From Morinoia aosen (Eukaryota > Arthropoda > Malacostraca > Amphipoda > Talitridae), in the NCBI GenBank assembly GCA_030386875.1, contig CM059579.1, forward strand, positions 20,432,484-20,496,483: DNA of 64,000 nucleotides, given 5' to 3'. Under the pieces are notes generated by a model. That model was not told where the DNA came from, did no database searches, and worked only from the letters and a program-made list of their open reading frames with translations. This document shows positions 1 to 64,000 of the stretch, piece after piece. How positions within the stretch are numbered: the stretch's first letter is position 1; every line of letters begins with the position of its first letter. The position numbers were made by a program, and so were the translations under genes.

Positions 1-3000
1 CAGAGAGAGACACAACACAACCAGCAGTGAGGCAGAGAGAGACACAACACAACCAGCAGTGGGGCAGAGGGAGACACAACACAACCAGCAGTGGGGCAGA
101 GAGAGACACAACACAACCAGCAGTGAGGCAGAGAGAGACACAACACAACCAGCAGTGAGGCAGAGAGAGACACAACACAACCAGCAGTGGGGCAGAGGGA
201 GACACAACACAACCAGCAGTGAGGCAGAGAGAGACACAACACAACCAGCAGTGGGGCAGAGGGAGGCACAACACAACCAGCAGTGAGGCAGAGGGAGGCA
301 CAACACAACCAGCAGTGAGGCAGAGAGAGACACAACACAACCAGCAGTGAGGCAGAGAGAGACACAACACAACCAGCAGTGAGGCAGAGAGAGACACAAC
401 ACAACCAGCAGTGGGGCAGAGGGAGGCACAACACAACCAGCAGTGAGGCAGAGGGAGACACAACACAACCAGCAGTGAGGCAGAGAGAGACACAACACAA
501 CCATCAGTGAGGCAGAGAGAGACACAACACAACCAGCAGTGAGGCAGAGGGAGGCACAACACAACCAGCAGTGAGGCAGAGAGACACAACACAACCAGCA
601 GTGGGGCAGAGGGAGGCACAACACAACCAGCAGTGAGGCAGAGGGAGGCACAACACAACCAGCAGTGGGGCAGAGAGAGACACAACACAACCAGCAGTGA
701 GGCAGAGGGAGGCACAACACAACCAGCAGTGAGGCAGAGAGAGACACAACACAACCAGCAGTGGGGCAGAGGGAGGCACAACACAACCAGCAGTGAGGCA
801 GAGGGAGGCACAACACAACCAGCAGTGAGGCAGAGAGAGACACAACACAACCAGCAGTGAGGCAGAGAGAGACACAACACAACCAGCAGTGAGGCAGAGG
901 GAGGCACAACACAACCAGCAGTGGGGCAGAGAGAGACACAACACAACCAGCAGTGAGGCAGAGAGAGACACAACACAACCAGCAGTGAGGCAGAGGGAGG
1001 CACAACACAACCAGCAGTGAGGCAGAGAGAGACACAACACAACCAGCAGTGAGGCAGAGAGAGACACAACACAACCAGCAGTGAGGCAGAGAGAGACACA
1101 ACACAACCAGCAGTGGGGCAGAGGGAGGCACAACACAACCAGCAGTGAGGCAGAGGGAGACACAACACAACCAGCAGTGAGGCAGAGGGAGGCACAACAC
1201 AACCAGCAGTGAGGCAGAGAGAGACACAACACAACCAGCAGTGAGGCAGAGAGAGACACAACACAACCAGCAGTGAGGCAGAGAGAGACACAGCACAACC
1301 AGCAGTGGGGCAGAGGGAGGCACAACACAACCAGCAGTGAGGCAGAGGGAGACACAACACAACCAGCAGTGGGGCAGAGGGAGGCACAACACAACCAGCA
1401 GTGAGGCAGAGGGAGACACAACACAACCAGCAGTGAGGCAGAGGGAGGCACAACACAACCAGCAGTGAGGCAGAGGGAGACACAACACAACCAGCAGTGA
1501 GGCAGAGAGAGACACAACACAACCATCAGTGAGGCAGAGAGAGACACAACACAACCAGCAGTGAGGCAGAGGGAGGCACAACACAACCAGCAGTGAGGCA
1601 GAGAGAGACACAACACAACCAGCAGTGAGGCAGAGGGAGGCACAACACAACCAGCAGTGAGGCAGAGAGAGACACAACACAACCAGCAGTGAGGCAGAGA
1701 GAGACACAACACAACCAGCAGTGAGGCAGAGAGAGACACAACACAACCAGCAGTGTGGCAGAGAGAGACACAACACAACCAGCAGTGAGGCAGAGGGAGA
1801 CACAACACAACCAGCAGTGAGGCAGAGGGAGGCACAACACAACCAGCAGTGAGGCAGAGAGAGACACAACACAACCAGCAGTGAGGCAGAGAGAGACACA
1901 ACACAACCAGCAGTGAGGCAGAGAGAGACACAGCACAACCAGCAGTGGGGCAGAGGGAGGCACAACACAACCAGCAGTGAGGCAGAGGGAGACACAACAC
2001 AACCAGCAGTGGGGCAGAGGGAGGCACAACACAACCAGCAGTGAGGCAGAGGGAGACACAACACAACCAGCAGTGAGGCAGAGGGAGGCACAACACAACC
2101 AGCAGTGAGGCAGAGGGAGACACAACACAACCAGCAGTGAGGCAGAGGGAGGCACAACACAACCAGCAGTGAGGCAGAGGGAGACACAACACAACCAGCA
2201 GTGAGGCAGAGAGAGACACAACACAACCATCAGTGAGGCAGAGAGAGACACAACACAACCAGCAGTGAGGCAGAGGGAGGCACAACACAACCAGCAGTGA
2301 GGCAGAGAGAGACACAACACAACCAGCAGTGGGGCAGAGGGAGGCACAACACAACCAGCAGTGAGGCAGAGGGAGGCACAACACAACCAGCAGTGGGGCA
2401 GAGAGAGACACAACACAACCAGCAGTGAGGCAGAGGGAGGCACAACACAACCAGCAGTGAGGCAGAGAGAGACACAACACAACCAGCAGTGGGGCAGAGG
2501 GAGGCACAACACAACCAGCAGTGAGGCAGAGGGAGGCACAACACAACCAGCAGTGAGGCAGAGAGAGACACAACACAACCAGCAGTGAGGCAGAGGGAGG
2601 CACAACACAACCAGCAGTGAGGCAGAGGGAGGCACAACACAACCAGCAGTGAGGCAGAGAGAGACACAACACAACCAGCAGTGAGGCAGAGGGAGGCACA
2701 ACACAACCAGCAGTGAGGCAGAGAGAGACACAACACAACCAGCAGTGAGGCAGAGGGAGGCACAACACAACCAGCAGTGAGGCAGAGGGAGGCACAACAC
2801 AACCAGCAGTGGGGCAGAGAGAGACACAACACAACCAGCAGTGGGGCAGAGAGAGACACAACACAACCAGCAGTGGGGCAGAGAGAGACACAACACAACC
2901 AGCAGTGGGGCAGAGAGAGACACAACACAACCAGCAGTGGGGCAGAGAGAGACACAACACAACCAGCAGTGGGGCAGAGAGAGACACAACACAACCAGCA

Positions 3001-3017
3001 GTGAGGCAGAGGGAGGC
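1..3017. repeat. 32-bp minisatellite array, truncated by the left window edge
   Basis: About 94 head-to-tail copies of a 32-bp unit that begins GAGGCAGAGAGAGACAC and ends AACACAACCAGCAGT. Units differ mainly at three sites (GAGG/GGGG, AGAGAG/AGGGAG, GACAC/GGCAC). One unit near 571-600 is 30 bp. Rare variants mark internal duplications: CCATCAG occurs near 501, 1523 and 2227, and CAGCAC near 1291 and 1931. Both strands stay open for long stretches because three 32-bp units make 96 bp, so the long Cys/Leu-rich minus frame (504-2987) is a repeat artefact and not a protein. The array ends abruptly at GGGAGGC followed by unique sequence. Confidence 0.98.
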
Positions 3018-3698
3018 CTAAAAAAATGCTCTCAATACACATCAGGACGGCAGTTATGTCACCATAGCATGAAATTAAAATTAATTCTAATTAAGTAAAC
3101 TTTTTAAATATCATAAACATGAGTTTCGCAATTCAAGTAACACTGGCGCAGCTGCGACACCACCTACTTCTCGTGCAGCCAACACATGCTATCCGGCTCC
3201 AACACAAGCAAACATGGACGCCTTACACACACTCCAGCTCACACCTCCACGTGACCCACACCTCCAACTCGCGCATCCGATTTTAATTGAGAAAGTTCAT
3301 TTCGAGCGTGATTTAAATTAACAGAGAAATCTTAGCCTGAGCGCTCACAACTGCCAAGCCTCTGGGGGCAGACTAAATGCAGACCGAGAGTTTGAGGCCG
3401 AGTTAAATTTAGAGTAAACGCTGGAGGGCGCAAACAGCTGGTGCTGCGGTCCTGAAGCTAATCCATATTCATGGAAACTGCGCCCAAATTGATTGCGTCT
3501 GAATGCGAAAGTCTTAAATTGCACTCACAAACAAATTCGTATTTTCCGTGGGATTCACTTAGGTTACAATTATTCTGCCTTACGTCTTCCATCTGTTTCT
3601 CACTCGATTTGAATTGTTATCGAGCTGGTCTTGATGCGCGGCAGAGCGAAGGTAAACACTTTCATAAAAGTAAAGGTGATATGCGCGAAGACATTCTC
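3018..3698. other. Unique intergenic sequence
   Basis: Unique, moderately AT-rich sequence between the 32-bp array and a TTAA-bounded segment. It contains a short stretch of C/A-rich words (3150-3270). No coding pattern, RNA gene or repeat is evident. Confidence 0.6.
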
Positions 3699-3868
3699 TT
3701 AACCCATTAGGCCCGAAGGTTCAAAACTTGACAAAACTTGATGAAATTTTGTGCACAACATACACATCAGACGTTTAGTAAATCCTCAAAGTTTCATAGA
3801 AAAAATCCAAGTGGTTCTTGAGAAATCGATTGTTTTACTCATAAAACCGTCGGCAATACGAGGGTTAA
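3699..3868. mobile_element. TTAA-bounded segment, possible piggyBac end or small piggyBac-type MITE
   Basis: A 170-bp stretch starts TTAACCCATTAGGCCCG and ends CGGCAATACGAGGGTTAA. piggyBac elements insert at TTAA and their termini start with CCC and end with GGG, as seen here. The two inner ends are loosely similar (CCC, then ATT, GCC, GA, GG) but not a strong inverted repeat. It lies 180 bp beyond the stop codon of the transposase gene, so it may be the 3' terminus of that element. No matching right terminus was found upstream of the gene. Confidence 0.35.
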
Positions 3869-4046
3869 AATGATACAAAATCAGAGACTTCAATGTAGTA
3901 TGTAAACTTCAGTTGTAAATGGAACATAAATAGATCTCATTTGAGGGTTCATGTTTCTATGAGCTCCTAATCTCACTTTAAACAAAATAATAATAGAATA
4001 AGCCAAATAAGATCAAAGAGTTTGTCCGTACCTATGTTTTACATAG

Positions 4047-5733
4047 TTATTTGGTTGTATGGTATTTCTTGAAGCACTTTGGGTGGAGACCTACATTGCA
4101 CTTCTCACACTCAAACTTTGTATTGCTGTTGCACTCTCTGCACCTTCTTTGCCTCTCAATTAGCACAATCCAGTGATTCTTGCCATCAAATCTTGCAACA
4201 TCTGACAGACGGGAAGTAGATGGGCGTGACCCTGATATGCGGGGAGTACCATATGACTTGCAATAGAATAGCACTACATGCTCTATGAAATTATAGTTCG
4301 TTGTTCCAGGAAAAGATCTTTTCATGAGTGAGCAAGCATTGTTTACAGTACAGCTTAGCATGTGAGAAAAGATTGGCCACCACCACTTGCGTTGACGCAT
4401 TTTGATCCTGTAAGTACTGCAGTGTTGGTCCATTTGGTCGACAAATCCCATGAACTTATTGTAATTTTGGATGCACGCTGGTTGTGGCACATCGCAATAT
4501 TTTTTTTCTTCTTTTACCCACCTGCTGGTTGTCTTCATTTCAGTTGAATCATAGTTTGACAATAATATAACGTCCTTATTATCTCTCCATTTCATGAGCA
4601 TTACGTCACCACTCACCCTGTGGTCAGATGTACCTCTTGTAACATGTTTTGGCATCTTTTCGCTCGCAATAGGACATCTGTCGGTTCTGTTGGGACGGCA
4701 AGTACCAGAAGCTTGGATCCCCTTTTCAGCAAGATATTCCATGAGAGTAACACTCGTGAAATAGTTGTCAAAAAATAATTTGTGACCTCTGCCACTTTGA
4801 ACTTCTGCTTTCTTGATCAAATTTACCACAACATTGCCGCCCAAGCCAACATTTGGAACTTCATTATAGTCCTTCGTGCTCTGTTTGCCCATGTACAAAT
4901 CAAAAGCGTGCAGGTAACCATATTTTGAGCACAGTGCCCACATCTTGAAACCAAAGCGAATGGGTTTCCCTTTGATGAACTGTTTTGCGTAGTGCTTTCC
5001 AAAATATGGAATCATACTCTCATCAATAGATAAATATTCTTGAAGGGTTCCGTGATACTTGAAAGTATTAGAGAGATGATTGAAAAGCGGTCGTAACTTG
5101 TATGCACGATCATCTGACTGCACAGTGTTATCTGCAAAGTGTAAATTGTGCAATATGTCAAGAAATCTATCTCGCCTAATAGAATTTGCCAATATGTGAG
5201 GAACGTGATCTTCAGAGGTCCAGTACTTTTTCTTGTTTGGGACTGAGCAGATGGATGAAAGCAATAGCCCAGCAAGCAGGAGCTTTACTTCTTCTGGAGT
5301 CACATTCAGTGTCTTGTTATGTTGCAGGGCATACAAATTACTTTGTTCACAAACATGGTCGAGGAATTGCTCACTGAAAAAGAGCTCAAAGTACTTTACT
5401 GGGTCATTAGCTTGAGCAGCTTCTGGTGATGTCTCCTCAAGAATACATGCTGATGAAATTGATTCCCGGTTTTTCTTCACCCAGCGCCTCTGAGACTTCT
5501 TTTTCATCTTTATAGGAGGCTCCTCTTCATTTTCGCTGTCTTCTTCCTCAACTTGAATATGAGCAGGTGCCTCCAACACTTGCCGTTTCAGTCGTCTACT
5601 TTGAGCCTCATTTTCTTCGTCTGAACGGTCACTATCTCCATCAGACATTGCTCCAGGTTCAGGGAGACCCATGATGACATCTCCTGCCTTATCGAGATCT
5701 TCCAGTAATGCTAGGGCTTCATCGGTAGTCAGC
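4047..5733 (-). CDS. piggyBac-family transposase (PGBD3-like), last coding exon, intact
   Basis: Encodes a DDE_Tnp_1_7 (piggyBac) transposase, which cuts and pastes DNA at TTAA sites in the nucleus. From the ATG at 5672 the frame gives 541 residues with no stop. Residues 1-70 are acidic then basic. The catalytic domain has the expected aspartates: D217 in LSIDES, D302 in LFFDNYFTS, and D412 and D415 in GFVDQMDQ. The aromatic KWWWP follows at 429-433. The C-terminus is a zinc-binding cysteine-rich domain (C511, C514, C522, C525, H530, C533, H538). The coding frame continues 5' of the ATG to 5733 as LTTDEALALLEDLDKAGDV, which resembles the N-terminus of PGBD proteins, and meets a splice acceptor there. 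The true start codon is therefore in an upstream exon not located here. With all key residues intact it may be a young transposon or a domesticated gene; the sequence does not decide which. Confidence 0.93.
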
Positions 5734-5750
5734 CTGGAAGCAAAAAATGA
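5734..5750 (-). other. Predicted 3' splice site upstream of the transposase exon
   Basis: On the minus strand the sequence reads CATTTTTTGCTTCCAG immediately before the G at 5733, a pyrimidine-rich tract ending in AG. The 61 bases between this acceptor and the ATG at 5672 translate in frame as conserved-looking PGBD N-terminal sequence, in phase 1. A TGA lies further upstream in the same frame with no ATG in between, so a spliced upstream exon is needed. Confidence 0.65.
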
Positions 5751-8515
5751 CGAGTCACGAATTGGGAAAAATAGACTTTATAGCTATTTCATACTTATGT
5801 AAACACTTTAATTTATTATTTAGTTACAATTTCTTTTGATCATTGAACCATAAAAACAAGGGAAATATTATGGTGAACAAAGCAGCGTTGCTGGTATCGC
5901 AGTATCCCGTGATACTAACTAAAGAAAACATTGGGAAGAAAACTTGAGCCCGGAGTGCCGAGCGTTTTACGTATCAAACCACGAATTTGTAAGCACTGTT
6001 ATTTGAAAACTAGGGAGACTTTATTCTTTATTTTAGGTTATATGAAATGTGTACACATTAAAGATGATATTTAAATTTTATTTTATTTATTTTACGCGCC
6101 ACTGTGACGAAACTGGTTCAGAACACGTATCAATGCCCCAACATCTAAACTTAATTTGTTTTAGCTAATTTCTTGATTGTATATATGAATAATAGTCGAT
6201 TTTATTGAAGTTTTACCTATCAAACGGTAAACGGTCGGCCCTAAGTTTTCGGTTTATTTTTATTATATTTAACATGAGCTCATTAAAATTTATGATTGAT
6301 GTAAGATGTGCTGATATGATGTAGACTATTAGTATATTATAACACATTTCATGTCTTTCACAAATTTTTTATAAAGCATCTTTGTCTTTTGGCTGTTAGA
6401 AATTCAATATCGGTATTTAATGAAGATTGTTTTTTTTGGCGAAGTTTTAACAATCAATTTTAAACACTGAAGGAAATTTTCATAGTTATTTTCATAAGCG
6501 GTATAAAAAAATACACACCTAATATTCTATATCGAAAATGTACAATTAGAAATTCTCTGATAGGTACATATCTTCCAAGCCCATACTGAAATTGAAAAAT
6601 GAATTGTGAAACTACTGTAGTTCCTCAAGACAATAATGTTATGAAAAATGTTTGACAAAGATAGCTGATCAGGTACTTCGTGATTGTATTTAATGCCTTG
6701 AAGAAAACTTTTCACGCGTAAAGGGTAACAATTTATGTGAAAGCAGTGAGAACGATAGTCTTAAAATTGTTTCATTCGAAGCATGAAAAAAGTCAACTTC
6801 CTTCAATTTCACACCTTCTCTAAAAAAGCTCAGCCGAAAAATACCTTGGTACATGGGATAAACAAAACAGACGCACACTGTGTCTACAATTTATCAAGAG
6901 AGAGGAACCGTGTTCTACAGACAGTGATATCTGAGAAATAATATAGTACAGAGCATTCCTAGATCGGATTCAGCACATACTACAAACTCCATAGACGCAA
7001 CATTAACTCTTTAACGCTCCAGAGCACTTTATATGTGAAAAAAAAAACCTTAGTAGATTATATCATTGGTAAAACTTCTTTCTCAATCGGTTCTTCGAAG
7101 TTCATAGCCGAATGGTTGCTCCTTCCTCACTTTGATGTTGGTGACAAGTTGATGCCCGCACTAGTCGGTTGACGAGGGTTGGAATAACGGAAACATGAGC
7201 ACAAAAATGTTGACGTTCTCGGATGAACACGTTCACTACATTTCCGCGGTTGCTTCGGTAGGTTTGGCTGGGTTGGAACAAACAGAATTGACGAGCCATT
7301 TTCACGTATTAACATTATTACCCTTTCTAAAAAGCAAAAATACTATAATTGCATGATAATATTTAAACTTGTACGCCTAGTTTAAATAAAGGTAGTGAAA
7401 TCAATGAAATGGTAGCCATTGTTACTGGTGCGTAATTGAGGAATTTACCAAGTGATACACATACATGTATGTATCAATACGTAGGGAGCGGGGTAAGCGG
7501 GTAGTTTCTGCCGTATTGTAGCTACATCGTCAACATCAGAGGCCTGAGCATATTCCCTGTACAGCAGCTCAACAGTCATAGAAGTAGTTGGTGTATTAAT
7601 TCGTTGTATTGGTAAGGATTGAGCTGCTCAGGGTATTTTAGTGAAGGTGGACAATTTCTAAAACTGATGAGCTCATCAGACGGTCTCTAAAACTAGATTG
7701 CTAGTTGATTGAAGCAAACATAGCAAAACTGACCAATCCACTAAGAAACTTTCAAGATTTGTTCCATACCAGCTGCTCACTCCAGTTCACGAAATAAAAA
7801 TATTAAATCTGGCTGCACAGGTCGTGTAATCTACCCCATGTATGTCAAATAAATAGCACTGGCGCCTTCGCTTATTGAACATTGAAACTTTAACGAATAA
7901 AACATCTGTAGAACATGCTTTACGCCGATTATTGACCTTCCTGTGTTGAAGAACCCATAATCGTATTTCTGTGCTGTGTTTACAGGCTATTTTTCCGAAT
8001 CGTGATAATAAATATTATGACAGACTAAGTTCCGTTTATTTATCAGCCTCAAAACTGACGCTCCGATATTTGCTCATAATCCGCGATGTTTAGTAAATTT
8101 TGGAAAAAATGCGATTATATCCCAAGTCCAAAAACTCGGTCACTAGAATTTTTGTTTCAAGTTAGAAAGCCTTACTTGGAGAAATCCTAAGTACCAACGC
8201 CTAGAGTGCACCAAACGTCTTTATCGAATAACGTCTTAAAGATTGAACATCAAGAGCCATGTCTCTACTGACATGTTCTAGAGCCATCAAAAAATTAAAT
8301 TTCGCAATTTCATTTTTTGAGTAACGTTCATTGAGCTCAAATTTGACACGGAAATGCAGGTCAGGCGGTGTCTGAAGCTAGACAAATAAATTAGTCTCGC
8401 CAGACACTGGACGAAGCCCGCACGTCACCTGGACGGCGGAGGCCAGGCAGCGCGCAGGGTCCTGCTCTGATGTGGTTCGGTCGCAGCCAACGGTGTTGGT
8501 GGACTACACATAGCT
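5751..8515. other. AT-rich unique sequence, no gene seen
   Basis: About 2.8 kb of AT-rich DNA. The first part presumably holds the intron and the upstream exon or promoter of the transposase gene, but I could not identify a donor site or ATG with confidence. TTAACTCTTTAACGC near 7003 resembles a TTAA transposon end, but no partner was found. The open frames here are short, overlap on both strands and lack domains. Confidence 0.5.
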
Positions 8516-8518
8516 CCT

Positions 8519-8867
8519 CCCAAGCCAGCAGCCAAGCCAGCAGCCAAGCCAGCAGCCAAGCCAGCAGCCAAGCCAGCAGCCAAGCCAGCAGCCAAGCCAG
8601 CAGCCAAGCCAGCAGCCAAGCCAGCAGCCAAGCCAGCAGCCAAGCCAGCAGCCAAGCCAGCAGCCAAGCCAGCAGCCAAGCCAGCAGCCAAGCCAGCAGC
8701 CAAGCCAGCAGCCAGGCCAGCAGCCAAGCCAGCAGCCAAGCCAGCAGCCAAGCCAGCAGCCAAGCCAGCAGCCAAGCCAGCAGCCAAGCCAGCAGCGCGG
8801 CCAGCAGCCAGGCCAGCAGCCAAGACAGCAGCCAAGACAGCAGCCAAGACAGCAGCCAAGACAGCAG
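8519..8867. repeat. 12-bp minisatellite (CCAAGCCAGCAG)n
   Basis: About 29 copies of CCAAGCCAGCAG. Most are identical; variants include one CCAGGCC and one GCGGCC copy, and the last four units read AAGACAGCAG. Because 12 is a multiple of 3, all six frames stay open and give artefactual Ser-Ser-Gln-Ala, Ala-Trp-Leu-Leu and Gly-Leu-Ala-Ala repeats. The low divergence suggests recent expansion. Confidence 0.97.
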
Positions 8868-11139
8868 TCGCGGTTTTATTTGCTTCCAGAAAACTACAAT
8901 ATTGGGAAAGACAGAGAGCATCCACTGCCTATGTCTTGCATTTCACTGGCTCGACAGACAGAAGTGTTTGTAGAGTCTCCTTCTAATTTCGAAGAATCAT
9001 AACAGATGAAAATGATGGGATTCTGAGTTAATCACATTTTATTGTATTTAGTGTTCGTCACATCTTTTATTCACGTCGCATTTTCGCGTTAGGGGTTCCC
9101 GTTTGTTGAACAAGGATCCTTTTACATGCACCCTGAAGACATTGGCTGCTCTTCATGAGAGGACGCGATGTGTAGCGCTATTTAGTGGAATAAAATCAGG
9201 CACGCAAACTCTACGATTAAAACGTCCTCAGATGACGTGAACTTTTTAAAACTACCCAGTACCGTTGGACAAGTCGGATTAAAGAATCGCATGAATTTCC
9301 CAGGTTATAAATTTTCCAAATTGTAAGGAAACTTTATGGGCACCGTTCTATGTCTTTTGTCGGGCATGCTGCAGAATAGATTTAATGATGCTGTGTTATT
9401 CTTGATTCCAATTGCACTCATGCGCAAAACCTCGGATAAAAAAATACTGTACTATGAAGAAAGGCATCGTTCGCTACGTGCAAAACTCCAACTCGTTCAA
9501 GCTCCAAGGCAAGCGATGAAACTTTGAGTTACCTTTTCAAATGCTCGAAAATAATAAAACCTCGATATCTTGATGGCATTGTCTCTCTATTTAATTGAAC
9601 ATAAGCTCGTTTTATGCCGGCATCTCTTGTATAACAGCATTTAAATCAAAAATTCAAACTTGGACCACCTGTCATCACACGCACCTTTGTTAGAGAAATA
9701 TAAAAGAATGAAATAAAATAGTTTATTTACAATAAAATTAAAACTTGTTGAACAAGTAAAATGAACAAGGACATTGACGAAAACAGACTGCAGTGATTAC
9801 AAACTACGAGCTGAGGCTGTTTAATTCTCACAATGCTAAATTTATGGTATCGCAACAATACTTAGTATTGAGCGTACAATATCAAAGCTATTGAATTTGA
9901 ATAACCTCGACACAACAAACCAGGAATGGCTATTGCAGGCGTATTATATGATTATACAAGCTGGAATAACCCATAAAATTTTAACAGATGGCCGAAATGT
10001 GCAACAGCCCAGACGGAGATCCTGCTCATTTCTGCCGTCGCGTTGCACCGATCACTGGAGACTTTATATAGGGCTCGATTACCACATCATCTCCAACGCC
10101 AAATAGTCGTGCACGAATTTCTAATCACCGATGAGCGCTTTTACACCCGATTTCTCGCATAAAAAGAAGAAAGATATAAATGCTGGAGAGCTAATTAACT
10201 TGTGCCTCACCACATGTGATCTGGTTGTTTTACTTTTGAGTTCTAGACGATAACAAATAGGGAGCTGTGCTCCACATTCTTGGAGTAGCGTGTAAGATAT
10301 ACATTATCTCATTTTCTCAATGTTGATTCGCTTTCCGTAATTTGCTTACATTCGCCTCGATTCATAGAAGATTTAGTACGGCTCACAAAGTAACACCTGT
10401 ACTATTTTTTTCCGAACCTTGCCAGACTTTCTATCAGAATAATAAAACCCCGGTTGTTGTACCAGTTATTGAGTGAACTTACTCCCAAAAATAACACACA
10501 GGAAGAATATCCGAAACGTAACTTGATTTTCACTGTATCACTTAAGGCGGATCTGAACTCATTATGCCTTTGACTCGACACAAACACAGAACAAAGAAGG
10601 AAATCCCGGCCGAAATGAGCACAGGACAGAACTGCGCATTCCATAGCAGGCGCAGCGCGGCTTTCCAGCAATCCATGACGCGGTCTCATTAGACATGGAG
10701 ATTGGAGGTGGACGTGCGAGTTAGTGTCTGAGATGCGGTTAGCATAATTTGACATCTCATCCTTATTACATGGCCACTCTCGGTCGCGCCTATCGATCAC
10801 AAACTCGAGATGTCGTAGTTTGATTTAGAGGAGCCTTGTGACTCGTAGGAGCCCGATGACATGGAAGAGCAGCGACGCATTTCCAGACCCGCTGTTCTGG
10901 AATTGCGTCTCACTCAGACTTTGTAGTCAAATAAACGGGAATTTTTGTCTCGTGTGTGGGGTATAATCCAGGAAACTCTGCCCAAATTCACGGGTGGTTA
11001 TGTTAATCTGACGATCAGGCGAGACGGGGACTGCAGATCGAGAAAAAATGATCAGATTTCTGTTTTAGTTTTGTTGTCGACATGCGTCATCGAATGGACA
11101 AATTTAGAGAAATTCATTTTGTGAATAACTTAAGCTGAT
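8868..11139. other. Unique sequence, no gene supported
   Basis: AT-rich unique DNA with scattered short frames. The longest, on the minus strand at 10402-10800, starts with GTG, has no recognisable domain and is probably chance. Confidence 0.5.
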
Positions 11140-11500
11140 GGGCCATTCGAGCACAATTGTTGCAGACCATGCATTTTAAATATAGAGTATAATGAGCACA
11201 ATGCAAGCATAATTTGTGCAATTTGAATGTAATTCACGCTTAGTTCTCAAAATTTGCTGATAATTCGCGCAATTCGAGAATAAAAAAATCAAATTGTACG
11301 ACCTGATTCCTATTATTATGCAAACTTTGTGCTAATTTTATTATAAGGCAGATGCAATTTGCATACTTTTGTCTAGATAATTCGGAAACAATTAGTATAA
11401 TTCATGAATAACGAGTACAACTGGATCACAATTAGTACAATTTGAGCTAAATTAAATAAATTCGAGTATAATTCAAGTTCAATTTTCTCAGAACCCAGTA
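11140..11500. repeat. Degenerate short-period AT-rich repeat
   Basis: The words GTATAATTC, GTACAATTTGAG, GAGCACAAT and ATAATTCG recur about every 15-30 bases. This looks like a strongly decayed minisatellite. Periodicity is visible by eye only, so boundaries are approximate. Confidence 0.4.
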
Positions 11501-11894
11501 GTTCCTCATGAACTCGAGAAGCAATATAATGTCTAACGTTACACGACCCTCACGTTAAGCATGGAGGGCTCACACCGCCCGCTGCTGCAGCCCGGGCACG
11601 AAAGCCACTATAAATGTAACCTCGTCATCCAGGTAACGTTCCTGCTTACAACGCGGGCATAAATGCATCGCAAATTATGCAAAAACGTATTTAATGTAAA
11701 CATTATTTTATCAGCCCATCCATCTTATCCACTAGGAATTCACCATTTTATTCTGGGAAGTCTTCTAGTTCGTTCGCTAAGCAATGTTCCTGATGAACAA
11801 AAACTTTTCTGATAATTTTTAGGGGCAAAAATCTCAATCCGCTTCCTTAAGTCAAATTCTTATCATCACTTCTATATTAGACACTTTAAAATCA

Positions 11895-12120
11895 TTTAGC
11901 CATGATAAAGGTGATCTGAAGAAGACAAAATGAGGGAATATGTGGAATGAAGTGTAGAAAACGGGGAATCCATGCACCAAAGCGCGTTCTCACAATAGAT
12001 ACCCAGCGCATAGAAACGGAAAATTGAAAAGAAGAAGAAAAGAGTTAGAAATAGAGAAAAAGACACAAAAAATGAGAAAAAATAAGTTGGCACGGAAGCT
12101 GGAAGTTCTAAAGGCCTGTC
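11895..12120 (-). mobile_element. Diverged copy of the SINE-like dispersed repeat (low confidence)
   Basis: Shares the order of words seen in better copies: GAATCCATGCAC, then GCGCATAGAAACGG, then an A/G-rich stretch. Divergence is high. Orientation matches the other copies (the putative retroposon reads on the minus strand). Confidence 0.35.
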
Positions 12121-13360
12121 GACAGCTAAGGCAACCTAGCAGTATCCCTGGAATGTCCTAAGCTCAAAATGGGATGAGTTTGTGATAGGTCAACAAACAA
12201 GCTGATAGAGCAAGCCATTCATCACAGCCGCCGCCTGAAGGACAAAAGTAACCAATTAACTCATCATTAAAATTGGTTATTTTAATGATAAACAAATCGT
12301 GCAGTTATTCTTGAATAAATACATTTCATGAAGAATGAGAACTACACAGGGCTCAAACAATGAATTTTTTTGACACAGCAGGTTCCCTCGCACATACCGT
12401 GATCTAAATGCGGGAAAACTGCGGGAGAGATTGTGAGGCGACGAAAAACTCATCATACGCTTAACCCGCATGTTTACCGAACAACTCACTAACTCAAACT
12501 CACACGAATACTTTCGTGCACTGCAAATTTGCATGCACATTTACGTTGCGTGGTGGAGCGTAAAAAGATCTTATTTGGATCCATTTAAAGAGATGCGTTA
12601 GTTTAATTAGGCTACGCCTCCGGCTCTGTTCTTCAAAAATCGCTGGAAGAAAACACGCAGCAACAACTTTTAACAACAAACCTCAAAAAAATTTATAATG
12701 AGACAAGTATACAAACAAATCAGTTTTACTCGCATCAATTTTAATGACCTTATTCCTCGTAATTCAATTTTTTGACCAAAGCTGATTCTGGTAACTCCAA
12801 AATTGTTCGCTCAACTTTCGCTACGGAACAACTCATTTTGGTATATGTTTTAAAACTTTTATTGCATTTATGGAGAAACCAGTTAAAAATAGATAAACGT
12901 ACACTAGCGCGATCGACGGTTCAAGTATTGTATTGCGCCGCCTTATACGCCAGCTTTACTGACATATATATCTCGTTCTTCGTCGAATTCAGAAGGAGAA
13001 ACATTGAAATCCCAACTCAATTGTTACGTGTGGCATTAAATTTCCCAAGGACGCAAATCAAATTAAACGTTGGGTCCGGCTCCGATTGAGCAACTTCTTA
13101 TCAGACCCACCGCTTCGGGCGTGCTCCATATTTCACAGACACGCAAAAAATCACTGAACTCGTTTTGTTCTGAGGGAAGATAGAAGGGAAGAAAAAAGGA
13201 CGATTCTTGTGTGGCAGGACACGGAACACATTACTTGGAGCCATGTAATTAAGATATACGCTGCCGAGATGGGCGGACGCTCGCGGTTGCCGCGGCTTCG
13301 AATCTTCCGTCTTCATTTCGCAGCTGGCGAGCGTCGGTGTAGATCCGAGTGACGGGCGAG
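12121..13360. other. Unique sequence, no gene supported
   Basis: No coding, RNA or repeat signal. The 105-codon plus frame at 12772 starts at TTG and shows no domain. Confidence 0.5.
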
Positions 13361-14035
13361 CAAAGGCAAGGCTTCATACAACCTCATACAAAGGCAAGGC
13401 CCTCATACAACCTCATACAAAGGCAAGGCTTCATACAACCTCATACAAAGGCAAGGCCCTCATACAACCTCATACAAAGGCGAGGCCCTCATACAACATC
13501 ATACAAAGGCAGGTCCTCATACAACCTCATACAAAGGCAAGGCTTCATACAACCTCATACAAAGGCAAGGCCCTCATACAACCTCATACAAAGGCAAGGC
13601 CCTCATACAACCTCATACAAAGGCGAGGCCCTCATACAACATCATACAAAGGTAGGTCCTCATACAACCTCATACAAAGGCAAGGCTTCATACAACCTCA
13701 TACAAAGGCAAGGCCCTCATACAACCTCATACAAAGGCGAGGCCCTCATACAACATCATACAAAGGCAGGCCCTCATACAACCTCATACAAAGGCAGGCC
13801 CTCACACAACCTCATACAAAGGCAGGCCCTCATACAACCTCATACAAAAGCAGGCCCTCATACAACCTCAAACAAAGGCGAGGCCCTCATACAACATCAT
13901 ATAGAGGCGAGGCCCTCATACAACCTCATACAAAGGCAAGGCTTCATACAACCTCATACAGAGGCGAGGCCCTCATACAACCTCATACAAAGGCAGGCCC
14001 TCATACAACCTCATACAAAGGCAGGCCCTCATACA
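13361..14035. repeat. 28/29-bp minisatellite
   Basis: About 24 copies of a unit made of CCTCATACAAAGG followed by CAAGGCTTCATACAA (28 bp), CAAGGCCCTCATACAA (29 bp), CGAGGCCCTCATACAA (29 bp) or CAGGCCCTCATACAA (28 bp). Each unit contains two imprecise copies of the shorter word CTCATACAA, pointing to growth from a half-unit. The plus-strand open frame across it (13349-14080) is a repeat artefact. Confidence 0.96.
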
Positions 14036-14576
14036 GCCGCCGGACGATGCCGCAGAAGAACAAACGTGCCGAGACAGTGATCTGTCATCTGTCGAACTAG
14101 TGATCTGTCAAGCACGGTTTTGAAACTAGTCTTGGCAATTGTGGCTAGGTTTACGTACAAAGTGTGTTAGTTTAGGATGCTACTCTCAACATCATGCAAA
14201 ATGGAACGCTAATTTTCTCACATGTGAAGCCAATTTAAAGGTTCAAATGTTAGCTATATCCTTTTGAGGAGTGTTCATTGCCCACGCTTTATTACGCTGT
14301 GAAGCAGTCCGGAGACAGCTTTCGAGATCAAGTAAATTGAAGTGATGAAGGCCCTGGAACTTTCTTGTGTGGGAGACCCGAGCGTACGAAGGACTGCTTA
14401 TTTTAATCTTGTATCAGAGCAGCACAGACGTGTTCGGCGCCAGCACCAAACATTGTGACAGTGAAGCATTCATCAGCTAGTGGTCATCGTTGCTTCGGAA
14501 ATTGGAAATCTCGATGCGCAAAAAACAAGCATTGGAAGTGCAGTAGAGTCATTATTGCATGCATTTTTTATTAGAG
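14036..14576. other. Unique sequence
   Basis: Short direct repeat of GATCTGTCA near 14079-14118. No gene or RNA seen. Confidence 0.5.
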
Positions 14577-14930
14577 TTAACATTTGTTTCCATGGGAGAA
14601 AGGATAGAGGCACCATTTGATATGAAAATAAAAGAACGGGAATTCTATGCACTAGGGGAGTGGGTTGATACACCATGATTGAAAAAAGTCATGGAACATG
14701 ACGAATGTTGAAGGAAAAGTTGGTGTCGAAAGAAGACAGCAGTAAACCTAAAAATGTCGTCTCACAATGAAACTTAAAAAAAATTCATAGTATTACAATG
14801 ACAAGAAAACCTGCCTAACTATCAATTCGGGACCCCACATTTTCTCCCTGGGAGCCCTAATTTGCTTGAATAAAATACTTGCATCCCCCTGAGGAGAGGA
14901 AAGCATAAGATGATGCAGAACTTTAGAATA
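14577..14930 (-). mobile_element. SINE-like dispersed repeat, long copy
   Basis: Shares ordered blocks with the copies at 21733 and 47072: CACCATTT, GGAATTCTATGCAC, AGACAGCAGTAAACC, CCTGCCTAACTAT, CTGGGAGCCCTAATTT and CATCCCCCTGAGG. After the CCCCTGAGG block it continues with GAAAGCATAAGATGAT, a block also present at the same place in the copy at 57115, so some copies have an extended 5' end. No clear target duplication was found. Confidence 0.75.
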
Positions 14931-15000
14931 GTTCAATACGAACAAAATTAATTACTTGCCGTGCGAGAGTGGCGTTAGGTCAAAGGATCGCGTCCGCAGG

Positions 15001-15009
15001 TGTGTGTGG

Positions 15010-15048
<39 letters not shown>

Positions 15049-15118
15049 TGTGTGTGTGTGTGTGTGGACGTGTGTGTGTGTGTGGACGTGTGTGTGTGTG
15101 TGTGTGGAGGTGTGTTTG
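15001..15118. repeat. TG microsatellite
   Basis: An (TG)n tract interrupted by regularly placed TGTGGACG and TACG words. It yields artefactual Cys-Val frames. It directly abuts a small patch of the CACCGTTATGG motif. Confidence 0.97.
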
Positions 15119-15155
15119 CGGACGTCACCGTTATGCGTCACCGTTATGGCTCATG
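15119..15155. repeat. Isolated copies of the 17-kb minisatellite motif
   Basis: Contains GCGTCACCGTTATGGCTCA (15136-15154) and a partial second copy GACGTCACCGTTATG. This matches the 20-bp unit of the array that begins at 17101, about 2 kb away. Confidence 0.85.
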
Positions 15156-16526
15156 TGTGAATTATTTTCTTCAATTGCAATTTCAAGTTCCTAATTCAAG
15201 GTCCGAGCACACTGATATCCCCACAGGTAAATCAAAATACATATGCCAATTCATTTATTAAATGTTGAAGGAATAGAAGTTCCTTAAAGGAACCCTACAG
15301 CAACGCTCATAGCAATACTGAACAAGTAACGTTTCAGACGGAACATCAGCAGGGCGATAATTCTTTAGCTAGCTACAATCCAATGGTCAGAACGCAGCGA
15401 ACATAGTCTTAACTTTCGGGAACAACACACGGCTTCTCAATGTGCTGGATACGACAATGAAGGTTCAGCTAAGACTTCAGCAGAACTGAAGCGCACAGTT
15501 TTGACTTCAATTTTCAATGGTGAAATTGGTCATTGACCATTTGTTAATTATTTCTCAATTGAACGTACTGTGCCCAGCGAACAAAATACCCGCGCAGATT
15601 CCAAAAAGTTACACGCATTTTCGCATGCTCTCGCAGCAGCAATCTGACACGGAAAACAGGGTGCGAGGTAATTCCTAACTTTTAACTTCATATTGGCAAA
15701 AGTAGTGATGTGTAAGCATTGGTGGAACAAAAAAGAGAACGAGCTGGGCACCAAGAGTCATCAGCAGCGCCCAAGAAGCGCGGTGGGCCACAGGGAGGGC
15801 TCAACTCCTAACGAGAGGTAAAAAGCCATGACTAGAACGAACAAAAGTATGAGCGAGCTGAATCAGTTCGTGACAGTTAAACACTATAAGCATTCGCAGC
15901 AACAAGGGCGTTATAGCAAAACTCTAATGAATTTTAAATATCTCAATGTCTATCACAAAAGTCGGTACAACCAAACCAGTGCACCTGAAGCACCCAACCT
16001 TCACAACACACCATGCCATCAAAAGGATGGTCTACAGATGGACAAAACTCTGGACGCACTACGGGTGAGGTTGCGGAAGTTAAAAGAATAATTAAGCAGT
16101 GCCGGTGGCTCAAGGTTTACTGCACGCAGAACAGATAAGGATTGTAACATTTACGAACGAAACTAAGGCGAGACGATGTAAACTATCAATAATTAAATTA
16201 AGGTCAGATTTCATTGATTGTCAACTTAACACTAGAAAACTAGAGCTTTGAGTCTCATCCAAAACAATTGATGCTAGGAAGTAGCGCATGTTTCAGTTTT
16301 CAAGAAAAGATTTTAGAAAAGATAAATTGAGATTGGTCGACCAGAAAAATGGTTCAAGGGTTAGTTATTCCAGAGTCTCCGAAGTAGCATGGTTTTCACC
16401 ATCACAAGTTCAAGAATCGTCGACTCTGGTCCAAGCAATTTTGAGAAATTCATTTGGCTAACGCTGCAAAAACCAATCTCGTTTTAAGTTCACGAAGAGA
16501 AGAAAGTAAAACGAAATGGAGTAGAT
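15156..16526. other. Unique sequence, no gene supported
   Basis: Short frames on both strands with no domain. No RNA or repeat noted. Confidence 0.5.
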
Positions 16527-16807
16527 TAGGTGAATGATGATGGAGATGATAAGGTGAATGATGATAGAGTAAATAAGGTGAAGGAGATCGACTAAATAAG
16601 GTGAAGAAAATCGACTAAATAAGGTGAAGGAGATCGACTAAATGAGGTGAAGGAGATCGACTAAATGAGGTGAAGGAGATCGACTAAATGAGGTGAAGGA
16701 GATCGACTAAATGAGGTGAAGGAGATCGACTAAATGAGGTGAAGGAGATCGACTAAATGAGGTGAAGGAGATCGACTAAATAAGGTGAAGGAGATCAACT
16801 AAATATG
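16527..16807. repeat. 23-bp minisatellite
   Basis: About 11 copies of a 23-bp unit built from AGGTGAAGGAGATCGAC plus TAAATG or TAAATA. The left edge is irregular (TAGGTGAATGATGATGG and a related 30-bp copy), suggesting the array grew from a GAATGATGATGG-type seed. The inner copies are almost identical. Confidence 0.96.
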
Positions 16808-17100
16808 GAAGGCAACGATAACGTCAATAAGAAGCAATGATAAAGTTAACGAGACCTAGTAATACGGTCAATGAGAAACAGGAAGTTTGAGAACCACATG
16901 CAAGCCGGCCCTGCAAGCGCCACGGTCCCCAGAGAGGCTGCAACGACCTGCAGGACTGGGCTGCCGTGAGCGAGCTGGGCAACCCACGACGACCGAGAGA
17001 TACTGTAGACTACTAAGAAAACTGCGGACTGACGCGAAGTAATGTGGACTAACTCAGTTAAAGGTCGAACTGGCCTGGAAACGCAGGGAAATTTCCACAC

Positions 17101-17921
17101 ATGCGTCACCGTTAAAGCTCACACGTCACCGTTATGGCTCACGCATCACCGTTAGGCTCACGCATCACCGTTATGGCTCACGCATCACCGTTATGGCTCA
17201 CGCGTCACCGTTATGGCTCACGCGTCACCGTTATGGCTCACGCGTCACCGTTATGGCTCACGCGTCACCGTTATGGCTCACGCGTCACCGTTATGGCTCA
17301 CGCGTCACCGTTAGGGCTCACGGGTCACCGTTAGGGCTTACGGGTCACCGTTAGGGCTCACGCGTCACCGTTAGGGCTCATGCGTCACCGTTAGGGCTCA
17401 CGCGTCACCGTTAGGGCTCACGCGTCACCGTTAGGGTTCACGCGTCACCGTTATGGCTCACGCGTCACCGTTAGGGTTCACGCGTCACCGTTATGGCTCA
17501 CGCATCACCGTTATGGCTCACGCATCACCGTTATGGCTCACGCACCACCGTTATGGCTCACGCATCACCGTTATGGCTCACGCATCACCGTTTTGGCTCA
17601 CGCATCACCGTTATGGCTCACGCATCACCGTTATGGCTCACGCACCACCGTTATGGCTCACGCATCACCGTTATGGCTCACGCATCACCGTTGTGGCTCA
17701 GGCATCACCGTTGTGGCTCATGCGTCACCCTTGTGGCTCACGCATCACCGTTATGGCTCATGCGTCACGGTTATGGCTCAAGCGTCACCGTTATGGCTCA
17801 GGCATCACCGTCGTGGCTCAGGCATCACCGTTGGGCTCAGGCATCACCGTTGTGGCTCAGGCATCACCGTTGTGGCTCAGGCATCACCGTTGTGGCTCAG
17901 GCATCACTGTTACGACTCACG
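17101..17921. repeat. 20-bp minisatellite (CACCGTTATGGCTCACGCGT type)
   Basis: About 41 copies of a 20-bp unit. Blocks of subtypes are visible: TTATGG with CGCGT (17190-17310), TTAGGG (17311-17450), TTATGG with CGCAT (17480-17690) and TTGTGG with GGCAT (17691-17900). Copies at the right edge decay (CACTGTTACGACTCA). The open frames here (Met-Ala-His-Ala-Ser-Pro-Leu repeats) are artefacts. Confidence 0.97.
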
Positions 17922-18300
17922 TAAAACCATTATTACTGGCATTCTTTACTGTTAAGACTGCCACAGCTCACAGTCATAGCTTATATTTGCTTCCGTTACG
18001 TGCACTACGCATTGTTGTGACCGCAGTGCCTCACAGTTATGTATGACGGTCACTTGTATCCGTTCCATTAGATATTTCTTACAACGGCTCCCATTGTCAA
18101 TCCTTACCGTTATGGTGGTCATCCGTCACCCTTACAATGGACATTCATAGCCGTTATTACCGTCATTCACAGCCGTTATCACCGTCATATACACCCGCCA
18201 TGACCGTCAGTAATTTTTGTCAAGGCTGTCATTTGAAACCGTTGTGCCGCCATAGATGCCCGTTTTAGCAGCCATGTCGTTCCCGTTACGACAGCCATAT
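17922..18300. repeat. Decayed minisatellite bridge
   Basis: Between the 20-bp and 22-bp arrays, the words CCGTTA, CCGTCAT and GTCATTC recur at irregular spacing, for example CCGTTATTACCGTCATTC then CCGTTATCACCGTCAT. This looks like an older, degraded part of the same tandem region. Confidence 0.7.
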
Positions 18301-18597
18301 CACGTCTCTTACTGAAGTAATGCATGTCCTTTACGGCAGTGATGCATGTCCTTTACGGCAGTGATGCAAGCCCGTTGCGGCAGTGATGCAAACCCGTTAC
18401 GGCAGTGATGCAAATCCGTTACTGCATTGGTGCAAACCCGTTACGGCAGTGATGCAAACCCGGTACGGCAGTGATGCAATTCGGTACGGCAGTGATGCAA
18501 ACCCGGTACGGCAGTGATGCATGACCGTTTCGGCAGTGATGCATGACCGTTACGGCAGTGATGCATGACCGTTACGGCAGTGATGCATGCGCGTTAG
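18301..18597. repeat. 22-bp minisatellite (GTGATGCAAACCCGTTACGG type)
   Basis: About 13 copies with the invariant block ACGGCAGTGATGCA and variable CCGTT/CCGGT, followed by decayed copies. It shares the CCGTTA core with the arrays on either side. Confidence 0.95.
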
Positions 18598-18689
18598 GAC
18601 GGTCATTCTTACTCGTTACATCATTCATTCATGATCTTTAAAGAGGTCATTGATAACTGTTATGGCTATAGTCCAAATCTGATGCTACT

Positions 18690-19133
18690 GTTATCCGTAA
18701 CTGTTATGGCCGTTCTTCGTAATCGTTATGGCCGTTCTTCGTAATCGTTGTGGCCGTTCTTCGTAATCGTTATGGCCGTTCTTCGTAATCGTTATGGCCG
18801 TTCTTCGTAATCGTTATGGCCGTTCTTCGTAATCGTTATGGCCGTTCTTCGTAACAGTTATGGCCGACATCTTTAACCGTTATGGCCGACATCTGTAACC
18901 GTTATGGCCGACATCTGTAACCGTTATGGCCGACATCTGTAACCGTTATGGCCGTTCTCTGTAACCGTTATGGCCGTTCTCTGTAACCGTTATGACCGTT
19001 CTTTATAACCGTTATGGCCATCATCCGTAGCCGTTATGGCCGTCATCTGTAACCGTTACGGCCGTCATCCGTAACCGTTACGGTCGTCATCCGTAACCGT
19101 TACGGTCGTCATCCGTAACCGTTATGGCCTACT
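18690..19133. repeat. 22-bp minisatellite (CGTTATGGCCGTTCTTCG type)
   Basis: About 20 copies ordered as three blocks: TTCTTCGTAATCGTTATGG, then ACATCTGTAACCGTTATGG, then TCATCCGTAACCGTTACGG. The block order suggests successive local expansions. The core CCGTTATGGC is shared with the 17.1-kb array. Confidence 0.95.
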
Positions 19134-21717
19134 CGTGCCGTAACGGCTGCCGTTCATAACAATAGCGGCCACCGGAACGGATTGCATGCACAAATCACGG
19201 GCGGCTGCATCTCTCTAATTAACATCGGGGCTGAAGCAGGTCAGATCTAGAAATTAATCTCCGTGATTTAAAGCAGGGACCGAAAGTCTCCGGGCAGACC
19301 CAAGCAATGAGCCAAAACGCGCAGGATTTAACGCAAGAAAGAGGGTTAAAAGGAAGACCTCATTTCATGTTGAAAATGAATCGGTCTCTTACGAAGCAAT
19401 TTGCCTGCCTTGACGCAGTGGCGCTTTACTCTTTGAAATTCCAGTCCCACTCAGGATGACCTCAACTGACACCGAAGTACTGTAGTCAACGAGTCCACAA
19501 GAAAAAGATTACCTGATCTCGTCATCGACGGACGAACTTGTTCGGTATTATTTGACTTCCATTTGGAATTGTTAGTATAACTGTAAGACAAATTTATCCA
19601 CCACAAGTCCGCTAACTCTGTTCGAATACAGATTTCACCTCGTTTTGACCGCAGTTTTCTTAAACAGTGACTGCGTGCGCTACTGCTGTAATTCCGTCAG
19701 TTCACTCCACCGAGCGGCACCCAAGTGCCGTGGGCGGTTACAGAGTAGAGGCACCTAAACTCAAATAATTGAGCGAACCACCGCTTATCAACCTCGTGCC
19801 ACAAGCAACGTACTTAGAAAGACCAAGTCCAGGTGTCCCAGGTTGTGGTGTGTCTTCTTGTTCGTTTCTTTCAGAATACTTACCCTAAATTTCCTTTACT
19901 GGTGGTCTGCACTTGTTCAACATTATTCAATTTTTACTGATTATTCATAAAGTTTTCGGAGAAATTTTCTTTACTTGCGTGGAAACTTTTTATGTTTTCC
20001 AATAGTTTTTACTACGTTTTTATCAAGCATTAAAATTCTCACCGGTTGTACTCGTACACGATGTAAATTCGCCTAAGGCAGCAAGTCTAGCTTTTATCGT
20101 TTTTCTGTCAATCGTGAAGAACGTTGACGGCTAAAAATGCTGACAACTTCCCGACAGCCGTGGTCGCAAAAATGTTCGCTCTCCTCAGAATGAAAACGCT
20201 TCTCAATCCAAGACCTAGCAGACCAAAAAGTTTTGGACGCAAAAGTACACTAGAAACTCACGTACTTTCAGATTACTTGACAAATTAAAAATAAATAAAG
20301 GAAGTAAAGCAAAAAAAATCATACAGCATATCGTTTCTGAACGCTATCCTTCACCATGACAAATGGGAAGCACAAGCCGCTAACTGCAAAGCTACCATTG
20401 AAAACAACGACACATCCGATGAAGAAAATATCAATCAAATTATCAAATCAAACTATAATATCTCTCAGCTTGATGCTAGCATGTATGTCTAACATGCTAA
20501 CTCGTTCTAAGTTGGCAACATATGAACACTAAGTCGTTCACGATGGCTTACTGCAGAATGTGTTCGTGTCTTGATAGGTTGCCAAAGAGGTCTCATAGCT
20601 TATTTGTTCTACCGTGAGCTAGTATTGCTCGCTCACTTAGATATTGAGTGCATCCTCTTGTCCTCGGCATAACGCATGCTTGTTGTCCATAAATCTCAAA
20701 TTTTTGAAAATCCAAATTTCGACAATGGGAGTATAAAGTCGTTTGGATAAGAGTTGCAGAGCGAGTTACTTCATCAAGAGAATGATATTTAACCCATCAG
20801 TTAAGACTACACACACTAGCTGGATGCCCTCAGGTGTTGAGAACAGTATTTTAAGAATAAAAAATGGAATTCTAACGAGAGAGACCTCTTTGTTTGAAGC
20901 CGCTTTTCGTTGTTGTTGTTGCTCGCGCCGACGCTACCAAGACCAATAATCCCAGGGATTTTAACACACGTTCTGCAACGAAGAAAAGGATTCAAATCCG
21001 ATGAGGTCGTCGAGAAAACATGTTTTGCGTGCAAGGATTTATTTCGCTAGTGTAGTAAACGGGCAAAAATGTCATCAATGGAAAGAATTTGTGACTCTAT
21101 TGACCGGTGATCTTTGTCTCGTACAAGTTACGGAGTAATTACCATTACCGAGTAGCTCACGACATCGATGATAGAGCGATTCCAAAAACCGCAGAGTTTG
21201 CAACTTCTCGCCAGGAGCGGTGGACTCGGTACACTACAGCTTATTTAAAGGGCTGTACTCGAACGGAATATGCGGCGTACAACAGCACTAAAAAAAATTG
21301 ATATTGTTACAGCGGTCGCATTAGCAACATACTTCTGCAATAATCGACGGAACTGCGACGGGGTCTACGCCAAACTACTGCCATAGATGATAGCGTTGCT
21401 GTGTCAGAATTGGTGTCGTACTATTGGTATAATTGTCAGCATTGCAGTAGAAGACTTTACGGTACACGTGCTGCTATAATGACATGGACTGGCTGGTGCG
21501 GGTTTACACCAATTACTGAGGTGAGGGAGGGCAGCGTTACTCTTTCGGGATTCACTATAATTGACTTCGTTTTCTAATGTAAAATGGTTGTTTTTGTGCG
21601 ATAATGCACAATTCTCAATCAAATATAACGGTACTCTTTTGTTTTTTCTTTCCTGCAGCCCAAGAAAAAACTAAAATCCTACCCCTCTTGCGACAAAACA
21701 ATGTTCTTGAGTTGTAA
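19134..21717. other. Unique sequence, no gene supported
   Basis: About 2.6 kb without repeats or recognisable coding sequence. The short frames at 20743-21301 have no domain. Confidence 0.5.
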
Positions 21718-21732
21718 ATCGTACACGATTTA

Positions 21733-22100
21733 GATTTGATTAGATTGGATTATATGTTAGTTTAAGCCTCCCTAACTGCTACAAAAAAGAGCGTATCGAA
21801 GAGAGGAAGGAGGACGGCACAATTTAGTATGGAGATAAGGGAATGCAGAATCTATGTAGAAGGGACATAGAAACAGTAAGTTGAGAAAGACGTTCATGGA
21901 AAAAGATCAAGTTGAAGAAGAAAGTAGTAGGGGCTGAAAAACGGGACAGCTGTGAATCGAAAAAGGTGGTCCGTAATGTAGCAAAAAACATTTTATTTCA
22001 ACACAAGAGAGGCTTGCTTAACTCTCAGCTCGGGCCCTCACACATTTTCCCCTGGGAGTGCTAATTCTCATACTTAAAATAGTTGTATCCCTTTGAGGGG
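21733..22100 (-). mobile_element. SINE-like dispersed repeat, full-length copy with diverged target duplication
   Basis: Flanked by ATCGTACACGATTTA (21718-21732) and ATCGTATACAGTTTA (22101-22115), which match at 12 of 15 positions. In the minus orientation it starts CCCCTCAAAGGGATAC, contains the block TGTGAGGGCCCGAGCT, and ends GGGAGGCTTAAACTAAC followed by an AT-rich tail. Variable-length duplications and an AT-rich 3' end are what retroposition produces. No convincing tRNA-type A and B boxes were found, so the promoter type is unknown. Confidence 0.82.
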
Positions 22101-22452
22101 ATCGTATACAGTTTACCTCCATACCATAATGATTGATGCCAATAGTGTAGCCTGCTATTGGAACTGATTTTTATTGGATAGATAGTGAAAAATAGTAAAT
22201 ACTGTAATGTCATCTATATGTACCCATGATGAGAACCAGCAAACCGGCGAAAATAGAGAACATCAACTTAAAAATGAAAAGTTTCAGCTCATGTACATAT
22301 TTTCCATCGAATGGAACTTCCCATAAAAGTCTTCTGTGAAGTATTTGTATTCACATTTTATTTTTATTTTTGATGGTATTATCATTATACTATTATACTG
22401 GCTTGATAGGCTTGGTAAATACCTATACCGTTATACTGATATAATAATAGTA

Positions 22453-22586
22453 CCTTATTATATTATTCTATTATTATTCGTATCTGAATACATTCCGCAG
22501 AACATTATATTATTATCGTATCGGAGTATATTCCGTAGTACCTTATTCCGTATTATATTATTATTGTATGAGTACATATTCCGTAG
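22453..22586. repeat. Degenerate AT-rich tandem triplicate
   Basis: Three imperfect copies (38-48 bp) of an AT-rich block, each ending in ATTCCGCAG or ATTCCGTAG at 22500, 22538 and 22586. The unit contains TATATTATTAT. Confidence 0.7.
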
Positions 22587-23527
22587 GCATTTCTTAGGCA
22601 GATTTTGACGCGAGCAGAGCCGTGCAGCGCGCCCCACCGGCCGTGCCTGCTGACCAGGCGACATTTCATCCGCTGCTCACCAAAATTTTACCGCGACGAT
22701 GCCGCGAAGTTAACAGTAACTTCGAGTGGTCATTTCTGCTGCGAATATACCACGCAAGAGAAAATAGAAGCAAACGCGTCATGAAGCAGCAATCAAGAGA
22801 AGGCTCTCAGCGAAGCAAATATTTGCGTAGGGAGAATCCAATTATGAAATGCTTCAGCCTTATTGGTCATCGTCTGCTATCGAGGGAATAAAATGCCGCT
22901 CGAGTGCGGTGCTTAGGGAGGGATTCATTCACAACCTCCAGGTGTAGGACCTGAAGCGCCAGGCTCGTAATTTTTGGTCCGGAATTAGGGGAAAAAATTA
23001 GAATTGTTTACAGAAATGATGTGTGGGTTTATGTAAAATATAAACTGTGGTAGTATATTTATTATGGTAGGTGGTCACTGAGGAACGAAAAGTTGAAACA
23101 CACTGAGCAATGTGTTTTAAATTTGGTTGCAGCCATTACACTAATGCATTACTCAGTAAATAAGCACTGAATCCCGCTGTTGCATGCACGGTTGTGGATT
23201 TAACATTTATTTTTTCAGTATTTTTTTGCGGATGGAGATTCGAGGTAGGATATTCTTTTATACAAAAATTTAAGCATTTGGGCCAGCAAAGATTCAAATC
23301 TGGTACAAATGGAAAATAAACAGGAAAATGAACGGGCAATTTGTACTTTTACCACGGAATACATTCAACACACTATCATCATTTGACAGAGCTTGTGTAT
23401 TTATTACATGTGGGATGAAATTAGTTCTCGAACAAAGACCTCATGTAAAAGTGTTGGGCTTATTTAAAAGTGGTGCCATGAATAGTTAATGGCACAATTT
23501 CTGTGAATTAATGAATTAATGGCACAA
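22587..23527. other. Unique sequence, no gene supported
   Basis: Includes a short GC-richer patch (22610-22700). A small TTAATGGCACAATT duplication lies at about 23490 and 23517. No coding pattern. Confidence 0.5.
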
Positions 23528-23604
23528 TTAGCCACCACATGATTCAACGAAGCTTATGAAGCAAAATAAAGGTTGAAGTAGAAGTAAAAAGTGCTGAAAA
23601 AGAA
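23528..23604 (-). mobile_element. SINE-like dispersed repeat, internal fragment
   Basis: Closely matches the copy at 41697: both contain CCACATGATTCAA, GAAGCTTATGAAGCAAAATA and GCTGAAAAA in the same order and spacing. Both ends of the element are missing. Confidence 0.75.
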
Positions 23605-24237
23605 GGGTCTGGTCACTTCTTTAGGCCGTTTCTTTTCATCAAGCACATACTTAACTTCCGACCTGACAACTCGAGATGAGCTCCCAATCCAACAAGACAC
23701 CGGTACCAACAGTCGTACTCAACGTTCACGTGACACGATCGCAGCCGACTACGCGTTGTGTCGTAGGGGATTAGGTGATCTTGCCAGTTGCGAACATGCG
23801 AGGAATAGTTTCTTAAATATGCATCGTCTCCATAATGAGCTGCTGTGTAAGACAACCTTCATTAATGATAAAGTGACGCAAAGTAACGCGTAGATTGTAC
23901 CTGAAGTGAAAAGTAATAGGGGAAATGTGAAGATTAAATGATAAATATCATTTTGATTTATTGCATTGAGTAATTTCTAAATATTTTACTTTAGTAACAA
24001 AATAAAATATTTTTACAAATTAAAATACAATGGAATTTTATCAAAACGCAGATGAAAGATTAGAAACATCTATATGTAAGTAAAATACTGGAAAATACCC
24101 CTAAATAATACGTCGAATAAAATGTAGTTTAACTTAAACTTATATAATTATCGTAATTTTTCAAGTCACTTTGAAATAAACGAAGCATATAAGTCTGAAC
24201 ATTGGTGAATAATTTCATTGATAGATTTTGAATTTTT
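23605..24237. other. Unique AT-rich sequence
   Basis: Overlapping 100- and 80-codon frames on opposite strands (23591-23893) show no domain. No gene supported. Confidence 0.5.
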
Positions 24238-24297
24238 CCCATAAAACTAAACTTTTTCTTCCCATAAAACTAAACTTTTTCTTCCCATAAAACTAAG
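24238..24297. repeat. 23-bp tandem triplicate
   Basis: Nearly three copies of a 23-bp unit beginning CCCATAAAACTAAAC and ending TTTTTCTT. Confidence 0.92.
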
Positions 24298-24774
24298 CCT
24301 GAAAGTCGATTCTTCGACCATCTCCACCAAATAGGCGAATAATTATGGAACAATTATTCGTCTATAACGATAATTCATGTAATTATGCCATTAATTTCAA
24401 CCTGCTGATGTGAAAAAAGAAGGTAATTCCTATTGGCACGAAGCAGCAGAGAGCAGCAGGTGTTCCAGGTCGCCTTTGTGTAAACACGCGATTTTCGCTC
24501 TCCACAGAAACCGAAGGCGCCAACAGCTGAGGGCATCTTTCCTCAGACACTATTCATATCAAACGATTTAAAACTATGTTCTTTGCATACTCATAAAGTA
24601 TAAGGCGTGTGTTCCATTCAAGCACATGAACAGACTCGTCGGTAATCTCGGCGCTCATGAGTGATGTGAAATGCATTTTGAGTATGTAAACTAAATACAA
24701 CACTTATTCCCAACACAATCAGTCTCCTTCCAACCACAACACTACCATTATTTGTCTCCAACCATTATTTGAAA

Positions 24775-24937
24775 TAAGAAAGAAGGCGAAATGAAAGAAA
24801 GGCCGTAAAGTAAAAAATTCAACCTCTCGAGAGTAGTTTGTTGATGAGGCCGAGTGCACATGGCCGGCCCGTATCACAGATACGCTCATCACATACTTTC
24901 GGCTGTTCGGACAGACGGACGCGGCTCTTATTATAGT
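24775..24937. repeat. Satellite-flank-related segment, copy 1
   Basis: Contains AAGGCGAAATGAAAG, GTTGATGAGGCCGAGTGCAC, TATCACAGATACGCTCATC, ACTTTCGGCTG and GACGGACGCGGCTC. The first half matches sequence at the left edge of the 13.3-kb satellite (25657-25721). The second half matches sequence just beyond its right edge (39248-39340). It therefore looks like a related locus without the array. Confidence 0.8.
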
Positions 24938-25108
24938 GTAGATTTACCTCATGTTTCCCACTAGATATGTACTATTTAAGAATTTAAAAATTCAAATCTC
25001 AACCCAACCACAGACTCTCGTGAGGCGTCACATCGGTTATTATTATTACTCGATCGCTTTTATTCGATTCATACCTTAAACACCTTATTTACATATGGAT
25101 TAGTAAAC
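24938..25108. other. AT-rich unique sequence
   Basis: No gene or repeat seen. Confidence 0.5.
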
Positions 25109-25262
25109 TGAATATTGGTAGCGAACTCCGTAGAGTTATCATTTGAAATGGAAATAGTAACTTGAATATTGGCTACAAATTCCGTAGAGTTTTCATTTAC
25201 CTAGAAATAATAAGTTGAATACAGGTTTCAAACTCCGCAGAGTTTTTTCAATTATCTAGTCC
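25109..25262. repeat. 54-bp tandem triplicate
   Basis: Three diverged copies with period 53-54 bp. Landmarks are GAATATTGG at 25110 and 25164 with GAATACAGG at 25217, each followed by AACTCCGTAGAGTT or a close variant. Confidence 0.8.
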
Positions 25263-25656
25263 AATATATTCTATAGTTTGTCTGGCTTCGTTGATATATT
25301 TTCTAGAACCGGGAATTTTTTTACCGCAATGTTTAATAAAGTAAAGGTCGACAATGATAATGCTAAAAGAATCCTAATAACTCTAATTCCAACATTTTGT
25401 TTATTAATATCTATATTCGTATTACGTACCTAAAACAATTAGTGTATTGAATTATAATTGAAATCGATATGTCGAAAATAAGCTGAGCAGAATTGTCTTG
25501 CACTTAATGAATACTTCACACGACAATTAAATTAAAGAATTTGATTTAACTTAAATTTATACTCTGCTTTATTCACCATCGTGCATTGGCGTCATTATGA
25601 GAGCTAACCGAAGCCTCAAGTCGCAGCTTTCAACTATATTTTTACTCCACTTTCAG
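25263..25656. other. AT-rich unique sequence
   Basis: No gene or repeat seen. Confidence 0.5.
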
Positions 25657-25721
25657 ACAAGAAAGAATGCGAAATGAAATGAAGGCATAATTATTATATT
25701 TCTCTAGAGTTGATGAGGCCT
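25657..25721. repeat. Satellite-flank-related segment, copy 2 (left edge of the giant array)
   Basis: Contains AAGAATGCGAAATGAAATG and GTTGATGAGGCCTAGTGCAC, matching copy 1 at 24775-24860. The similarity runs directly into the first GTGCACACGG monomer of the satellite, so the array begins inside this segment. Confidence 0.8.
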
Positions 25722-28700
25722 AGTGCACACGGTCCGTCAAAATATATAATATTGAGTGCACACGGCCTGTCAATATATATAATATTGAGTGCACACGGTC
25801 CGTCAAAATATATAATATTGAGTGCACGCGGCCTGTCAATATATATAATAACGAGTGCACACGGTCCGTCAAAATATATAATATTGAGTGCACGCGGCCT
25901 GTCAATATATATAATAACGAGTGCACACGGTCCGTCAAAATATATAATATTGAGTGCACGCGGCCTGTCAATATATATAATAACGAGTGCACACGGTCCG
26001 TCAAAATATATAATATTGAGTGCACGCGGCCTGTCAATATATATAATAACGAGTGCACACGGTCCGTCAAAATATATAATATTGAGTGCACGCGGCCTGT
26101 CAATATATATAATAACGAGTGCACACGGTCCGTCAAAATATATAATATTGAGTGCACGCGGCCTGTCAATATATATAATAACGAGTGCACACGGTCCGTC
26201 AAAATATATAATATTGAGTGCACGCGGCCTGTCAATATATATAATATTGAGTGCACACGGCCTGTCAATATATATAATATTGAGTGCACGCGGCCTGTCA
26301 ATATATATAATAACGAGTGCACACGGTTCGTCAAAATATATAATATTGAGTGCACACGGCCTGTCAATATATATAATAACGAGTGCACACGGTCCGTCAA
26401 AATATATAATATTGAGTGCACGCGGCCTGTCAATATATATAATAACGAGTGCACACGGTCCGTCAAAATATATAATATTGAGTGCACGCGGCCTGTCAAT
26501 ATATATAATAACGAGTGCACACGGTCCGTCAAAATATATAATATTGAGTGCACGCGGCCTGTCAATATATATAATAACGAGTGCACACGGTCCGTCAAAA
26601 TATATAATATTGAGTGCACGCGGCCTGTCAATATATATAATAACGAGTGCACACGGTCCGTCAAAATATATAATATTGAGTGCACGCGGCCTGTCAATAT
26701 ATATAATAACGAGTGCACACGGTCCGTCAAAATATATAATATTGAGTGCACGCGGCCTGTCAATATATATAATAACGAGTGCACACGGTCCGTCAAAATA
26801 TATAATATTGAGTGCACGCGGCCTGTCAATATATATAATAACGAGTGCACACGGTCCGTCAAAATATATAATATTGAGTGCACGCGGCCTGTCAATATAT
26901 ATAATAACGAGTGCACACGGTCCGTCAAAATATATAATAACGAGTGCACACGGTCCGTCAAAATATATAATATTGAGTGCACACGGCCTGTCAATATATA
27001 TAATAACGAGTGCACGCGGCCTGTCAATATATATAATAACGAGTGCACGCGGCCTGTCAATATATATAATAACGAGTGCACGCGGCCTGTCAATATATAT
27101 AATAACGAGTGCACACGGCCTGTCAATATATATAATAACGAGTGCACACGGTCCGTCAAAATATATAATAACGAGTGCACACGGTCCGTCAAAATATATA
27201 ATAACGAGTGCACGCGGCCTGTCAATATATATAATATTGAGTGCACGCGGTCCGTCAAAATATATAATATTGAGTGCACGCGGCCTGTCAATATATATAA
27301 TAACGAGTGCACACGGTCCGTCAAAATATATAATAACGAGTGCACACGGTCCGTCAAAATATATAATAACGAGTGCACGCGGCCTGTCAATATATATAAT
27401 ATTGAGTGCACGCGGTCCGTCAAAATATATAATATTGAGTGCACGCGGCCTGTCAATATATATAATAACGAGTGCACACGGTCCGTCAAAATATATAATA
27501 TTGAGTGCACGCGGCCTGTCAATATATATAATAACGAGTGCACACGGTTCGTCAAAATATATAATATTGAGTGCACGCGGCCTGTCAATATATATAATAT
27601 TGAGTGCACGCGGTCCGTCAAAATATATAATATTGAGTGCACGCGGCCTGTCAATATATATAATAACGAGTGCACACGGTCCGTCAAAATATATAATATT
27701 GAGTGCACGCGGCCTGTCAATATATATAATATTGAGTGCACGCGGTCCGTCAAAATATATAATATTGAGTGCACGCGGCCTGTCAATATATATAATAACG
27801 AGTGCACGCGGCCTGTCAATATATATAATAACGAGTGCACACGGTCCGTCAAAATATATAATATTGAGTGCACGCGGCCTGTCAATATATATAATAACGA
27901 GTGCACACGGTTCGTCAAAATATATAATATTGAGTGCACGCGGCCTGTCAATATATATAATAACGAGTGCACACGGTTCGTCAAAATATATAATATTGAG
28001 TGCACGCGGCCTGTCAATATATATAATAACGAGTGCACACGGTCCGTCAAAATATATAATATTGAGTGCACGCGGCCTGTCAATATATATAATATTGAGT
28101 GCACGCGGCCTGTCAATATATATAATATTGAGTGCACGCGGCCTGTCAATATATATAATATTGAGTGCACACGGCCTGTCAAAATATATAATATTGAGTG
28201 CACGCGGCCTGTCAATATATATAATAACGAGTGCACACGGTCCGTCAAAATATATAATATTGAGTGCACACGGCCTGTCAATATATATAATAACGAGTGC
28301 ACACGGTTCGTCAAAATATATAATATTGAGTGCACGCGGCCTGTCAATATATATAATAACGAGTGCACACGGTCCGTCAAAATATATAATATTGAGTGCA
28401 CGCGGCCTGTCAATATATATAATAACGAGTGCACACGGTCCGTCAAAATATATAATATTGAGTGCACACGGCCTGTCAAAATATATAATATTGAGTGCAC
28501 GCGGCCTGTCAATATATATAATATTGAGTGCACGCGGCCTGTCAATATATATAATAACGAGTGCACACGGCCTGTCAATATATATAATATTGAGTGCACG
28601 CGGCCTGTCAATATATATAATAACGAGTGCACACGGCCTGTCAATATATATAATATTGAGTGCACGCGGCCTGTCAATATATATAATAACGAGTGCACAC

Positions 28701-31700
28701 GGTCCGTCAAAATATATAATATTGAGTGCACGCGGCCTGTCAATATATATAATAACGAGTGCACACGGTCCGTCAAAATATATAATATTGAGTGCACGCG
28801 GCCTGTCAATATATATAATAACGAGTGCACACGGTCCGTCAAAATATATAATATTGAGTGCACGCGGCCTGTCAATATATATAATAACGAGTGCACACGG
28901 TCCGTCAAAATATATAATATTGAGTGCACGCGGCCTGTCAATATATATAATAACGAGTGCACACGGTTCGTCAAAATATATAATATTGAGTGCACGCGGC
29001 CTGTCAATATATATAATAACGAGTGCACAAGGTCCGTCAAAATATATAATATTGAGTGCACGCGGCCTGTCAATATATATAATAACGAGTGCACACGGTT
29101 CGTCAAAATATATAATATTGAGTGCACGCGGCCTGTCAATATATATAATAACGAGTGCACACGGTCCGTCAAAATATATAATATTGAGTGCACGCGGCCT
29201 GTCAATATATATAATAACGAGTGCACACGGTCCGTCAAAATATATAATATTGAGTGCACGCGGCCTGTCAATATATATAATAACGAGTGCACACGGTTCG
29301 TCAAAATATATAATATTGAGTGCACGCGGCCTGTCAATATATATAATAACGAGTGCACACGGTTCGTCAAAATATATAATATTGAGTGCACGCGGCCTGT
29401 CAATATATATAATAACGAGTGCACAAGGTCCGTCAAAATATATAATATTGAGTGCACGCGGCCTGTCAATATATATAATAACGAGTGCACACGGTTCGTC
29501 AAAATATATAATATTGAGTGCACGCGGCCTGTCAATATATATAATAACGAGTGCACACGGTTCGTCAAAATATATAATATTGAGTGCACGCGGCCTGTCA
29601 ATATATATAATAACGAGTGCACACGGTTCGTCAAAATATATAATATTGAGTGCACGCGGCCTGTCAATATATATAATAACGAGTGCACACGGTTCGTCAA
29701 AATATATAATATTGAGTGCACGCGGCCTGTCAATATATATAATAACGAGTGCACACGGTTCGTCAAAATATATAATATTGAGTGCACGCGGCCTGTCAAT
29801 ATATATAATAACGAGTGCACACGGTTCGTCAAAATATATAATATTGAGTGCACGCGGCCTGTCAATATATATAATAACGAGTGCACACGGTTCGTCAAAA
29901 TATATAATATTGAGTGCACGCGGCCTGTCAATATATATAATAACGAGTGCACACGGTTCGTCAAAATATATAATATTGAGTGCACGCGGCCTGTCAATAT
30001 ATATAATAACGAGTGCACACGGTCCGTCAAAATATATAATATTGAGTGCACGCGGCCTGTCAATATATATAATAACGAGTGCACACGGTCCGTCAAAATA
30101 TATAATATTGAGTGCACGCGGCCTGTCAATATATATAATAACGAGTGCACACGGTCCGTCAAAATATATAATATTGAGTGCACGCGGCCTGTCAATATAT
30201 ATAATAACGAGTGCACACGGTTCGTCAAAATATATAATATTGAGTGCACGCGGCCTGTCAATATATATAATAACGAGTGCACACGGTCCGTCAAAATATA
30301 TAATATTGAGTGCACGCGGCCTGTCAATATATATAATAACGAGTGCACACGGTCCGTCAAAATATATAATATTGAGTGCACGCGGCCTGTCAATATATAT
30401 AATAACGAGTGCACACGGTTCGTCAAAATATATAATATTGAGTGCACGCGGCCTGTCAATATATATAATAACGAGTGCACACGGTTCGTCAAAATATATA
30501 ATATTGAGTGCACGCGGCCTGTCAATATATATAATAACGAGTGCACACGGTTCGTCAAAATATATAATATTGAGTGCACGCGGCCTGTCAATATATATAA
30601 TAACGAGTGCACACGGTTCGTCAAAATATATAATATTGAGTGCACGCGGCCTGTCAATATATATAATAACGAGTGCACAAGGTCCGTCAAAATATATAAT
30701 ATTGAGTGCACGCGGCCTGTCAATATATATAATAACGAGTGCACACGGTTCGTCAAAATATATAATATTGAGTGCACGCGGCCTGTCAATATATATAATA
30801 ACGAGTGCACACGGTTCGTCAAAATATATAATATTGAGTGCACGCGGCCTGTCAATATATATAATAACGAGTGCACACGGTTCGTCAAAATATATAATAT
30901 TGAGTGCACGCGGCCTGTCAATATATATAATAACGAGTGCACACGGTCCGTCAAAATATATAATATTGAGTGCACGCGGCCTGTCAATATATATAATAAC
31001 GAGTGCACACGGTCCGTCAAAATATATAATATTGAGTGCACGCGGCCTGTCAATATATATAATAACGAGTGCACACGGTCCGTCAAAATATATAATATTG
31101 AGTGCACGCGGCCTGTCAATATATATAATAACGAGTGCACACGGTTCGTCAAAATATATAATATTGAGTGCACGCGGCCTGTCAATATATATAATAACGA
31201 GTGCACAAGGTCCGTCAAAATATATAATATTGAGTGCACGCGGCCTGTCAATATATATAATAACGAGTGCACACGGTCCGTCAAAATATATAATATTGAG
31301 TGCACGCGGCCTGTCAATATATATAATAACGAGTGCACAAGGTCCGTCAAAATATATAATATTGAGTGCACGCGGCCTGTCAATATATATAATAACGAGT
31401 GCACACGGTCCGTCAAAATATATAATATTGAGTGCACGCGGCCTGTCAATATATATAATAACGAGTGCACACGGTCCGTCAAAATATATAATATTGAGTG
31501 CACGCGGCCTGTCAATATATATAATAACGAGTGCACACGGTCCGTCAAAATATATAATATTGAGTGCACGCGGCCTGTCAATATATATAATAACGAGTGC
31601 ACACGGTCCGTCAAAATATATAATATTGAGTGCACGCGGCCTGTCAATATATATAATAACGAGTGCACACGGTCCGTCAAAATATATAATATTGAGTGCA

Positions 31701-34700
31701 CGCGGCCTGTCAATATATATAATAACGAGTGCACAAGGTCCGTCAAAATATATAATATTGAGTGCACGCGGCCTGTCAATATATATAATAACGAGTGCAC
31801 ACGGTCCGTCAAAATATATAATATTGAGTGCACGCGGCCTGTCAATATATATAATAACGAGTGCACACGGTCCGTCAAAATATATAATATTGAGTGCACG
31901 CGGCCTGTCAATATATATAATAACGAGTGCACACGGTCCGTCAAAATATATAATATTGAGTGCACGCGGCCTGTCAATATATATAATAACGAGTGCACAA
32001 GGTCCGTCAAAATATATAATATTGAGTGCACGCGGCCTGTCAATATATATAATAACGAGTGCACACGGTCCGTCAAAATATATAATATTGAGTGCACGCG
32101 GCCTGTCAATATATATAATAACGAGTGCACACGGTCCGTCAAAATATATAATATTGAGTGCACGCGGCCTGTCAATATATATAATAACGAGTGCACACGG
32201 TCCGTCAAAATATATAATATTGAGTGCACGCGGCCTGTCAATATATATAATAACGAGTGCACACGGTCCGTCAAAATATATAATATTGAGTGCACGCGGC
32301 CTGTCAATATATATAATAACGAGTGCACACGGTCCGTCAAAATATATAATATTGAGTGCACGCGGCCTGTCAATATATATAATATTGAGTGCACACGGTC
32401 CGTCAAAATATATAATATTGAGTGCACGCGGCCTGTCAATATAAATAATAACGAGTGCACACGGTCCGTCAAAATATATAATATTGAGTGCACGCGGCCT
32501 GTCAATATATATAATAACGAGTGCACACGGTCCGTCAAAATATATAATATTGAGTGCACGCGGCCTGTCAATATATATAATAACGAGTGCACAAGGTCCG
32601 TCAAAATATATAATATTGAGTGCACGCGGCCTGTCAATATATATAATAACGAGTGCACACGGTCCGTCAAAATATATAATATTGAGTGCACGCGGCCTGT
32701 CAATATATATAATAACGAGTGCACACGGTCCGTCAAAATATATAATATTGAGTGCACGCGGCCTGTCAATATATATAATAACGAGTGCACAAGGTCCGTC
32801 AAAATATATAATATTGAGTGCACGCGGCCTGTCAATATATATAATAACGAGTGCACACGGTTCGTCAAAATATATAATATTGAGTGCACGCGGCCTGTCA
32901 ATATATAAAATAACGAGTGCACACGGTCCGTCAAAATATATAATATTGAGTGCACGCGGCCTGTCAATATATATAATAACGAGTGCACACGGTCCGTCAA
33001 AATATATAATATTGAGTGCACGCGGCCTGTCAATATATATAATAACGAGTGCACACGGTCCGTCAAAATATATAATATTGAGTGCACACGGTCCGTCAAT
33101 ATATATAATAACGAGTGCACACGGTCCGTCAAAATATATAATATTGAGTGCACGCGGCCTGTCAATATATATAATAACGAGTGCACACGGTCCGTCAAAA
33201 TATATAATATTGAGTGCACACGGTCCGTCAATATATATAATAACGAGTGCACACGGTCCGTCAAAATATATAATATTGAGTGCACGCGGCCTGTCAATAT
33301 ATATAATAACGAGTGCACACGGTCCGTCAAAATATATAATATTGAGTGCACGCGGCCTGTCAATATATATAATAACGAGTGCACACGGTCCGTCAAAATA
33401 TATAATATTGAGTGCACGCGGCCTGTCAATATATATAATAACGAGTGCACACGGTCCGTCAAAATATATAATATTGAGTGCACGCGGCCTGTCAATATAT
33501 ATAATAACGAGTGCACACGGTTCGTCAAAATATATAATATTGAGTGCACGCGGCCTGTCAATATATATAATAACGAGTGCACACGGTCCGTCAAAATATA
33601 TAATATTGAGTGCACGCGGCCTGTCAATATATATAATAACGAGTGCACACGGTCCGTCAAAATATATAATATTGAGTGCACGCGGCCTGTCAATATATAT
33701 AATAACGAGTGCACACGGTCCGTCAAAATATATAATATTGAGTGCACGCGGCCTGTCAATATATATAATAACGAGTGCACACGGTTCGTCAAAATATATA
33801 ATATTGAGTGCACGCGGCCTGTCAATATATATAATAACGAGTGCACACGGTCCGTCAAAATATATAATATTGAGTGCACGCGGCCTGTCAATATATATAA
33901 TAACGAGTGCACACGGTCCGTCAAAATATATAATATTGAGTGCACGCGGCCTGTCAATATATATAATAACGAGTGCACACGGTTCGTCAAAATATATAAT
34001 ATTGAGTGCACGCGGCCTGTCAATATATATAATAACGAGTGCACACGGTCCGTCAAAATATATAATATTGAGTGCACGCGGCCTGTCAATATATATAATA
34101 ACGAGTGCACAAGGTCCGTCAAAATATATAATATTGAGTGCACGCGGCCTGTCAATATATATAATAACGAGTGCACACGGTCCGTCAAAATATATAATAT
34201 TGAGTGCACGCGGCCTGTCAATATATATAATAACGAGTGCACAAGGTCCGTCAAAATATATAATATTGAGTGCACGCGGCCTGTCAATATATATAATATT
34301 GAGTGCACACGGTCCGTCAAAATATATAATATTGAGTGCACGCGGCCTGTCAATATATATAATAACGAGTGCACACGGTCCGTCAAAATATATAATATTG
34401 AGTGCACGCGGCCTGTCAATATATATAATAACGAGTGCACACGGTCCGTCAAAATATATAATATTGAGTGCACGCGGCCTGTCAATATATATAATAACGA
34501 GTGCACACGGTCCGTCAAAATATATAATATTGAGTGCACGCGGCCTGTCAATATATATAATATTGAGTGCACACGGTCCGTCAAAATATATAATATTGAG
34601 TGCACGCGGCCTGTCAATATATATAATAACGAGTGCACACGGTCCGTCAAAATATATAATATTGAGTGCACGCGGCCTGTCAATATATATAATAACGAGT

Positions 34701-37700
34701 GCACACGGTCCGTCAAAATATATAATATTGAGTGCACGCGGCCTGTCAATATATATAATAACGAGTGCACACGGTCCGTCAAAATATATAATATTGAGTG
34801 CACGCGGCCTGTCAATATATATAATAACGAGTGCACAAGGTCCGTCAAAATATATAATATTGAGTGCACGCGGCCTGTCAATATATATAATAACGAGTGC
34901 ACACGGTTCGTCAAAATATATAATATTGAGTGCACGCGGCCTGTCAATATATATAATAACGAGTGCACACGGTTCGTCAAAATATATAATATTGAGTGCA
35001 CGCGGCCTGTCAATATATATAATAACGAGTGCACACGGTTCGTCAAAATATATAATATTGAGTGCACGCGGCCTGTCAATATATATAATAACGAGTGCAC
35101 ACGGTTCGTCAAAATATATAATATTGAGTGCACGCGGCCTGTCAATATATATAATAACGAGTGCACAAGGTCCGTCAAAATATATAATATTGAGTGCACG
35201 CGGCCTGTCAATATATATAATAACGAGTGCACACGGTCCGTCAAAATATATAATATTGAGTGCACGCGGCCTGTCAATATATATAATAACGAGTGCACAC
35301 GGTCCGTCAAAATATATAATATTGAGTGCACGCGGCCTGTCAATATATATAATAACGAGTGCACACGGTCCGTCAAAATATATAATATTGAGTGCACGCG
35401 GCCTGTCAATATATATAATAACGAGTGCACACGGTTCGTCAAAATATATAATATTGAGTGCACGCGGCCTGTCAATATATATAATAACGAGTGCACACGG
35501 TTCGTCAAAATATATAATATTGAGTGCACGCGGCCTGTCAATATATATAATAACGAGTGCACACGGTCCGTCAAAATATATAATATTGAGTGCACGCGGC
35601 CTGTCAATATATATAATAACGAGTGCACAAGGTCCGTCAAAATATATAATATTGAGTGCACGCGGCCTGTCAATATATATAATAACGAGTGCACAAGGTC
35701 CGTCAAAATATATAATATTGAGTGCACGCGGCCTGTCAATATATATAATAACGAGTGCACACGGTCCGTCAAAATATATAATATTGAGTGCACGCGGCCT
35801 GTCAATATATATAATAACGAGTGCACACGGTTCGTCAAAATATATAATATTGAGTGCACGCGGCCTGTCAATATATATAATAACGAGTGCACACGGTCCG
35901 TCAAAATATATAATATTGAGTGCACGCGGCCTGTCAATATATATAATAACGAGTGCACACGGTCCGTCAAAATATATAATATTGAGTGCACGCGGCCTGT
36001 CAATATATATAATAACGAGTGCACACGGTCCGTCAAAATATATAATATTGAGTGCACGCGGCCTGTCAATATATATAATAACGAGTGCACAAGGTCCGTC
36101 AAAATATATAATATTGAGTGCACGCGGCCTGTCAATATATATAATAACGAGTGCACACGGTCCGTCAAAATATATAATATTGAGTGCACGCGGCCTGTCA
36201 ATATATATAATAACGAGTGCACACGGTCCGTCAAAATATATAATATTGAGTGCACGCGGCCTGTCAATATATATAATAACGAGTGCACACGGTCCGTCAA
36301 AATATATAATATTGAGTGCACGCGGCCTGTCAATATATATAATAACGAGTGCACACGGTCCGTCAAAATATATAATATTGAGTGCACGCGGCCTGTCAAT
36401 ATATATAATAACGAGTGCACACGGTCCGTCAAAATATATAATATTGAGTGCACGCGGCCTGTCAATATATATAATAACGAGTGCACAAGGTCCGTCAAAA
36501 TATATAATATTGAGTGCACGCGGCCTGTCAATATATATAATAACGAGTGCACACGGTCCGTCAAAATATATAATATTGAGTGCACGCGGCCTGTCAATAT
36601 ATATAATAACGAGTGCACAAGGTCCGTCAAAATATATAATATTGAGTGCACGCGGCCTGTCAATATATATAATAACGAGTGCACACGGTCCGTCAAAATA
36701 TATAATATTGAGTGCACGCGGCCTGTCAATATATATAATAACGAGTGCACACGGTCCGTCAAAATATATAATATTGAGTGCACGCGGCCTGTCAATATAT
36801 ATAATAACGAGTGCACACGGTCCGTCAAAATATATAATATTGAGTGCACGCGGCCTGTCAATATATATAATAACGAGTGCACACGGTCCGTCAAAATATA
36901 TAATATTGAGTGCACGCGGCCTGTCAATATATATAATAACGAGTGCACAAGGTCCGTCAAAATATATAATATTGAGTGCACGCGGCCTGTCAATATATAT
37001 AATAACGAGTGCACAAGGTCCGTCAAAATATATAATATTGAGTGCACGCGGCCTGTCAATATATATAATAACGAGTGCACACGGTCCGTCAAAATATATA
37101 ATATTGAGTGCACGCGGCCTGTCAATATATATAATAACGAGTGCACACGGTCCGTCAAAATATATAATATTGAGTGCACGCGGCCTGTCAATATATATAA
37201 TAACGAGTGCACACGGTCCGTCAAAATATATAATATTGAGTGCACGCGGCCTGTCAATATATATAATAACGAGTGCACAAGGTCCGTCAAAATATATAAT
37301 ATTGAGTGCACGCGGCCTGTCAATATATATAATAACGAGTGCACAAGGTCCGTCAAAATATATAATATTGAGTGCACGCGGCCTGTCAATATATATAATA
37401 ACGAGTGCACACGGTCCGTCAAAATATATAATATTGAGTGCACGCGGCCTGTCAATATATATAATAACGAGTGCACACGGTCCGTCAAAATATATAATAT
37501 TGAGTGCACGCGGCCTGTCAATATATATAATAACGAGTGCACAAGGTCCGTCAAAATATATAATATTGAGTGCACGCGGCCTGTCAATATATATAATAAC
37601 GAGTGCACAAGGTCCGTCAAAATATATAATATTGAGTGCACGCGGCCTGTCAATATATATAATAACGAGTGCACACGGTCCGTCAAAATATATAATATTG

Positions 37701-39048
37701 AGTGCACGCGGCCTGTCAATATATATAATAACGAGTGCACACGGTCCGTCAAAATATATAATATTGAGTGCACGCGGCCTGTCAATATATATAATAACGA
37801 GTGCACACGGTTCGTCAAAATATATAATATTGAGTGCACGCGGCCTGTCAATATATATAATAACGAGTGCACAAGGTCCGTCAAAATATATAATATTGAG
37901 TGCACGCGGCCTGTCAATATATATAATAACGAGTGCACACGGTCCGTCAAAATATATAATATTGAGTGCACGCGGCCTGTCAATATATATAATAACGAGT
38001 GCACAAGGTCCGTCAAAATATATAATATTGAGTGCACGCGGCCTGTCAATATATATAATAACGAGTGCACACGGTCCGTCAAAATATATAATATTGAGTG
38101 CACGCGGCCTGTCAATATATATAATAACGAGTGCACACGGTCCGTCAAAATATATAATATTGAGTGCACGCGGCCTGTCAATATATATAATAACGAGTGC
38201 ACAAGGTCCGTCAAAATATATAATATTGAGTGCACGCGGCCTGTCAATATATATAATAACGAGTGCACAAGGTCCGTCAAAATATATAATATTGAGTGCA
38301 CGCGGCCTGTCAATATATATAATAACGAGTGCACACGGTCCGTCAAAATATATAATATTGAGTGCACGCGGCCTGTCAATATATATAATAACGAGTGCAC
38401 ACGGTCCGTCAAAATATATAATATTGAGTGCACGCGGCCTGTCAATATATATAATAACGAGTGCACACGGTTCGTCAAAATATATAATATTGAGTGCACG
38501 CGGCCTGTCAATATATATAATAACGAGTGCACACGGTTCGTCAAAATATATAATATTGAGTGCACGCGGCCTGTCAATATATATAATAACGAGTGCACAC
38601 GGTCCGTCAAAATATATAATATTGAGTGCACGCGGCCTGTCAATATATATAATAACGAGTGCACACGGTTCGTCAAAATATATAATATTGAGTGCACGCG
38701 GCCTGTCAATATATATAATAACGAGTGCACAAGGTCCGTCAAAATATATAATATTGAGTGCACGCGGCCTGTCAATATATATAATAACGAGTGCACACGG
38801 TCCGTCAAAAATATATAATAACGAGTGCACACGGCCTGTCAAAAATATATAATAACGAGTGCACACGGTCCGTCAAAGATGTATAATAACGAGTGCACAA
38901 GGTCCGTCAAAAATGTATAATAACGAGTGCACACGGTCCGTCAAAAATGTATATTAACGAGTGCACACGGTCCGTCAAAAATATATAATAACGAGTGCAC
39001 ACGGTCCGTCAAAAATATTTAATAACGAGTGCACACGGTCCGTCAAAA
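25722..39048. repeat. Giant dimeric satellite, 33-bp monomers in 66-bp higher-order units
   Basis: About 404 tandem monomers. Type A starts GTGCACACGGTCCGTC and ends TATATAATATTGA; type B starts GTGCACGCGGCCTGTC and ends TATATAATAACGA. Over most of the array A and B alternate strictly, giving a 66-bp higher-order unit. Recurrent variants are TTCG for TCCG and ACAAGG for ACACGG in type A. The alternation is irregular in about 26230-28700. The last 250 bp consist of 34-bp A-like monomers with a longer A run. Every monomer contains the palindrome GTGCAC and a TATATAAT stretch. Since 33 is a multiple of 3, frames of thousands of codons are open on both strands; these are artefacts. No spacers are present, so it is not a CRISPR-like array. 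Confidence 0.99.
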
Positions 39049-39247
39049 AAATGACAGGATTAGATATAGGACCAACTGAACTTCAAAATGGCTTTCCCAT
39101 GATTTATCATGCTACTCTATTGCTTTCCAATACTTTCCCAAGTCTCAACCGCTGATATTCTATTCAACATAATCTAACCTACCAATACAAGTGATATTTA
39201 TTCCGACTCCCGATTTGCTGGGTTAATATACCGAAAATAATTGTGGA
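39049..39247. other. Unique sequence right of the satellite
   Basis: No gene or repeat seen between the last degenerate monomer and the flank-related segment. Confidence 0.5.
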
Positions 39248-39340
39248 GTTGATGAAGCTTGTATCACAGATACGCTCATCTCACACTTTCGGCTGGTGGG
39301 TGTGACACACGGACGGACGGACGCGGCTCCTTTTATAATA
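39248..39340. repeat. Satellite-flank-related segment, copy 3 (right of the giant array)
   Basis: Contains GTTGATGAAGCTTGTATC, ACAGATACGCTCATC, ACTTTCGGCTGG and GGACGGACGCGGCTCC, matching copy 1 at 24841-24932. It lacks the GAGTGCACATGGCC part present in copy 1. Confidence 0.8.
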
Positions 39341-39764
39341 ATGATGAACAGATTACAGAGCTAACAAGTACTACATAGTATCACTGAACTGGGTCGTTGG
39401 AGTATGGATCGAGGTGTCGTGAGAGCAGTAAAGATGCTTTGAACAAAAAAATAAAATTTATAAACAACAGAACGCTAACTTCAAAAACCCACAGCTACAC
39501 CGGCACATAAATCAAAGTTGTAACACCAAAATGAAGGGAAATTCTCGCCGAGAGTAGCGCTTGCCAGCAGCATGCATGGACATCACAAGCGCAGAGCAGC
39601 GAGCAGGTGGGTGTCATGCGCCGCTCGGCCACAAACTATAAACAAAATGAGGAATGGATTTACCTTTAGATTTTTAAGGTATTTTGACATGATGCATTTC
39701 TCACTAAACAAGTCCTTACAACGTCAATATTCGATTTTTTCATTGCAAATTTAATCTCAAATCT
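39341..39764. other. Unique sequence
   Basis: No gene, RNA or repeat seen. Confidence 0.5.
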
Positions 39765-40317
39765 CTACAGCTTTTTAACTTTAATTTAAAAAAGCTCAAG
39801 TTCAATTTCAAAAAGCTCAAGTTTAATTTTAAAAAGTTCAAAGTCAATTTAAAAGAGCTCAAGTTTAACTTAAACAAGATCAAGTTTAATTTAAAAAGTC
39901 TCAAGCAGGCTATATTTAAAAAAAGGAAAATTACAATTTTAATAAGCTTATGTTTCTAAAATTTCATACCTATGTAATAATAATATAAGTAGAGTTTATT
40001 TCTGAGAATGCATGTATTTAAAAGTACTGGCACTGTAAATAGAGTAAATCGACTATCAGACAAACCAAGCTATTATGATTTTGTACTTAATTTGACATTC
40101 TTCAAGTTTTCCCTATGAATCATTTGGCAAATCATTTGATAAACAAATCATCGGTACTTATATCTATTGACCAAAAAATTCCAAATGAATATCATGTAAT
40201 AAGTAACTGTGTGACAATTAGCAAACTGCACTGACTGGAAAGTTGAAAATTACATAGCTTTAAAATTATATTTAAACGATAATGCTCTACAATAATGGCT
40301 TATTATATCATGTTATA

Positions 40318-41065
40318 CGAGGCCTGTCGAAAAAGTATCCGACCTTTGGCCAGAAAAAATACTTCAACAACCTGACGGGGTTGGGACCCTAATCCCCTTC
40401 AAAGTAGGCTCCTTGTGCTTCCACACACTTAGCCCACCGATCCTTCCACTGCCGGAAACACCTCTGGAAGTCTTCTTTTGGAATGGTGTTCAGCTCTGTC
40501 GTCGCGTTCCGCATTATCTCTTCTCTACTCTCAAAACGGGATCCTTTCAGTGGTGTCTTCAATTTTGGAAACAACCAGAAGTCGCAAGGAGCCAGGTCTG
40601 GAGAGTAGGGAGGTTGGCGAACGGTCGTAATTCCATGTTTGGCCAAGAAATTGCGGATCAAATGGGATGAATGTGCGGGCGCGTTGTCGTGATGCAAGTG
40701 CCAGTTGTTCGCAGTCCACATGTCTGGTCTTTTGCGCCGAACTGCATCACGAAGTCGCCGGAGAACATCCTGATAGTACTCCTTTGTCACTGTTTGTCCT
40801 TCCGGTGCGTATTCGTGATGCACAATTCCACGGACATCAAAGAAAACAGTCAGCATCGAAGGAGTCAAACAGGCAATGCGACGATGGAGCTGAACACCAT
40901 TCTAAAAAAAAACTACCAGAGGTGTTTCCAGCAGTGGAAGGATCGGTGGGCTAAGTGTGTGCAAGCACAAGGGGCATACTTTGAAGGGGATTAGGGTCCC
41001 AACTCCGACAGGTATTCGAAATATTTTTTCTGGCCAAAGGTCGGATACTTTTTAGACAGGCCTCG
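40318..41065. mobile_element. Palindromic mariner remnant with TA target duplication
   Basis: Starts CGAGGCCTGTCGAAAAAG and ends with the inverted counterpart, flanked by TA on both sides (40316-40317 and 41066-41067), the target of Tc1/mariner elements. The right part (about 40870-41065) is an inverted, diverged copy of the left 200 bases, including the codons for the transposase C-terminus. The element thus has two 3' ends facing each other and has lost its 5' half. Confidence 0.88.
40389..40868 (-). pseudogene. mariner transposase, C-terminal half only
   Basis: The 159-codon open frame encodes the catalytic C-terminal half of a mariner-family transposase. It carries HHDNAPAHSS (D61) and YSPDLAPCDFWLFPKLK (D96), spaced by 34 residues as in the D,D34D motif. 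The frame opens at a TTG codon at the palindrome junction, not an ATG. The N-terminal DNA-binding region and the first catalytic aspartate are absent, replaced by an inverted copy of the 3' end. It is therefore inactive. The remaining frame has no stop, suggesting fairly recent damage. Confidence 0.92.
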
Positions 41066-41451
41066 TATAACATAGTATTACACATAAAATATATACCAAA
41101 TTAGAGGCCAATCTCTCAACTTATAATTTAATTTATACCCCTTTATACCATACCTATGTACATTTATACGTTATCTCCCATCTTTAAATCTTCTACCGCA
41201 AGTTGTCCAGCAAAATGCTTCTGTATATGATTGTAAGAGCGTAGTTATGGCAGTAATGGATTCATCTAAAAGTCAACTTTTTAAATTAAACTTTATCTTT
41301 TTTAAATTAAACTTGAGCTTTTTTTAAATTGACCTTGAACTTTTTTAAAGTAAACTTGAACTTTTTAAACTGAACTTGACCTTTTTCAAATTAAACTTGA
41401 ACTTTTTGAATTGAACTTGACCTCTTTTAAGTTAAAGTGAAAAAGATGTAG

Positions 41452-41696
41452 TGTGTTGTAAAGAATAAGTATGAAGTTTTAAGCACAGAAAGGAAAAAAA
41501 AAGGGAAAAAATGCGTCAAATAGACTCCACGAGCGCAAAATAGTTGCCCTATATGTAGAAAAATAGGAAAATTTTGCTTCGAATAGGTCCGATATGAAGC
41601 ATTGATTACGCTTCAAGTGTTCAAGCAAATATTGACCCGAGTGAGATATTATATTGCTGCAATGTGTTTAAATTGTGCCATTTTAACCCTACATAG
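41452..41696. other. Unique sequence
   Basis: No gene or repeat seen. Confidence 0.5.
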
Positions 41697-41895
41697 CCAC
41701 AAAGAAAAGTGTTTTGAGAAAATAAAGTGAGAAGCTCCATTTAGGATGGACTTGATAAAACGGGCAACCTGGGTACACGGTGTGTCCCCGCACCTTGCGT
41801 ATAGACACCACATGATTCAAAGAAGCTTATGAAGCAAAATAAATGTTGAAGTAGAGGTAATAAGCGCTGAAAAAGGACAGCAGTGAACTGAAAAC
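41697..41895 (-). mobile_element. SINE-like dispersed repeat, 5'-truncated copy
   Basis: Shares CTCCATTTAGGATGGA, GAAGCTTATGAAGCAAAATA, GCTGAAAAAGGACAGCAG and GTGAACTGAAAA with the other copies. On the plus strand the match stops after that last block, so in the minus-strand reading the 5' part is missing, as in incomplete reverse transcription. Confidence 0.75.
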
Positions 41896-41988
41896 ATGTA
41901 AGAAAATTCTCACCGTTCTATTCAGGTTTTCTTCCGAGAGTTGTATTCATGGGTTTTGGTAGGTTTGCTCAGGGTTGGCGGCACGCTA

Positions 41989-42046
41989 GTGTTCTAACAG
42001 AAAAAGTGTTCTAACAGAAAAAGTGTTCTAACAGAACACTTTTAAC
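41989..42046. repeat. 17-bp tandem triplicate
   Basis: Three copies of GTGTTCTAACAGAAAAA, followed by ACACTTTT, the inverse of part of the unit. Next, ACGCCTGGTCACTACGCACTG (one base differs in the second copy) is duplicated at about 42045 and 42092. Confidence 0.9.
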
Positions 42047-42447
42047 GCCTGGTCACTACGCACTGACTGGCTGGCACTCCAGCCAATGCGCAACGCCTGG
42101 TCGCTACGCACTGGCTGGAGTGCGCTCTCGTGAAGCAACGGAGATTCGGCAGTGGCTGGATAAGTTCTTTCCTTCCTGCTGTTCTGTTTCCCTATATTTT
42201 TTGTTTGTGTGATTGTCGTGTGATTTTCGTTATTTTCAGTTGCCCTCTATCAATGCTTAATTCTCATCTATAGTGCTTCAGGCTACTCAATCCAAACGAT
42301 TAAAGAACTCAACCTAAACAACTAAATTTCAATTAAATGCTGAGTTCTGCGCAGCTAAAACCGATCCGCGCGTAAATACGCTGATCTTGCACTGAAACTC
42401 TTACTTTATCAAGTGGACCATAGGTTCCTTCAAATTAACTCTATTTT
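42047..42447. other. Unique sequence with a short duplication
   Basis: The CGCCTGGTC-type duplication occupies the first 75 bases. The rest shows no gene. Confidence 0.5.
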
Positions 42448-44079
42448 CTACAGCTTTTCAACTTAAATTTAAAAAAGTTCAAGTTCAATTTAAAAAAGCT
42501 TAAGCTTAATTTAAAAAAGCTCAAGTTTAATTTAAAAAAGCTCTAGTTTAATTTAAAAAAGTTCAAGTTCAATTTAAAAAAGCTTAAGCTTAATTTAAAA
42601 AAGCTCAAGTTTAATTTAAAAAAGCTCAAGTTTAATTTAAAAAAGCTCAAGTTTAATTTAAAAAGTTCAAGTTTAATTTAAAAAAGATCAAGTTTAATTT
42701 ACAAAAGATCAAGTTTAATTTAAAAAATATCAAGTTTAATTGAAAAAGTCTCAAGCAGACTATATTTAAAAAAGGGTCAATTTCAATTTTGAAATGCTTA
42801 TGTTTCTAAAATTGCATATTTGTGTAATAATAATAGTATAATTAAAGTTTATTCATGAGAATGCATATTCATTTAAAGAACTGGCACTGAAAATAATGTA
42901 AATCGAATATAAGACAAACTAAGCTGCTGTAATTTTGTACTCAATTTGACATTCTTTAAGTTTTACCTATGAATCATTTGCTAAACAGGTCATCGGTACT
43001 TTTAACTATTGACAAAATGGTTCGAATAAATTTCATATAATAAGTAACTGTAGGACAATTAGCAAACTGCACTGACTGAAAAATTGAACATTACTGATCT
43101 TCAACTTTTCAGTCAGTGCAGATTGCTAATTGTCCCACAGTTACTTATAGCATAAATTTTATTCATTTATGTCAATAGATATAAGTGCCGATGATCTGTT
43201 TAGCAAATGATTCATAGGTAAAACTTGAAGAATGCCAAATTAGGTCCATCACAGCAGCTTGCCTTGTCTGATATTCGATTTGCTCTATTTTCAGGGCCAA
43301 TACTTTTAAATAAATATGCCTTCTGACAAATAAACTTTACTTATATTATTATTACATGAGTATGAAATTTTAGAAACATAAGCTTTTCAAAATTGAAGTT
43401 CATTTTTTTTAAATACAGCCTGCTTGAGACTTTTTAAATTAAAAAGCAAGGCGAAAATCGCTACACGTAAAGTCATTTGTATTAAAAATGATCAAATAAA
43501 ACTGAACGTTTCGAACTAACTGTCCGTCTTCAGCAAGAAAATTTCTGTAAAGCGAAACCAAATAAGAAAAATTAATGCACTAAAGTGGGATATACACAAA
43601 ATCTAAACTTTGAAAAAACACAAACAACGGTAAAAGAATGTGTAAAAGATGAAGGAAAAACTAAATTACGTGTTGGCAACATGAGGCGGGAAAGCACTTT
43701 GAGCGTCAATGAGAGTAGGTTTCATTCTGTAAATATACAAAGATTCGAGAAGGTGCAGATCTGTTCTATAGGAGGTACTGATCTGTAAGAAGTGTTCTGT
43801 AAGAGTTTTCATTCTCAACCTGAGAAGCATCAATGATGGATTTTTTAAATTAAACTTGATCTTTTTTAAATTAAACTTGAGCTTTTTTAAATTAAACTTG
43901 AGCATTTTTAAATTGACCTTGACCTTTTTTAAATTAAACTTGAGCTTTTTTCAATTGAACTTGACCTTTTTTAAATTAAACTTGAGCTTTTTTAAATTGA
44001 ACTTGACCTTTTTTAAATTGAACTTGACCTTTTTTAAATTAAACTTGAGCTTTTTTAAATTAAAGTTAAAAAGCTGTAG
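42448..44079. mobile_element. Foldback-like element 2, long palindrome with 21-bp subrepeats
   Basis: Starts CTACAGCTTTTCAACTTAAA and ends with the inverted TTTAAAGTTAAAAAGCTGTAG-type terminus. The outer left arm (42465-42760) has about 14 subrepeats of AAGCTCAAGTTTAATTTAAAA. The outer right arm (43843-44070) has about 11 inverted subrepeats. The inner arms are unique sequence, 42770-43085 and 43096-43437, inverted relative to each other with the centre near 43091. Plus-strand frames such as 43856-44086 are subrepeat artefacts. No transposase is encoded, so it is non-autonomous. Confidence 0.85.
43446..43841. mobile_element. Sequence inserted in the right arm of foldback element 2
   Basis: About 400 bp with no counterpart in the left arm, lying between the inner arm and the inverted subrepeats. 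TTTTTAAATTAAA occurs on both sides but is also part of the subrepeat, so it cannot be taken as a target duplication. On the minus strand it contains CTGAAGACGGAC followed by GTTCGAAACG near 43504-43534. Confidence 0.55.
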
Positions 44080-45373
44080 TTTCTAAAATCAAATCAAACC
44101 TTCAACTATATTTTCTATTTTTCCAGCCTGGAGCACTTACCTTCGACTGATTTCCTCTAAATTTCTGAAATAAGACTTCTCCAAAAGTGTACACACACTG
44201 AGTGCACAATTAGCTCAGGTCAGTGGGTTTCCCGTTGATAGATAAATCCTCAAAGTTTTTCATAGTGCGCAAATACAATAGTCTAATCTAAAAATACATT
44301 TCCTTTCAACTGCACTTTTGCTTTCACAAACAGTAATACCGTCGTTCCTACTTCTGCCACTCCGGAGTCTGTAGCGGGTGAAGTTTTCTGGCCGTGCGAC
44401 AGCACTGATCGAGCTCCGGTTCTTTTGACGTTACCGACGTCACCGTTCAGTGTCAGCTTGGGCTACGCCTGGCCTTCCATTCCGTTGCATCGGCAACCAC
44501 GTAGAGCTGAATGAGACCTTGGTTTCAGCTTGGGTAGCGACCTGGCCTAGGAGGCATCACGTTAAGCAGTCATCTCTTCGAAGATGCTTGGAAACTGCTT
44601 CATACTGGCGCATCTCCTATTTTGCATCTCTTATTTTAACCAATATTATTCCTTTCAATAAATTTACTCAGCCGTCCCTGACCTGTTGTCAGAGACAGCC
44701 TTATGTTATAAGTTTTTCAAAATTTACGCCTCAAATTTGAGCCGCAATTAATCTAATGTCAAAATTAAATTGAAAGTTGAAATTGTATTACGTAACCTTG
44801 AAACGATTGTGTGAAATAGTCACAAACAGATAGTCCGTACCATAACAGAAGCCTATTCTATTCGAACAAAAAGAAGAACTCCCAAACATTGAGCTCTCGT
44901 CGTGGCCCAGTGAGCGCTAATTCGCTTTGACAAAATAGTCGACTCCCCTGGAAGGGTTGTACGAGATGGAAGAACATTCATTAGATATGCATAAAAAGTT
45001 ATTGATGTATGTGTCCTAAACCACATTCCTCCAACCAGACGCTTATATTTTATGGGTTGAAAATTTTCGCGAGAAGCGAACAACTTGCGGAGTGCATGGC
45101 CATCGCAGCCTACAAATTTATCCTAAGGTCGACCAGCCAAGAGAAATTTACCCAGCAATTGTACAGCTGTGACATCACACAAGCCAGCACCACGGGAAAA
45201 TTTATTCATGCAGAGTCATGCTCGAACACAGCCCAGTAGCAGGGACCAACGCTAACGAAGCTCACTCTGGCTTCCTTTCAATTTAAAATGAAAATGAATC
45301 CGTTTTCCAGGGTGAAGCTCGGGTGACCTCTGTAAAGTTGACATTTGTTTGTGGTATGAGCAACGCCACACAA
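44080..45373. other. Unique sequence, no gene supported
   Basis: A loose direct repeat of CAGCTTGGG with downstream GCCTGGCC occurs near 44455 and 44525. No coding domain. Confidence 0.5.
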
Positions 45374-45520
45374 CCTACACCACCACACCACCGTCAGGAG
45401 GAAGCAGAGGCCACATCACATCACCTACACCACCACACCACCGTGATAAATAATGATAATGAAGCAGCAGGGGCAGACCACACCCCCTACACCACCACAC
45501 CACCGTCAGGAGGCCACACC
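45374..45520. repeat. Short dispersed-tandem block CCTACACCACCACACCACCG
   Basis: The block recurs at 45374, 45424 and 45486 with unequal spacers of CCTCAGGAGG-type and AT-rich sequence. Confidence 0.8.
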
Positions 45521-46377
45521 ACACCACCTACACCAGGGCTAGGAAGAGTGTCACGCTCAGGTGCTCTGTTCCTCAATTCTGACAAATTTGATGCGTTTAT
45601 CATGGTCATTGTTTTGAGTATGTTTTAAGTGAACGATTACTACTATTAATATTGTTGTAATGTGTAAGAACTATTTATGAAAAAAAAATTTGAAAACTTT
45701 GTGACGGAATTCGGTGCGCCTTTTTTGCAAGGTTCAAAGTGATGCAAGGTCTTAGGCGTACCGGGCGGAAGACGACCTAAAATGCAATGGGTTTTAATTT
45801 CGGTACCTCTCTTGAACGTCGTAGGCTATCAGAGCGTACTACTAATTTTATTTCAGATTTTTTGAGTTTAAATCAGACCATCTTTGGCGAGATTGTATCA
45901 GGATTGGCATTAATAGGCTAAAACCCGATGGTTTTTAAAATTTGTCGAATAAAAAAGAATTTTTACGGTTGATGTTATCGCCTAAGCGATATGGTAAAAA
46001 TTGAAGTTAAGATCAATTTTATTTGCTCAGTTTTGGGCAACTATACATTCAGCGATGTGGGTATTATTCTATGGTATCGATAACGAGTGAAGCAATGAGA
46101 CAGATTTTGAAATAAATCACTAAATTAACACGAAAACCTTAAACGGAGGATTTAATATCGTGGTTTTCCTCCTTTTCTGTTTAGGGTATCCTCTACGCCG
46201 CAGTGCCGAGGTCTAGGATTACCGGCCGCATTTCGGCTCTCCTTGCGGAGGACGATCTAAATCTTTGAAAAAATTTCATGTGGTTAGCTGTGTGAGATCG
46301 ATGACAGATTTCCTTTTTGGTTTTTAAGGTCAAAACACGGTAGAGGGTTGGGTCGGGTTAAGTTGCGTTTGGTTGGG
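45521..46377. other. Unique sequence with one imperfect duplication
   Basis: AGGTCTTAGGCGTACCGGGCG followed by GACGACCTAAA (45749-45782) is echoed by AGGTCTAGGATTACCGGCCG followed by GACGATCTAAA (46209-46262). No gene is visible. Confidence 0.5.
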
Positions 46378-46380
46378 TTA

Positions 46381-46564
46381 AGCGGCCCACAGACGATCAA
46401 TTTTATTGTCAATATAATTGACAATAATGAATATTGACAATTTAATTGATCGCCTGTGGGCTTGATTGACGACTGTCAAATAATTGACTTCGCGGCCCAA
46501 AAAAATCTCGTCAATATATTAAGTCAATGATATTGACAATTAAACTGATCGTCTATGAGCGGCT
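46381..46564. mobile_element. 184-bp MITE with TTA target duplication, Harbinger-like
   Basis: Terminal inverted repeats AGCGGCCCACAGACGATCA and AGCCGCTCATAGACGATCA (read from the right end) continue into TTGTCAAT. TTA flanks both sides (46378-46380 and 46565-46567). A 3-bp TWA duplication is typical of PIF/Harbinger transposons. The left half is itself a palindrome (46384-46462). It encodes nothing. Confidence 0.75.
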
Positions 46565-46567
46565 TTA

Positions 46568-47058
46568 GGCTGGGTTAGATTAAGACACGATGCGATGGGT
46601 TTAGATATGTGGAGACGGTTTGGTAAATTAAAATTAAATAAAATTTTGAGGATAAGTTAACCATCAATTTCAAAATTAGTGTGTTTTGCTAGGATTAGAG
46701 TAGGTTTTATTTAGGTCTAGCAGCCTACAATTCATTGTATTCAGTAACACGCAAAAACAAGGATGAGCTTTTGAAAAAAATTCAACCATGGGCCCTGTAA
46801 CCCTAATCGGAAAATAATTATAGTTATTGGCTTCATAATTAATGCCCCTACAGTGCATTTATTTTGACATTCACATCAATATCAATTAAACGGAGGCAAT
46901 AACCATTATTTTCATAAATACTGCTCCTGTAGTGTATTTATTCTGGCGTCATCAACATCAGATTATCACTATCGCAGGAGGACTCAAGTAAGACCTTGCA
47001 TCTCCTGATACCATCCGAGCGTGTAAAATACATAACTCCTCAATAACAAGACTCGCAC
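46568..47058. other. Unique sequence
   Basis: Contains ACTGTAGTGTATTTATT-like near-duplicates at about 46850 and 46930. No gene seen. Confidence 0.5.
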
Positions 47059-47071
47059 CTCAGTGACGAAA

Positions 47072-47429
47072 TTATTATTATATAAGAAAGTTTTAGCCTC
47101 CCTTAACCACGATAAAGATGTTCTAAGAGAGGAAAGAGGAAAGCACCATTTAGTATGGAGTTGAGGGAACGCGGAATCTATGCACAAGGTGCACAGAAAC
47201 AGATAGCTAGGAAAGAAGTTCATGAAACAAGAAAAAAGTTGAAGAAGAAAGTAGTTGGTGCTGAAAAACAGGACAGCAGTGAACCGAAAAAAGGTGGTCC
47301 GTAACAAAACAAAAACCTATTTTATTACAACAAAAAGGAAGCCTACCTAACCTTTAGCTCGGGCCCTCACATGGTTCCCCTGGGAGCGCTAATTCCCATA
47401 GATACGATACCTGTATCCCCCTGAGGGGA
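47072..47429 (-). mobile_element. SINE-like dispersed repeat, reference full-length copy with 13-bp duplication
   Basis: Bounded by a perfect direct repeat CTCAGTGACGAAA at 47059-47071 and 47430-47442. Read on the minus strand the 358-bp element starts TCCCCTCAGGGGGATAC, passes through TGTGAGGGCCCGAGCT and CAGTGCACTGCTGTC-type sequence, and ends GGGAGGCTAAAACTTTC with an ATAATAATAA tail. Perfect 13-bp duplication, AT-rich 3' tail and no coding capacity indicate a retroposed, non-autonomous element. The 5' end can form a small hairpin (CCCCTCAGGGG). Confidence 0.88.
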
Positions 47430-47442
47430 CTCAGTGACGAAA

Positions 47443-47792
47443 ACACAGTTCACACATTTCATCCAACGAAATCAATTAGCGTGTTCATTGACGTGTAAAT
47501 TCAAATTTCGGTACTCTTTCCTGAACAAAAACAAATGCAAACCACATTTTCATGGATTTTGCATTCCTTGCGAAAGCTTGACTTTTATATTGAATTTTTT
47601 GCATTTCTTGCGACCATTCCGTAGTTCAGCAACTCTTCTGTATTTCAAGCGAGTTTTTATTTTTCAGACCCCTCACTCTGTGTTTCGGAAAGTTTCCAAA
47701 CGTCAAAGGGATCTCGAGATCACTGAAGAATAAGTCATGAATTGTGAGTACAACGTCCAGGTCTGATGCTTTGATGCGCCTCCGCGATGCGG
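47443..47792. other. Unique sequence
   Basis: A 99-codon plus frame (47434-47733) has no domain. No gene supported. Confidence 0.5.
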
Positions 47793-48360
47793 CCCAGCGC
47801 GATGCAAAATTGCACCACGGATCCCGCAATGATTCAGCGCGATGCAAAACTGTATCACAAATTCTGTAATGTTATAGCGTGATGCAAAACTGTGTCACAG
47901 ATTGTGTAATGTTATAGCGCGATGCAAAACTGTGTCACAGATTGTGTAATGTTATAGCGCGATGCAAAACTGTATCACAAATTGTGTAATGTTATAGCGC
48001 GATGCAAAACTGTATCACAAATTGTGTAATGTTATAGCGCGATGCAAAACTGTGTCACAGATTGTGTAATGTTATAGCGCGATGCAAAACTGTGTCACAG
48101 ATTGTGTAATGTTATAGCGCGATGCAAAACTGTATCACAGATTGTGTAATGTTATAGCGCGATGCAAAACTGTGTCACTGATCGTGCAATGTTTCAGCGC
48201 GATGCAAAACTGTATCACAAATTGTGTAATGTTATAGCGCGATGCGAAACTGTGTCACTGATCGTGCAATGTTTCAGCGCGATGCAAAACTGTATCACAA
48301 ATTGTGTAATGTTATAGCGCGATGCGAAATAGTATCATAGATCGTGTATTGTTCCACTGT
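47793..48360. repeat. 40-bp minisatellite
   Basis: About 14 copies of a 40-bp unit that starts GCGCGATGCAAAACTG and ends TGTGTAATGTTATA. Two sites vary (TATCACAA/TGTCACAG). The first and last copies are diverged. Confidence 0.97.
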
Positions 48361-48399
48361 GGTGCTAAATTACTCCATGGAGCGTGTGATACTTCGGTA
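48361..48399. repeat. Decayed 40-bp unit joining two arrays
   Basis: GGTGCTAAATTACTCCATGG and GTGTGATACTTCGGTA follow the spacing of the 40-bp unit, and the 17-bp array starts at its end. Confidence 0.6.
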
Positions 48400-48606
48400 C
48401 AATGTCACGAGTACAATGTCGTTACGAGTACAATGTCGTCACGAGTACAATGTCGTCACGAGTACAATGTCGTCACGAGTACAATGTCGTCACGAGTACA
48501 AAGTCGTCACGAGTACAATGACGTCACAAGTACAATGACGTCGCGAGTACAATGACGTCACGAGTACAATGACGTCACAAGTACCATGTCGTTACGAATA
48601 CAATGA
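48400..48606. repeat. 17-bp minisatellite (ACGAGTACAATGTCGTC)
   Basis: About 12 copies, first with ATGTCGTC then with ATGACGTC, abutting the 40-bp array. Confidence 0.96.
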
Positions 48607-49287
48607 CGAATTGGTGAAGAGTCAATAAATACTGAATGGATATTTCAAGGGAGTTCCCTCGCTCCACCACGCTGGAAGTCGTAAGATAAAAAAGCGAAGT
48701 TCACCTAATTATAAACTCATTATAACTCACATATTCATCGTGACCATTGTATTGTAATTTTATAAAATTTGAACCTTGAATAAGGAGCGTAGAATTCCGT
48801 CCTTAGGTACATTAATGAGTGCCCCGTGTTAAACTTGAAATTAAGCCATTCATCACGCAGCGTTAAATTATTAAAGCAAACGTGAGCGCAACACTATTCG
48901 AACTGATAAATGGATTTAAATGAAATTTTCAGCGAGTGTTGGCACAACTGACGAGCATACTGTAAAGATTATGCATTCGTAGGCAAAACGAGTGATGAAT
49001 TGTAGCATTCTTACTGAATGGCCGGGAATCTTACACCGCGAAATTATAAGCGATACTTATTAAGACTCAATAAATCCAAAGAATAATCACTTCAATGATT
49101 CTTACGTTGAGAAAAATAGGCATAAGTATTGAATCTATTGAAAAACTGATAAATGTGAAATAATGGTAACGTTAATGAAAATCTGTAGTGTATTAATATG
49201 GAATATTCACCATATAGTAAATGACGAACAAGTGGTCGATAGGAGGAATTAGTTAATTTCTTCGTAATACGAGTACGTAATACGTAA
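48607..49287. other. AT-rich unique sequence
   Basis: No gene seen. It ends in a small TACGTAATACG tandem repeat at 49264-49290. Confidence 0.5.
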
Positions 49288-49289
49288 TA

Positions 49290-49428
49290 CGAGGCAGTGG
49301 AAGGATCGGTGGGCTAAGTGTGTGGAAGCACAAGGAGCCTACTTTGAAGGGGATTAGGGTCCCAACCCCGTCAGGTTGTTGAAGTATTTTTTCTGGCCAA
49401 AGGTCGGATACTTTTTCGACAGGCCTCG
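49290..49428 (+). mobile_element. mariner deletion derivative (3' end), TA-flanked
   Basis: From 49293 to 49428 it is identical by eye to the inverse complement of 40318-40453, the left end of the mariner remnant. It therefore carries the last transposase codons and one complete terminal repeat (ending GACAGGCCTCG). The other terminal repeat is reduced to about CGAGG. TA is present at 49288-49289 and 49429-49430. Confidence 0.88.
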
Positions 49429-49439
49429 TATGTCAACAA

Positions 49440-49890
49440 GGGCTTCTTCTTACACATTCTTGTTCTTGAATTTATGTCCATCTGCGTTCCAGAATGCTCC
49501 ATAGGATTACGATTGGGTTTAAATCTGGGGAATTTATAGGCCACATCAGCTTTAAATACAGACAGAATCCCAGTTTGTGGAGATACTCAGCAGTTATGTG
49601 AGCTGCATGCTGAGAGCTATTTTCATCCATGAAAATAATGTTTCCTTTGAATGTCATCATTTGTCTTTTTAACCCAAGGTCGAGGTGCTCGAGCAGAAAA
49701 GCTATTCACGTGTTTGATAAGATGTTAGTTTACGCCTCCCTAACTACAACAAAGACGTTCTCATTTTGCAACACGCGTTTCGTCAGTGAACAGAACTGCC
49801 GTTGAGTCGACGATAATGTTGTCTTCTGCCTATTTCAGTCGATGTTGCTCGTGCCATGTCAATGGAAACTTTAATCACGGTTTTACTGAC
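49440..49890 (-). pseudogene. Tc1-like transposase fragment, decayed and interrupted
   Basis: On the minus strand the catalytic core can be read in pieces. LFTDETRV (near 49776-49798) carries the first aspartate, FMDENSSQHAAH (about 49610-49640) the second, and MWPINSPDLNPI (about 49500-49550) is the Tc1 signature. The residue that should be the catalytic glutamate after NPI is valine. The gap from the second D to this position is 38 residues, not 34, pointing to an indel or a divergent subfamily. Upstream, WHEQHRLK followed by a stop resembles the preceding helix. A SINE-like fragment interrupts the gene at 49722-49768. It is inactive. Confidence 0.8.
49722..49768 (-). mobile_element. SINE-like dispersed repeat, severely 5'-truncated copy inside the Tc1 pseudogene
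   Basis: Contains GTTAGTTTACGCCTCCCTAA, the 3' end of the family. Possible target duplication: CACGTGTTTGATAAG (49707-49721) and CACGCGTTTCGTCAG (about 49772-49786), matching at 11 of 15. It keeps only the 3' terminus, as expected from aborted reverse transcription. Confidence 0.7.
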
Positions 49891-52800
49891 CTACCAACAT
49901 CCATCAGATGTAGACAACAAATACTTCTCGACACATTTACCCAACTACGCAGTTAGAAACTTTTGCACATGTCAATCCAGGACTTTCGCTAAGCTTCACG
50001 TTTTGTTCTCAGCACAGAACGGCGTGAAACAACTCTCGACCAGCCTTTAGTAGTTCTCTTACGTACCTTCGTAGGATAACTTGTGAAGTTCTGAACTATT
50101 GGGGTATAAACTTCTATCGATTTTATATTTGGCAGCGTAGTTTTACTCTTCGGTAATTCAGAGGTAATAATACCCTTTCGGAATAAGTCAAACTACATAT
50201 ACAATCCTCAAACTCTAGGTATGTAGAGCATACTTTCAATGTGACACTCGTTGAACACCGTAATTTCAGTTAACATGGTTTCAGTGTGTTTGTACTTCGT
50301 GTATCCGTACGATTTTTTTCAGTTTGCACATGTCAGGAATACAAAAATTTCCCAAGAACTTTAGATAAATTTTCCACGCAATTTTTTATACAACTGAGAA
50401 AATATTATCTCCTTCAAATTGGACACGCAGTGTATTTCTACAGCGTCAAATTTCAACTGATCGCTTTCTCTATCACTTGAAAAGACCCAGCTGCACTAAT
50501 ACGCTGGGTGCAAAAACAGAACCACCCAGTTTCTTGACTTCGGAATGAGCTCATTCTCGTTAGGTTACATGGTCGCATCGCACATAAGTAATGTCAACCA
50601 CCCCGCAGTCACTTAATCTCTTCTTTCGTCCGCCAATCTTGCTGCTCTGTAAAATATCGAATTACTGATGAGTAAAGTTCTTAAGTAATGTATTCCTCGC
50701 ATATGTTATAATGTATACTGTACGTTGCAACTGCGCTGGGATATTTCTTATTCTCTAGTGATCATTCCTCCTGTATCAGTTTGGTGAATACTCAGTAAAA
50801 AATTCTTATTCAGAATGGATACTGTAAAATGTTTGAAATATAGTCATTAATAAAATCTCTCTGATTATTATCGTCGTGAGATATCACTACATTTACATCA
50901 TGTATGCAAAAAAATTAACCATGAACGTGGGAACGTTAATCTTTGCGCCCTTTTTCACCACGCGGATATACATTCACGCTCCAGGTGTAGGATTTCACAG
51001 CTTATCTATTCTTATCATCAAAGTGAAATTATTATTAGCTCTCACATCCCACTTCCTCAAGCCTCAATAAATGGAGAGGATACGATGACAGAGAAGGTAC
51101 TGTTTCAGAAGTCGGAATATGCTGTGAGAGTTTCCAGTTAATCCAAGGCGTAAAAAGCAACTCCATACTACACTCATACTTTATTCCTACGTAGCACAGT
51201 AAATGTCCGCAACGCAACCCAGCTCTCATGTTTACATCGTGAGCAGCGCACCCGCTCGACATGAGGCAAAAGCGATGATGTATGCGAGGCCGTGTTGTCT
51301 CTCCAGCAACGCTCGCACATCGGCAAGTAAAAGTCAGTTCGTTGAGTTTTAAACATCAACTTTGTTCTCTTAAGCTGGAGAGGCAAAGCGGGAGCACGCT
51401 TTCAAAAAGACAGCGCGGTACCCGGTACGAATTGTGTTGTCTGTTACCAGGTCTTATTTCACGCGTTATTGAAGTAACAAGCATACGTGTTATTTTAGAA
51501 GCATTCAAAACACTGGAAACGCACAAGTATGTTCCGACAGCGGTATTTTTTAAGATTAAAATGTCACGTCACCAGGAAAGGAATGTTTTGTTTAGCAATA
51601 AATACAATATCTGTATTGTCTGTTTTCATGTGTGCAGTTTTAGCAGATGTGTGCAATGTGATATGTAAGGCAGAATAGTAAGAAGAACGAAAATAAAATA
51701 TGGGTCATTTGCGTCGATCTGAAGATCCCGTTGCCCCTAAAATTGAAACATCAATTCTTCCCTCGTGGAATGATAAATTTTCAATTGACCATTGCAAAAA
51801 AAAATGAATTCGTATAGTTTCAAATCATGTCCTGAAAACTCAATCTGGCTCTCTGAACGCCTTGACATTTTCATCATTTGTTCAAGTCTCTGAAGGAGCC
51901 ACTTTTCTTAGTGTATTTTTCGAGGCGCGGCTTCCTTCTACGGAAATGACCTTCTTCGTTTGACAGGGGGAGAGCCTTTACCAGAAGGCGCTCCATGCGG
52001 GACTTTTCAGGAAGTTTGAGACCTTGGTCCTCGTCCACCTGGTAGACGCACCAGCAGGTTATGTACATGGTCGAAAATAACAGCCAGCACCTGCGCAGAT
52101 TATCGCAGTAAGGACTGCGTAGTGCAGCTCAGCGCAAAAAAGCTATCATCAACGCAAATCACTTCAGGATTTTAGATGGAAGCCAAGGCTGCCGTGTGGC
52201 TGAGCCAAACTTCACCACCACCTTGTAGGGCATTAGTACCGCAGTTACTTACAATAGAAAAGTGAGTTTTGCTCAGCTGCTGCGCAGCGCCGACACTGCC
52301 AGCTCTTTGAATGATGTGTTCACTGTCGCCAGTACAAACCGATTGCGGAGGTGATTTTCAATTGGTTGGAAAGTCGCACAAAAGTACAACTGAGACACTG
52401 TAGCAGGAATGAAAATACTAACCGGGATCTTATTCAATACGCACTGCAATAATATTCTTCAACTAAGTATTTTCCACAAATGACGTTTGCAAATATCACG
52501 ATATTCAAAGATCTGCGATTCTGTGATTCGATTTTTATCCCCGTAATCGAACAAGTATTCATAAAAGATCGTTCACACTTCACAAAAGGTATGGATTTAA
52601 CATTTGTCCTCGACTGAGTCTCCGGAGGAAGTGCATATGTATATGTTCCTACGAATGACGGATCTGTGAAGGATAAAATGAAAAATAGAAAAGTTAGACA
52701 CTATTTAGGCAGGTTTAATAAACGTTATTCACTGTGTTCTATAATTGGAATGATTAACAACCAGTTCCTTTAAAAACAAATAGCATTAGCTCGTTGGCTG

Positions 52801-53062
52801 GAATATGCAAAGCATTTCTTGAAACCGTACTTGTTCCTTCACCAGTTTTTACTACAGGGTACCAGAAGAATGCCATCTCATTTCACTAATACAATTCGTT
52901 AATTTTTACATTGGATACCAAACCATTCTAAATTCCTCATGCTAGCAATTCCTCGCCAGCGATTTCTCGTGGCTTTGCTTTATCTACCAAGTGATAGTCG
53001 GTTCTCTACTTTGTAGTATGGCGTTACTTCACTCTCCTGTTGGGCACCATATGTCCACGTAC
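49891..53062. other. Unique sequence, no gene supported
   Basis: About 3.2 kb. The longest ATG frame (51282-51668, plus, 128 codons) has no recognisable domain and overlaps open frames on the other strand. No RNA gene or repeat was seen. Confidence 0.5.
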
Positions 53063-53176
53063 TTGGGAGCATTACTTTCTCCACCTAGCCCCAAGAGTTT
53101 CCTACTCCTTGGAGCATTGCTTTCTCCATCTGGCCCCAAGAGTCCTTTACTCTTTGGAGCATTACTCCCTCCATTA
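53063..53176. repeat. 45-bp tandem repeat, 2.5 copies
   Basis: The unit starts GGAGCATTACTTTCTCC and contains CCCCAAGAGTTTCCTACTC. The second block reappears at 54731-54750 within a diverged SINE-like copy, so the tandem may derive from that family. Confidence 0.85.
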
Positions 53177-54519
53177 AGAAGAGGTGTTGGAGCGGACACG
53201 GCACCCGAGGGAATCGTACTAATCCGTGGAACTGGGCTGCCTCTCAGGGTTCAGTAAGCTCTCCTAAGGCCTTAAGTCCTTATTGAAAATAGACTCAGGT
53301 CTTAGAACAAGGAAACGGTGGCGTTTCTGGGTCTCTTGATAAAACTGCTCGAAGCTTTGGGCTGATGCTGGATGATCTGTTGGAGTCACCGAACCGAAGC
53401 GAGGAATGTTGCCACCCTGATGTCGTCTTTGCAGAGGGGGAATAAAGGCTGACCAAAAATCCCTGTAACTATAACTGGGGCAAAAATTGCTTTGAAATGA
53501 TGCCATGACTGTAAATGGATGCGATCCAAAACTTAACGGTAAGTATAGAACAAGAAGAGAACTCGAAATAGAGTGGGACAACAACGAATAAAAAATGCAG
53601 ATCGAGACAAGTCGTCTTGAAGTAAGTCAAGACTAATACTGGAACAGGAAACGTATGATTTGCAAAACTGAGTGTAAAGTGATACAATAAGACATGAAAT
53701 TGCCAGGAAACTAAAACTGATGGAAAATTGTGGGTTATGAAAATCTAAGATGAGTTACGAAACTGAAAATGAAAAGAAACTATAGTACATGAAAATTAAA
53801 ACTTGGCAGAAATTAGATCTACATGAAATTTTACCCTCAAATTTGAAACTAAATCCTAGGATTGGTCTATCAAGTGGGTGGGAGGATCCGAATAAAAACG
53901 CTCTCTAACAAACTAAGAGTTACCGATAATTAGAAGAGGATTTGAGGGGAAATTGGACCACAGATGAAAAGGGAGCAGGATTACGAAGTGGAAGTGGAAT
54001 TAGGCAGAGGATTCCTGTAATCCAAAGCGTGTTTGCCCGCACAAATGTCGTCATGCGACGTGCCATGCATAAAGAGCTGATGTAACCTGCGGAATATTCA
54101 TGCAGGTGAATAAAGAGCTCCACATCCAGGCAGAATATTCATCCGGTGATTGCCTGCTCCCGCGTCACCGGAGCACGAGGCAACTTTCGAGAAATGGCAG
54201 CAATTCGTCTCTGAACTCGATCTCAAAAATGCGATGATTTTGCAGCTGTTTTGTACCACGAGGTAGAAAATTTCTTCCATCACCGTCTCTGATAAGCTTC
54301 TTAACTAAACGCACGTTTTGTTATTCCCTCGGTGATTAATTGCATGTCACATGGAACTGAGTTGAACCATTAATGTTTGAACAAAATTTTCGGTTTGACG
54401 ACCGTAAAATATAAATAAACCCGTTAATAAAGAAAGAATTGCTAGTCTTATAGGATTATTATGATCATTTATACTATTTTTGTCATTACATTCGTCAGAC
54501 ACGTTAGACGTTTTCATTA
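53177..54519. other. Unique sequence, no gene supported
   Basis: Short overlapping frames only. Confidence 0.5.
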
Positions 54520-54840
54520 GACAACAAAGGCGATCTCATTAGAGCGAAGAGAAGGGACCATACAGTATGGGCTGTATATAACGGTGAACACGAGGTGTGT
54601 TTCACGCACGATATCATGCGCACAAGAACAAGTAAATAAAACAAAAAGAAGTCACGACGAAGAAAAGATGGCGAAAAAAGCATTAAACAGAAAACCAAAG
54701 TGCGTTTAAGATCCAGGAGTGGGTAACTGGCCCCAAGAGTTTCCTACTCGTCTTTTTCCTATTTGCCTACCTACAGGGGTAGGCTAACACAACCCTACTG
54801 GGGGGCGCCAGTCCTCATAGAATAAGATGGACAGAATGAA
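54520..54840 (-). mobile_element. Diverged SINE-like dispersed repeat
   Basis: Ordered blocks resemble the family: GGGACCATACAGTATGG, AAGAAGTCACGACG, GGCCCCAAGAGTTTCC, TTTGCCTACCTAC and CGCCAGTCCTCATAG. It is older or a different subfamily. Orientation is the same as the other copies. Confidence 0.5.
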
Positions 54841-55392
54841 CTAGCCTCAACCTATTACCTATCCCATGGTTTCCGAGGGGAGTGTGTGTACACGGTGACC
54901 GGCAGTTTGTTGAACAATCTTTGACATAAGATTGAGATTATTGCAATAAACACTTTTTACTCATTAACTGTGAGATGGGATGGAAAATTCGTCTACAAAA
55001 TTAATGAAAGTGATTAATGATATTGATAGAACCGTTTAAATCAGAATGAAGGATTAGGACGCATCCACCCTAGAAGCCACACTTGTTCACTAACAAGAAT
55101 CATTTCGCACCTGCTGAATAAGACAGAAGAATAAAAGTGAAAGACAATGCTCGAGATGATCGTCGAAATAGCACCTCGGTCACCTGCTCGATAACAAAAA
55201 AAGACGTAAAGCTAAGCCTGGTCAATTATTTTGATAACACATACAGCTGGCAATCACAACCTATGCTACTAAATACTGCAGGAACACCATGAAAATGCTA
55301 TGTTCTCTAAGACCGCTAAATATAAGCGGCAATCTTAGCCCAACCGCCTCAAGAAGACTCGGGAATTGTTTACCGAGGGTCGCTAGTGACTA
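54841..55392. other. Unique sequence
   Basis: No gene or repeat seen. Confidence 0.5.
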
Positions 55393-55400
55393 AAATATGC

Positions 55401-55624
55401 GGATCTTTTCCAGATAAGCCCCGCCACTAATGCAACAAATTTGTTCACCCTCATGTAACTTTTGAAATAATGCACCTATAGACTTCAAATTGTAATTCAA
55501 ACGAGAGAATGTTTTAATTTTTCGTTTCAATCGCAATTTGAAGTCGATAGGTGTATTATTTCAAAAGTTACAAGAGACTGAACTAATGTGCGCCCAAGTG
55601 GCGGGGATTATCTGGAAAAGATCC
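55401..55624. mobile_element. 224-bp hairpin MITE with 8-bp target duplication
   Basis: Two arms of roughly 100-105 bp form an inverted repeat. The ends read GGATCTTTTCCAGATAA from both sides, and the inner landmarks GTAACTTTTGAAATAAT and GACTTCAAATTG are mirrored. The element is flanked by a perfect AAATATGC duplication at 55393-55400 and 55625-55632. An 8-bp duplication is used by hAT, P and Merlin-type transposons; which family mobilised this one cannot be told. Confidence 0.88.
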
Positions 55625-55762
55625 AAATATGCTAAATGTCCATTTTTTTGACTCTCCATTTCGGTGACTGAAAGCTCCTTTACCTTCACCTACGATATCT
55701 GAAGTCAATGATGGAAAAATGGCTTTCAAATATAATTTCTGCGTTAGACCGGCTCAGGCATT

Positions 55763-55830
55763 TATCTTCGTAACGCAAGAGTAGAGCGCCAACTTTCGGA
55801 CAACAAGTCGAGGGTTCAATCCTCAGCATT
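55763..55830 (+). other. Possible tRNA-derived sequence (pseudogene or SINE head)
   Basis: CAAGAGTAGAGCGCC resembles the end of a tRNA D arm, and GAGGGTTCAATCCTC resembles a T arm with a paired stem and a B-box-like core. The D loop and acceptor stem do not fold properly and the anticodon arm has a nine-base loop, so a functional tRNA is unlikely. Confidence 0.35.
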
Positions 55831-56781
55831 TGGGCAGCATATTTGTGATGTCAAATGGTTCCTCTGGTGTTGAAAAAAATCAAGGTAACAAAAAAGTAGG
55901 TAGGATATCATTTTACTCAATGGGTAAACCGGTCACTTCTTTCCCTCGAAAATAAGTGCAAAAAAAGAACAATAAAAGCAAACAAATATTACTATAAGAT
56001 AAAATTACAGATAAAACTAGTTAAAAAGTTTACAATATTTATTTTAATCAAGAAGGTTGCTGTGCCCTCCGTCCGTGGAGCAAGAACAGAGCCCCACTCG
56101 CACACGTTCATGTGCGAGTGTATGAGTCGCAGGACCAGAATTTGAGGAATTCAATTTAAAATCCGTCACTCTCCAGTCCTTAGACACACTTTCCATTTCG
56201 GGTCAGAGGCTGAATTCCGATCGGATTCGTGGCTGCGCAGCAAAAATTCTATAGCAGTTTTTCAGAGCAATAAATCTATTGGAATCTCGAAAGGTTTTTG
56301 GCGTAAAATTTTCCGAAAGTAACAGAGCCAAGCGAACGATTGGTTCACAGTTCAGGAGCAAACTATCGGGCCAGTCTGCAGCAATGGACCGAACCAAAAT
56401 GTAGTCCGGGTCCCGATCCACCATGCTCGGAATGTTCTTATTTCTCAGAAGGTTATTTTTTTGATGCGCTGCTGCTCTGAAGCTAGGAAATATTTCCTGT
56501 GTTAACATTTCTGTTCCTTTTTACAATTAGACTTTCATAGCAAAAAATCTTTTTTGCAGGCAGACATTTCACGTCCATCTTTCGTGGCAGCAGTTAGAGT
56601 AAAACTTTACCGACTTAGACCGTATTTCCTGCACTGAAATTTAAATTGCACTGGATAACGTTGATAATGATGGCATAATACTGATGGAACTTTACTTTGA
56701 AACTTGATAAAAGATAAGATAAAATAAAATTATAATCTACTCCGAACAAGTAATGCAGTGCATAATGTACAATAAGAGTCA
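55831..56781. other. Unique sequence, no gene supported
   Basis: Palindromic CACACGTTCATGTGCGAGTG near 56100. The 101-codon minus frame (56203-56508) has no domain. Confidence 0.5.
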
Positions 56782-56908
56782 ATTTCATGAGTTAGTACGC
56801 TAATTTCATGAGTTAGTACGCTAATTTCATGAGTTAGTACGCTAATTTCATGAGTTAGCACGCTAATTCCATGAGTTAGCACGCTAATTCCATGAGTTAG
56901 TACGCTAA
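56782..56908. repeat. 21-bp minisatellite
   Basis: Six copies of a 21-bp unit composed of TTTCATGAGTTAGTACGC and TAA. Later copies have TTCC and AGCAC. Confidence 0.96.
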
Positions 56909-57114
56909 AACCAGTCCGAGATAATGTTTTGCATTTAGAGATGGAAACATTTCTTCAATAATTTATACCATCCCGACTGTTCACTCTACCTATGTAGTTG
57001 CTGAATTACACTCATGCAACAAAATTTCCGATCTTGGTTGGAACAGCTCACTTCGGTGAGGGTGGAAAGAGGCTGCCAATCCAGGAAACTGAATATTTAA
57101 TGAAAATTAGAGAC

Positions 57115-57505
57115 CCCAACCCCAACAATGGTGTTGTCAAGAGATGAAGGAGGAAAGCCCCATTAAGTGTGGAGTTGTGGGAAAGTGGAACCTATGCACA
57201 CTGTTTGTTCCCACACTCTGCACATAGAAAAAACAAGATTGAAAATAGTTAACACGTTGAGAAGAAATTAAGCAATGCTAAAAAAGTGACAGCAATCAAC
57301 TGAAAAAGATGGTCCTATAACAAAACGTAAACCTTTTCCATTTCAACAAAGGAAAGGTCAACCTGACCTTCTGTTCAAGGGCTAATTCTCATAATGATAA
57401 CGCTAGGAGATGCTCCCAAAGATGCAATAGCTGTATGGTCCCAAAGATGCAATAGCTGTAAGCTCCTGAGCAGCTGGAAAAGGTGAAAGCATAAGATGAT
57501 AAAAA
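57115..57505 (-). mobile_element. SINE-like dispersed repeat, long diverged copy
   Basis: Shares GGAGGAAAGCCCCATTAAG, GTGGAACCTATGCACA, GACAGCAATCAACTG, GATGGTCCTATAACAAAAC and CTAATTCTCATAATGATA with the family. It extends 5' into GAAAGCATAAGATGAT as the copy at 14577 does. CCCAAAGATGCAATAGCTGTA is duplicated at about 57417 and 57440 inside it. Confidence 0.7.
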
Positions 57506-57854
57506 ACAATGATTGAAAAACTACTGGAACTTTGTTGAACCACAGACCGGCCGCCCCAGAAGAGAGGCGGACTATGGACATAAGTATATGCTAAATTTCA
57601 CGACAAAATTCATAACAGACTAGAGAACAACATACCAACTACAGAAGCAAAAGCCTGCTACAAAAACAAGCCCTGCAAACACCTCTTACTACAAAAGCAG
57701 ACTCCCACACCATCCCGGTCTACAAATGCTACAGAGGCAGTCTCCTTCAACAAAATCAGCCTCCCACACCGACTCCTTCTAAAAACGCAGTCTTCTAGAG
57801 CAAATATTGATTCCACCTTGAGCCCTTATAAATAGCAGAGAAGATCATACTTTT
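57506..57854. other. Sequence with loose CTACAAAAGC-type repetition
   Basis: CCCACACC followed by CTACAAA, and AGGCAGTCTCC- or GCAGACTCC-type words, recur irregularly from 57640 to 57800. No gene. Confidence 0.4.
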
Positions 57855-58229
57855 CAACACGTACACCACGAGATGGGTTAAACTGAAGTTCAGTTTTCAA
57901 TTCAAATTTAAAGTAAATTGAAGTAAGCAATTTTGGAAATAGCTAACATTAACTGACTGGATTGCGCTCTCAGTTAGCTCTCAAGCATTCATAAATATTG
58001 AGTTTGTGACTACTGGACGGTGAGTACATAATGAAAATTCCGTGTACAACGGCAGTTAACATCGTGACAAATGTATTAATTAGAAAAGAGAAGGACCGAC
58101 GCTGTCTGTCTCTGAAAAGTGATCTGAGTGACACTCTGAAACCGTGCGCAGGTCTCGAGAAGCGCCGAATTTTAAAAATAGCACCAACAACCTACCTACT
58201 AGAGGGAGGGAAAATAAAAAAGTCCCTAA

Positions 58230-58735
58230 ACTTTTTCCAAGGAGAATAGACAATGATATTGATAACATAGTAGTCAATGACAATTTTCCAAAGATAATAG
58301 AAAATGACATTAATGACATTGACTATTTTCCCAAGATAATAGACAATGACAATCTCACAAAAATAATAGAACATGGCCATTTTCAAAGAAAATAGACAAT
58401 GACAATTTTCCAAAGATAATAAAAAATGACAATTTTACAAAGAAAATAGACATTGAAAATTTTCAAAAGATGATAGACAAAGACACCAAGCACCTACAGC
58501 ACCAAGTAACATTTAACTTTAAAATTCAATCCAATTTGATATTTTACAGAAATTAAAAGAAAATAATTTAATCTTAAATCTAGGGTCGCTGGCTTGAGTT
58601 GAGCATTCTACAATACTATGCGGTATTGGTCTTTACCGTGATTTATTATGACACATAATAAACCGTAATACGATACCACAGTTTCATTTAAAAGTAAACA
58701 TCAGATTAAACTCCAAGACCTCCTTGAACTTCTAT
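58230..58735. repeat. Internal duplication, first copy
   Basis: A run of imperfect units of about 27-30 bp (GACAATGACAATTTTCCAAA, GATAATAG) from 58240 to 58490 is followed by a unique tail with GTCGCTGGCTTG, TTTATTATGACACATAATAA, CGATACCACAGTTTCATTT and AAAGTAAACATCAGATTAA. The same order repeats at 58736-59190. Confidence 0.85.
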
Positions 58736-59190
58736 CAAAGATATTAGACAGTGGTATTTATGACATAGTAGATAATGATAATTTTACAAAGATAATAAAA
58801 AATGACATTAATGATTATTTTTCGAAGGAAATAGAGAATGACAGTTTTTCAAAGATAATAGAAAATAACATTAATGACATAGAAGACAATGACAATTTTT
58901 CCGAGATAATAGACAATGAGAATTTTCCAGAGATAATAGACAATGGCATTAAGCACCTAGTACCGAGTAACATTTAACTTTAAAATATTCGTTCCAATTT
59001 GACCTTTCACAAAAAATGGACTAGAAATTATTTATTTTCAAAGGTATGACGCTGGCTTGCGTTGATCATTCCACAATACTATGCTGAAATATCGGTCTGT
59101 AAAGTGGTTTATTATGACACATAATAACAAACTGTAATTCGATACCACAGTTTCATTTAAAAGTAAACATCAGATTAATTTCAAACACCA
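58736..59190. repeat. Internal duplication, second copy
   Basis: Units such as GACAATGAGAATTTTCC and GATAATAGACAATG (58740-58960) are followed by GACGCTGGCTTG, TTTATTATGACACATAATAA, CGATACCACAGTTTCATTT and AAAGTAAACATCAGATTAA. Divergence from the first copy is moderate, with several small indels. Confidence 0.85.
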
Positions 59191-60080
59191 AGATCTCGCA
59201 AAACGCGTCCTTTAGACTAACTGAAACGAGAAATCGAAGTACAATTGGTGCCAGACACAAGCGCAAACAAGACTCAGTAAGATCCAGCTCGATGAGCTGA
59301 CAGACTGAAGTCAACAGAAAAATATGCCGTATCAAAACTTGGCACTCGCCATCTGGCGTCGAGAAATTGTTGTGTATTTCTCATCACAGAAATCCGAGCC
59401 TATCGTACCCGGGAAAAATAGAACTTTGGGTTACAATTTAGGAAGGCCTTGTTGATCAACCCGAGGCTTCGGTACGGCTCATCCCCGCGCGCTCCTGCGC
59501 CTCCAGCTCACAGGTAAACAAGCAAGACCACACGGCCCTTTGAGGGCTTGCGCCGGAAGAAGAGACTTCCAGTCGACCACAAAACGACTTTTTGATGTTC
59601 AAAAAGACGACAGTCTTCTTGAGAGCGTTGCCTGTTAAGAGAAAATGAAATATTTGACTCATTTAGATCGTGATGAGTTCCTGGTGTTCGGCAATATACA
59701 GATGGGTACAAACAGCATCTTCCCCGCGTAGGTTCTGTTTTAAACAAAGTATTGACCTTTTCAAAGTCTTGACACTTAATTTCTGACTATGTTGTTGCGT
59801 TTGAATTTCAGTGGCAAGGTTTTAATTGTAACATTCAGTCATCTCAACACATTTCCAGCGAAGTGACCCACCAGTGGTCACTTAGTGATTTTTATAGTGC
59901 TGCTGACCCACTTGCAGTCACTAACTCATTTTTTATTATTACTTTTAATAAAAGATAAATAAACGCCCGATCCACTGAATGTTTGCTATTTTCAATGTTG
60001 AGTACTACAATCGATTTTAAATTTGAATTGAATGTTGAACATCAGTTTAACCTATCGCAGTAACGTGTTAAGGAACATAC

Positions 60081-62694
60081 CAAGTCACTGAGGCGCTCGA
60101 ATGGCTCACTTGCGCATTCGAGTAAAATCGATCTTTAGGTGAAATAAATGGCAGAATTCAGAGAAAATACTCATTGAGGCTCATCCCAGCTTATTTTTTT
60201 CTAAATTCAATCACTCATTCCATTCCTAAGGAGCAATTTTGTTTAAATGGCCAAATTTGAAATTTTTCAAGTTAGAACTCTTGTAATGAAGTTCAACAAT
60301 CCTAAATTATTTTTTCTATACCTCGCGACAACAATTGATTTGTACGAAGTTAACTCATTAAAATACTTTTGGATTTCTTTGTATAGGTCACACGAAAGTC
60401 CTGACGAAGGAGCGTCGTCTGATAACAAACTTTTTTGGACTTATTCGTTTCTGAGCGAAATCTTGAGTAGATTTATCCACGACTCTTGAGGCAACACTTA
60501 ACGTTACATGCTCGGTGGGAATTGCGTTCTCTTGGGCAAAGTCCACAGAAGGAAAATTCATTACGAAATTAGCGTTTACATCAGCCAACACACTGCAGTC
60601 TGTGAAAATGAACATACGCTCAGCGTTAGTGCAGAAAAGGATGAAGATCAAACAGACGGAAGTGACTGAAAGATCTTTCAACACATCAGAGAGATAGAGG
60701 GCGTTCAAACTCAATTTTCGATAGAAGTTCTTTACCTCGTCTGTGATGAAAGCGACTTTGCTCAGGATTTTAGTTTCCAAAAACACACAGTTATCACACC
60801 CCATTGGCTTAGTTCTGCTGAATAGCACCAGCGATTGAAGTAAGACTGATTGGTTCGGTGTTGAAGAAAACTGACGCATCCTCAACACGCAAGTTGGACG
60901 ATTACGTGCGTATAATATTAATGCAGTTGAGATCTTGCTAAGACAACTGTAGTCATACAATTGTCCCTAAGCACTCGTCTGTTCAGAACAAACCTGAGAA
61001 GACGGGAAGTTTCGAATAGAGTCCACAGGAACACTTCGTCAAATCCGTCAAGGCGGAGAGTTGCATTGTCCGCAGCACAATGCCGGCAGCTCGAGTCAAC
61101 CATGAATTAGAGAGGAGCTATCAAGAGGAAATGCAATGGTTGATGTACGAGGCGCTGAGCGTTCAAGACGTCACATCCAGAGCCTTAGACTCGTAAATTG
61201 GCTTGTCTTGACGTTTCCACCTCCTTCATTAGTGACCGTCTTAACGAGACACTATCCAAGTATCCTTAATGAGTTCATCGAATGGGAACACTTCTTTAAA
61301 ACTGAGTGAAAACTTGGTTGACGTTTGAAAGATTTGCGAAAAATATCAAGGAAATAATTACCAATGGCCTGGGAAAAAGGGCTGCAGGACTGATTGACTA
61401 CCGCGTGGCCACAGATTCACCGTTCGTTGACGCCTTCAATCAAATGGATATCAAAAATTCTGTTTCCATATACACCGTAAGAAATATCACACATTAGATA
61501 CCTGTTTTTGAGTAATTAGCATCAAATAACAGGCAAATCTAGAAACTAATTTCGTGAAGCAAAGGTTTAATGGCGAAGGAAATTTTTTTGTAGCTACTGA
61601 CAATCTCTGCGATAAAAACTCGTTTCTTTTTATGTATTCCTCAGTAGTGACGCCAATTTAACGCATCGAAAAGAGTTGAGAGGACGTTAAATTTTTAGAA
61701 TCGTTCTTGAAACAAAATAGTACTTCGCCGAAACTTCCCAAAATTAAGAAGATTTAGAAACATATATTTTTGAGGCCATTCACTAGTTGATTTTGCTCGG
61801 GTCACAATTTATTTCTACGAGGCTAAAACTTTCAGCAAAAGCGTTCAAAACCTTCCAGTTGATATTGAATAGCTTCCTCTTTCAATTGGAGCATCGGCTG
61901 GCCAAAATACCTTGCCACGGCTCCCCCAAAAGCTTCGTTCCATGTGTCCAACATTTCACGAGTTTTACAGCCAAACCTACGTCGGTTAATGACCAAAGGC
62001 CGAACAGATAACGGATAAAAACCACAGCCACACTGAGAGGCTCGAGCTTCAGACTTGGTCGCGTCAAAGAAATCTTAGACCCTCAACATCAAAGACTCAA
62101 AGAAATCCCGGCAGTTTTGATATCAGTCCACAAAAACAAGATGCTCGAGATCAGCCTCTATCATATCTGATGCTCGAAGTAGGACCTCAGAAGAGGCTTA
62201 GATGACTTCGGTGTGCAATATGAAAAAAAGGAGGTCAAAAACACCAAAAGAAGCTTTAAATTTTGAAGTAAGCGTTTGTTAATAATTTGGAAAAAAAACA
62301 ACTTTATAAAGTTTCGATTTAAACAGTTTTAATGAATTTCGAAATACTCCTTTTTTATTAACCCTAAAATGAACTGCGATGGTTGTTGAGAAAACGAAGA
62401 GATACCATCACTTTTTAAATAAAGTGTTCGTGTCGTCATATTGATGAAAAGCTGTTTTAGAGTTATATTGGTGCCAACCATTCAAAAAAAGCAATTATTC
62501 TCAACCTGGAAATTAAAAATTAATTTCAACCCCGCTGACAGCGAGACACACCGCATGGCCCAGTAAAAGTCGCATGGTTAGATTAGGTTTAGCTTTAACA
62601 TCCGTTTGCGCCTCTTCGAGCATGTTTTCTGCATTTACGTCCATTTGCTCATCTTAGGATTCGTTTTTAAACCTACATAACTACAACAGATAAA
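60081..62694. other. Unique sequence, no gene supported
   Basis: A 190-codon minus frame (60388-60960) opens at TTG and has no recognisable domain, so it is not annotated. Other frames are shorter. No RNA gene or repeat was seen. Confidence 0.5.
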
Positions 62695-62935
62695 ATTGTA
62701 AGCTAATTTCAGCCTCCCTGGCCATAAAAAATGCTTCCCAAAGAAAGGAAGGAGGAAGACCCTATTTAGTATGGAGTTAAGGAAACAGGAAGTCTATGCG
62801 CAGGGTGTGGTCCCACAGAAAACCTCCTGCGATTAGAAGCAGTAAGTAAGGAAATAAGTTTACAAAATGAGGTGAAAGTTAAAAAATAAAGTAGCAGGCT
62901 CTGAAAACAAAGACAGCAGTGCACTGAAAATCCCT
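62695..62935 (-). mobile_element. SINE-like dispersed repeat, 5'-truncated copy
   Basis: Contains TTCAGCCTCCCTGG, AGGAAGGAGGAAGACC, TATTTAGTATGGAGTTAAGG, AAGTCTATGCGCAGGGTG and GACAGCAGTGCACTGAAAA in family order. The match stops there, so the 5' part (minus reading) is missing. Confidence 0.8.
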
Positions 62936-63416
62936 ATCAATTTGAAATGTCTTATTTTCTTCAGAAAAATAAAATTACCCTTGTTCGTAAACTTGTACAT
63001 CAAGAACTTATAAATATAGTTTTGTGACATTCTGGCACTGTAGTGATCGTGTTGCAGATAAAAGTCTATCGCAGTAATATGAACCCCATAGCATTTCACT
63101 GCCTACTCACACATGCTGCACAGTAGAGACGATCCGAGATAAATTGATTACTTGAAGAAGATTTTGTCACTCTTTAAAGCTCCCATCTCAATGGAGAAGA
63201 ACAAATCTCAATCAATCATATTTCTACGTCTTCTACGTTATGGTCGATCTCGTTGCTTCCAAACATGATATTTTTCTTCATTTTGTGCACACACTCAGGA
63301 TTTTTCGCGGATCTGCAATTGCGGAAATTCGTTTACGTTGGCTCACGATTTACAGATCTCATTAAATTATCTACTCAAGATTGTATTCAGTTTCTGTGAA
63401 ACAGATGAACGTGGCT
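62936..63416. other. Unique sequence, possibly decayed transposase
   Basis: Lies downstream (in the minus reading) of the helix-turn-helix remnant and may be the decayed continuation, but several stops prevent a reliable reading. Confidence 0.4.
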
Positions 63417-63650
63417 TATTCGTCTCTTTGATCGAAAACGCCATTCGTTCCCTGATACGAATGGGATGCTTCATTTCCACGACATGAACCTGCTTCAACA
63501 TTTTGTTTAAAGCGTGCAATTATTCTCTTCATAGTTTTGATGTTTACGTCCGTTGTAATACAGATATCCTTTGCAGATTTTCCATTTCGATGAAAATCGA
63601 TAACGTGCCGTTTATCTATGCTGAATTGTCTGTTCCTCGGTTATTCATTT
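63417..63650 (-). pseudogene. Tc1/mariner-like transposase N-terminal helix-turn-helix remnant
   Basis: The minus-strand reading includes IDKRHVIDFHRNGKSAKDIC followed by MKRIIARF, the pattern of the first DNA-binding helix-turn-helix of Tc1-type transposases (GKS, then I, then a second helix ending in RII.RF). It ends at a stop (63417-63419), and the next stretch towards 63240 has several further stops. No catalytic motifs were found in this window. The assignment rests on pattern recognition of a short domain. Confidence 0.5.
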
Positions 63651-64000
63651 TCTCCGCTTTCAAGCAAACGATTGAAAGAAATCGTTCCCAAAACAGACTG
63701 TGGCTAATTGACAAACAGTGTTACCGAATAAATTAATATTTCGAACATTCATATTTCGTGTAAAGTAAAACATCCATTGGTTGTGCAAACGCGAAATAGC
63801 AATTATTTTTTTGCCTGGCGGGGTCATACGAGTGGCGCACGCAAGGGAACTGAAATTTTTCAAGCCTACCAAGCGACGTGCGACAAAAGTGAACTACTGC
63901 TGAAGATCATACAATTTTATAGTCAACTTGTACAAATTTCAGAGAAAAGAAAAAACAGGGCGCGTCGCGGAAGGCTACGATTGATCTTCTACAAATAACG
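63651..64000. other. Unique sequence to the window edge
   Basis: Short frames on both strands without domains. Confidence 0.5.

Follow-up and report, generated by a model that had tools for sequence, protein, structure and literature searches.

This locus raises the question of what a 13-kb array of short tandem repeats is and how it came to be. It lies in a stretch of 64,000 nucleotides of the Morinoia aosen genome (C24:20432484-20496483; the window), and the original prediction had described it as a satellite of about 404 monomers of 33 bp that could be a heterochromatic or centromere-related repeat or a local expansion. Tandem Repeats Finder placed the array at 25722-39046 with a period of 66, 201.8 copies and 98% matches, and cutting at AGTGCAC (at most one mismatch) gave 403 complete monomers from 25722 to about 39046, so that the predicted repeat was confirmed. 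Of these, 396 monomers of 33 bp, mostly in 66-bp A/B dimers, occupy 25722..38789 (minus strand). The last seven, from 38790, measure 34 bp; they form the right edge of the array (38790..39027, minus strand) and are presumed to be of the ancestral type. A final partial unit of about 22 bp follows at 39028..39049 (minus strand), corresponding to the second half of the seed duplication found in ordinary copies of the element described below. With 19 distinct sequences among its 403 monomers, the array has the long, homogenised character of a satellite.

The A and B forms differ at six positions and not at about seven, as had been predicted, and two further A variants occur 41 and 29 times. GGTTC was read in 41 A-type monomers, which therefore carry no AvaII site, and gaps would be expected in the AvaII ladder. 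The predicted alternation of the two forms is real, with 374 of 402 neighbours alternating, whereas 2000 shuffles gave 202 on average and never more than 239; the longest uninterrupted run comprises 171 monomers. It can be called strict only for about 10 kb, because breaks and recombinants disturb the first ~3 kb and the 34-bp right edge. The 28 breaks comprise 20 in the first ~90 monomers, four at monomers 223-228 (the only ones between monomers 89 and 398) and four in the 34-bp edge, and A/B recombinant monomers are concentrated in the left part of the array (first ~3 kb). The 66-bp dimer is nevertheless the unit now repeating, as the original prediction had it, with near-strict alternation, and no period above two monomers stood out within the window array.

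Long open frames run across the array on both strands and in several frames, which is the expectation for a stop-free 33-bp period, and a coding role was rejected for this reason. Neither the 66-bp dimer nor either end of the window copy of the element folded better than shuffles (z values of -0.73, 0.38, and -0.63). We consider it very unlikely that the length of the array or its regular alternation is an assembly artefact: the window contains no N, and the array is irregular on the left, mixes variants and has its own kind of unit at the right edge, features that simple collapse or duplication would not readily produce.

The window holds several further repeats and transposon remains. Another array, of 3 kb with a 32-bp unit (CAGAGAGAGACACAACACAACCAGCAGTGAGG), occupies positions 1-3015 and runs to the left end of the window. 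Two adjacent arrays at 17103-17921 and 18283-19129 have units of 20 bp and 22 bp that share CCGTTATGGC or CCGTTA-like cores, and a 40-bp array (about 14 copies) and a 17-bp array (about 12 copies) lie some 50 bp apart at 47796-48605. A 576-aa open frame at 4047-5777 (minus strand) matches DDE_Tnp_1_7 over nearly the whole profile and represents a piggyBac-type transposase. A 170-aa open fragment at 40389-40901 (minus strand) matches Transposase_1 and DDE_3, and we take it to be the remnant of a mariner-type transposase.

A query of 201 bp of the array was searched against the genome (1.99 Gb, 29 contigs) and returned 39 matches. Ten of these belong to two short arrays of relatives, one on C10 and one at 15.2 Mb on C24, and the other 29 to 28 isolated places, with matches of about 35 to 94 bp. 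No second array of the 33-bp form was returned for this query; the two short arrays of relatives lie inside Helitron copies. Among the long matches the highest identity was 89%, and within one of the short arrays (L002) a single 33-bp match reached 97%. Because the search skips common words and omitted the window's own array from its listing, the absence of a second 33-bp array is weak evidence. Both short arrays (L002 and L004) and all 28 isolated places were fetched for comparison of the flanks (n=30). Both flanks of the window array recurred around the repeat at 23 of the 30 places, namely L002, L004, 15 of the 20 loci L009-L028 and six of the eight loci L029-L036. Among the remaining seven, four matched the right-flank query over at least about 290 bp (L010, L012, L026 and L030), two of them with a trace of the left flank, and three had shorter flank pieces only (L023, L027 and L031). 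Recurrence of both flanks around the same repeat elsewhere means that the repeat belongs to a dispersed mobile element. Copies bearing arrays are likely to be over-represented in this set, since the monomer was the query that found them.

The ends of this element were compared among 18 copies, 17 fetched complete copies and that of the window. Five of the 22 loci scanned (L010, L012, L023, L026 and L027) were excluded from these counts on account of 3' ends that were not homologous, and L029-L036 entered the flank counts but not the terminus counts. Terminal motifs and the flanking A and T common to the 17 complete copies delimit a whole non-autonomous Helitron copy of 14,296 bp around the array, at 25049..39344 on the minus strand, with its 5' TC at 39344 and its 3' CGAG at 25049 (mostly CTAG in the family). 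On the minus strand, the 5' end of the family reads mostly TC(TA/AC)TATTATAAAAGGAGCC and the 3' end mostly ...CGATCTAG. The 5' TC was preceded by A in 17 of the 18 copies as scripted, the remaining copy (L024) conforming once a 3-nt insert is permitted; a T followed the 3' end in 15 copies and a C in the other three; and the 3' end was CTRR in 14, that of the window being CGAG. The surroundings of L028 are a tandem repeat with a 31-bp unit, and its two flanks join, by eye, as one unit with no duplication and one mismatch; this repeat contains TATATA, so that a shorter unit with a 2-bp duplication of TA would be a conceivable reading. The family inserts between A and T, and does so without target-site duplication at the one site checked, L028. 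A Tc1/mariner-type duplication of a TA target was rejected for the family because the 5'-flanking dinucleotides are TA, AA or CA (AC in L024) and the 3'-flanking ones vary.

According to the excerpted text of PMC4067079, canonical Helitrons have 5' TC and 3' CTRR ends, and Helentrons or HINEs (DINE-like) have inverted repeats near both ends. The TC and CTRR ends, the insertion between A and T and the clean site at L028 are marks of a Helitron as given there. When the first 200 nt of each of 17 copies were compared with its last 200 nt, the longest exact inverted matches were 7-8 nt, as in shuffles; with no end-to-end inverted repeats above that level, MITE and foldback elements were rejected, and the lack of inverted repeats linking the ends also speaks against a Helentron, which was likewise set aside. 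Seventeen copies were also examined for a hairpin before the 3' end, and over their last 45 nt 30-200 of 200 shuffles folded equally well. Canonical Helitrons carry a palindrome of 16-20 nt about 11 bp from the 3' end. In several copies of the family an A/T-rich 5-bp stem starts about 54 nt from the end. Judged by sequence, the ends are of the canonical Helitron type, A-TC...CTRR-T on the minus strand (hyphens mark the element boundaries), with the 3' hairpin missing in the family.

Inside the element, the array is bounded by two arms shared with the other copies. The 3' arm (25049..25721, minus strand) is 80-84% identical over 586-709 bp to the 17 complete copies and in the window contains about three imperfect repeats of ~53 bp around a short palindrome. 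The 5' arm (39050..39344, minus strand) is 72-91% identical to the same copies and carries the palindrome GTATCACAGATAC near 39260. Fourteen of the 17 complete fetched copies are 989-1058 bp long; L002 and L004 are longer through their arrays, and L011 through nested elements. The stretch between the arms measures 53-55 bp in 12 of the 17, made up of one 34-bp unit and a partial unit of ~22 bp, and 88 bp in L009. Family copies between such ends, inserted between A and T, thus hold about 1.7 units, 17 (L004), 22 (L002) or, in the window, 403. Very probably, then, the array represents the internal repeat of a non-autonomous Helitron family, overgrown in this one copy, and the suggestion of a local expansion was borne out. 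The alternative of a heterochromatic or centromeric satellite found no support, given an array inside a Helitron whose other copies have about 1.7 to 22 units. Higher-order dimers do resemble those of some centromeric satellites in general, but the limited search found a single such locus, of 13 kb, inside a transposon on a 94-Mb contig and with other transposase remnants in the window, and a functional satellite of this kind seems extremely improbable.

Relatives of the family provide a second view of the unit. A sibling mini-Helitron copy at 24768..24942 (minus strand), delimited by BLAST pieces and a 5' terminus after A, has its 5' TC at 24942 and an approximate left end, and contains the core of the repeat unit once. 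Its 5' end is of the style TCTACACTATAATAAGAGCC preceded by A, and it lies about 100 bp from the array-bearing element. In L011 (C8:38721000-38724300), two 34-bp units of one element harbour nested sibling mini-Helitrons, one of 196 bp and one of 224 bp. Both siblings end in GTGGACTAG and were inserted after the same CGTCAAAAA; one divides its unit precisely between A and T, and at the other four surplus A remain. The A/T-rich 34-bp unit may be a favoured target for insertion. Both nested siblings carry the core of the 34-bp unit, and their similarity to L017 and L018 covers the 5' ends, resumes at the unit core and stops 24 and 17 nt before the siblings' 3' ends. One of them has a 3' hairpin (7 of 200 shuffles as good) and the other a weak stem (38 of 200). 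We infer that the family has lost a terminator of the sibling type and that its 3' end now lies at a different terminator, several hundred bp beyond.

These observations bear on whether an independent satellite was captured by a Helitron. Helitrons do capture foreign DNA, and the excerpts of PMC8268682 describe oyster Helitron-associated repeats some of which also occur as standalone satellites. Here, however, the 34-bp unit is present once and in part in ordinary copies, and its core recurs in both nested siblings of L011 and in the sibling at 24768-24942 of the window, so that the unit seems to be the element's own; the limited search with the 201-bp query showed no standalone array. Capture is in our judgement highly improbable, and we retain the reading of an internal repeat that has overgrown.

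As to mobilisation, Helitron_like_N (PF14214) has at least 150 scored matches in the genome, among 289 candidates. The contig C21 holds 35 of the 150 listed matches (hand count), where about 9 would be expected by length (121 of 1991 Mb), and several of these are equal-scoring and clustered, for example at 88-95 Mb. Ten short and four longer Rep loci were examined for ends. Only one of the ten short loci, L049 (C1:15.96 Mb), had a 5' motif of the family or its siblings: its terminus, TCTATACTATAATAAGAGCC after an A, matches the 5' end of the window element at 81% identity over 100 bp and precedes an 839-aa Helitron_like_N frame and a 322-aa PIF1 frame, with one stop between them (the two frames were profile-searched apart and not joined). 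No family-type 3' end was seen in this 9.9-kb locus, the 5' end alone being shared, and L049 is therefore a relative and not a proven partner. Presumably, the family was mobilised by the Rep/helicase of autonomous Helitrons with similar ends.

When the array grew can be approached by comparing monomers with one another and with the arms. Over all pairs, monomers differed by a mean of 2.29 edits within L002, 1.76 within L004 and 4.06 between the two; the mean distance to window monomers was 5.02 for L002 and 5.64 for L004. Within the window the mean was 3.4 edits, a value raised by the difference between A and B. Monomers are hence more alike within L002 or L004 than between these two or to the window, which argues that the three arrays grew or were homogenised separately. 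The 34-bp units at the right edge of the window array resemble the usual unit of the family, two of the seven being identical to the commonest L002 unit and to units in several other copies. Three edits separate the A form from this 34-bp unit and five separate the B form, and both were for this reason taken as derived. The arms of the window copy have a K2P distance of 0.092 from the family majority, the second highest of the 18 copies, and its 396 33-bp monomers have two private substitutions. Old arms set against so few private substitutions point to growth or homogenisation of the array at a time much more recent than the insertion.

The main rival to growth in place is that the array was made during Helitron transposition, by rolling-circle replication of the internal repeat or re-insertion of circles, and arrived at its present length. 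Helitrons are thought to replicate by rolling circle, and this process is discussed as a source of tandem arrays in the excerpted part of PMC8268682. Divergence among the monomers is, however, far lower than that of the arms of the window copy, and the seven units at the right edge have kept 34 bp, which fits growth in place. The same picture could arise by homogenisation after arrival, and the low divergence within the array could likewise reflect continuing homogenisation rather than late growth. All in all, we regard an origin during transposition as unlikely and favour growth of the array within an inserted copy.

Such growth may be pictured as a series of steps. The seed, a 34-bp unit followed by a ~22-bp partial unit, would constitute a short direct repeat, from which further units could arise by replication slippage or unequal exchange. 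Most copies seen would have undergone no expansion and at least three would have expanded separately. In the window copy, one A would have been lost, shortening the unit from 34 to 33 bp, and the variants A and B would have arisen and then come to alternate. Long after insertion of the element, exchange in 66-bp steps would have carried the A/B dimer across about 10 kb, such that slippage or unequal exchange would have acted on monomers first and on 66-bp dimers later. The left ~3 kb and the 34-bp right edge would retain older states. No host function is needed to explain the array.

Satellites that derive from Helitron repeats have been published before, so the window array joins a known kind. 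In Drosophila, the central tandem repeats of DINEs, such as DINE-TR1, have given rise to satellites (Dias et al, 2015, as cited in excerpts of PMC6947457 and PMC9957191), and dmgsat-7 is a satellite from Helitron-type tandem repeats (PMC9957191, in excerpt). According to these excerpts, DINE-TR1 resembles the window array in that a non-autonomous Helitron-type element carries central tandem repeats which expand into satellites. DINEs, however, belong to the Helentrons and the repeats of DINE-TR1 measure ~150 bp, compared with ends of the canonical Helitron type (A-TC...CTRR-T) and a 33/34-bp unit here. Unlike the DINE-TR1 satellites as described there, the window array remains enclosed by the two ends of a single element and is organised around a 66-bp dimer. 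For Crassostrea gigas, too, the excerpts of PMC8268682 describe Helitron-associated satellites; as here, they are central repeats of dispersed Helitrons, mostly forming short arrays at scattered places in the genome. Among the rows listed, the Helitron-labelled monomers are at least 134 bp long, as against 33/34 bp. In contrast to the oyster case so described, one copy here has reached 403 units and most copies seen have about 1.7. In Drosophila virilis, internal repeats of the non-autonomous DNA element Tetris are, as in the present case, the building blocks of kb-size arrays (the TIR-220 satellite; PMC4079207, in excerpt), but Tetris is a foldback element with terminal inverted repeats and thus of another transposon class. 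A higher-order repeat inside a Helitron was named in no title among the literature matches listed, and we claim no priority; a literature text search with three monomer strings gave no match, which says little.

The origins of satellites are often inferred from finished arrays. In this amphipod, one dispersed family contains a likely seed together with intermediates and a homogenised higher-order array, so that the order of events becomes readable and can be tested against flanking divergence. A satellite seen in a window of sequence may, as a caution, be the interior of a transposon. It is possible, and we suggest it tentatively, that one family preserves the whole birth of a satellite, from a seed of 1.7 units through independent short arrays, the loss of a base and the rise of two monomers to the takeover by a 66-bp dimer, all framed by the ends of the element. 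If this is true, its seed duplication would make the Helitron family a repeated source of new satellites.
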